Assembly: GCA_029211065.1 (NCBI GenBank)
Contig: JARGFK010000041.1
Coordinates: 1 to 37,359 of the forward strand
Direction: 5' to 3'
Length of the DNA: 37,359 nucleotides
Source of the DNA: Desulfobacterales bacterium
GTDB lineage: Bacteria > Desulfobacterota > Desulfobacteria > Desulfobacterales > JARGFK01
The notes under the pieces are model-generated. The model was not told the origin of the DNA, searched no databases, and saw only the letters and a list, made by a program, of their open reading frames with translations. The position numbers and the translations under genes were made by a program. Positions 1-37,359 of this stretch are shown one piece after another. Numbering within the stretch: position 1 is the stretch's first letter; every line of letters begins with the position of its first letter.

Positions 1-272
1 TAATATTCAAAGCCCTCATCCTCCAGACCGTCCGGAAGCGTTGTGTCAAAATCGTCCCACTTTTCCTTTTCATCCGCCATGGTTTTATACGTCTCTTCCC
101 AGGAAAGCTTGCTTTCCTCTTTACTGCGAAGAAGCAGTCCTTTGTCTGTTTCTTCAATTAAAAGAGAATCTTTCAGGCCATATTTTTGAAGGAGCGCCTT
201 GGGTATGCGAACTCCTTTGGAATTTCCAATAGGTACCAGTTTAACATCCCTTGATCGTATTTGATTTTCCAT
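1..272 (-). CDS. MazE/AbrB-type antitoxin, partial at window edge
   Basis: Reading the minus strand from the ATG at 272 gives 90 residues beginning MENQIRSRDVKLVPIGNSKG. The next codon starts TA and is cut by the window edge, so the stop is probably right there. The N-terminal 'VKLVPIGNSKGVRIPK' stretch is the swapped-hairpin DNA-binding signature of the MazE/AbrB/SpoVT fold. The acidic C-terminus (DEKEKWDDFDTTLPDGLEDE) resembles antitoxin tails that bind a MazF-type RNase. AAGGAG lies 8 nt before the ATG. The toxin gene, if present, would lie beyond the left edge. Such antitoxins usually repress their own operon. The fold is clear; the toxin pairing is inference. Confidence 0.8.
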   Translation of the reverse strand, partial: MENQIRSRDVKLVPIGNSKGVRIPKALLQKYGLKDSLLIEETDKGLLLRSKEESKLSWEETYKTMADEKEKWDDFDTTLPDGLEDEGFEY

Positions 273-314
273 GGATTTTGCTCCTTGAGATTTCATTGAA
301 TTAAATTTGCAACT

Positions 315-343
315 ATTGTAATTACAATTATTGTCGATGACAA
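315..343 (-). promoter_or_regulatory. Sigma70-type promoter with palindromic operator for the antitoxin gene
   Basis: On the minus strand TTGTCA (338-343) and TACAAT (315-320) are separated by 17 bp and lie about 45 bp before the antitoxin start. A perfect 14-bp palindrome ATTGTAATTACAAT (315-328) overlaps the -10 box, which fits autorepression by the AbrB-fold product. Seen by eye only. Confidence 0.55.
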
Positions 344-480
344 GCTGAGAATCAAGATACCGGGTCCCCCCTCCGCATCATGCGTCAGGATGCTGCCGTT
401 GACCTTACCGACTCCCGGATTTCCCCAACCAAAATCAATGATGACCAATCCATGCTGCGTTTCTCTGCAACTCTGGCCTT

Positions 481-518
481 AATTATTCGAAAATACTAAA
501 CAACTCCGTTGAATAATT
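481..518. promoter_or_regulatory. Inverted repeat upstream of the first plus-strand operon
   Basis: AATTATTC (481-488) and its exact reverse complement GAATAATT (511-518) are about 30 bp apart centre to centre, roughly three helical turns, and end 63 bp before the first gene of the operon. It could be an operator for a dimeric regulator or a 5'-UTR stem. The rest of 344-580 shows no gene or repeat that I recognise. Confidence 0.35.
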
Positions 519-581
519 CCGCGGATGGTGATACCAAGAAATCATCGATTGCCCTCTTTCGGTTGATATCACGGAGGAAAA

Positions 582-1331
582 ATGCGACTACCGATCATCG
601 GCCTGAATATGGATTACACCTGCTATCCCAAATATCCCGCTTCCGATCCCCGGTTTCGTGAATGCTACGATGTCTATGCCCCCTATGTCGATAGGGTTGC
701 CGGCGCCGGAGGGCTTCCCCTGCCGATTCCGCCTCTGGAAAACGCTCAGCTTCTTGAAAAATACCTTGATCGATTGGATGGCTTTGTTTTCACGGGCGGC
801 GAAGACTACCCACCGGAACTTTACGGAGAAAAACCGCAGCCGGAACTAATTCCTGCGCACCCGCGCCGGGTCCGGGCGGACATCCTTTTGGCCCGGCAGG
901 TGCTCTCTTCTAAAATACCGGTCTTGGGTATCTGCGGGGGGCTGCAGCTGATCAATATCGCTCTGGGCGGAAAGCTCATCCAGCACCTGAATCCGGTTGA
1001 GAACCACAAAGCGATCTCATACACGCAAGATGCTTCCCATGGGGGGACCCTTGTGGACGGCACTTCTCTTTCAGAGGTTTTTAAAACCTCGCATATGGTC
1101 GTTAACTCCGCCCATCACCAGGCGGTTCACCCCGACCATATCGGCGCCGGTCTTCGTGTAGCGGCCCTGGCTGCAGATGGCGTCATCGAAGCTCTGGAGG
1201 GTGTGGAAAAGCGGTTTTTACTGGGAGTTCAGTGGCATCCGGAACGGATGGCGGGCAATGGAGATCAGCGCCGACTCTTCGATTTTTTTATCAGGGCCTG
1301 CAGAGAAAAAACGGCATCATCCGGCAGTTAA
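582..1331 (+). CDS. Class-I glutamine amidotransferase / gamma-glutamyl hydrolase (peptidase C26 family)
   Basis: 249 residues, the usual length for PuuD-like gamma-glutamyl-GABA hydrolases. The nucleophile elbow GICGGLQLINIALGG holds Cys118, and QWHPE supplies His219 and Glu221, so the triad is intact. FTGGEDYPPELYGE is the family's N-terminal signature. The family cleaves gamma-glutamyl amide bonds in the cytoplasm. GGAGG lies just before the ATG. It opens a plus-strand operon with an MFS transporter and two Tm-1-like proteins and sits near aromatic-activation genes, so a gamma-glutamylated amine or aromatic conjugate is a possible substrate (inference). The family call is firm; the substrate is unknown. 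Confidence 0.85.
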   Translation: MRLPIIGLNMDYTCYPKYPASDPRFRECYDVYAPYVDRVAGAGGLPLPIPPLENAQLLEKYLDRLDGFVFTGGEDYPPELYGEKPQPELIPAHPRRVRADILLARQVLSSKIPVLGICGGLQLINIALGGKLIQHLNPVENHKAISYTQDASHGGTLVDGTSLSEVFKTSHMVVNSAHHQAVHPDHIGAGLRVAALAADGVIEALEGVEKRFLLGVQWHPERMAGNGDQRRLFDFFIRACREKTASSGS

Positions 1332-1397
1332 CCTTACCCTGCAGCTATATAAAAAACATGACAGGGTTTATATCCTTTCCATAGAAAGGTCATTTGG

Positions 1398-2789
1398 ATG
1401 GAAAATCTGGAAAGCACTAAAAAATCAGCGCTGATTGTAGCGGTCAGCGGTTATTTTATTACACCTTTCATGGGCTCCTCCATTAACGTCGCCCTGCCGG
1501 CCATTGCACAGACATTCCACATCGATGCCGTTCTGCTGAGCTGGATAGCGACGGCCTACCTCCTTGCCATCGGCGTGACCCTGGTTCCCATGGGGAGGCT
1601 GTCGGACATCTACGGCCGAAAAAAAATCATGGTGATCGGGTTTTCACTTTTTACGACGGCCTCTTTATTTTCCGCCCTGTCATGGTCCGTGTATGCACTG
1701 ATTGTCTTTAGAATCATACAAGGCATCGGCAGCGGCATGTTTTTTGGGACGACCATGGCCATTCTGACTTCCGTCTACCCGCCGGGCGAACGCGGCAAGG
1801 TGCTGGGAATCACCGTATCGGCCGTTTACATCGGACTTTCCAGCGGTCCATTTATCGGCGGCATCTTAACCACCCAGATAGGCTGGCGCAGTCTGTTTGC
1901 CCTCACCTTTCTGTTGAGCTTTTCCGTTTTGGGCCTCATTTTCCTCAAATTGAAAGGGGAATGGGCTGAAGCCCAAGGCGAATCCTTCGACATCTGGGGC
2001 AGTCTGCTTTACGGTCTGTCCCTGATTATTTTGATCGTGGGCTTCTCGCTGCTGCCCGACAAAAAAAGCATCGGCCTGATTCTGTTGAGCGTCTGCGGGT
2101 TTATCGCCTTTGTTGTCTTGGAAAAGCGGGTAGCGAGCCCGGTTTTCCAGATGGATCTTCTGCTTCACAACAAAGTTTTCGCGCTGTCAAATTTAGCTGC
2201 GTTGATTCACTACAGCAGCACCTTTGCGGTTACTTTTCTGCTGAGCCTGTATCTGCAGTACATCAAATCCCTGAATGCCCAGACGGCCGGCCTGATTCTG
2301 ATGGCTCAACCCGTCATGATGGCCCTTTTTTCACCGCTGGCCGGCAAGATTTCAGACCGGATCGAACCTCGCCTGATCTCGTCTGCAGGCATGGCGCTGA
2401 CGTCCTGCGGCTTAATGCTGTTTACCCGGCTTACAGTAGATACCCATTTAATATATATTGTCGCAACGCTCCTTTTACTGGGTTTTGGTTTCGCATTTTT
2501 TTCTTCACCGAACATGAACGCCATCATGAGTTCGGTTGAACGCCGTTTTCTGGGGGTCGCCTCCGGTTCGGCCGGAACGATGCGAGTCCTGGGTCAATTG
2601 TTCAGCATGGGTATCGCAACCCTGGTCCTGGCGGTCATTCTGGGGCGTGTGCCCGTCATCCCGGCTGTTTACCCCCAGCTAATCAAAAGTATTAAATTCG
2701 CCTTGATGATATTTTCCGGTCTCACGTTTGCAGGAATTTTTGCCTCGCTGTCCCGTGGGAATGTCCGGCAGCATGAAAAACGAATTTAG
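1398..2789 (+). CDS. MFS transporter, DHA2 (EmrB/QacA-like) family
   Basis: 463 residues with many hydrophobic segments consistent with a 14-TM drug:H+ antiporter-2 type protein. The motif GRLSDIYGRKK after the second TM is the classic MFS loop 2-3 signature. The motif-C region between TM4 and TM6 is glycine-rich (VYIGLSSGPFIGGIL). It would sit in the inner membrane and export, or less likely import, small amphipathic compounds using the proton gradient. It starts 66 bp after the hydrolase and ends 18 bp before the first Tm-1-like gene, so co-transcription is likely. A GAAAGG Shine-Dalgarno lies about 11 nt before the ATG. The substrate cannot be predicted. Confidence 0.88.
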   Translation: MENLESTKKSALIVAVSGYFITPFMGSSINVALPAIAQTFHIDAVLLSWIATAYLLAIGVTLVPMGRLSDIYGRKKIMVIGFSLFTTASLFSALSWSVYALIVFRIIQGIGSGMFFGTTMAILTSVYPPGERGKVLGITVSAVYIGLSSGPFIGGILTTQIGWRSLFALTFLLSFSVLGLIFLKLKGEWAEAQGESFDIWGSLLYGLSLIILIVGFSLLPDKKSIGLILLSVCGFIAFVVLEKRVASPVFQMDLLLHNKVFALSNLAALIHYSSTFAVTFLLSLYLQYIKSLNAQTAGLILMAQPVMMALFSPLAGKISDRIEPRLISSAGMALTSCGLMLFTRLTVDTHLIYIVATLLLLGFGFAFFSSPNMNAIMSSVERRFLGVASGSAGTMRVLGQLFSMGIATLVLAVILGRVPVIPAVYPQLIKSIKFALMIFSGLTFAGIFASLSRGNVRQHEKRI

Positions 2790-2807
2790 ACCTTTAGAGG
2801 GCTTACG

Positions 2808-4031
2808 ATGAAAAAAAATGCGTCCATTGCCGTATTGGGGACATTTGACTCAAAGGGCGAAGAACATCGGTTTCTTCAAAAGCAGATCGGGCAGCGGGGG
2901 CAACCGGCCCTAACCATTCATGTGGGCGTTAAGGCCCCCTCCCCCTTTCCGGTGGATATGGACCTGTTTGCCGAAATTAAAAAAGACGGCGTCGACGCTA
3001 CCGGCAGCAGGGATAAAGCGATTGAAGCCATGATTTTAAAAGCCCGCAAACGCGTCGGAGAGCTTTACGCCGCCGGCGCCATTTCCGGGGTAATCTCAGC
3101 CGGCGGGGGGTCCGGAACCCATTTGTGCACCCGGATCATGCACGTCCTGCCGGTGGGAATACCCAAGGTGATGGTCTCTACGGTGGCGTCCAGGGATATG
3201 GCTCAAATCGTCGGGACCAAAGACATTACCATGATGCACAGCGTGGTGGATCTGCTGGGCGTCAACAGCATCTCAGGCAGCGTGCTGGACCGGGCAGCGG
3301 CCGCCATCTGCGGCATGGTACAGAGCCGCTGGCAGCCTGGGAAAATGAAAAAACGGATCGCATTAACCTTTTTCGGCTTCATCACGGCGGCGGCTGAAAA
3401 CGTAAAAAAATACCTCGAAAAATCCGGTTATGAAGTCATTCCCTTCCATGCCAACGGCACCGGCGGAATGGCGATGGAAGAGCTTTCGGCTGAAGGATAT
3501 TTCCAGGGCATTCTGGATCTGGCAACCCATGAGCTGGCCGATGCCTTAAAAGGCGGATACTGCGGCGGGATTGGGCCGGGGCGGCTGGAACCGGCGGCCG
3601 GCACGCACTTGCCCCGCCTGGTCGTACCGGGCGGGCTGGACTGCGCCGTTCTGGAGTTTACCCGGGACACCATCCCGTTGGCATACAAGGATCGAAAAAT
3701 TTTCTTCTACGATTTTCGTTCCGCCGTCCGGCTGACAGACGACGAAACCCGGATCCTGGCAAAACAGCTGGCTGCCAAGGTGAACAAATCCGTCCCGGAC
3801 ATTAAAATACTGATTCCGCTCCGGGGGTGGTCTGAAGCAGACCGTGAAGGCGGTCCCTTGTTTGCGCCTGACGCCACCCGATTATTTATTCATACCCTGA
3901 AAGAAGATATCAATCCCGGCATCGACATTACCGAGGTGGATCATCATATCAACGAACGCCCCTTTGCCCGGATTGCCGCCGACATGATGGATGCGATGAT
4001 TAAAAACCAGGACACGAAAATGACCGCCTGA
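2808..4031 (+). CDS. Tm-1-like ATP-binding domain protein (UPF0261), copy 1
   Basis: 407 residues matching the UPF0261/Tm-1-like family, named after the plant Tm-1 virus-resistance protein. Family marks are the N-terminal IAVLGTFDSKGEEHRFL, the glycine-rich GGGSGTHLCTRIMHVLPVG, the DITMMHSVVDLLG block, the FHANGTGGMAMEE segment and the C-terminal HHINERPFA. The N-terminal half is thought to bind a nucleotide; the enzymatic role in bacteria is not established. It follows the MFS gene by 18 bp and precedes a paralogue. The third copy lies at 11954-13231 inside the UbiD operon, so these proteins probably serve the same catabolic process (inference). Confidence 0.85.
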   Translation: MKKNASIAVLGTFDSKGEEHRFLQKQIGQRGQPALTIHVGVKAPSPFPVDMDLFAEIKKDGVDATGSRDKAIEAMILKARKRVGELYAAGAISGVISAGGGSGTHLCTRIMHVLPVGIPKVMVSTVASRDMAQIVGTKDITMMHSVVDLLGVNSISGSVLDRAAAAICGMVQSRWQPGKMKKRIALTFFGFITAAAENVKKYLEKSGYEVIPFHANGTGGMAMEELSAEGYFQGILDLATHELADALKGGYCGGIGPGRLEPAAGTHLPRLVVPGGLDCAVLEFTRDTIPLAYKDRKIFFYDFRSAVRLTDDETRILAKQLAAKVNKSVPDIKILIPLRGWSEADREGGPLFAPDATRLFIHTLKEDINPGIDITEVDHHINERPFARIAADMMDAMIKNQDTKMTA

Positions 4032-4111
4032 AAGATGACAAAAAGTTCGAAACCCGGAGACCTGGTTTTCTATATTTTAATATTAAACCGGCAATGAAAC
4101 AGGAGGTTTGG

Positions 4112-5329
4112 ATGGAGCAGCCCCGCCAGGTCCTTCTTGTCGCCACCATGGACACAAAAAACAGGGAAGCCGTTTTCCTCCGGGAACATCTCATGGAAGC
4201 CGGAATTCCGGTGTTGCTGCTGGATGCGGGCATCAGGGGAAAAAGCCCTGTAGCGGCAGATATTCACCCTGAAGAAGTCGCGGCTGCCGGCGGCCAGACC
4301 CTTGAAGTTGTCCGCAGTATGGGACACGAGGGCAAAGCCCTTTCAGCCATGATAAAGGGGGCCGTCAGGCTTGCCGCAGCGCTCCAACGACAGAATAAAA
4401 TTCATGGCGCCATCGGTCTGGGTGGCTCCATGGGAACGACCCTTGGAACGGCTGTGATGCGTGCCTTTCCCATCGGCTTTCCAAAGGTCATGATTTCCAC
4501 CATGGCTTCCCGGGATACCCGTGCCTTTGTGGGAACCCGGGATATCTGCATGCTTCATTCCGTCTGCGATCTTTCCGGTTTAAACCGGATCACCCGGGCT
4601 GTTCTTCGAAACGGCGCCATGGCAATGGCCGGGATGCTCAAGGGGGTGACGCAAAAACCGCCGCCGGAAAAGCCTCTGGCCATCCTTTCCACTCTGGGCA
4701 CCACGGAAGCCTGTGTGCAGCAGGTCCGGCAGCATTTTGAAAAACGCGGATATGAGATCGTCACCTTTCATACCGTCGGATCCGGCGGCATGGCCATGGA
4801 GGAGATGATAGGGCAGGATAACCCAGCCGCAGTGATTGATATATCGCTGCATGAGCTTGCGGATCATCTCTTCGGCGGAGACTACGATGCCGGCCCTGCC
4901 CGGGGAATGGCCGCCCTGCAGCATAAATCCCCTACCGTTCTGGTGCCGGGCAATATTGATTTTCTCGTGGCAGGGCCTCTCCAGGCGGCGCTCAAGCTGT
5001 TTCCCGGCCGGCCCTATCATCAGCATAACGAAGCCATTACCGTCCTGCGTACCAACCATACAGAAATGGAGATTCTGGCCCGAACCGTTGCAGAACGATG
5101 CAACGCAGCCAGGGGACCGTTGGCGATTTTAGTTCCCATGGGGGGATTTTCTGCCTTTGACAGCGAAAACGGCCCCTTTCCCGACCCTGGCGCCCGAAAC
5201 CTGTTCGCCCGGACCCTGAAGGGCCGCCTGGATAAATCATCCGTCTTGACGCTGCTCCCGTTTCACATTAATGCGCCTGAATTCGCCCAAGCCATCATCC
5301 GGACTTTTGAAAAACTTTGTCCTGCTTAG
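4112..5329 (+). CDS. Tm-1-like ATP-binding domain protein (UPF0261), copy 2
   Basis: 405 residues from the ATG at 4112. This start is preferred over the in-frame ATG at 4094 because AGGAGG lies 5 nt before it and the product MEQPRQVLLVATMDTKN aligns with the start of copy 1. Conserved blocks are GGSMGTTLGTAVMRAFPIG, DICMLHSVCDLSG, FHTVGSGGMAMEEM and LPFHINAPEFA. It is clearly paralogous to copy 1 but diverged throughout, so the duplication is old or the two have different partners; they may form a heteromer. It is the last gene of the first operon and ends 11 bp from the convergent LysR gene. Function unknown. Confidence 0.85.
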   Translation: MEQPRQVLLVATMDTKNREAVFLREHLMEAGIPVLLLDAGIRGKSPVAADIHPEEVAAAGGQTLEVVRSMGHEGKALSAMIKGAVRLAAALQRQNKIHGAIGLGGSMGTTLGTAVMRAFPIGFPKVMISTMASRDTRAFVGTRDICMLHSVCDLSGLNRITRAVLRNGAMAMAGMLKGVTQKPPPEKPLAILSTLGTTEACVQQVRQHFEKRGYEIVTFHTVGSGGMAMEEMIGQDNPAAVIDISLHELADHLFGGDYDAGPARGMAALQHKSPTVLVPGNIDFLVAGPLQAALKLFPGRPYHQHNEAITVLRTNHTEMEILARTVAERCNAARGPLAILVPMGGFSAFDSENGPFPDPGARNLFARTLKGRLDKSSVLTLLPFHINAPEFAQAIIRTFEKLCPA

Positions 5330-5340
5330 AAGCCTGATCC

Positions 5341-6288
5341 TTATCTTTTCTGTGCAAGGATTTTTACCATTAAGGAACCGATGTCCTGGGGACGAATATC
5401 CCCGGCCCACAGTTTTCGCAGGACTTCGACAAAGGCTTTGGCCGGCGGTGAAAGGAAAATATCTTTAAGGTAGGCAAAACTGACATCCAGATAGATCTGC
5501 GGACCTTGCAGCCGGACCGTCGCCAGCTTTTTTTCCTTTAGTTCGAGGGCCACAGCAGCCCTCACCAGAAAAGAAATCCCTTCACCCTGCTGCACCAATT
5601 GTTTGACAAACTCACTGTTGCCCGTTTCCATGAGCACATTGGGCGTACAGTTGTGGTTTATGAATAATGTGTTGACCAGCTTCCGGGTACCGGAGCCCAC
5701 TTCTTTCATGATAATCGGCTCTTTTGCCAGCTCACTGAAATCCACTGCCTTTTTACGTGCCAGGGGATGGCCCTGCGGCAGGATCGCCACCAGCTCCTCC
5801 TGGCTGAACGGGACAAAGGCGACCTTGGGATTGTCCGCTGCCTTGGCAATCACCGCCACCTCGTTTTTCAGTTCAACCAGGCTGTTGATCATGTCAAGAG
5901 AACTGCCCTCATCCAGGTGTATTTTAATGTGGGGATAGGCTTTATGAAAACTGGAGATCAATGAAGGCATGAAATAGCGGGCGTATGCCTTGGTCGTGCC
6001 CAGGCGAAGTACGCCCTGTTTGACCTCTTTCATTTCTTCGATAACATTCTCAATTTCCTTTTCATGCTCAAATACCTGCCGGGCATATTCAAAAAGGGTC
6101 CGGCCCTGTTCGGTCAAGTGGATGCCGCGCCCTTTTTTAATGAACAGTTTCATTCCGCAATGGGCTTCAAAGGCTTTTATCTGTGCGGTGATCGCCGGCT
6201 GGGTGAGGAAAAGCTCGCCGGCTGCAGCCGTAAAGCTCAAATTTTTGGCGGCATGATAAAAGATACGAAACTGGTTGTAATTGATCAA
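5341..6288 (-). CDS. LysR-family transcriptional regulator
   Basis: 315 residues, typical LTTR length. The N-terminal winged helix-turn-helix is obvious (FYHAAKNLSFTAAAGELFLTQPAITAQIK as read in two halves), followed by a periplasmic-binding-like effector domain with the usual YPHIKIHLDEG and VGSGTRKLV segments. The start is a TTG with AAGGAAAGAG just upstream; no better in-frame ATG precedes it. It is convergent with the first operon and divergent from the phosphotransferase/UbiD operon, the standard LTTR layout. It therefore most likely controls that operon in response to a pathway substrate or intermediate, and represses itself. The resemblance to CysB/CbbR-type regulators is only general. 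Confidence 0.92.
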   Translation of the reverse strand: MINYNQFRIFYHAAKNLSFTAAAGELFLTQPAITAQIKAFEAHCGMKLFIKKGRGIHLTEQGRTLFEYARQVFEHEKEIENVIEEMKEVKQGVLRLGTTKAYARYFMPSLISSFHKAYPHIKIHLDEGSSLDMINSLVELKNEVAVIAKAADNPKVAFVPFSQEELVAILPQGHPLARKKAVDFSELAKEPIIMKEVGSGTRKLVNTLFINHNCTPNVLMETGNSEFVKQLVQQGEGISFLVRAAVALELKEKKLATVRLQGPQIYLDVSFAYLKDIFLSPPAKAFVEVLRKLWAGDIRPQDIGSLMVKILAQKR

Positions 6289-6671
6289 CCGCTCTTTCCT
6301 TTGTTGGTTAAGTATTTTTTATACATGTTTTAATTCATAAATTATTTTTATAGATACCATAAATATTATTAGTTTGACAGTTTTTTACTGCGGGTTCATA
6401 AAAAATTATGCACACAATTCATTGCTCCCTCTGAATCCTGAACTTCAGATCCATTCTCTGCTCTCCGCATCCCGATTTCGTGCTTTTTCATCTTTGTCGG
6501 ATAGCCGCTGAAACCTTGAAGAATGTTCAGTGTTATTTCAGTTCCGGGAAGCCGTTCCCCTTCAGTGGGATGGACCGGTCGCAGAAATGAGGCAAAAAGG
6601 GACATTTCCACCGGTTCACTCTTTGCGGCTTTAGACCGACATCAACCTTTCAACCGAAAAGGAGAAGACCC
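6289..6671. promoter_or_regulatory. Divergent control region between the LysR gene and the phosphotransferase operon
   Basis: This 383-bp gap has no convincing gene. It contains a dyad ATAAA-N5-TTTAT at 6337-6351 that fits the LTTR T-N11-A rule (T6338, A6350). It also has a possible plus-strand promoter TTGACA (6374-6379), 17 bp, CATAAA (6397-6402), and an 11-bp palindrome CTGAACTTCAG at 6438-6448. The remaining 5' leader of about 250 nt before 6672 is long and shows no known riboswitch that I recognise. Confidence 0.45.
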
Positions 6672-8531
6672 ATGGCAGAAGAAAAAGCAGGAAGATTTCC
6701 GGACCCCCATGAATTTAAAGTCCCGCCGGAACTTGAAGGCTGGGAAGAGATGTATCCCTCGCACCATCTCTTTTCAGGAGACCGGGCCGACTGGGAAAAA
6801 CAACAATTCTGGTATCAGGACAAAATTCACGCACCTGAACCAATGCCGCCTTTAGACCTGCTCTTTCAGGAGGCATGGCAAATCTCGCTGTCGCAATATA
6901 CCACCCGGGTATTCTGCATCCCGCCGGCCCAGGGGATCGCCCAGCGAATGGTGGGGTGTTATATGTACATTTGCGCCATTGCGCCGCCGCCGCCCGAAGT
7001 TATCGGGGAGAAAGCAGAACTGTTTGGAAAGCGGGTATTCTATGTTTTTGATCATTACGAAGAATTGTGGGACAAATGGCTGACCAAATTTAAAGCCCTG
7101 GGCGAAGAAATGAAAGCCCTGAAAGTACCGGCGGAACTCCCTAAATTTGTCCCTGAAGATCAGGTCCTGCCCGCCCCTGTCGGTTTTTATGATTCCTATA
7201 AACTGATTGCTGCATTCGACACCCTGGTCAATCAGATGTTCAAAGGCTGGCAGTACCATTTCGAAATGCTGAACCTGACCTATCTGGCCTATCTCATGTT
7301 CGGCGATGTCTGTCGCAAACTCTTTCCGGGAATCAGCGAGAGCGCCATCGGCAAAATGGTGGCCGGGGCTTATGTTTCCATGTTTCGTCCCGAGGAAGAG
7401 CTCTGCCGGCTCTCCCGGCTGGCAACCGAATCACCGGAAGTGGCCGCCGTCCTAAAGTCCAGTGCCGCTGTTAATAAAAAAATAGCCGATCTTGAAAAAA
7501 CACCGGCCGGAAAAAACTGGCTCAAGGCGTACGATGCCGCCAAGGATCCCTGGTTTTATGTCTCCTGCGGCAGCGGCTGGCTCCATTATGAAGGCAGTTG
7601 GATCTCGAATCCGGAAATCCCATACGGCTATATCAAAAGCTACATGGAGCGGCTGGAAAAAGGCGAAACCATCGAACGGTCTCTGGAGAATATCGATAAA
7701 GAGCGCGAAGAAATCGTCGCCGAATACCGCAAACTGATTAAAACCGAAGATGACAAAAAATCTTTTGACGGCGCATTCAACACCATCCGGACCATATACC
7801 GCTATGCCGAAGATCATCTCTTCTGGGTGGAGCACTGGTTCCACACGATCTGGTTCGACAAGGTCAGAAAGTTCGGCAAACTGCTGGTGGACAACGGAAT
7901 GTTAAACGAAGTGGATGATATATTCATGTTTCACCGCTACGAGATTCCCGAACTCCTCACCGAAGTCGCCACTGCCTGGGCCCTGGGGGTCGATATCCCT
8001 GTGCGGGGCGATTTCTACAAGACGAAAGCGGAGAAGCGCAGAAATATCCTCAAGGCCGCCGGTGAGTGGAATCCGACGCCGGCCCTTGGCATTCCGCCGG
8101 AAGAGGTAGCAGAACCTTTTACCATCATGCTGTGGGGCGTCACCACCGACAAAGTCAAGGAATGGCTCAAGGGCGTGTCCTCGCCCAAAGCGGGAGATGT
8201 CAAAGAGATTAAGGGATTTGCCGCTTCAGCCGGCGTCGTTGAAGGTCCGGCAAGAGTGCTCAAGCTGCTCAAGGAAATTGTCGATCTTAAACCCGGTGAG
8301 ATTATTGTCTGCCCCAATACCAATCCTTCCTGGGCCCCTGTGTTTACCAATATCAAGGCAGCCGTGACCGATATCGGCGGGCTTACCAGCCATGCCGCCA
8401 TTGTGTGCAGAGAATATGGCGTCCCGTCCGTTACCGGCACCGGCATCGCCACATCGGTAATTAAAACCGGTGATATTCTTAAAGTTGACGGCGATACCGG
8501 TGTCGTCACCATTGTAAAAAGAGCGGGATAA
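6672..8531 (+). CDS. Phosphohistidine (central PEP-synthase-like) subunit, phenylphosphate synthase protein 1-like
   Basis: 619 residues, about 70 kDa. The C-terminal 100 residues form the swivelling PEP-utilising domain: IIVCPNTNPSWAPVFTNI followed by GGLTSHAAIVCREYGVPSVT, with the phosphorylatable His at residue 574. The rest lacks both an ATP-grasp domain and a PEP/pyruvate TIM barrel. That matches subunit 1 of Thauera aromatica phenylphosphate synthase, which carries the phospho-His and binds the phenolic acceptor. The ATP-binding half is the separate gene that follows at 8754. The start is backed by GGAGAAG before the ATG. The acceptor may be phenol, an aniline (phosphoamidate formation is known in Desulfatiglans anilini) or another aromatic; sequence does not decide. 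Confidence 0.8.
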   Translation: MAEEKAGRFPDPHEFKVPPELEGWEEMYPSHHLFSGDRADWEKQQFWYQDKIHAPEPMPPLDLLFQEAWQISLSQYTTRVFCIPPAQGIAQRMVGCYMYICAIAPPPPEVIGEKAELFGKRVFYVFDHYEELWDKWLTKFKALGEEMKALKVPAELPKFVPEDQVLPAPVGFYDSYKLIAAFDTLVNQMFKGWQYHFEMLNLTYLAYLMFGDVCRKLFPGISESAIGKMVAGAYVSMFRPEEELCRLSRLATESPEVAAVLKSSAAVNKKIADLEKTPAGKNWLKAYDAAKDPWFYVSCGSGWLHYEGSWISNPEIPYGYIKSYMERLEKGETIERSLENIDKEREEIVAEYRKLIKTEDDKKSFDGAFNTIRTIYRYAEDHLFWVEHWFHTIWFDKVRKFGKLLVDNGMLNEVDDIFMFHRYEIPELLTEVATAWALGVDIPVRGDFYKTKAEKRRNILKAAGEWNPTPALGIPPEEVAEPFTIMLWGVTTDKVKEWLKGVSSPKAGDVKEIKGFAASAGVVEGPARVLKLLKEIVDLKPGEIIVCPNTNPSWAPVFTNIKAAVTDIGGLTSHAAIVCREYGVPSVTGTGIATSVIKTGDILKVDGDTGVVTIVKRAG

Positions 8532-8599
8532 ACCCTAACGTTGCATAAACAACATTGCAAAGTGTGATTAATAATTCGATATTCTAATGAAAATTACGC

Positions 8600-8745
8600 A
8601 AACAGGCCTCATTTGTATTTCCAACCTCTGGTGGATTCAAAGGATGGGGTCGATTTTTGCCATGTTGTTTACCCTTCGGGAAAGGAGGATGGGGGTGTGC
8701 GGCCCCCAATCCTCCCTTCCCAAGCCGGAGCGAAAAGAAAGATGG
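8600..8745. repeat. Probable interspersed repeat remnant between the two synthase subunit genes
   Basis: The 222-bp gap between the phospho-His and ATP-grasp genes holds purine/pyrimidine-skewed DNA (for example GGAAAGGAGGATGGGGG near 8679, and CCTCCCTTCCC near 8711). Translated on the minus strand it reads like the 'PPFPKG...PLNPPEVG' peptide shadow of a repeat family common in Desulfobacterota. An in-frame plus-strand extension of the downstream ORF crosses it from 8613 but is not family-like and is probably not translated. Confidence 0.4.
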
Positions 8746-8753
8746 GGAACGAA

Positions 8754-9824
8754 ATGGCCTATACAATTATCTTCGAGAATCTGGATAAGCGGTCGCTTCC
8801 GTTGGTGGGCGGCAAAAATGCCAGCCTGGGGGAGCTCATCAAGGCCGGCATTAAGGTCCCGCCGGGATTTGCCGTAACCACCGCCGGGTATTTGGATTTT
8901 ATCACCCAAGCGGGAATTGCGAGCCGGATTGTCGAAATTCTTGCAGGTTTAAATGTAGAAGATGTATCTGCGCTAAATTCCGCCGCCGCCGAAATCCAGG
9001 AACTGATCAAGGGCGCACATCTGCCGGAAGATATTTCAGGGGCCATTGAAACGGGTTATGCCGAACTATGCCATAAATGTGGGCTTAAAGCTGTTCCGGT
9101 GGCGGTGCGTTCCAGCGCAACAGCCGAGGACCTGCCGACGGCAAGTTTTGCCGGGCAGCAGGATACCTACCTCTGGGTTGAAGGCGCCGACAGGGTTGTT
9201 GACAGGGTCCAGAAGTGCTGGGCCAGTCTGTATACCCCCCGGGCCATCAGTTACCGGGTCCGGAATCAATTCCCCCATGAAAAAGTCCTGATCAGTGTCG
9301 GCATTCAGAAAATGGTGAATTCCAAGGCAGCCGGCGTCATGTTCACCATCAACCCCACCGACGGCGACCCCTCTAAAATCCTGATTGAAGGGAACTGGGG
9401 GCTGGGCGAAACGGTGGTCTCCGGCTCTGTCAATCCGGACAAATTTCTCGTGGACAAGGTCATGCGGGAGACCGTCTCCAGGACCATCTCCACCAAGCAT
9501 ATTGAATGCGTCTATGATCCGGTCAGCAGGGAAGTGATCAATGCCGATACCGATCCGGAGCGGCAGTGCCAATGCTGTCTGGAGGAAAGGGAGGTCAAGG
9601 CGCTGGTACAGGCGGCCAGAGACATTGAAGCGCATTACGGCCGCGCCATGGATATCGAATGGGCCATAGACAGGGATTTTCCTTTTCCGGACAACCTGTT
9701 CATTGTGCAGGCCCGTCCTGAAACCGTGTGGAGTCAGCGTAAGGCCGAGTCTAAAATCGGCGCAAAGAGCGGCTACCAGTTGTTGCTGGAGCAGGCCATG
9801 AAACGGATTAAGGTCAGTGAATAA
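8754..9824 (+). CDS. ATP-grasp (N-terminal PEP-synthase-like) subunit, phenylphosphate synthase protein 2-like
   Basis: 356 residues, about 39 kDa, comparable to the 40-kDa protein 2 of phenylphosphate synthase. It is only the PPDK/PEP-synthase ATP-binding part: LVGGKNASLGELIKAG and PPGFAVTT at the start, VAVRSSATAEDLPTASFAGQ, then INPTDGDPSKILIEGNWGLGE and, near the end, IVQARPETVWS. The ATG at 8754 is chosen because the product begins where family members begin; an ATG at 8742 is an alternative and the frame stays open to 8613. It would transfer the beta-phosphate of ATP to the His of the preceding subunit, giving AMP and Pi. No CBS-domain third subunit is seen in the window. Confidence 0.85.
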   Translation: MAYTIIFENLDKRSLPLVGGKNASLGELIKAGIKVPPGFAVTTAGYLDFITQAGIASRIVEILAGLNVEDVSALNSAAAEIQELIKGAHLPEDISGAIETGYAELCHKCGLKAVPVAVRSSATAEDLPTASFAGQQDTYLWVEGADRVVDRVQKCWASLYTPRAISYRVRNQFPHEKVLISVGIQKMVNSKAAGVMFTINPTDGDPSKILIEGNWGLGETVVSGSVNPDKFLVDKVMRETVSRTISTKHIECVYDPVSREVINADTDPERQCQCCLEEREVKALVQAARDIEAHYGRAMDIEWAIDRDFPFPDNLFIVQARPETVWSQRKAESKIGAKSGYQLLLEQAMKRIKVSE

Positions 9825-9858
9825 CGTTTAATAATCAAGCAAGGAGGAAACGGTTTTT

Positions 9859-11259
9859 ATGAAAGACATGCGAGATTTTATCACACAGGCTGAAAAAGAG
9901 GGAATGCTGCACAGAATCAAGGCGCCGGTGGACTGGGATTTGGAACTGTCCCACATCGCCAAGCTGAATGAGGAAAAAAAAGGACCGGCGCTCCTCTTCG
10001 AGAATGTGAAGGATTATAGTTCTCCTGTGATCACCAGCGTCTGCACCACCACCGAAAGACTTGCGCTGATCATGGGTGAACCCCGCGAGTCATCCCTGGT
10101 GGACCTGATGAGAGTGTGGGTGGATAAAAATGTAAACAAAGTCCCCCCCAAATGGGTGAAAAGCGCCCCCTGCAAAGAAAATATCATGATGGGAAAGGAT
10201 GTGGATCTTTTCAAATTCCCTTCTCCCAAGTTTTACCCGCTGGATGGCGGACGATATTTTGGAACCGCCCATATCTGCATCACCCAGGACCCGGATTCCG
10301 GCTGGGTCAACATCGGAACCTACCGCCTGCAGCTCCTGGATAAAAACCACCTGGGCACCCAGTTCATCAAGGGCAAGCACGCCGATATCATGCTTAAAAA
10401 ATATCAGGCACTGAAAAAACCGATGCCCGTTGCCGTTGTCGTGGGGTGCGACCCGCTGCTGTTCCTTTTGGGAACCGCCCGGCTGTCGGCATTTGAGTCT
10501 GAATACGATCTGGCGGGCTCTATCCGCGGAGAAGGGATTGAAGTGATTAAGGCGGAAACCAGCGACCTGCCCGTACCGGCCACCGCCGAAATCGTGGTGG
10601 AAGGCGAGGTGGACGCCGATGCCTTTATGGAAGAAGGCCCTTTTGGTGAATATACCGGATATTACTCCGGCGTAGGGACGGACCCCCGCAATTTCATCGA
10701 TGTAAAATGCGTCACCTACCGCAACAACCCCATCTTCTGGGGCACCACCGTGGGACGGGCCGTAACGGATACGCACATGACCATGGCCCTGACCTATGGC
10801 GCGACCCTGTGGCAGCAGCTGGTGAACATGAAGATCCCGGGAATCAAGGCGGTCTACTGCCCGCCGGAAGGCTCCGGCAGGTTCCTGGCCATCATTTCCC
10901 TGAAGCAGATGTACCCGGGCCACGCCGATCAGGTGCTGACCGCTGCCGTCTCAACGGAGATGGGCGCCTATGGTCTTAAAACCGTCATCGTCGTGGACGA
11001 CGATATTGACCCCTGGGATATCCCCCGGGTAATGTATGCCTTGAGCTTCAGGTTCCAGCCGAACCGGTCCCAGGTCATCAAACGGGGAAGGTCCACCCCG
11101 CTGGACCCCTCGCTTCCCATCGACCAGAGGGAAATTACCGGCCGGCTGCTCCTGGATGCTACCATTCCCTTCGACTGGAAGAAAAAACCGATACCCATCG
11201 TGCTGGACCCGGATGTTGTGAAAAAAGTCCAGGCCCGGTGGTCGGAGCTGGGATTTTAG
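9859..11259 (+). CDS. UbiD-family (de)carboxylase, phenylphosphate carboxylase-like
   Basis: 466 residues, full length for UbiD. Family blocks include GGRYFGTAHICITQDPDSG, NIGTYRLQLLDKNHLGTQF and, near residues 258-270, EGPFGEYTGYYSG, whose acidic residues help form the metal/prenylated-FMN site. UbiD enzymes need prFMN made by a UbiX flavin prenyltransferase, which is not in this window. The gene lies 34 bp after the ATP-grasp subunit with AAGGAGG upstream. Phosphotransferase plus UbiD is the phenol-to-4-hydroxybenzoate arrangement, where UbiD homologues PpcA/PpcB carboxylate phenylphosphate. Only one UbiD is present here rather than two, and the small PpcC/PpcD subunits are absent. Decarboxylation is the alternative direction. 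Confidence 0.9.
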   Translation: MKDMRDFITQAEKEGMLHRIKAPVDWDLELSHIAKLNEEKKGPALLFENVKDYSSPVITSVCTTTERLALIMGEPRESSLVDLMRVWVDKNVNKVPPKWVKSAPCKENIMMGKDVDLFKFPSPKFYPLDGGRYFGTAHICITQDPDSGWVNIGTYRLQLLDKNHLGTQFIKGKHADIMLKKYQALKKPMPVAVVVGCDPLLFLLGTARLSAFESEYDLAGSIRGEGIEVIKAETSDLPVPATAEIVVEGEVDADAFMEEGPFGEYTGYYSGVGTDPRNFIDVKCVTYRNNPIFWGTTVGRAVTDTHMTMALTYGATLWQQLVNMKIPGIKAVYCPPEGSGRFLAIISLKQMYPGHADQVLTAAVSTEMGAYGLKTVIVVDDDIDPWDIPRVMYALSFRFQPNRSQVIKRGRSTPLDPSLPIDQREITGRLLLDATIPFDWKKKPIPIVLDPDVVKKVQARWSELGF

Positions 11260-11296
11260 CACCGGATATGCTATGAATGAACCCGTCGTCAGGATC

Positions 11297-11345
11297 GGCA
11301 AACAGTTCCGTCCCCATCGGAGCTGTTTGCCCCATCCATGATGGG
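11297..11345 (+). promoter_or_regulatory. Two consecutive RNA hairpins between ubiD-like and response-regulator genes
   Basis: GGCAAACAG (11297-11305) pairs perfectly with CTGTTTGCC (11323-11331) and the stem continues through TTCCG/CGGAG to about 14 bp with a 7-nt loop. It is followed at once by CCCATC-CAT-GATGGG (11331-11345). No T-run follows, so this is not a standard terminator. It may stabilise or process the operon mRNA, or lower expression of the downstream genes. Confidence 0.5.
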
Positions 11346-11374
11346 ACACAACAAATTAAAACGGAGAGGGTGCC

Positions 11375-11902
11375 ATGCCAGAAGGCCGTTTGCTGGACGG
11401 AAAAAAGGTTCTCATCGTCGATGATGAACCGGACGTGCTGGAAGTGTTGGAAGAGCTTCTACCCAAGTGCGAAATCGCCAAAGCCGGAACATTCGGTGAA
11501 GCCAAACATCTGCTGGAAACCCGATCGTTTGATCTGGCCATTCTGGATATCATGGGCGTGAACGGTTATGCCCTCTTGAAAATCGCCAGAGAAAAGAACA
11601 TCACGGCCGTCATGTTAACGGCCCACGCCTTTAAGCCCGACAGTCTTGCGCGCTCTTTCAAGGAAGGTGCCGCCTCTTACATTCCCAAAGAAAAAATGGG
11701 GGAAATCGAAGAGTTTCTCATCGGCATTTTAAAGGCCAAAACCGAAGGCAAGAGCACCTGGGATCCCTGGGAAAAGAAAATGCCGTCATCCTATTTTGAG
11801 CGGAAATGGGGCGCTGCCTGGCAGGACAACGATAAGGAATTCTGGAAAAGTTTCATGGAAAGTATCCGGGCTAAAAAAGCCCAGGCCAAGAAAGATCAGT
11901 AA
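11375..11902 (+). CDS. Stand-alone response regulator receiver protein
   Basis: 175 residues. The receiver domain is intact: VLIVDDEPDV supplies the acidic pocket, Asp58 in LAILDIMGVNGY is the phosphoacceptor, the MLTAHAF threonine and the YIPKEK lysine complete the site. No DNA-binding or enzymatic output domain follows. The C-terminal 50 residues are rich in Trp, Lys and charged residues (STWDPWEKKMPSSYFERKWG) and may dock a partner. GGAGAGGG precedes the ATG. Its place between a carboxylase and a CoA ligase gene is unusual. It could bind and control an enzyme of the operon or relay from the histidine kinase at 18193; neither is shown by sequence. Confidence 0.85.
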   Translation: MPEGRLLDGKKVLIVDDEPDVLEVLEELLPKCEIAKAGTFGEAKHLLETRSFDLAILDIMGVNGYALLKIAREKNITAVMLTAHAFKPDSLARSFKEGAASYIPKEKMGEIEEFLIGILKAKTEGKSTWDPWEKKMPSSYFERKWGAAWQDNDKEFWKSFMESIRAKKAQAKKDQ

Positions 11903-11953
11903 AAACTACCCTTCTTATCAACAGGTTCTATTTCCATTAGCGGGAGGTCGACC

Positions 11954-13231
11954 ATGGCCATTGCGGTAATCGGCATGCTCGATGAGCGCGAAGAAGCCTT
12001 GCAGCTCATTACGGACGGCATTGAAAAAAAAGGGCATCGGCCCCTGTTGATCGACATCAGCATCGGTACCGGAGCGATCACATCTTCGCTGAAACCCAGT
12101 ATCACCGCTGAAGAAATTGCCGTGGCCGGCGGAACCACGATGGCAGACATCCAGGCGGCCCTGGCAAAAGAGCGGGAAAAGGCATCGGCAGGCATGGCCC
12201 AGGGGCTGGGCAATAAATTGCTGGACCTGTTTCAGACCGGCGATCTGGAGGGCGTCATTGCCATCGGCGGAATGACCGGAACCTTTATCAGCCTCACCGC
12301 CATGAAACGCTTGCCGTTTGGGTTGCCGAAACTGTTGATATCGAGCGTTACCGCCATGCCGGCCTACGCCAAAAAGCTGGCGGAATTTTTCGGGGTCCGG
12401 GATATTACGGTGATGCACAGCGTGGTGGACACCGTCGGTTATAACCCCCTGGTGAAGAGTCTGATGATCAACGGGGCCGGTGCCATTTGCGGAATGGTAG
12501 AGGCATCCGAACCACCCCAAAAAGAGAAAAAGCGTTCGGTCGCCCTTACCGAATTCGGATTTTGCGACCAATGTGCCCAATATGTCAGGGAGCGTCTGGA
12601 ACAAAGCTATAATATCATCTCCTTTCACGCCACCGGATTGGGTGAAAAAGCCGCGGTGGACCTGGTGGGTCAGGGCCTTTTTGAGGCCTTCATCGATCTG
12701 GTGCCCTCGGGCTTCAGCGAGTATCTTCTGGGGGGCAACCGCGCTGCCGGAGATGACCGTCTGGATGCCGGCGGCCGGCAGGGTAAACCCTATATCCTTA
12801 CGCCCTGCGGGTTTGACATGATCAGCTGCGGCCCGATCCAGAGAAGAGACGAAGGCGACCCCCTCTGGACGTCGCGCAAGCTGGCCCAAAGAAAACTTTT
12901 TCTTCAGGATGCCATGCGGGTACAGGCAAGGACAAGTGCGGAGGAAATGGTTCTGGTTGCTCGGGCAGTAGCCGACAAATTAAACAACCACACGGAAAAA
13001 AAATCAATAAAGTTTCTGATACCCACCCGGGGCTTTTCCTCATTGAGCGGCGAGGGCGGGGTCCTGTATGATCCCGAAGTGGACGCCGCATTTCTGGTTG
13101 AATTAAAGAACCGGCTCGATCCGGACATAAAAATTGTGGAAGTCGACGCCCATATCAACACGCCGGCGTTTGCCGAAGCCGTTGTAACGGCCCTTAAGGA
13201 CAGCTTTAATGATCGAACCGACGCGCCCTGA
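11954..13231 (+). CDS. Tm-1-like ATP-binding domain protein (UPF0261), copy 3 (divergent)
   Basis: 425 residues, third UPF0261 paralogue in the window. It keeps GGMTGTFISLTAMKRLPFGLPKL, GVRDITVMHSVVDTVG, FLIPTRGFSSLSGEGG and VDAHINTPAFAEA. It departs from copies 1 and 2 where they have GGMAMEE: here the segment reads FHATGLGEKAAVDL, so a glycine-rich loop is altered. It follows the response regulator by about 50 bp with GGGAGG before the ATG and precedes the CoA ligase by 35 bp, so it is part of the aromatic-type operon. The altered loop suggests a specialised role compared with the first-operon pair. Biochemical function unknown. Confidence 0.82.
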   Translation: MAIAVIGMLDEREEALQLITDGIEKKGHRPLLIDISIGTGAITSSLKPSITAEEIAVAGGTTMADIQAALAKEREKASAGMAQGLGNKLLDLFQTGDLEGVIAIGGMTGTFISLTAMKRLPFGLPKLLISSVTAMPAYAKKLAEFFGVRDITVMHSVVDTVGYNPLVKSLMINGAGAICGMVEASEPPQKEKKRSVALTEFGFCDQCAQYVRERLEQSYNIISFHATGLGEKAAVDLVGQGLFEAFIDLVPSGFSEYLLGGNRAAGDDRLDAGGRQGKPYILTPCGFDMISCGPIQRRDEGDPLWTSRKLAQRKLFLQDAMRVQARTSAEEMVLVARAVADKLNNHTEKKSIKFLIPTRGFSSLSGEGGVLYDPEVDAAFLVELKNRLDPDIKIVEVDAHINTPAFAEAVVTALKDSFNDRTDAP

Positions 13232-13266
13232 TCTATCCCGCGCCGCCCGCAATTCCGAGGAAAAAT

Positions 13267-14604
13267 ATGTTCCCAAAATCCGATCAGTTCTGGAACCCGC
13301 TGCTGGAGACCCTGCCAAGGGAAAAACTCACCGAGCTGCAGGTCAAAAAATTCAGACGAATCCTGAAATGGGCCTTTGACAATTCCAGATTCCACCGTCA
13401 GCTCTATAAAGATGCGGGTTTGGCGCCCGAGGACATCCGCACCATGGCGGATATCGCCCGGGTGCCCAAAGTGGAAAAAAGCATGATGCGCGGCATTCAG
13501 AAAAAAGACCCTTACCCTTACGGCGACATGCTGTGTGTTCCGCTGGAGCGTGTTTCCGCGTTCCGCCAGACCAGCGGCACAACCGGCCAGCCCGTGTATC
13601 AGCCGGATACCTGGCAGGACTGGGAATGGTGGGCGGAATCCTGGGCCTATATTCTTTATGCCCAGGGCTACCGCAAATCAGACCGGGTATTTATCCCCTT
13701 CGGTTATAATATTTTTGTCGCATTTTGGGCCGGGCATTACGGCGCCGAAAAATTAGGGTGTGAAGTGGTTCCCGGCGGCGTCCTCAACACGGAAGCCCGC
13801 CTGCTCAAGATGCAGGAACTGCGGGCCACGGCCACCATGGCGACCCCCACCTATATTCTCGGCATGGCCGACGTTGCCAGAAAAAACCTGGGGCTGGACC
13901 CTGCCAAAGATCTTTGTGTCCGCAGGATTACCTGTGCCGGCGAGCCCGGCGCCAGCATCCCCGCCACAAAAAAACGGATGGAAGCGGCCTGGGGCGCCAA
14001 GGTGTATGACCACATCGGCGCAACCGAAATCGGGGCTTGGAGCTATGAGTGTGAATCCCAGCCCGGGGGGCTGCATGTCAACGAGGGTCTTTTCCTCGTT
14101 CAGATCGAAGACATCGAAACCGGTGAAATAATCGAGGCGCCGAACCGGCAGGGGAAAATGATCATCACCGCCTTTGACCGGCTGGCGCAGCCCTGCGTCC
14201 GGTTCGATTCCAAGGATATCATCATGTGGCACGACCGGCCATGTCCCTGCGGACGGACATTCCGCATGATCAAAGGAGGGGTCGTGGGCCGGGCCGATGA
14301 TATCACCAAGGTAAAGGGAGTGCTGCTCGCACCCACGGCCATCGAAGAGGTGGTGCGGGACGTTCCCCAGTTGGGGGACGAATACGAAGTCATCGTTATC
14401 AAAAAAGGCGATACCGATGACATCTCTCTCAAAGTGGAACTGCAACCGGGCGCGGACAATTTAAAAGCGGAAATTTTGCTGAAATTAAACGACCAGCTCA
14501 GGCACAAGACCGGCCTGCGGTACAATATCTCTTTTCACCCGTATGGTTCTTTGCCCCGCTATGAAACCAAGGCCAAACGGTTTAAGGATCAGCGCAAAAA
14601 GTAA
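13267..14604 (+). CDS. Phenylacetate-CoA ligase (PaaK)-like adenylate-forming enzyme
   Basis: 445 residues, standard PaaK length. The P-loop-like QTSGTTGQPVYQP starts at residue 101. The adenylation core has YDHIGATEIGAW, and the Cys-containing HDRPCPCGRTF and GRADDITKVKGVLLAPTAIEE mark the PaaK subfamily. The enzyme forms an acyl-AMP from ATP and an aromatic acid and then the CoA thioester in the cytoplasm. It comes after the UbiD gene, so it would activate the product of carboxylation, for example a hydroxy- or aminobenzoate, before benzoyl-CoA-type reduction. The exact acid is inference. AGGAAAA precedes the ATG. Confidence 0.88.
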   Translation: MFPKSDQFWNPLLETLPREKLTELQVKKFRRILKWAFDNSRFHRQLYKDAGLAPEDIRTMADIARVPKVEKSMMRGIQKKDPYPYGDMLCVPLERVSAFRQTSGTTGQPVYQPDTWQDWEWWAESWAYILYAQGYRKSDRVFIPFGYNIFVAFWAGHYGAEKLGCEVVPGGVLNTEARLLKMQELRATATMATPTYILGMADVARKNLGLDPAKDLCVRRITCAGEPGASIPATKKRMEAAWGAKVYDHIGATEIGAWSYECESQPGGLHVNEGLFLVQIEDIETGEIIEAPNRQGKMIITAFDRLAQPCVRFDSKDIIMWHDRPCPCGRTFRMIKGGVVGRADDITKVKGVLLAPTAIEEVVRDVPQLGDEYEVIVIKKGDTDDISLKVELQPGADNLKAEILLKLNDQLRHKTGLRYNISFHPYGSLPRYETKAKRFKDQRKK

Positions 14605-14624
14605 ATAATATTCGCGATGTCAGA

Positions 14625-14705
14625 TACGCCTTTTGTTTGGATCATTTGAATTTTGGTCATTAAATATTGTTTCGGATTTCGGATTTCGTGCTTCGGATTT
14701 AGAGT
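14625..14705. repeat. Interspersed AT-rich repeat (GGATTTCGGATTTCG type)
   Basis: The stretch with GGATCATTTGAATTTTGGTCATT and GGATTTCGGATTTCGTGCTTCGGATTT shows short internal repeats. Its minus-strand shadow peptide (SEARNPKSET...NDQNSND) is familiar from repeats in Desulfobacterota genomes. A related element lies at 31530-31665. Confidence 0.5.
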
Positions 14706-14825
14706 CTTTGCACTTCATACGACAGAGCCACTGAACTCTGATCTGGCCCTTTGAAAATCCCGCCATCCGGCGGGGGAGGACCAGGTTTTCTATGCTGGAA
14801 TAAATTAATCGAGGAGGAACCGGAT

Positions 14826-14996
14826 ATGGACAGTTTAGATCTTGAAACAATCAGCAAAACGATCGAACAAATCGAAACATCAGCTACGGTGCTCATTGAT
14901 AAGGCCCAGGGAATTCAGGCAATTGAACGCAATGCCGAGCGAATCCTGGCGAGCGTAAAAATGCTCCAGATCAATGTCAGCGACCTTCTTTCCTGA
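14826..14996 (+). CDS. Small acidic protein of unknown function (56 aa)
   Basis: A 56-residue ORF from the ATG at 14826, preceded by an excellent GAGGAGGAACCGGAT ribosome-binding site. The sequence (MDSLDLETISKTIEQIETSA and onward to VKMLQINVSDLLS) has heptad-like hydrophobic spacing and no Cys, so it is probably a short helical, perhaps coiled-coil, protein. It lies at the end of the CoA-ligase operon, about 220 bp after the ligase, behind an interspersed repeat. I do not recognise the family. The strong RBS is the main support that it is translated. Confidence 0.6.
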   Translation: MDSLDLETISKTIEQIETSATVLIDKAQGIQAIERNAERILASVKMLQINVSDLLS

Positions 14997-15323
14997 TATC
15001 TCCTGCCGGACCGCTCCCATAGAAAATCGGTCTCCCCCTTGAACCGCAATCGCGAGCGCATTCCCCGCAGCAGCTCGATTTGTCTTCGACTCTGAGCTCA
15101 GACCGAAGGGAGCTCGTCGACAAGTCTTGTTGGAGCGAAGCGGAGATCCCGTTTTGCATGGCTACGGATTAACTTTCAAATATTTTCGGCAAAATATCAA
15201 CAATGGGCAGGGATAAAAAGCAATTGCGGCCTTGACTTTTAAGTCCCACTGCTGACATACATTTAAGTGACGGACGGCTGGAACATCATACCGTTCGGCC
15301 TCAACTGACCGGGAATTTCAGGC
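14997..15323. repeat. Intergenic region with a palindromic repeat
   Basis: A 327-bp gap with no gene. CTTCGACTCTGAGCTCAGACCGAAG (15084-15108, read in two halves) is a near-perfect palindrome. It is nested between TTGTC (15080-15084) and GACAAG (15118-15123), a form typical of REP-like interspersed elements. A short dyad GACTT-TT-AAGTC lies near 15234. Nothing else was recognised. Confidence 0.45.
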
Positions 15324-16130
15324 ATGTCCAGATTCAAGAATACCATGGAAATCTTCCTGCTGCTCGACAAGTCCAATTGCCGGGACTGCCATCTGCCCAC
15401 CTGCCTGGCTTTTGCCGCCGCTGTTTTCAAGGGACAAAAGCAGTTAAATGAGTGCCCCCGCCTGCCCCGTGATATCATTGAACGGTTCGGCGCCGGAATA
15501 ACGCCCCCCGACGGTGTCGCGGCGGAAGGCGACGTTCAGACAAAACAACTGCAGGAAAAAATCGGTTCCATCGACTTGGCTGCTGCAGCCAAGCGTCTGG
15601 GGGCTCGGTTCAGCGACAACAAATTGACCCTCAAGGTTCTCGGTAAAGATTTCAGTGTGGATGCAAAAGGAAACCTTTCTTCGGATATTCACATCCACTC
15701 ATGGGTGGCCATCCCGGCGCTGAGCCATATCCTCGAGGGCAGCGGGATTTCACCTTCCGGAAAATGGGTCCCTTTCAGAGAATTGAAAAACGGCCGGACA
15801 TGGCAGCGGCTGTTTGCCCAGCGCTGCGAGAAACCCATTAAACGGGTAGCGGACATTTATCCGGATCTTTTTGAGGATATCGTCCGTATCTTTAACGGCC
15901 GCCCGGTGGAAAACCATTACGATGCCGACATTGCCCTGGTCCTGCACCCCCTGCCGAAGGTGCCGATCCTGATCAGTTACACCAAACCGGAAGACGGATT
16001 CGAATCCGACCTTAATATGTTCTTTGACGCCACGGCAGAGAAAAACCTCAACATTGAATCCATCTTCGCACTGGGAACCGGGCTGGCGCGGATGTTTGAA
16101 AAGATTGCTTTTCGGCATGGGTTTCGATAA
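15324..16130 (+). CDS. DUF3786 protein with N-terminal Fe-S domain
   Basis: 268 residues. Near the N-terminus the pattern C-x2-C-x4-C-x16-C (NCRDCHLPTCLAF ... NECPRL, about residues 13-40) matches the small putative Fe-S domain also found in corrinoid Fe-S and RnfB-type proteins. The remainder resembles DUF3786 proteins of anaerobes, with HIHSWVAIPALSHIL and FFDATAEKNLNIESIFALG. It is likely cytoplasmic, binds a 4Fe-4S cluster, and may deliver electrons or help a corrinoid or reductive enzyme. It is followed by a ferredoxin-like gene. No clear Shine-Dalgarno is seen at this ATG. Function beyond Fe-S binding is not known. Confidence 0.78.
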   Translation: MSRFKNTMEIFLLLDKSNCRDCHLPTCLAFAAAVFKGQKQLNECPRLPRDIIERFGAGITPPDGVAAEGDVQTKQLQEKIGSIDLAAAAKRLGARFSDNKLTLKVLGKDFSVDAKGNLSSDIHIHSWVAIPALSHILEGSGISPSGKWVPFRELKNGRTWQRLFAQRCEKPIKRVADIYPDLFEDIVRIFNGRPVENHYDADIALVLHPLPKVPILISYTKPEDGFESDLNMFFDATAEKNLNIESIFALGTGLARMFEKIAFRHGFR

Positions 16131-16252
16131 TTGAGCAGAGTATGAGGATTAAAGCTCTCAGGGGAACCTGATTAAATTCTTTCCAAATCTTTTTATATTA
16201 AACATCAAAACAGCTACTCATCAGATTTCATGCAAGCTTCAGGAGGAAACTT

Positions 16253-17092
16253 ATGACGGCAACTGTTTACAAACAGATGCTTGAAGTTATGACAAAACGA
16301 GGAGGCCCCTATGCCGGTATGGATGTTCCCGAGTTCTATGCGCTGGTGGAGGCGTTGTTCACACCCCGGCAGGCTGAAATCAACAATGTCCTGACCCGCA
16401 AGCCCGCCACGGCCGCTGACATTGCCGGCCGGATTCAGAAGGACGAAGCCCAAATTAACGCCGGCAACACGATTCACACCTATGATCAGGTCCAGACCTA
16501 CATCGATAAGTATGATACCATTTGCGTGGGGACCTGTTTCTGCCGTCAGGCAGCCCGCTTAAGGGGCGAAAGCGTTCACGACATGCCCATGGAAGTCTGT
16601 TTCTGGTTCGGCAAGGCCGGTGAATTCGCGCTTGAAAGGCTGGGCGGACGCAGGCTGACCCGTCAGGAAGCCAGAAATCTTCTGTATGAAACCGAAGCGG
16701 CCGGACTGATTCACATGAGCCGCAATACCGCCGAGGAAATCGACTTTTTGTGCAATTGCGACCGCTGGCACTGCGAGGTCGTCACCGAGATTCTTAAACA
16801 GCCCCGGCCTGCGCTGGTCTTTAATTCGGGCTTTGGGCCGGTTGTTGATCCCGAACGTTGCGTGGCCTGCGAAACCTGCATCGGTCGCTGCCCCCCCGCA
16901 GCCTTGAAAATGGGCGACCAGAACGCACCGGTGGTGGATATGGATCGCTGCTTCGGCTGCGCGGTATGCGCTTCCGGCTGCCCCCAGGATGCCATTCTTA
17001 TGGAGGCAAGGCCCGGCTGGCAAGCGCCGCCCGGGAGCGTAAAAGACCTGGTGACGGCCCTGAAAAAGAACGCAGCCGCCAGACAGGACTGA
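16253..17092 (+). CDS. Ferredoxin-like protein with 2x[4Fe-4S] and extra cysteine clusters
   Basis: 279 residues. The C-terminal part has two full 4Fe-4S motifs, CVACETCIGRCPP (about residue 203) and CFGCAVCASGCPQ (about 233). The N-terminal part looks like a winged-helix domain (EINNVLTRKPATAADIAGRI). The centre has additional cysteines: TCFCRQ, EVCFWFGK and LCNCDRWHC, which could bind another cluster or metal. AGGAGG lies before the ATG and the next gene starts 13 bp downstream. It is probably a cytoplasmic electron-transfer or redox-sensing protein paired with the dehydrogenase that follows or with the DUF3786 protein. The Fe-S assignment is firm; the partner is inferred. Confidence 0.85.
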   Translation: MTATVYKQMLEVMTKRGGPYAGMDVPEFYALVEALFTPRQAEINNVLTRKPATAADIAGRIQKDEAQINAGNTIHTYDQVQTYIDKYDTICVGTCFCRQAARLRGESVHDMPMEVCFWFGKAGEFALERLGGRRLTRQEARNLLYETEAAGLIHMSRNTAEEIDFLCNCDRWHCEVVTEILKQPRPALVFNSGFGPVVDPERCVACETCIGRCPPAALKMGDQNAPVVDMDRCFGCAVCASGCPQDAILMEARPGWQAPPGSVKDLVTALKKNAAARQD

Positions 17093-17105
17093 AAAGGAGG
17101 GTCAA

Positions 17106-18056
17106 ATGAGACTGGCAATTTTAGACGATATAGAAGACGTTGCCTTGAAGCTGGCGGACTGGGACAGTCTCGGACCCCAAATCAAAATCGATGTTTTCCG
17201 GGACAATATCAAGGAAGAAACGGCCCTGGCAAAGCGCCTGCTGCCATACGACATCCTGGTGATCATGCGCGAACGCACCCGTTTTCCCCGCAGCCTGATC
17301 GAAAAACTCACCCACCTGAAACTGCTGGTGACCACAGGGGCCAGAAACCTGGCTATTGATATGGCCGCCTGCCAGGAAAGCGGCATTACGGTTTGCGGCA
17401 CCGCGTCATCCAAAACAGCGCCGGCTGAACTGGCCTGGGCCCTGATCCTGTCCTGCCTGCGAAAAATCCCGCAATTGGATCGTACGGTTCGCGACGGCCG
17501 CTGGGGAGATGGGATCGGATCCGGTCTGGCAAGCAAAACCCTGGGCGTATTGGGCTTAGGCAAACTGGGAATTCAGGTCACGCGTGTGGCACTGGCCTTC
17601 GGCATGAACGTCATCGCCTGGAGCCAAAACCTGACGCCGGAGAAGGCTGAAGCAGCCGGCGCATGTTGGGTGGAAAAGGATGAATTTTTTTCCGCCGCAG
17701 ACATCATCACGATTCACCTGGTCTTAAGCGACCGCACCCGGGGTCTGGTAGGCGCCCGTGAACTCGGGCTGATGAAGCCCAGCGCCTATCTCATCAACAC
17801 ATCCCGCGGTCCCATCGTCGATGAGGAGGCTCTGATCGCCGCCCTCACGGAAAACCGCATCGCCGGCGCAGGACTCGATGTTTTCGAGACCGAACCGCTC
17901 CCCCCGGATCACCCCTTTTTGCGTCTGCCCAACACCGTGATGACACCGCATGTGGGATATGTCTGCAGAGAGGGCTTTCAAATCTATTTCCGTCATGCCA
18001 AGGAAGATGTGGCCGCCTGGCTGGCCGGAAAACCGGTCCGGATGTTGCAGCCTTGA
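17106..18056 (+). CDS. D-2-hydroxyacid dehydrogenase, NAD-dependent
   Basis: 316 residues, full length for the D-isomer-specific 2-hydroxyacid dehydrogenase family. The Rossmann motif GVLGLGKLGIQ lies near residue 146. The catalytic set is visible: Arg234 in NTSRGPIVDEEAL, Glu261 in FETEPLP, His282 in TPHVGYV. It interconverts a 2-keto acid and a D-2-hydroxy acid with NAD(P)H. AGGAGG lies before the ATG, 13 bp after the ferredoxin-like gene, so the two are co-transcribed. The substrate may be glycerate-, phosphoglycerate- or branched-type; sequence alone does not tell. Confidence 0.9.
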   Translation: MRLAILDDIEDVALKLADWDSLGPQIKIDVFRDNIKEETALAKRLLPYDILVIMRERTRFPRSLIEKLTHLKLLVTTGARNLAIDMAACQESGITVCGTASSKTAPAELAWALILSCLRKIPQLDRTVRDGRWGDGIGSGLASKTLGVLGLGKLGIQVTRVALAFGMNVIAWSQNLTPEKAEAAGACWVEKDEFFSAADIITIHLVLSDRTRGLVGARELGLMKPSAYLINTSRGPIVDEEALIAALTENRIAGAGLDVFETEPLPPDHPFLRLPNTVMTPHVGYVCREGFQIYFRHAKEDVAAWLAGKPVRMLQP

Positions 18057-18192
18057 AAGCTGCAGGCTGCCTCGCCGGCAGTCCAAATGACATGATCGAT
18101 AAAAACCGCTGAGTTTTATTGACTGTTTCGATAGATTCCATTAAAAATTAAAAGAAATTAATTGAATTATTCCTAAACCAGACAGGATCACC

Positions 18193-21054
18193 ATGCCCAA
18201 AAAACCGCCCCAAGAGGTTTTAGAGAAACAGCGCGATGACGCATCTCCCGTCAACCGGCAAACAGAGTCGGCACTGCGGGAAAGCGAAAAAAGACTTGCC
18301 CAGATTGTTCAGGGGCTTTCCATCCCAGCGTTTGTTATCGATCAGAACCATATCGTCACCCACTGCAACCGCGCCCTGGAGAGTCTCACCGGCATATCAG
18401 CCAACGTGCTGGTGGGAACCACGGATCAGTGGAAAACATTTTATACGCAAAAACGCCCCACCCTGGCCGACCTCATCGTCGATGGGGTTTCCGAGGATAC
18501 CATTGCCGGACACTATCCCGGCATATATAGCCGCTCCGCCCTGATCGAAGGCGCCTATGAAGTGGAAAATTTTTTTCCCCGTGTCGGCGGCGAGGGCAAA
18601 TGGCTTTTTTTTACAGCCGCTCCCCTGATGGACGACAGCGGCAGGATCACCGGCGCCATTGAAACCCTTCAGGATATCACGGACCGCAAACGCGCCGAGC
18701 AGGAACTGCGCCGGACCGAAAGACGGCTGCGGGCCCTGCTGGATTTTGCACCCTATCCCATAGTGGTTTTCACCCTGGACGGCTGTGTCTCCTACCTGAA
18801 CCCGGCATTCAGTGAAACCTTCGGCTGGACCCTGCCCGAACTGGAAGGAAAGCGGATTCCCTATATACCCCCGGAGCTTGTCAAAACGACCCGGGAAGAC
18901 ATCAAGCGGCTTCTCCAGGAGCGGGTCTTAACCGGTTATAAAAGCCAGCGCCTGACCAAAGACGGACGGCTGCTGGATGTCGTCCTGCGCGCCGCCACCT
19001 TTTCCGAAACTGAAAATGAAACCGCCGGCATTATTGTCATTCTAAGGGATGTCACCCAGGAAAATAGAATGACCCGCAGCAATGAAGCCATGCTCAGCAT
19101 CAGCATGGCGCTGCCGGAATATCCGGACCTGCAGGAGCTTCTCTACTATGTCAACTGCGAAGTCAAACGCCTGCTCTCCACCGAAGGCGCCATCGCCGTT
19201 CTTTACGATGAGATCAAGGGAGACCTCTTCATGCTGGGGCCCGCCTATGATGACATGGCCACCGAAAGGCGGGTGCAGGAAGTCCGCTTCCCCATTGACA
19301 AGCTTGTATCCGGACAAGTGATTCGGTCCGGCGAGCCGGTGATCATTTCCGACACCTCCATCAATCGGCATCTTCACGAGGAAAGGGATCAAAAGTTCGG
19401 CTACAGGACCCGCAACCTGGTGGTCGTGCCGCTCAAAAGCAGTGAACGCACCATCGGCACCTTATGCGCCATCAACAAGAAGGAGGGCGGTTTTGACGAG
19501 TCCGACGTGGCGCTGCTCAGCCTGATTGCCGGAACCGTGGCCCTTTCCATTGAGAATGCCCGCTTTTCGGAGGATTTAAAGAAAGCACTGCGATTCACCG
19601 AAGCCCTATTAAGAATCAGCGTGGCCCTGCCCATGCACCCCGAACTGGACGACCGCCTCAATTATGTCAACAGCGAAATCAAGCGGCTCCTAAATTCCGA
19701 AGGAGCCATGGTTATTTTGCTGGATGAAGAAAAAAAAGAACTCTTTGCCATCGGCGCCGCCTTTGACGCCATTGATACCGAGGAAAGGGTCGAAAAATAT
19801 CGATTCGGCATCGATGAGCTCGAAGCCGGCACTGTCATTCGGAACGGCGAACCGGTCATCATTAACGATACCTCCATCAATCGGCACCTTCACGAAGAAA
19901 GGGACAAGAAGTTCGGCTACAAGACCCGCAACCTGGTGCTGGTTCCCCTGCGGGGGCGGGAGCGAATTGTCGGCGTTCTTTGTGCCATTAACAAAAAATC
20001 GGGGGGCTTCGGCAAATCGGACGTGGAGCTGCTCAGCTCGATTTCAGGCACCGTCGCCCTCTCCATCAAGAACGCCAGGGTTACCGAAGAGCTTAAAAAA
20101 GCCTATAGCGAAGTAACGGGTTTGAACCGGGCAAAGGACAAGGTCATCAACCATTTATCCCATGAGCTCAAAACGCCCGTAGCCATCATCACCAGTTCCT
20201 TGGGTCTCCTGGTCAAAAAAATAAGCGACATCCCCCAGCCTGTCTGGAAACCCACCGTCGACAGGGTCAAGCGTAACCTGAACCGCATCCTCGACATCCA
20301 GTATGAACTGGACGACATCATGCAGGGCAGGGAACCCAAGGCTTACGGCCTGCTGGTGCTCCTGTTGGAACAATGCGCAGACGAACTGGAAAGCCTGATT
20401 GCAGAAAATGCCGGAGAGGGCGAACTGGTGGGGCTCGTGCGCAAACGCATCGACGAACTTTTCGGGCCGGCGGTTGCAGTTTCGAAGAACATCGACCCGG
20501 GTCAAACTTTGCTGAACCGGCTGGAAGCTTTAAAACCCCGTTTTTCAGAACGCCGGATCGACATTATCCACCGGATTGAACCCGTCCCCCGGATACTTCT
20601 TCCCCCGGATGTCGTCCAGAAGGTGCTGGACGGTCTGCTCCGGAATGCCATCGAAAACACACCGGATGAAGGCAAGATCGAAGTGGATGTTTACAAGGGT
20701 GGGGAGGGAGCGGTACTGAGGGTCCATGATTATGGTGTCGGCATCACCGCGGAAGCGCAAAAGCGGATCTTCGAAGGATTTTTCACATCCCGGGATATTT
20801 CATCCTACTCAACCCGCAACCCTTTTGAATTCAATGCCGGCGGCAAAGGTGCGGACCTGCTGCGCATGAAAATTTTTTCCGAGCGGTATCATTTTCAAAT
20901 CGAAATGCGCTCAACCCGATGCAAATATATCCCCAGGGAGCGGGATCTTTGCCCCGGCCGGATCAGCAGCTGCAGTTTCTGCAGCCAAGCCGAAGATTGC
21001 CACCGTTCCGGAGAAACGACGTTTCTGGTTAACTTTCCGGCCGCAACCGGATAG
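18193..21054 (+). CDS. PAS-PAS-GAF-GAF sensor histidine kinase with Cys-rich C-terminus
   Basis: 953 residues, no TM segment, so cytoplasmic. Order: PAS about 28-165, PAS about 178-295, GAF about 297-456, GAF about 470-629, HisKA with His657 in NHLSHELKTP, HATPase about 800-950 (NAIENTPDEG, HDYGVGI). The two GAF domains are near-copies, sharing DTSINRHLHEERD and FGYRTRNLV/FGYKTRNLV, so an internal tandem duplication occurred. The ATPase end carries five cysteines (C-x9-C-x6-C-x2-C-x5-C) in place of the usual terminus. No linked full response regulator follows; the stand-alone receiver at 11375 is a possible partner. The ligand is unknown; a redox or aromatic signal is inference. Confidence 0.9.
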   Translation: MPKKPPQEVLEKQRDDASPVNRQTESALRESEKRLAQIVQGLSIPAFVIDQNHIVTHCNRALESLTGISANVLVGTTDQWKTFYTQKRPTLADLIVDGVSEDTIAGHYPGIYSRSALIEGAYEVENFFPRVGGEGKWLFFTAAPLMDDSGRITGAIETLQDITDRKRAEQELRRTERRLRALLDFAPYPIVVFTLDGCVSYLNPAFSETFGWTLPELEGKRIPYIPPELVKTTREDIKRLLQERVLTGYKSQRLTKDGRLLDVVLRAATFSETENETAGIIVILRDVTQENRMTRSNEAMLSISMALPEYPDLQELLYYVNCEVKRLLSTEGAIAVLYDEIKGDLFMLGPAYDDMATERRVQEVRFPIDKLVSGQVIRSGEPVIISDTSINRHLHEERDQKFGYRTRNLVVVPLKSSERTIGTLCAINKKEGGFDESDVALLSLIAGTVALSIENARFSEDLKKALRFTEALLRISVALPMHPELDDRLNYVNSEIKRLLNSEGAMVILLDEEKKELFAIGAAFDAIDTEERVEKYRFGIDELEAGTVIRNGEPVIINDTSINRHLHEERDKKFGYKTRNLVLVPLRGRERIVGVLCAINKKSGGFGKSDVELLSSISGTVALSIKNARVTEELKKAYSEVTGLNRAKDKVINHLSHELKTPVAIITSSLGLLVKKISDIPQPVWKPTVDRVKRNLNRILDIQYELDDIMQGREPKAYGLLVLLLEQCADELESLIAENAGEGELVGLVRKRIDELFGPAVAVSKNIDPGQTLLNRLEALKPRFSERRIDIIHRIEPVPRILLPPDVVQKVLDGLLRNAIENTPDEGKIEVDVYKGGEGAVLRVHDYGVGITAEAQKRIFEGFFTSRDISSYSTRNPFEFNAGGKGADLLRMKIFSERYHFQIEMRSTRCKYIPRERDLCPGRISSCSFCSQAEDCHRSGETTFLVNFPAATG

Positions 21055-21062
21055 GAATGATC

Positions 21063-21548
21063 ATGATTGAAAAAATTATCTCCGGCGGACAAACCGGAGC
21101 CGACCGGGCCGCGCTGGACGCCGCCATTGAAATCGACATTCCCCACGGCGGCTGGGTGCCCAAGGGCCGGCTGGCCGAAGACGGAGCGGTTCCGCTTCTT
21201 TATCATTTAAGCGAAATGCCCACCGACAGTTATGCCGTTCGAACGGAACAAAATGTTGTGGATTCCGACGGCACGCTGATCCTTTCCCACGGACCGCTGT
21301 CCGGTGGTTCCGCCCTGACACAGGATCTGGCGGAAAAGCATGAGCGGTTTTGCCTGCATATCGATTTAAACCGGATCCCGACCTTTAAGGCTGCCGCCAT
21401 GATTGCCGCCTGGATTGCGCTGCATCATATCAAAACATTGAATGTGGCCGGTCCGCGCGCCAGCAGCGACCCGGATATATACCAAAAAATAAAAAGCATC
21501 CTGATCGCAGCTTTCCATAAAGAAAGGAGAAAAAACAATGGCGTTTGA
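21063..21548 (+). CDS. Putative molybdenum-cofactor carrier-like protein
   Basis: 161 residues from the ATG at 21063, chosen over the ATG at 21057 because AGGA is then 6 nt upstream. The sequence begins IEKIISGGQTGADRAALDAA and continues with HGGWVPKGRLAEDG, the hallmark of the MoCo-carrier family and related Rossmann-like nucleotide-binding (LOG/DprA-like) folds. GTLILSHGPLSGGS and NVAGPRASSDPDIY complete the fold. Family members are proposed to bind Moco or nucleotides, with weak experimental support. Its stop overlaps the selenoprotein start by 11 nt, so the two are translationally coupled, which argues for a shared job. Confidence 0.75.
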   Translation: MIEKIISGGQTGADRAALDAAIEIDIPHGGWVPKGRLAEDGAVPLLYHLSEMPTDSYAVRTEQNVVDSDGTLILSHGPLSGGSALTQDLAEKHERFCLHIDLNRIPTFKAAAMIAAWIALHHIKTLNVAGPRASSDPDIYQKIKSILIAAFHKERRKNNGV

Positions 21549-22344
21549 TCTGAACACCTTTAAAGCCGCTTATGAAAAATGGGTTACGGAAAGCCTGCCG
21601 GACTTCCGTGCCCGCAAAATGGATGAGATCGTTAAAAAGTATCCTTTTGTAATATCCGATGACGTTCCCTGGACCCCTTACAGCGGAAAGCCGGCGGAAC
21701 AGACCTTTGCCCTGGTTACCAGCGGCGGGCTCTACCTCAAGGACAGCCAGCCCCCTTTTGATACCGAATCGATCCACGGAGACCCCTCCTATCGAGAAAT
21801 TCCCAGGACCGTTCAGCAGGAAGACCTTGGCTTTTCCCACGCCCATTATGACCATAGCCTGGCGGAACAGGACTTTAACACCATCTTCCCCATCCAGCGG
21901 TTCATAGAGCTGGAAAAGGAAGGCATCATCGGCAAACTGGCCCGGTCACATTACAGTTTCAGCTATGTCAACGACGTTGCGCCGTTGGTTACAAAGGCTG
22001 TTCCGGAGCTCATCGGCCGGATCCGAGCGGCCGGCGTGGATGTGCTGTTCCTGGTGCCGGTCTGACCGAAATGCCATCAGACCGTGGGTCTGATTCAGCG
22101 TCAGGTCGAAGCGGCCGGAATTCCCACCATATCCATAGGCAATATGGCCGACCGCATGGGCCACATCAAACCTCCCCGCGCCCTGCTGGTGAAGTTTCCC
22201 CGGGGCAGCATGCTCGGCGAGCCGGGCAACGTCGGGCGCCAGCGCCGCGTCATTCTGGATGCCCTTAACGCACTGAACGTAATGACTGAACCCGGCACCG
22301 TAGAGGAACTGCCCTATCGCTGGAAGAAGCCGGACCCGGAGTAA
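21538..22344 (+). CDS. GrdB-like (glycine/sarcosine/betaine/D-proline reductase family) selenoprotein, in-frame UGA
   Basis: Reading through TGA at 22063-22065 gives 268 residues ending in TAA. The frame before (LVTSGGLYLKDSQPPFD, GDPSYREIP, SHAHYDHS) and after (CHQTVGLIQRQVEAAG, PTISIGNMADRM, FPRGSMLGEPG) is one continuous family protein. The UGA is residue 176 in VPV-U-PKCHQ, where family members carry Sec or Cys in a U/C-x2-C redox motif. A hairpin with an 8-bp stem starts 10 nt after the UGA. The frame between is not disturbed. AAAGGAG precedes the ATG. Role: reductive cleavage of an amine or related substrate, or a paralogous thiol redox step. It is shorter than GrdB itself, so the exact substrate is open. 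Confidence 0.9.
22063..22094 (+). promoter_or_regulatory. UGA-Sec codon with bacterial SECIS-like hairpin
   Basis: TGA at 22063-22065 is followed by ATCAGACC (22076-22083) and GGTCTGAT (22087-22094), an exact 8-bp inverted repeat with a GTG loop at 22084-22086. The loop lies 18-21 nt after the UGA and carries G residues, within the range known for bacterial SECIS elements. Confidence 0.82.
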
Positions 22345-22355
22345 CGGAAGAGAAC

Positions 22356-22946
22356 ATGAAATTCACCCCTTGTTTACGATCCATTAGGGGCACCATCATG
22401 GCTGTATGCCTGCTGGCCGCATTCGTACCCCAGGCCCAGGCGGAACCCAATGAAAGTGCAAACTTTCTCATCAATGATTCCGTATCGTTGCTGGACTTTG
22501 GCATCTACAAACTCGAAAATGAACTCAAGGGGTTTCGAAACGATCTCACCATCCGGTTCCAGCCCCCCCATTCGTCCTTTGTGGATTACGACTGGGATGA
22601 AAATAAAATCACAATCGTGCTTTCTTATGGAGATCCCGGAAACCCTCCCGTCAAAGAAATAAAAAATGAGATAATATCCGTGGTTGCAGCCTTGAAAAAA
22701 TATTTCGGCGTCGGCCCGACGGGTGAACCCTTTCAAAAGGGGGGATTCAGCCGTGTGGGAGATCATTTCTCCCACAGGGGCTATACCAAAAAAAATATGC
22801 CGCAAAACCTGAAGCGTGAGATAGACAACATGGTCGAAATTAAAATTATATTTTACGTTCAAAACTACAGCCGCTACTTTGAATGCCGCAACCGGCTGGT
22901 GGGTAACAGCAGTGAAAAAATCACCTGCACGGATTATCTTCCGTGA
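22356..22946 (+). CDS. Secreted hypothetical protein
   Basis: 196 residues with a clear signal peptide: MKFTPCLRSIRG, then the hydrophobic core TIMAVCLLAAFVPQ and a probable cleavage after AQAEP, near residue 29. The mature part has no motif I know; it is charged, with a Tyr/Asp-rich region (FVDYDWDENKITIVL) and a Cys pair near the C-terminus. It begins 12 bp after the selenoprotein stop with a GGAAGAG ribosome-binding site and may be co-transcribed. Its location would be periplasmic. No function is proposed. Confidence 0.7.
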   Translation: MKFTPCLRSIRGTIMAVCLLAAFVPQAQAEPNESANFLINDSVSLLDFGIYKLENELKGFRNDLTIRFQPPHSSFVDYDWDENKITIVLSYGDPGNPPVKEIKNEIISVVAALKKYFGVGPTGEPFQKGGFSRVGDHFSHRGYTKKNMPQNLKREIDNMVEIKIIFYVQNYSRYFECRNRLVGNSSEKITCTDYLP

Positions 22947-22997
22947 ATGTTGATTGAAGCAGGTGCCGGCGATAATTTATTGTGAAAGGAAATAGGG

Positions 22998-23381
22998 ATG
23001 ACATCGGGGGAAAAAGGACCGGAAAACGGCGACAGGAATCGGATCGTTGCCGAGGCCCTGCGCAACCGCGAAAAATGGGAGCAGACTTATCGGGCCAGAG
23101 CACTCAAGCTCTTTGCCCCGGTCTGCGGCCGCTGCGGGCGTGATTTCAGCGGCAAAAGACTGCGGGAACTGACCGTCCATCACAGGGACCATAATCATGA
23201 CAACAATCCGCCGGACGGCAGCAACTGGGAGCTGCTGTGCCGGTATTGTCATGACAATGAACATTCGCGTTATGAGGACGCTCAATATGATATTGGGCAC
23301 ACACCTGAACCGGATCAGGGGCCGGGTCTTGCCCACCGGCCCTTTGCGAACCTTGCAGACCTTTTAAAAAATAAAAAGTAG
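22998..23381 (+). CDS. yajD: YajD-type HNH endonuclease-fold protein
   Basis: 127 residues. The zinc-binding and HNH core is complete: CGRCGRDFSGKRLRELTVHH, then DHNHDNNPPDGSNWE and LLCRYCHDNEHSRYED, so two CxxC knuckles flank the H-N-H residues. The layout and tail match E. coli YajD-like proteins, which are predicted nucleases of unknown biological role. AAAGGA precedes the ATG. The 3' end overlaps the end of the convergent tctB gene by 18 bp. Confidence 0.85.
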   Translation: MTSGEKGPENGDRNRIVAEALRNREKWEQTYRARALKLFAPVCGRCGRDFSGKRLRELTVHHRDHNHDNNPPDGSNWELLCRYCHDNEHSRYEDAQYDIGHTPEPDQGPGLAHRPFANLADLLKNKK

Positions 23382-23852
23382 GCTGAAAACCCAGCCTTCC
23401 CGGAAGGGTACATTCAAAAGCCAGACAAAGAGGCCGTAAAAACTCGCCCAGGCGACTGCGGACAGTCCGATGGATAGTTTCCAGCTCTCCTTTCCATAGA
23501 TTTTAAAAAAAGAAAGGAAAAAAATCGGAATTGCAATGGGAAATCCGACCAGGAGTATCAAAACGAAGAATCCGAAAATCCAACCGAATATTCGCAGGGT
23601 CCGGAATAAAGCGGTCCGGCTGTCGCCATCGCCGTCCGACAGCTTAAAATCAAACCCGGCCGCATCTCCAACCCCTTCTCCCTTGCCTGTCAGGTTTATC
23701 AAAAATTCCGTTAGTGCCATTAAAAAAACCGGCACACCGATGGCAACGGGGAACAGTGCCGTTTTAAACGGCCATCCGGCGGCGGTGATGACAACCGCCA
23801 GTGAAATCCCTGCAACAAAGAGGCCCATAGCTGCGCCGCCATTAAATTTCAT
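23364..23852 (-). CDS. tctB: TctB-family small membrane subunit of a tripartite tricarboxylate transporter
   Basis: 162 residues from the ATG at 23852. This start is chosen because it overlaps the end of tctA by 11 bp with GGGAGA upstream, although the frame stays open further. The protein has four hydrophobic segments (GLFVAGISLAVVITAAG, ALFPVAIGVPVFLMALTEFL, IFGFFVLILLVGFPIAIPIF and a C-terminal one), as expected for TctB. It is the small 4-TM partner of TctA in the inner membrane. It is the last gene of the operon and ends inside the convergent HNH gene. Confidence 0.85.
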   Translation of the reverse strand: MKFNGGAAMGLFVAGISLAVVITAAGWPFKTALFPVAIGVPVFLMALTEFLINLTGKGEGVGDAAGFDFKLSDGDGDSRTALFRTLRIFGWIFGFFVLILLVGFPIAIPIFFLSFFKIYGKESWKLSIGLSAVAWASFYGLFVWLLNVPFREGWVFSLLFIF

Positions 23853-25356
23853 CGGACGATTCTCCCTTCTGCAGTCTTTTGCGTTGAATAAACGGATAAA
23901 CCGCCACCGCCACCGCCAGCAGGAATATAACAATCACCTTGGGTCGATACAGCCAGTCCCAGCCGTATCGGGACGTGGAAACATACAGATAGGTCTCGGC
24001 CAGTTCGCCCAGGATAAAGCCCAGGATAAAAGGCGGGCGCGGCCAGTTGAACCGCACCATGAAATACCCCACGCATCCGAACGATAGGACCGTAATCAGA
24101 TCGCCGATATGATTGGTTGAGGTATAGGCCCCGATAAATGTCAGCAGGAGTATGAACGGGATCAGCAGTTTGCCCCGGATCGTGGTCAGCGCCGCAATGT
24201 GGTTGATGAAAAGAAAGCTCACCAGGACGATGATAATGTTGGCCACCACAATCGTCCATACCATGGAAAACGTCAAGGTCAGGTGCTTGGTCAGCATTTC
24301 CGGGCCGGGCACCAGCCCGAGGAGAAAAAAGGCCCCCAGCAGAATCGCCATGCCGCTGCTGGCGGGAATGCCGAAGGCGACCGTGGGAATCAGGCCGGCG
24401 CCTTCCTTGGAATTATTGGCCGCACCCGGTCCCAGGACGCCCCGTATATCCCCCTGGCCGAAGCCTTCCTGTTCTTCCACCGTTTTGGCGCTCTGGGTGG
24501 CATGGGCATAGGACATCCACTGGGCCACCCCGCCCCCCAGTCCCGGCAGAATACCGATCAACGAACCGACCAGACTGCACCGGACGGTGAGCCAGAAGTG
24601 CGTGAACGTATCCCGAACCCCCTGCATCACCCCCTTGCCGAGCTTGCCCGAAGGCACATCTCCCGCAATGGCGGTTCCCCGGACCGCAAGGTCGACGATT
24701 TCCGGAACGGCAAAAAGACCGACCAGGACCGGGATAACCGGCAGCCCGTTCCACAGATAAAGCGAGTCGAACGTAAACCGCAGGATGCCGGCCTGGCGGT
24801 CCTGGCCCACCAGCGAGCACAGCAGCCCGATGCCGCCGCTCAGGAGCCCTAGCAGAAGCCCCCGGCGGTCCTGGCCGCTCAAGGAAGAGATACAGGTCAA
24901 CCCCAGCAGAATGACCATCAGCATCTCCGGCGATCCGAACGCCAGGACCAGGGGCCGCACAATCGGGATGGAGATGGCCAAGAACATGGCGCCGAATACC
25001 GCCCCGATCAGGGAGCTCATGAGGGCGGCGCCGATGGCCCGTCCGGCCTCTCCTTTTTTCGCCATGGGATAGCCGTCCACGATGGTGGCCACCGTGGTGG
25101 CCTCCCCGGGAATGCCGAAAAGAATCGACGTAATATCCCCCGTCGTCTGGACAACCGAATGCATCCCCAAGAGAAAGGGGAGCGCTTCCTGGGGGGTCAT
25201 TTTATAAATAAACGGCATCATCAGGGCCAGTGTCGTCGCCCCCCCTAATCCTGGCAGAATCCCTACCCAAAATCCGATTCCCGCGCCGAGGAGCAGATAC
25301 AGAAATGATTTCCATTGGAAAACCAGTATCAGGCCGCCTACAAAAGCATCAAGCAT
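23842..25356 (-). CDS. tctA: TctA-family large membrane subunit of a tripartite tricarboxylate transporter
   Basis: 504 residues, standard TctA length with about 11-12 TM segments. The family motif GILPGLGGATTLALMMPF lies near residue 32 and is repeated in inverted-repeat form as GILPGLGGGVAQWMSYAHA. GVFGPGAANNS-type residues (GVLGPGAANNSKEG) are also present. It carries the Na+- or H+-coupled translocation of carboxylates delivered by TctC. GGAG lies before the ATG and 49 bp separate it from tctC. The transported compound could be an aromatic or other carboxylate; sequence does not say. Confidence 0.95.
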   Translation of the reverse strand: MLDAFVGGLILVFQWKSFLYLLLGAGIGFWVGILPGLGGATTLALMMPFIYKMTPQEALPFLLGMHSVVQTTGDITSILFGIPGEATTVATIVDGYPMAKKGEAGRAIGAALMSSLIGAVFGAMFLAISIPIVRPLVLAFGSPEMLMVILLGLTCISSLSGQDRRGLLLGLLSGGIGLLCSLVGQDRQAGILRFTFDSLYLWNGLPVIPVLVGLFAVPEIVDLAVRGTAIAGDVPSGKLGKGVMQGVRDTFTHFWLTVRCSLVGSLIGILPGLGGGVAQWMSYAHATQSAKTVEEQEGFGQGDIRGVLGPGAANNSKEGAGLIPTVAFGIPASSGMAILLGAFFLLGLVPGPEMLTKHLTLTFSMVWTIVVANIIIVLVSFLFINHIAALTTIRGKLLIPFILLLTFIGAYTSTNHIGDLITVLSFGCVGYFMVRFNWPRPPFILGFILGELAETYLYVSTSRYGWDWLYRPKVIVIFLLAVAVAVYPFIQRKRLQKGESSDEI

Positions 25357-25405
25357 AGCTGCGCTCCATTATCAGAGTAAGCTTCGAGTTCTTTGGGATA
25401 TTCTT

Positions 25406-26413
25406 TTAGAACTGTACGAATTTCTTAAATTCGTTAACCATATCCTCCGGCTGATTGAGAATAAAGTTAATCACTTTCAGGCATTCTTCGGCCGGGACAT
25501 AGGTGATTTTCATTTTGTTTTTTTCGGCATCCTTCTGAAGCTCCGGATCTTTTTCCACCTTTGCAAAGGCTTCCCGCAAAATATTCATCACATTTTCCGG
25601 GGTCCCCGGCGGCGCCACATAGGGCCGCCCGAAACGATCGGGCGCAGAGCGCATCATCAAAAGCGTTTTTGCTTTCGGATCCGTCACCAGGTCTTCATCC
25701 ACCGGCAAATTTTCGATCCCTTCCTCGGCAATACGGCCTCGCAATACCGGACGCACCACGCCCCTATCAATAAATGGAAGCGCGGAACTGTAAGAAGAAC
25801 CTCTGCCGTCGAGTTCCTTGCGCTCCACCGCCAGCATCACATCCGCGCTGGAAGGATAACTGATATTTTTCAGGTCCATGCCCAGAAACGCCTGCAGCAT
25901 GCTGAGCAGATGGCCGTTGCTGTCGCCGGGGCCGGTGGAGCCCAGCATCTTTACCGATTTGTCCTTAAGCATCTCATCAAAGGTCTTGTAGGGAAGGTCT
26001 GTCCGTATGACCAATACGGTGGCTTCCACCGCAGAAGACCCGATCCAGGCATATTTACGCATATCGAACTTGGCGCCTTTTTTTGCGGTGAGCTGGGCAA
26101 AGGGCAGACCGCGGTTAAAGGTGCCGATGGTCAATCCGTCCGGTTTGGCAATGTTGTAAATGTAATTGGCGGTAATCATACTGGAAGCCCCCGGCATGTT
26201 TTCGATGATGAAGGTGGGCTTTCCGGGAATATACTTCGGAAGGTGTTTTGCCAGCAGCCGGGCCATCCGATCATACCCCCCGCCGGGTGCAAACCCGACT
26301 ACAATTTTAATCTTCTTGCCCTCATAATAGGGTGCCGCCTGTGACCGATCGACCGAAAATAAAACCGTTGCAAGACAGAAGACAACAAGCAAAAAAATAG
26401 TACTTTTCTTCAT
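25406..26413 (-). CDS. tctC: TctC/Bug-family periplasmic substrate-binding protein
   Basis: 335 residues. A typical signal peptide (MKKSTIFLLVVFCLATVLFS, cleavage after SQA) leads to the Bug fold, with YYEGKKIKIVVGFAPGGGYD and MPGASSMITANYIY near the start. This is the high-affinity extracytoplasmic binding protein of the tripartite transporter. An AAAGGAGGAACATC ribosome-binding site directly precedes the ATG. It is the first gene of a tctC-tctA-tctB operon. Bug ligands are usually carboxylates such as citrate, amino acids or phthalate-like aromatics; the ligand here is unknown. Confidence 0.95.
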   Translation of the reverse strand: MKKSTIFLLVVFCLATVLFSVDRSQAAPYYEGKKIKIVVGFAPGGGYDRMARLLAKHLPKYIPGKPTFIIENMPGASSMITANYIYNIAKPDGLTIGTFNRGLPFAQLTAKKGAKFDMRKYAWIGSSAVEATVLVIRTDLPYKTFDEMLKDKSVKMLGSTGPGDSNGHLLSMLQAFLGMDLKNISYPSSADVMLAVERKELDGRGSSYSSALPFIDRGVVRPVLRGRIAEEGIENLPVDEDLVTDPKAKTLLMMRSAPDRFGRPYVAPPGTPENVMNILREAFAKVEKDPELQKDAEKNKMKITYVPAEECLKVINFILNQPEDMVNEFKKFVQF

Positions 26414-26914
26414 GATGTTCCTCCTTTGGGGTCTTTTAAAACAAGTTCCGACATTGATTCACAAACGAATCTTGTTATTTAAACCGTGTGGCTCCAATAG
26501 GGTTGCCTCAACCCTCCTTTGGCAATTTTAAATGGATGCCTGGACACGGATTTGTTCGTCCCAACAGATGGCCAATACAAAAACACAAAGAAAAGCGAGC
26601 GTTTAAATTTTGCTGTACGAAAAAGAGGTGTTAAATGATTGTTTCAATATGTGACCAGTTATTATCTGGTTAAAAAGAAAGATTTGAGATTACATGATGT
26701 TCTGGTTTAATTATAACAAATACATAAATTGTCAACAGTTTTTAGCCCCCCGGCAATGTCAAATTAAATTGCTTTGACTACGGAATAAGGATAACATCGC
26801 CCTGGATGGAACTCCGCATTGACATGTACGGCCATCCCATATCAAACGGCTGCTCCGGATCGATTTGTGCATTAATATACGGAGAAACAAGCCGGGTACA
26901 AAAGGATTTTTCAT
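26414..26914. promoter_or_regulatory. Divergent control region between the tct operon and the MFS-HEAT gene
   Basis: A 501-bp AT-rich gap with no gene. It holds a perfect hairpin AGGGTTG-CCT-CAACCCT at 26499-26515 with no T-run on either strand. A weak minus-strand promoter candidate is TTGACA (26730-26735) with TAATTA (26708-26713) 16 bp away, about 300 bp before tctC, implying a long leader. No riboswitch was recognised. Confidence 0.35.
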
Positions 26915-29104
26915 GTGAATGAAGCTAAATCTTCTGATTTATCGCTTACGCTGAATCAACGCGCGTTAGGAAAACGGTTCTATTACCTCTACGCCTTTTT
27001 CAATTCCTTTTCCTGGGCGGCACTGGCCGAAGGGGTGGTCATCCTCTTATTGCTGCGCCTGGGCGCCACCGAAACATGGGTGGGAATTGTTACCTCCCTG
27101 CAGTATGTGACCCTGCCGGCAATGGTGCTGGGATATACCACGGTATCCCGGCTCGGCGTAACCGGAACAGCCGGCCTGTTCTGGGGAATCCGCAGCTGCT
27201 CGGCCGCCCTGATGATCATCGCCCCCTGGACGCTCCGGTTTGGTGCGAACATACCCCTGTGGTTCATGTTTTTTGGTTCGCTGGGCTTTATGCTGGGCCG
27301 GGCCGCGGGTCTGATATCCTTTACCGGCATTATTACCGAGTTGACGACCACGCGTGACCGCGGCGAGCTGATATCGAATTCATCCAGGATCTCCCAGTTC
27401 GGATCAATCCTGATGACCCTTGGAATGGCCCTCTTTTTAGGAACAGCTGCTCCGCTCCACCGCTACCAGATCCTTTTGGCTTTTGGCATGCTGTGTGGTT
27501 TAATCGGCGCCGGCGCACTCTTCAAAGTGCCGGAATCCGGTATCTTTCGCACAAAAACGCCGTTAAAGCTTTGGGAAGAGCTCCGGTGGAGCCTGGCGAC
27601 CCGGGGCCGTAAATGGTTCATGGTGATGATGCTGGTAATCCCCATCACCCAAGGGGTCACTTATGCTTTCGGCATCTTGATCGCCAAGCAGGGATACGGT
27701 CTCAGCGACCAGACCGTCGTGTTTTTTGTCCTGGTTGCCACCGTTGGGGGCATTGTAGCATCTTATACCTACCGCCTTTTTCTGGACCAGCTCGGCTCGC
27801 GTCCCCTGTTGGTGATTACCAGTTTTTTGGACATTGCCGGCGTTGCCCTGGTCATTCTGCTGCCGAAAACATTTACGGCGGTCCTCATCGGCGTCCTTTT
27901 TTTTGTCAACGGCTATGTCCATATCGCCTTTAACGCCGCCATGCAGCATTATTTTATCAGTATCACCACCCATGCCCATCAGCTCGCCCATGGAATCATC
28001 ACCCGGGCTCTCGGGGGTCTGGTGGGAGGGTTGGCGCTGATCTTAGGGGGGTGGCTGCTGGAAAAGCTGAAACTGTCCGCTTCCCTTCCCATTGATCCGC
28101 TGCAGCATTTTCGCTGGTTCTACGGCGGATTGCTCCTGCTGTTGATCTTTCGCACGGTGGTGTTCTTTAAGCTGCCGCGGCTGAAATCCCAGGGCATCCG
28201 CGATGCCCTCAGCGCCCTCTTCTCTCCATGGGACTGGCGCGCCATACACGCGGTTAAACGCGCCATCAGCGTGCAGAGTGAAGATGAAGAAACCAAGGCC
28301 CTGTCGGCCCTGATGCACACCGATTCACGCATCTATCAGGCCGATCTGGAGCATTATTTAGATTCACCCAGCATTTTTATCCGGCAACGCGCCATGGATG
28401 CCTTACAGCGTGCCAAACCCACACGATCCCTTATTAAAGCGCTTCAAAGAGATTTACAGGTCAATCAATTTACCACGGCCCATCAGGCGGCCTACCGGCT
28501 GGGTCACTGAAAAGTGGTTGAAGCCGTGCCGCTGCTGATCCGGGCAATTGACAGCGAGGACTTTCTGCTAAGCGGCGCAGCTATTTATGCCTTGGTTGAG
28601 CTGGATGAGCGCAGCCCGTTTGCCTTGATCGAAAAAAAATTCTTTGAATCCGAAAATCCCTATGTTCTCATCGAAGCCGCCCGGGCAATCTCACTCTGGG
28701 GAAATCCCCGCCATTACGACCTGCTGCTCCATAAGTACCTGCTCAATATCCCGCCCCAGGCCAAAGACGAGCTGTCGCTGTCGGTAGCCCTCCTGCTGGG
28801 CTTATACGATGCGTTTTACTTTGATCTGGGGATGCTGCACCGCGAGCCCGCCCCCTTGTATCGTGAATGGCTGGAACGCTTCGGCGCCAGGGATAAGGAA
28901 GGACTGATCACAGCCATTCGCGAGGGGGATGCCAAACAGAGCCTCCTGCTAGGCGCCCTGCAGCGGCAGCAAATGCGTTATCAGCCATGGTTCTACGAAC
29001 CCACTGCCGGTTTTCTTGAAAAGTTGCCGGAAATCGTCCCCCAGGAAGAGGCTTTTCTAGTGGCGTTTCTGCTGCTCACACCCAATGGATTTCATCTCAA
29101 TTGA
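26915..29104 (+). pseudogene. MFS transporter with C-terminal HEAT-type repeats, interrupted by in-frame TGA
   Basis: The GTG at 26915 (AAGGA upstream) opens a 531-residue MFS half with about 12 TM segments and a following helical, HEAT-like region. A TGA at 28508-28510 stops the frame, but codons 533 to 729 continue in the same frame without a break to the TGA ending at 29104. The protein across the stop reads AAYRLGH-stop-KVVEAVPLLIRAIDSED, a continuous HEAT repeat. A CGA-to-TGA change would explain it. There is no Cys/redox context and no strong downstream hairpin, so selenocysteine is unlikely. It may be a truncated functional transporter with a dead tail, two products (GTG at 28514), or a sequencing error. 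Confidence 0.7.
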
Positions 29105-29155
29105 AACCTGTACGGAAATCAGGTAGGCTGACACGATCATTTTCATGGAGACAGT

Positions 29156-30838
29156 ATGGATCTATGGTTTTTTTTAAAAGAACTGGTGATGCTCCTGGGG
29201 GGCGCTTTCCTGCTGGGTGCGCTGGCCCAGCGTTTGGGTCAAAATCCCATCGTGGGGTATCTGCTGGCCGGTACGATTATCGGCCCGTTGCTGTTCAATG
29301 CCGCTGCGGTCAATAACGCTGCCGAACTGGGGGTCGCCCTGCTCCTGTTTTCCATCGGACTCGAATTTTCGTTTAAGCGGCTGCGGCAGATGGGTCCCAG
29401 CGCATTTGGCGGCGGCTTGGTTCAAGTTCTCGCTACCATCGGCCTCGTCGCGCTGGTTTTAGTCATCCCGCTAACCCTGCCCCAGGCCCTGACCATCGGC
29501 GCCCTCGTGTCCCTGAGTTCCACTGCCGTGGTCATGCGAATGCTGGTTGAAACCGCCCAAATCGATTCCATCCGCGGGCGATTCTGCCTGGGCATCCTGC
29601 TGCTGCAGGATATCGCCATCGTTCCGTTGGTGGTAATGGTCAGCCTTCTTACGCCGGCCGCCGCCGACACCAGCATGGGCCTGCATCTGCTCAAAATCGG
29701 CGCCTCGATTGTGGGCCTGATTATGGCCTTTTATCTTGTTCTGAATTATATCCTGCCGCTGCTGCTGTCCGCCAAGGGGGTTTTTGCAAACCGTGAGCTG
29801 ATGATATTGCTGTCCATCGCCACCGGGTTGGGGTCAGCATGGTCGGCGCACAGCATTGGGGTTTCACCGGCGCTGGGGGCGTTTATCGCCGGCATGCTCC
29901 TGGGTGAATCGCCCTTTGCAACCCAGATACGGGCCGACATCGGTGCCCTTCGGGCCATCATGGTGACACTCTTTTTTGCGTCGGTGGGCATGCTTTTCAA
30001 ACCGCTCTGGTTCCTGCATCATATGCATTGGGTTCTCCCGGCAGCGCTGTTGATCTTTGTTGTTAAAACAGTGATCATTTTCGGCGTGGGCCGCTTATTC
30101 AAACTCAATACCCACCAGAGCCTGGCCGCCGGAATTACCCTGGGCCAGGTCGGTGAGTTTTCCTTTGTGCTGGCCGCCGCCGCCCGGGCGGGCGGAATCC
30201 TGGAAAATGATGCCTTTGACCTCATTGTTGCGGTGATTATCGTGCTCATATTCGCCGCCCCCTACATGGTAACCCTGGCGTTTCCCACTACCGATCGCCT
30301 GATGAACCTGATTTCCCGCCGAATGCCGGCCGGTGTTCGGGACAGTCCAAGTTCGTCTCAGTCCGCCACCACCCGGGTACTGGTGGTGGGCCTGGGGCCG
30401 GCCGGCCGTGAAATTGCAACGGTCCTGAAGGAGCGCCAACTTGAACCCATCGGCATCGACTTAAACCCCCAGAGCCTGGCGGTTGCCAAGGAATTGGGAA
30501 TCCCGTTCCATCTGGGCGATGCCGCCAGCGAAGAAGTTTTAGTGCACGCCGGCCTGTCGGATGTATGTCTGGCGGTGGTAACGGTGCCGGACCCATACTC
30601 GGTTATTCGAATCGTTCAACTGCTCCGGAGCTTAAGAAATGGATTGACCATCGCCGCCCGCTCACGCTATAACCGCCATGTTACGGAAATTCAAATGGCC
30701 GGCGCAGACATCATCATTGATGAAGAAGCCAGCATGGGGCAGCAGTTGGCCCAAAAAATTGTGGAACATTTACAAGAAAGTTCCGGCGCCATCCTGGCCT
30801 GCCGCCTGGGTGGACAAACGCCTGAGATCATACCCTGA
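29156..30838 (+). CDS. CPA2-family K+/H+ or Na+/H+ antiporter with TrkA-N domain (KefB-like)
   Basis: 560 residues. The first about 385 form a 12-13 TM exchanger domain, with VGYLLAGTIIGPLL, GVALLLFSIGLEFSFKRL and GVSPALGAFIAGMLLGESPF being CPA2 family blocks. The Rossmann TrkA-N domain follows (VLVVGLGPAGRE, near residue 406), which binds NAD(H) and gates transport. No TrkA-C domain follows; the protein ends soon after the N domain. GGAG lies just before the ATG. It would regulate K+ or pH at the inner membrane. Single-gene unit, not obviously linked to its neighbours. Confidence 0.9.
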   Translation: MDLWFFLKELVMLLGGAFLLGALAQRLGQNPIVGYLLAGTIIGPLLFNAAAVNNAAELGVALLLFSIGLEFSFKRLRQMGPSAFGGGLVQVLATIGLVALVLVIPLTLPQALTIGALVSLSSTAVVMRMLVETAQIDSIRGRFCLGILLLQDIAIVPLVVMVSLLTPAAADTSMGLHLLKIGASIVGLIMAFYLVLNYILPLLLSAKGVFANRELMILLSIATGLGSAWSAHSIGVSPALGAFIAGMLLGESPFATQIRADIGALRAIMVTLFFASVGMLFKPLWFLHHMHWVLPAALLIFVVKTVIIFGVGRLFKLNTHQSLAAGITLGQVGEFSFVLAAAARAGGILENDAFDLIVAVIIVLIFAAPYMVTLAFPTTDRLMNLISRRMPAGVRDSPSSSQSATTRVLVVGLGPAGREIATVLKERQLEPIGIDLNPQSLAVAKELGIPFHLGDAASEEVLVHAGLSDVCLAVVTVPDPYSVIRIVQLLRSLRNGLTIAARSRYNRHVTEIQMAGADIIIDEEASMGQQLAQKIVEHLQESSGAILACRLGGQTPEIIP

Positions 30839-30858
30839 CGGACAAAAGGAGGAAATTA

Positions 30859-31479
30859 ATGATTTACGAAATCCGGACCTATACCCTGACACCTGGTTCC
30901 ATCCCCGAATTTGAAAAGCGTTTTGAGGCCGCACTGCCCAGCCGCACCACTTATTCGGAGCTGGCAGCCTTCTGGCACACCGAGTTTGGACCGCTGAACC
31001 AGGTCATCCATGTATGGCCTTTCGACGATCTGGGCCATCGAGCCGAGGTCCGTCGCCGCCTCGCCAAAGAACCCGGCTGGCCGCCTAAAACCGCCGAACT
31101 GGTTCTGGCCATGCAGTCGGAAATTTTCACGCCGGCCCCTTATTCGCAAAAACTGGGCGGCGGCCAGAAACTCGGAAATGTTTATGAAATGCGGATCTAT
31201 CAATACAGGCCCGGTTCCATGCCGACGGTCATTGAACGTTTTGAAACAGCTTTAAAAGGCGGACGCATGGAGCTATCGCCCCTGGCAGCCTGTATGTCCA
31301 GCGAACTCGGACTGCTGAATGTCTGGATCCACATCTGGCCCTACGCCAGCCTGGATGACCGTGAGCGCGTCCGTCAGGAGTCCCGCAAACTCGATACCTG
31401 GCCCCCCCAAACCCGTGAGATGCTGGTCAGCCAGCAAAACAAGATTCTGATTCCGGCGTCGTTTTCGCCGATGGCGTAA
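30859..31479 (+). CDS. NIPSNAP-family protein with two tandem domains
   Basis: 206 residues made of two dimeric alpha+beta-barrel NIPSNAP units. Repeat 1 begins MIYEIRTYTLTPGSIPEFEK and repeat 2 begins YEMRIYQYRPGSMPTVIER; each ends with an HVWPF/HIWPY motif and a W-rich segment. AAGGAGG lies before the ATG, 20 bp after the antiporter stop. NIPSNAP proteins of bacteria have no settled function; the related ABM barrels can be oxygenases or binding proteins. A lone cytoplasmic gene in tandem-domain form. Confidence 0.85.
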   Translation: MIYEIRTYTLTPGSIPEFEKRFEAALPSRTTYSELAAFWHTEFGPLNQVIHVWPFDDLGHRAEVRRRLAKEPGWPPKTAELVLAMQSEIFTPAPYSQKLGGGQKLGNVYEMRIYQYRPGSMPTVIERFETALKGGRMELSPLAACMSSELGLLNVWIHIWPYASLDDRERVRQESRKLDTWPPQTREMLVSQQNKILIPASFSPMA

Positions 31480-31529
31480 ACATATGATCGATTAAAGAAT
31501 CCTGACCAGAGGAGAGTTGCTTTGTTCGA

Positions 31530-31675
31530 ATTTCATCCACTTTTTGAAATCCCAAGCATCAAACTCCAAATAACAATCAAATCCCAATGACAAAAATTTA
31601 AAAATCCGGACTATATCTCATCCTGAATATTTTTAGTCATTGTTCATTGCATTTTGAGATTTATTTGTAATTTGG
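31530..31675. repeat. Interspersed AT-rich repeat with inverted halves
   Basis: The left half (CAAACTCCAAATAACAATC, CCCAATGAC) and the right half (GTCATTGTTCATTGC, GAGATTTATTTGTAATTTGG) are rough reverse complements. This is the same style as the 14625-14705 element. It ends at the point where the neighbouring decayed gene begins. Confidence 0.5.
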
Positions 31676-31679
31676 CCGG

Positions 31680-32742
31680 AAGCGGTTTCCGTCGACGGGT
31701 CTCAGCGCCCCGGCCCGCTGGCGGCGCTGCTGTGGCTGGCCCTGGCAGCCTGCGGCTCGGTGCTGCTGCTGGCGGTTACCAATCAGATCTGCGCTGATAT
31801 CGCCGTGGTGCCGTTTCTGTGGATTCTGCCGCTTTCCCTCTACCTGACAACCTTCATTCTGTGTTTCGAAAATGAGCGTTTGTACTTTCGCCCGGTATTC
31901 TGGCCGCTGCTGATCATTGCAGCGGGGGCCATACTCTGGCTGCTGGATGAAGGTGTGGATCTTGCCATCCATACCCAGGTCCTGGGCTATTCCGGCGGAT
32001 TGTTTATCCTCTGCATGGTCTGTCATGGCGAACTGGTCCGGTTAAAACCGCACCCGCGGGACCTGACTTTCTTTTACCTGATGGTTTCGGCCGGCGGCGC
32101 CCTTGGCGGCCTCTTTGTTACGGTGGCAGCTCCGGCTTTTTTCTCCATTTACCTGGAACTGCATATCGGCCTGTGGCCTGTTGCGCCCTGGCAATGACCG
32201 CTTTCTGGTATGAACGCAGACTTGCGCAGCGCCGGACGCGCCCCTGGCAGGCATGGGCCTATATTCTGATCTGTCTGGCGTCCCTGGGATTTTTGGGCGA
32301 ATCGCTGCGGCGCAACGCCCGTGAGACAATGGCGGATTCCCTTTCTCTTACCCGCAATTTCTATGGTATTCTGCGTGTTGCCGTATACAATTCCAAAAAC
32401 CCGGATCTGATGAATTACACCCTCCAGCACGGCCGCATCAGCCACGGCTGTCAGTTTACCGCGGTAAACCGACGACGACAGGCCACCACCTATTACGGCG
32501 ACCGCAGCGGCGTCGGACTCGCCCTGCTGAATATGCCCAGACGGTCCGGGTTGCGTGTGGGTATTTCGGATTCCGAAGCAGAAGAGGAGATCGACGAGAC
32601 CACCTGGATGCTCATGACCCGCACCAGCGCGTTCCTGTCCATAGAAGACATCCTGGAGGCAACATCAACCGAAAACAAGGAAGCCCGCCGCCGCATTCTC
32701 TGGACCGATGACTTTTCCAATCTTTTTCAAATTCTACAATGA
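31680..32742 (+). pseudogene. Decayed spermidine-synthase-like membrane protein
   Basis: Frame 1 (about 31694-32197) reads RPGPLAALLWLALAACG, VLLLAVTNQICADIAVVPFL, and on through several TM segments, the middle of long membrane-bound spermidine-synthase-like proteins. It has no start and no N-terminal TM domain, so the 5' part is missing next to the repeat. One-base loss near 32176 shifts to a second frame (32173-32742), which continues with FWYERRLAQRR and RNFYGILRVAVYNSKN. That frame then jumps from VGLALLNMPRRSGLRVGI to the C-terminal tail ILWTDDFSNLFQIL. The SAM-binding core (GLGAGT and the following DAR/LDAFSSDAIP blocks) is absent, so three separate lesions are visible. Confidence 0.75.
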
Positions 32743-32756
32743 GGGGTCACAATAGA

Positions 32757-32900
32757 TGGTAAGCTGGTAAGCTGTTGAACTGTTGAGTTTTCAGATAAAT
32801 ATACTATAAACTGATCCGGCTACGCCCTGCGGGGTATGCCGGACAAGAAACGTCCGTGCCTGCTGCATACTGCTTACTGCCTACTACAAACTGCCTTCTG
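32757..32900. repeat. Short-period repeats and imperfect hairpin in the gap after the decayed gene
   Basis: TGGTAAGC TGGTAAGC TGTTGAAC TGTTGAG (32757-32787) is four near-copies of an 8-nt unit. TCCGGC (32815-32820) pairs with GCCGGA (32838-32843) around a partly matched centre. TGCATACTGCTTACTGCCTA (from 32864) continues an ACTGC/TACTGC-type pattern to about 32900. The type of mobile origin is not recognised. Confidence 0.45.
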
Positions 32901-32953
32901 CTCCCTTAAAGCCTTAAGGTTCCTTAAGCAGCGCGCTCCCTATCTTCCGGGAA

Positions 32954-34219
32954 TCAGTGATCCGCCTTCTTACGTCCGCTGAGAATAGCCACCAATGCGC
33001 AAACAAACGTGAAGCCGGCGAAAAGCAGATATCCCAGTGAATAACTGTCGGTGTACGCGGCCACCCCTGCAAAAACCGGCGGTCCCACCACCACCCCCAG
33101 GAAGGTAAAAAAAAGACAGCCGCCGGTGGCGGCGCTGACCTGTCCGCCGGGCGCCAGGCGCGCCGCCTCTGCCAGGTAAACCCCGTTCCAGCCGATGGCA
33201 CTGGCGCCGAATACGATCACGACGATCCAGATGGCCGGGTACGGCCAGTCCGGCGAAAAACAGGCTGTCGCAACAGCCCCCAGCGACATCATAATTCCGA
33301 TCAATCCCAGCACCAGCGGCGGTTTTAAAAACCGATCGGCAATAATACCCCAGATGATCCTCCCAACGATACCGGCGATTTGGGCTGCAGAAAGGGTCAG
33401 CCCGGCGGCGATGAGCGCCATACCGATATTCTTTGTCAGGTAAATGACGAGGTAAGTAATCAGGCACAGCTGCATGCCGCCATAAAAAAATGAGATGATC
33501 GCCAGCCGCAGCAGTGGCCGGTGGGTCACCACCAGCCGCAGCGGCCCGGTCACGCCCTGAAAGGAAATCCGCCGGGCCGGCTCACGATCGCCGTCGATCC
33601 CCCTGCGGATCGGTTGTCCCAGGATTGCGCTCAGTCCGCAAATAGCCCCCACAATAACAACGGCATACTTCCAGCCCGCAAATAACACCAGGGACGGTAC
33701 GATCGCGCCGGCCATGGCCCCCCCCAGCGGAACCCCTGTTTGTTTGATGGAGAATACAAACGACATCAGGCTTGCCGGCGCATTGCGCGAAAGGATATGG
33801 GAACTGGCCGGCGTGACCGCACCATACCCCAAACCCAGAATCAGCGCGCTCAGGATCAATACCGGCACCGAACCCGCCGCCGCCAGGGCCAGCCCGATAC
33901 CGCAAACAAGCAGGCAGACCTGGCTGACCCGCAGGGCGCCGTAGCGGCCGATAAAATCAGCGCTCCACAGGCTTGAAAACATGCTGGTGATATAGATCAG
34001 ACCGATATAAATACCGACGCTGGTCGCGGAAATGCCGATGTCCCCGGCCGCCGTCGGCGCAAAAATCGGTGCAGCAAACGCCGCCATGGAAACCAGGGCC
34101 TGGATCACCAGTGTAGCTGTCAGGGGAATGGCGACACCCTTTTTATCCATAGAAACCATCTCTTTCATTACCGTTAATTGTGATTGATCCGTAGTCCGCA
34201 CTGTGATATCGACGCTCAT
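32954..34219 (-). CDS. MFS transporter (12-TM type)
   Basis: 421 residues from the first ATG; the ATG at 34168 or the one at 34147 (MDKKGVAIPLTATLVIQALV) may be the true start, since no clear Shine-Dalgarno precedes 34219. About 12 TM segments, with ADFIGRYGALRVSQ as the loop 2-3 MFS signature and a weakly conserved second-half repeat (IADRFLKPPLVLGLIG). The resemblance is to CynX/NimT or oxalate-formate-type importers, but substrate is unknown. It is divergent from ettA with about 126 bp between them and convergent with the decayed gene. Confidence 0.88.
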   Translation of the reverse strand: MSVDITVRTTDQSQLTVMKEMVSMDKKGVAIPLTATLVIQALVSMAAFAAPIFAPTAAGDIGISATSVGIYIGLIYITSMFSSLWSADFIGRYGALRVSQVCLLVCGIGLALAAAGSVPVLILSALILGLGYGAVTPASSHILSRNAPASLMSFVFSIKQTGVPLGGAMAGAIVPSLVLFAGWKYAVVIVGAICGLSAILGQPIRRGIDGDREPARRISFQGVTGPLRLVVTHRPLLRLAIISFFYGGMQLCLITYLVIYLTKNIGMALIAAGLTLSAAQIAGIVGRIIWGIIADRFLKPPLVLGLIGIMMSLGAVATACFSPDWPYPAIWIVVIVFGASAIGWNGVYLAEAARLAPGGQVSAATGGCLFFTFLGVVVGPPVFAGVAAYTDSYSLGYLLFAGFTFVCALVAILSGRKKADH

Positions 34220-34345
34220 ACGGAAGTTGGCTCTTTACCATTAATTCAAAAAGAAAACAGCTCTTTTTCCGCAAGGAATTTATAAAAACAATCGGTGCCT
34301 GTTTATTTCAGACATGGAAACCGATGATCTCATAAGGGGGACAAC

Positions 34346-36025
34346 GTGAGCAGCGAAATCAACAAAGTCATCTATTCGATGATCAGGGTCAGCAAGTATT
34401 ATGATAAAAAACCGGTATTAAAGGATATCTCACTGTCCTATTTCTACGGCGCCAAAATCGGCGTGCTGGGACTAAACGGTTCCGGTAAAACTTCTCTGCT
34501 GCGCATCCTTGCCGGGGTCGATCAGAATTTTAACGGCGAAACCGTCCTTTCGGAAGGATACACCGTCGGCTATCTGGAGCAGGAACCCCTGGTGAACGTG
34601 GATAAAACCGTTCGGCAGGTGGTTGAAGAAGGCGTCCAGGAAACAATGGATCTCCTAAAGGAGTTTGAAGAGATTAACGCCAAGTTTGCCGAACCCATGA
34701 GCGATGATGAAATGAACGCTCTGATCGAACGTCAGGGACAGGTCCAGGAAAAACTGGATGCCCAGGATGCCTGGGAGCTTGACTCGCGACTGGAAATGGC
34801 CATGGATGCCCTGCGCTGTCCCCCCGAAGAAACGTCGGTCACAATCCTTTCCGGCGGCGAAAAACGCCGGGTGGCGCTCTGCCGCCTGCTGCTGCAAAAG
34901 CCGGACATTCTGCTGCTGGATGAACCCACCAATCATCTGGATGCCGAAAGCGTCGCATGGCTCGAACAGCATTTGCAGAAATATCCGGGCACCGTCATTG
35001 CCGTCACCCATGACCGTTATTTTCTGGACAATGTCGCCGGCTGGATTCTCGAACTTGACCGGGGGGAAGGGATCCCCTGGAAGGGAAACTACTCCAGTTG
35101 GTTGGAGCAGAAACAGGAACGCCTGCGCCGGGAGGAGAAGTCCGAAGGCTCCCGCCAGAAAACCCTCCAGCGCGAACTGGAATGGATCCGCATGTCGCCC
35201 AAGGGCCGCCACACCAAGAGCCAGGCACGTATCAATTCATACGAAAAACTGCTTTCCCAGGAAGCTGAGGGTCGCGAAAAAGAGCTGGAACTTTATATTC
35301 CGCCGGGACCCCGCCTGGGCGATGTGGTCATTGAGGCTGAAAAAGTCGGCAAGGCCTACGGCGATCGCCTGCTGACTGAAAACATGGAATTCCGTTTGCC
35401 CCCCGGCGGAATTGTGGGGGTTATCGGTCCCAACGGCGCCGGCAAGACCACCCTGTTCAGGATGATCACGGACCAGGAAAAGCCGGACAGCGGCTCCTTC
35501 CGGCTGGGCGAGACGGTGAAACTGGCTTACATCGACCAGAACCGCGAACTGGATCCCAACAAGACGATCTGGGAAGAAATATCCGGCGGCAGCGATCAGA
35601 TTGAACTCGGCAATCGCCTGGTCAACTCCCGGGCCTATGTGGCCCGCTATAATTTATCCGGCAATGACCAGCAGAAAAAAATTGGAACCCTTTCCGGCGG
35701 GCAGCGCAACCGGGTGCATCTGGCCAAGATGCTCAAGGAAGGGGCCAACGTCATCCTCCTGGACGAACCCACCAACGATCTGGATGTCAACACCCTGCGG
35801 GCGCTGGAAGAAGCCCTGGAAAATTTCGGCGGCTGCGCCGTGGTGATCAGCCACGACCGCTGGTTCCTGGACCGCATTGCCACCCATATCCTGGCCTTTG
35901 AAGGCAACAGCCAGGTTGTTTTCTTTAATGGCAACTGGTCGGGATACGAAGCCGACCGCAAAAAGCGCCTGGGCGCGGCAGCCGACCGGCCCCACCGCAT
36001 CAAGTACCGCCGCCTGACGCGATAG
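34346..36025 (+). CDS. ettA: ABC-F ATPase, energy-dependent translational throttle EttA
   Basis: 559 residues, close to E. coli EttA (555). GTG start with AAGGGGG upstream. First [14 protein letters not shown] (about 41-51), [27 protein letters not shown]. Linker with the ARM/PtIM-type charged helix ([28 protein letters not shown]). Second [14 protein letters not shown] (about 360), [27 protein letters not shown]. Both catalytic glutamates are intact. EttA binds the ribosomal E site and adjusts translation elongation to ATP/ADP. No TM domain, so it is soluble. The call is secure. Confidence 0.96.
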
Positions 36026-36223
36026 GTGCTTTTTGGGACCTTCCAATTCACAACCAGGAGGTGCGAATAATTCAAACCTTATTTAAACAAACACGGCTAA
36101 AGGATATTTGAACCGTTTGTTTAGCAGTTTTATTTGTTGGAAATTAAGGGAACGTTTACCGAATAAAATTTTTCGGAAGTGGAGATAATGCCCCTTCGAT
36201 TCCTGTAATACACTTAAATCCCG

Positions 36224-36253
36224 TTGACAGATTCAGCTGTTTCCCCTATTTTA
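36224..36253 (+). promoter_or_regulatory. Candidate sigma70 promoter for the HEPN/MNT pair
   Basis: TTGACA (36224-36229), 18 bp, TATTTT (36248-36253), about 60 bp before the HEPN start. The 278-bp gap after ettA otherwise shows only AT-rich DNA; a second TATAAT near 36272 lacks a good -35. Confidence 0.4.
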
Positions 36254-36315
36254 TCATTAAGCGTGTATCTGATATATAATAGCTTATTCCTGAATTAACG
36301 GCATTGTTAAACTCC

Positions 36316-36711
36316 ATGGATAAGATTGTAAAGAACTGGGTAGCTACATCAAACTACGATATTCTAACTGCCGATGCTATGTTCAAGGCTGGCCGATATC
36401 TTTATGTAGTGTTTATGTGTCACCTTGCCATGGAAAAAATGCTGAAAGCATTGCTGGCGCATAAGCATCCCGAAGATATGCCCCCGAAGATTCATAATCT
36501 GATTGTCCTGTCACAAAGGGCAAATATATCACCACCTGATGATCTTAAGGATTTTTTGCAAAGAATCGATAATGTCAGTATTGCTACCCGGTACCCCGAA
36601 GATCTTCGGACATTGTCGAAAGAATTTAATCAGGACACGGCCAAACGGATACTAATCGACACAAAGAGAATGTTAAAGTGGTTCAAGCAACACCTAAAAT
36701 CAGAAGAATAA
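36316..36711 (+). CDS. HEPN domain protein of an MNT/HEPN pair
   Basis: 131 residues from the ATG at 36316; an in-frame TTG at 36304 also exists and neither has a clear Shine-Dalgarno. Family marks: SNYDILTADAMFKAGRYLYV, FMCHLAMEKMLKALLAHKH and the C-terminal ATRYPEDL, typical of all-helical HEPN partners of minimal nucleotidyltransferases. The RX4-6H catalytic motif of toxic HEPN RNases is not visible, so this could be an inactive or non-RNase HEPN. It overlaps the next gene by 34 bp, showing tight coupling. DNA here is AT-richer than the main operons, suggesting a horizontally acquired module. Confidence 0.85.
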   Translation: MDKIVKNWVATSNYDILTADAMFKAGRYLYVVFMCHLAMEKMLKALLAHKHPEDMPPKIHNLIVLSQRANISPPDDLKDFLQRIDNVSIATRYPEDLRTLSKEFNQDTAKRILIDTKRMLKWFKQHLKSEE

Positions 36712-37007
36712 TATTCCGGTACATAAAAAACCTCAGCGAATTGGGAGTACCTGTTGAAACGGTCTACCTTTTTGGGTCACAGGTGCGTCAGAACATCACG
36801 ATGGGAAGCGATGTAGACATAGCCGTTATATCACCGTTGTTTGAAAAGATGAGTCTTTGGGACAAGGCGGGCTTCCTGGGAAAAGCTGCATGGGATATAC
36901 CTTTCCCGATGGATGTTCTTGGATTTGCACCTTCTCAGGTAAGAAATGCAGAGCCTGGCACGTTGCTTGGTCATATACTGAAAAGCGGAATTGAAATTAC
37001 GCATTGA
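36678..37007 (+). CDS. Minimal nucleotidyltransferase (MNT), HEPN partner
   Basis: 109 residues with a GTG start that overlaps the HEPN gene by 34 bp; AGAGA lies upstream. The catalytic GSX10DXD motif is exact: GSQVRQNITMGSDVDIAV. A third acidic residue is likely near FPMDVLGF. MNT antitoxins can AMPylate the HEPN toxin and silence it. Since the HEPN here lacks an obvious RNase motif, the pair may have another role. Small, AT-rich, likely mobile. Confidence 0.88.
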   Translation: MVQATPKIRRIIFRYIKNLSELGVPVETVYLFGSQVRQNITMGSDVDIAVISPLFEKMSLWDKAGFLGKAAWDIPFPMDVLGFAPSQVRNAEPGTLLGHILKSGIEITH

Positions 37008-37191
37008 TCTGCTTTGCGACCAATTACTGATAATCGAATAATCGGAATCTCACAATCACATATCAATCTCCTGTAGCTTCTACGTTTATTAAACAGTGTG
37101 GCATATCATTCTCACTCCGCACTGAAATCGCATCTGACCTGAGCCCGGACAGTGGCCAAAAAATAAAATTTAAACACTTAAGGAGGGTATC

Positions 37192-37359
37192 ATGGCAACC
37201 CAAGACAAATGTTGTACGATTGTGCCTTACTTCAAGGTTCATGAAGGCAAGCTTGAAGTTTTTAAGTTGTTGTGCGAACAGTTTGTTGAAAAAACAGATG
37301 AGGAACCCAAATGCCTCTATTATGGATTTAGTTTTGATGGCGACCAGGTGCATTGCCGT
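37192..37359 (+). CDS. Antibiotic-biosynthesis-monooxygenase (ABM)-like protein, 3' end off window
   Basis: The ATG at 37192 follows AAGGAGGG (spaced 5-6 nt). The 56 visible residues begin MATQDKCCTIVPYFKVHEGK and continue with LEVFKLLCEQFVEKTDEEPK and the CLYYGFSF strand. This beta-alpha-beta-beta arrangement fits the ABM/quinol-monooxygenase barrel. The window ends at 37359, so the rest of the gene is missing. The call rests on half a domain. Confidence 0.6.
   Translation, partial: MATQDKCCTIVPYFKVHEGKLEVFKLLCEQFVEKTDEEPKCLYYGFSFDGDQVHCR

Follow-up and report, generated by a model that had tools for sequence, protein, structure and literature searches.

Gene organization at the locus

The window analyzed here, a stretch of 37,359 nucleotides, belongs to a Desulfobacterales genome of 4.94 Mb in 269 contigs (completeness 100, contamination 4.29). 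A candidate gene for a PrdB/GrdB-like selenoprotein, recognized by Pfam and NCBIfam models and by its relatives, occupies positions 21538-22344 of the forward strand (+). The sole interruption of this frame is one TGA at 22063-22065 (+), and reading that codon as selenocysteine (Sec) gives a 268-residue product with the sequence VPV-U-PKCHQ. Sec would be residue 176 and part of a UxxC motif, U176-P-K-C179, an assignment that draws on the conservation of the TGA and on relatives with cysteine. Under translation table 11 the frame splits into ORFs of 175 amino acids (21538-22065) and 86 amino acids (22084-22344). The first-pass annotation of this DNA had proposed one continuous protein, split by a UGA in a U-x2-C motif, that automated calling would divide in two, and the present analysis bears this out in each respect. 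Standard gene calling divides genes of this type at the active site. The sequence AAGGAG (21524-21529, +), 8 nt upstream of the ATG at 21538, resembles a ribosome-binding site and may act as one.

The start of the selenoprotein gene is overlapped by 11 nt by a cpYpsA gene (PF12694, 21057-21548, +; Pfam 198.5 bits). The ORF that ends 2 nt before the cpYpsA gene (18193-21054, +) reads in translation like a sensor histidine kinase and possibly shares its transcript. Eleven nucleotides after the selenoprotein stop codon, a further ORF (22356-22946, +) encodes 196 amino acids for which no Pfam match was found. Elsewhere in the window, genes for UPF0261 proteins, a PEP-utiliser-domain protein, and UbiD-family and AMP-binding-family proteins are clustered at 2808-14604, a set that we take to recall an aromatic or phenol carboxylation cluster.

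Conservation of the in-frame TGA

A pattern scan of genome contigs recovered 15 relatives at 64-76% identity, 14 of which cover the whole, or nearly the whole, length. In all 14, codon 176 is TGA and PKCHQTVGLIQ comes next. The match to the remaining relative (L041, in genome G357) stops at residue 170, and because it breaks off there, this locus was omitted from the alignments, shuffles and tree. Together with the window gene and one further locus (L085), the 14 relatives make up a set of 16 distinct full-length clade members. One of the relatives (L028, 75% identity) lies in a metagenome-assembled genome labelled Chloroflexi, reflecting either transfer or mis-binning.

A search of a phylum sample of 297 genomes yielded 84 matches, spread over 64 genomes, the source genome among them. 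A TGA is contained in 82 of these matches, and the other two do not extend to residue 176. The motif around the TGA was inspected in the fetched loci of this sample (L002, L003 and L042-L070); two of them, L067 and L069, are PrdB-like TGA frames with U-P-L-D, in which the UxxC cysteine is replaced by Asp. A search of 76 genomes, comprising the source genome and others of its order and overlapping the phylum sample, gave matches in 24. Three matches of this search are free of stops: that in G357 ends before residue 176, that in G353 is a fragment past residue 176, and that in G306 has Cys at residue 176. The broken clade copy in G357 (L041/L098, contig C46) matches to residue 170 only, and the G353 fragment (L097, G353:C1:1344574-1344798) comprises residues 194-266, its genome carrying a full-length copy as well.

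An alignment with cysteine homologues at residue 176 had been suggested as a check, and such homologues are present in three distant relatives (L071, L081 and L096, hosted by Roseomonas, Haematobacter and G306). Homologues that end before residue 176, or that carry neither Sec nor Cys there, would speak against the assignment; this was not the pattern found.

If the TGA were a true stop, the gene would be a pseudogene or would encode a 175-residue product. Broken copies such as those in G357 and G353 do exist, and table 11 does return two ORFs. Against this stand the presence of TGA at the same codon in 16/16 distinct full-length clade members found, the 91 columns that are invariant across 15 clade proteins, with 35 of these columns lying after residue 176, the cysteine in three relatives, and a hairpin that is kept beyond what the codons require, as described below. 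A true stop is thus highly improbable. On these comparisons, the apparent stop codon at 22063-22065 very probably encodes selenocysteine in one whole redox protein.

A SECIS-like hairpin downstream of the UGA

The first-pass annotation had also described an 8-bp perfect stem with a G-containing loop 10 nt past the UGA, and this was found exactly, at 22076-22094 (+). Positions 22076-22083 form eight uninterrupted Watson-Crick pairs with 22087-22094, enclosing the loop GUG at 22084-22086, and the first stem base lies 10 nt after the UGA. The bacterial SECIS (bSECIS) model, in the part of the publication available, specifies a loop of 3-9 nt, a stem of 4-16 bp, a G within the first two loop positions, a distance of 16-37 nt from UGA to loop and an energy limit of MFE <= -7.5 (PMC13188914). 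The window hairpin satisfies every constraint of the model as given there, which addresses the suggested bacterial SECIS check, with a UGA-to-loop distance of 18 nt and an MFE of -9.7 for the hairpin alone and -20.8 for the 54 nt from the UGA. The Rfam collection, searched at the gathering threshold, gave no match anywhere in the window.

The rarity of such a hairpin was assessed over all TGAs of the window, 1,245 when both strands are counted. Just one of them, the TGA at 22063, is followed by a perfect Watson-Crick stem of at least 8 bp under the bSECIS rules. When G-U pairs were permitted, 57 of the 1,245 satisfied the rules with a stem of at least 8 bp; the distinctive property is therefore the perfect Watson-Crick pairing. 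When the comparison was restricted to the 49 TGAs preceded by 50 or more open codons and followed by 40 or more, the TGA at 22063 was again the only one with a Watson-Crick stem of at least 7 bp.

Conservation of the hairpin was evaluated by recoding each gene synonymously with its own codon usage. The 16-member clade set used for this shuffle included L085 and excluded L042, whose DNA is identical to that of L032 and which was counted in the 45 pooled rows described below and in the tree. All eight pairs are present in 13/16 members and at least seven in 16/16, against a null for 8/8 pairs with a mean of 0.45 and a maximum of 3 in 5,000 recoding runs; because the members are related by descent, their counts in the shuffle cannot be treated as independent. 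The three members that keep seven pairs (L035, L036 and L038) have lost the pair adjoining the loop. In the wider family of 29 rows, from which L003 is absent, 20 have 8/8 pairs (null mean 1.0, maximum 6, in 2,000 runs). For the window gene alone, 8/8 pairs arose in 2.2% of null runs.

Paired changes were tabulated in 45 pooled rows, one of them a duplicate, with positions numbered from the U of the UGA. Pair 15-31 is T-A in 35 rows, C-G in nine and C-A in one; pair 19-27 is A-T in 17, T-A in 23 and T-G in five; and pair 18-28 is G-C in 43 and A-T in two. Fisher tests on pairs 15-31 and 19-27 gave 1e-8 and 9e-13, values that are not true probabilities, since the rows are related. Taken together, the alignments indicate that the hairpin is kept across the clade beyond codon requirements.

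In the cysteine genes, the corresponding stem positions pair at 5/8 (Roseomonas), 4/8 (Haematobacter) and 5/8 (G306). The TGA-bearing gene at L003 pairs 6/8, and three TGA-bearing true PrdB genes (L072, L079 and L080) pair 5/8, 4/8 and 4/8 at these positions. Pair counts this low are thus possible in TGA-bearing as well as in Cys genes, and any hairpin in these three PrdB genes is differently placed.

Selenocysteine machinery of the genome

The source genome has one selB gene over the cut-off (392 bits), one selA gene over the cut-off (610 bits), a tRNA-Sec (77 bits) with the anticodon TCA (UCA), and three selD genes above the cut-off. The proposed search for selA, selB, selC and selD therefore found all of them, and the absence of selB or selC that would have counted against the selenoprotein reading is not observed. 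Each of the selD genes (L021-L023 of the source genome, G000; C7:48811-49737, C26:15131-16048 and C37:30071-30988) itself has an in-frame TGA. The presence of three selD copies could be genuine or, given the contamination value of 4.29, could point to a mixed bin.

The same genes bear on the notion that a changed genetic code reads UGA as Trp or another ordinary residue. No point in its support was found; the genome has tRNA-Sec(UCA) together with the sel genes, the relatives have Cys rather than Trp at the position, and TGA terminates other ORFs of the window (for example 11954-13231, 16253-17092 and 22356-22946). A changed code is barely credible here.

Family assignment and phylogeny

The protein passes the Pfam GRDB model (PF07355) with 34.2 bits against a cut-off of 22, a match confined to model positions 202-341 of 347. 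It scores 137.1 bits with the NCBIfam PrdB model (TIGR04483), failing the equivalog cut-off of 300, whereas the PrdB of Acetoanaerobium reaches 421 bits. The GrdB equivalog (TIGR01917; model positions 196-429 of 431) gives 53.7 bits and fails its cut-off of 602; the four GrdB-type models score 43-57 bits, all below their cut-offs, and the NCBIfam B-family model 57 bits. An assignment to the GrdB family, as initially made, is thus not sustained: the nearest named family is PrdB, and neither cut-off is passed. Judged by these scores, the window protein does not qualify as a true GrdB or a true PrdB.

In a tree of 51 rows, the window protein falls in its own clade of 16 rows (15 distinct), which has support of 100/100 and a stem length of 1.19 changes per column and is separate from the three PrdB rows. 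The tree contains no GrdB, its deepest forks are weak (65/54) and its bootstrap had not settled; for the input, L003 was trimmed to residues 1-280 and L063 to the C-terminal 300. The clade has HxHYDH at residues 101-106, where PrdB and GrdB rows have HGGYD (HGGYDN in the three PrdB rows); H103 of this motif is Gln in L085. In the group residue table, compiled without L003, L055 and L063, His80 and His138 occur in 16/16 clade rows.

Two further PrdB-like TGA frames are present in the source genome. One (L002, L083; G000:C142:7488-8195) carries U-A-I-C-N-Q and belongs to another branch of the tree; the other (L003, L084; G000:C28:471-1694) is 408 amino acids long and carries U-P-L-C. About 2.5 kb beyond L003, at C28:3467, lies a TGA frame with a UxxC motif (GRW-U-PYC) that by eye resembles a peroxiredoxin.

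A phage origin of the gene was rejected, a single phage record matching at 23% identity. A plasmid origin was likewise rejected; the 25 plasmid records are mostly Firmicutes PrdB, and the remainder are two alphaproteobacterial stand-alone genes and one weak Photobacterium match.

Predicted structure

An AlphaFold2 model with Cys in place of Sec has a mean pLDDT of 83.4 and a pTM of 0.87. The Sec176/Cys179 loop is predicted to lie between a strand (169-174) and a helix (180-192), and block 171-180 has a mean confidence of 78. Confidence is low for the stretch 101-120, which holds the HxHYDH motif (block means 55 and 61). A sequence search of solved structures gave no convincing relative for the protein P0001, the alignment A1 or the PrdB of L072, and Foldseek found no solved structure at E <=0.001 (best E 1.7e-3, TM 0.27). 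The best VIA-align match, a LacI-type fold (Z 8.1, rmsd 3.9, 146 residues), is taken as reflecting the common alpha/beta arrangement only.

Conservation of the gene neighbourhood

The overlapping gene had been described as MoCo-carrier-like and the overlap read as a sign of a different reductase system. The 11-nt overlap stands; the label does not, as the current family name is cpYpsA (PF12694), 'MoCo carrier' being an older name of that family. Searches with tblastn matched cpYpsA at 0/46 related loci and at 0/14 further related loci; several flanks extend only ~0.4-1.5 kb, so that the comparison covers close linkage, and some loci repeat (L042 equals L032, L086 resembles L039, and L087 and L098 resemble L041). 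No conserved neighbour was found among 16 loci and window positions 12001-30000, the families common to those loci being the gene itself, those of the duplicate genome (L032, L042) and scattered enzymes. Functional coupling to cpYpsA as a general rule was accordingly rejected within the reach of these flanks. The overlap is local, and with cpYpsA not found at the related loci and no conserved neighbour seen, it cannot be used to deduce a reductase system.

A two-gene system of selenoprotein and cpYpsA peculiar to this lineage would be consistent with the overlap and with the placement of the ribosome-binding-site-like AAGGAG inside the upstream gene. The 0/46 and 0/14 counts, tempered by short flanks and repeated loci, argue against it, and we regard such a system as very unlikely.

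Reductase partners

The D-proline and glycine reductases have a proprotein partner, PrdA or GrdE (PF09338), and the reductase gene sets examined fit this partnership. In the source draft of 269 contigs, no match to PF09338 (GrdE/PrdA) or to GrdA (PF04723) was found, in agreement with the initial remark that the gene is not accompanied by the usual grdA/grdE/prd set; the searches covered these two families, and a draft of this fragmentation could hide a partner gene. A control record from Acetoanaerobium returned five PF09338 matches and one PF04723 match, and a 633-residue frame near its prdB, taken as PrdA, scored 84 bits. The case for a different reductase system therefore rests on the missing PrdA, GrdE and GrdA and not on the coupling to cpYpsA.

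With a threshold of E 0.001, PF09338 was detected in 12 of the 297 genomes of the phylum sample, some of which are fragmented. It is absent from 58 of the 64 genomes with a PrdB-like relative, the source genome included; the six that have both are G026, G033, G226, G241, G258 and G296. Lack of a partner is thus frequent in the phylum sample, at that threshold and with the genomes partly fragmented.

These results weigh on the possibility that the protein is a genuine D-proline reductase subunit (PrdB) whose PrdA is encoded elsewhere, belongs to a different family or dropped out during assembly. PrdB is the best named family, and the accessible parts of earlier surveys class marine pfam07355 UxxC sequences (PMC2398784) and selenoproteins of Anaeromyxobacter and Geobacter (PMC1794560) as proline reductase. 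The score of 137 bits where the cut-off demands 300, with Acetoanaerobium PrdB at 421, the HxHYDH of the clade against the HGGYDN of the three PrdB rows, the lack of PF09338 in the source draft and in most genomes with relatives, and the lack of prd-type neighbours among the 16 loci and window positions 12001-30000 all point the other way, making a genuine PrdB very unlikely.

Proposed function

The observations are best explained by a clade-specific selenoprotein of the PrdB/GrdB superfamily that acquires Sec176 through SelB and acts, free-standing and partnerless, as a reductase or thiol/selenol oxidoreductase, a reading to which we assign a probability of roughly 0.86. By analogy with the known bacterial mechanism, from which this step is taken, its genes and the hairpin being present, SelB carrying Sec-tRNA(UCA) would bind the hairpin at 22076-22094 and decode the UGA at 22063 as Sec176. 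As the UxxC motif and the predicted fold suggest, Sec176 and Cys179 would alternate between the selenol/thiol and selenenyl sulfide states. Because no partner of the PrdA/GrdE type was found, this chemistry would proceed independently of a pyruvoyl partner, and a free-standing reductase or thiol/selenol oxidoreductase is the most likely role. The protein's own substrate site, as modelled, would include the clade-conserved H80, H101, Y104, D105, H106 and H138; direct binding of substrate by the conserved histidines may be envisaged, part of the site lying in the low-confidence stretch 101-120. Our preferred guess for the substrate is a small organic or thiol-type compound other than D-proline or glycine.

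Proteins of this kind are already known from surveys. Those parts of the marine metagenome reports that were available list 235 (PMC2398784) and 42 (PMC1088965) PrdB sequences as UxxC selenoproteins, and 'proline reductase' selenoproteins are recorded, in the accessible part of that source, in Anaeromyxobacter and Geobacter (PMC1794560). Among the literature titles and abstract openings covered, none announces this clade or its lack of a partner, and these two points are the addition made here.

A broader proposal, tentative and given somewhat less than even odds, is that pyruvoyl-less PrdB-like selenoproteins constitute a large free-standing class in anaerobic deltaproteobacteria whose own histidines bind the substrate and for which the label 'proline reductase' is mostly wrong; on the same tentative footing, the window clade would be one branch of that class. 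If this is true, the survey label is wrong for most pyruvoyl-less PrdB-like sequences. Provided that these are real enzymes, PrdB by itself may lead to a mis-assignment of D-proline reductase in deltaproteobacteria of seas and sediments, and an unassigned selenium-dependent reaction would be testable in Desulfofustis glycolicus DSM 9705, whose gene (locus L033) is 70% identical to that of the window.

Comparison with known systems

With PrdB (TIGR04483), the window protein shares homology over residues 42-263, Sec in a UxxC motif and a similar length (the PrdB at L072 has 242 residues). It differs in its 137-bit score, below the cut-off of 300, in having HxHYDH for HGGYDN, in its separate clade and in a predicted N-terminal helix (residues 5-24), and its genome has no match to PF09338 (PrdA). 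With GrdB, GrdF and GrdH (PF07355), it shares the Pfam GRDB match at model positions 202-341 and the UxxC motif. In contrast to GrdB, it has nothing that corresponds to the first half of that protein, and its genome has no GrdE or GrdA match. The third comparison is with two stand-alone alphaproteobacterial proteins annotated as 'glycine/sarcosine/betaine reductase selenoprotein B family protein' (WP_207415257.1 and WP_035710215.1), for which no prd or grd genes are annotated within flanks of 5 kb and 3 kb. These share the C/UxxC-HQ motif with the window protein and differ from it in sequence (30-32% identity), in having Cys for Sec, and in pairing 5 and 4 of the 8 hairpin positions.
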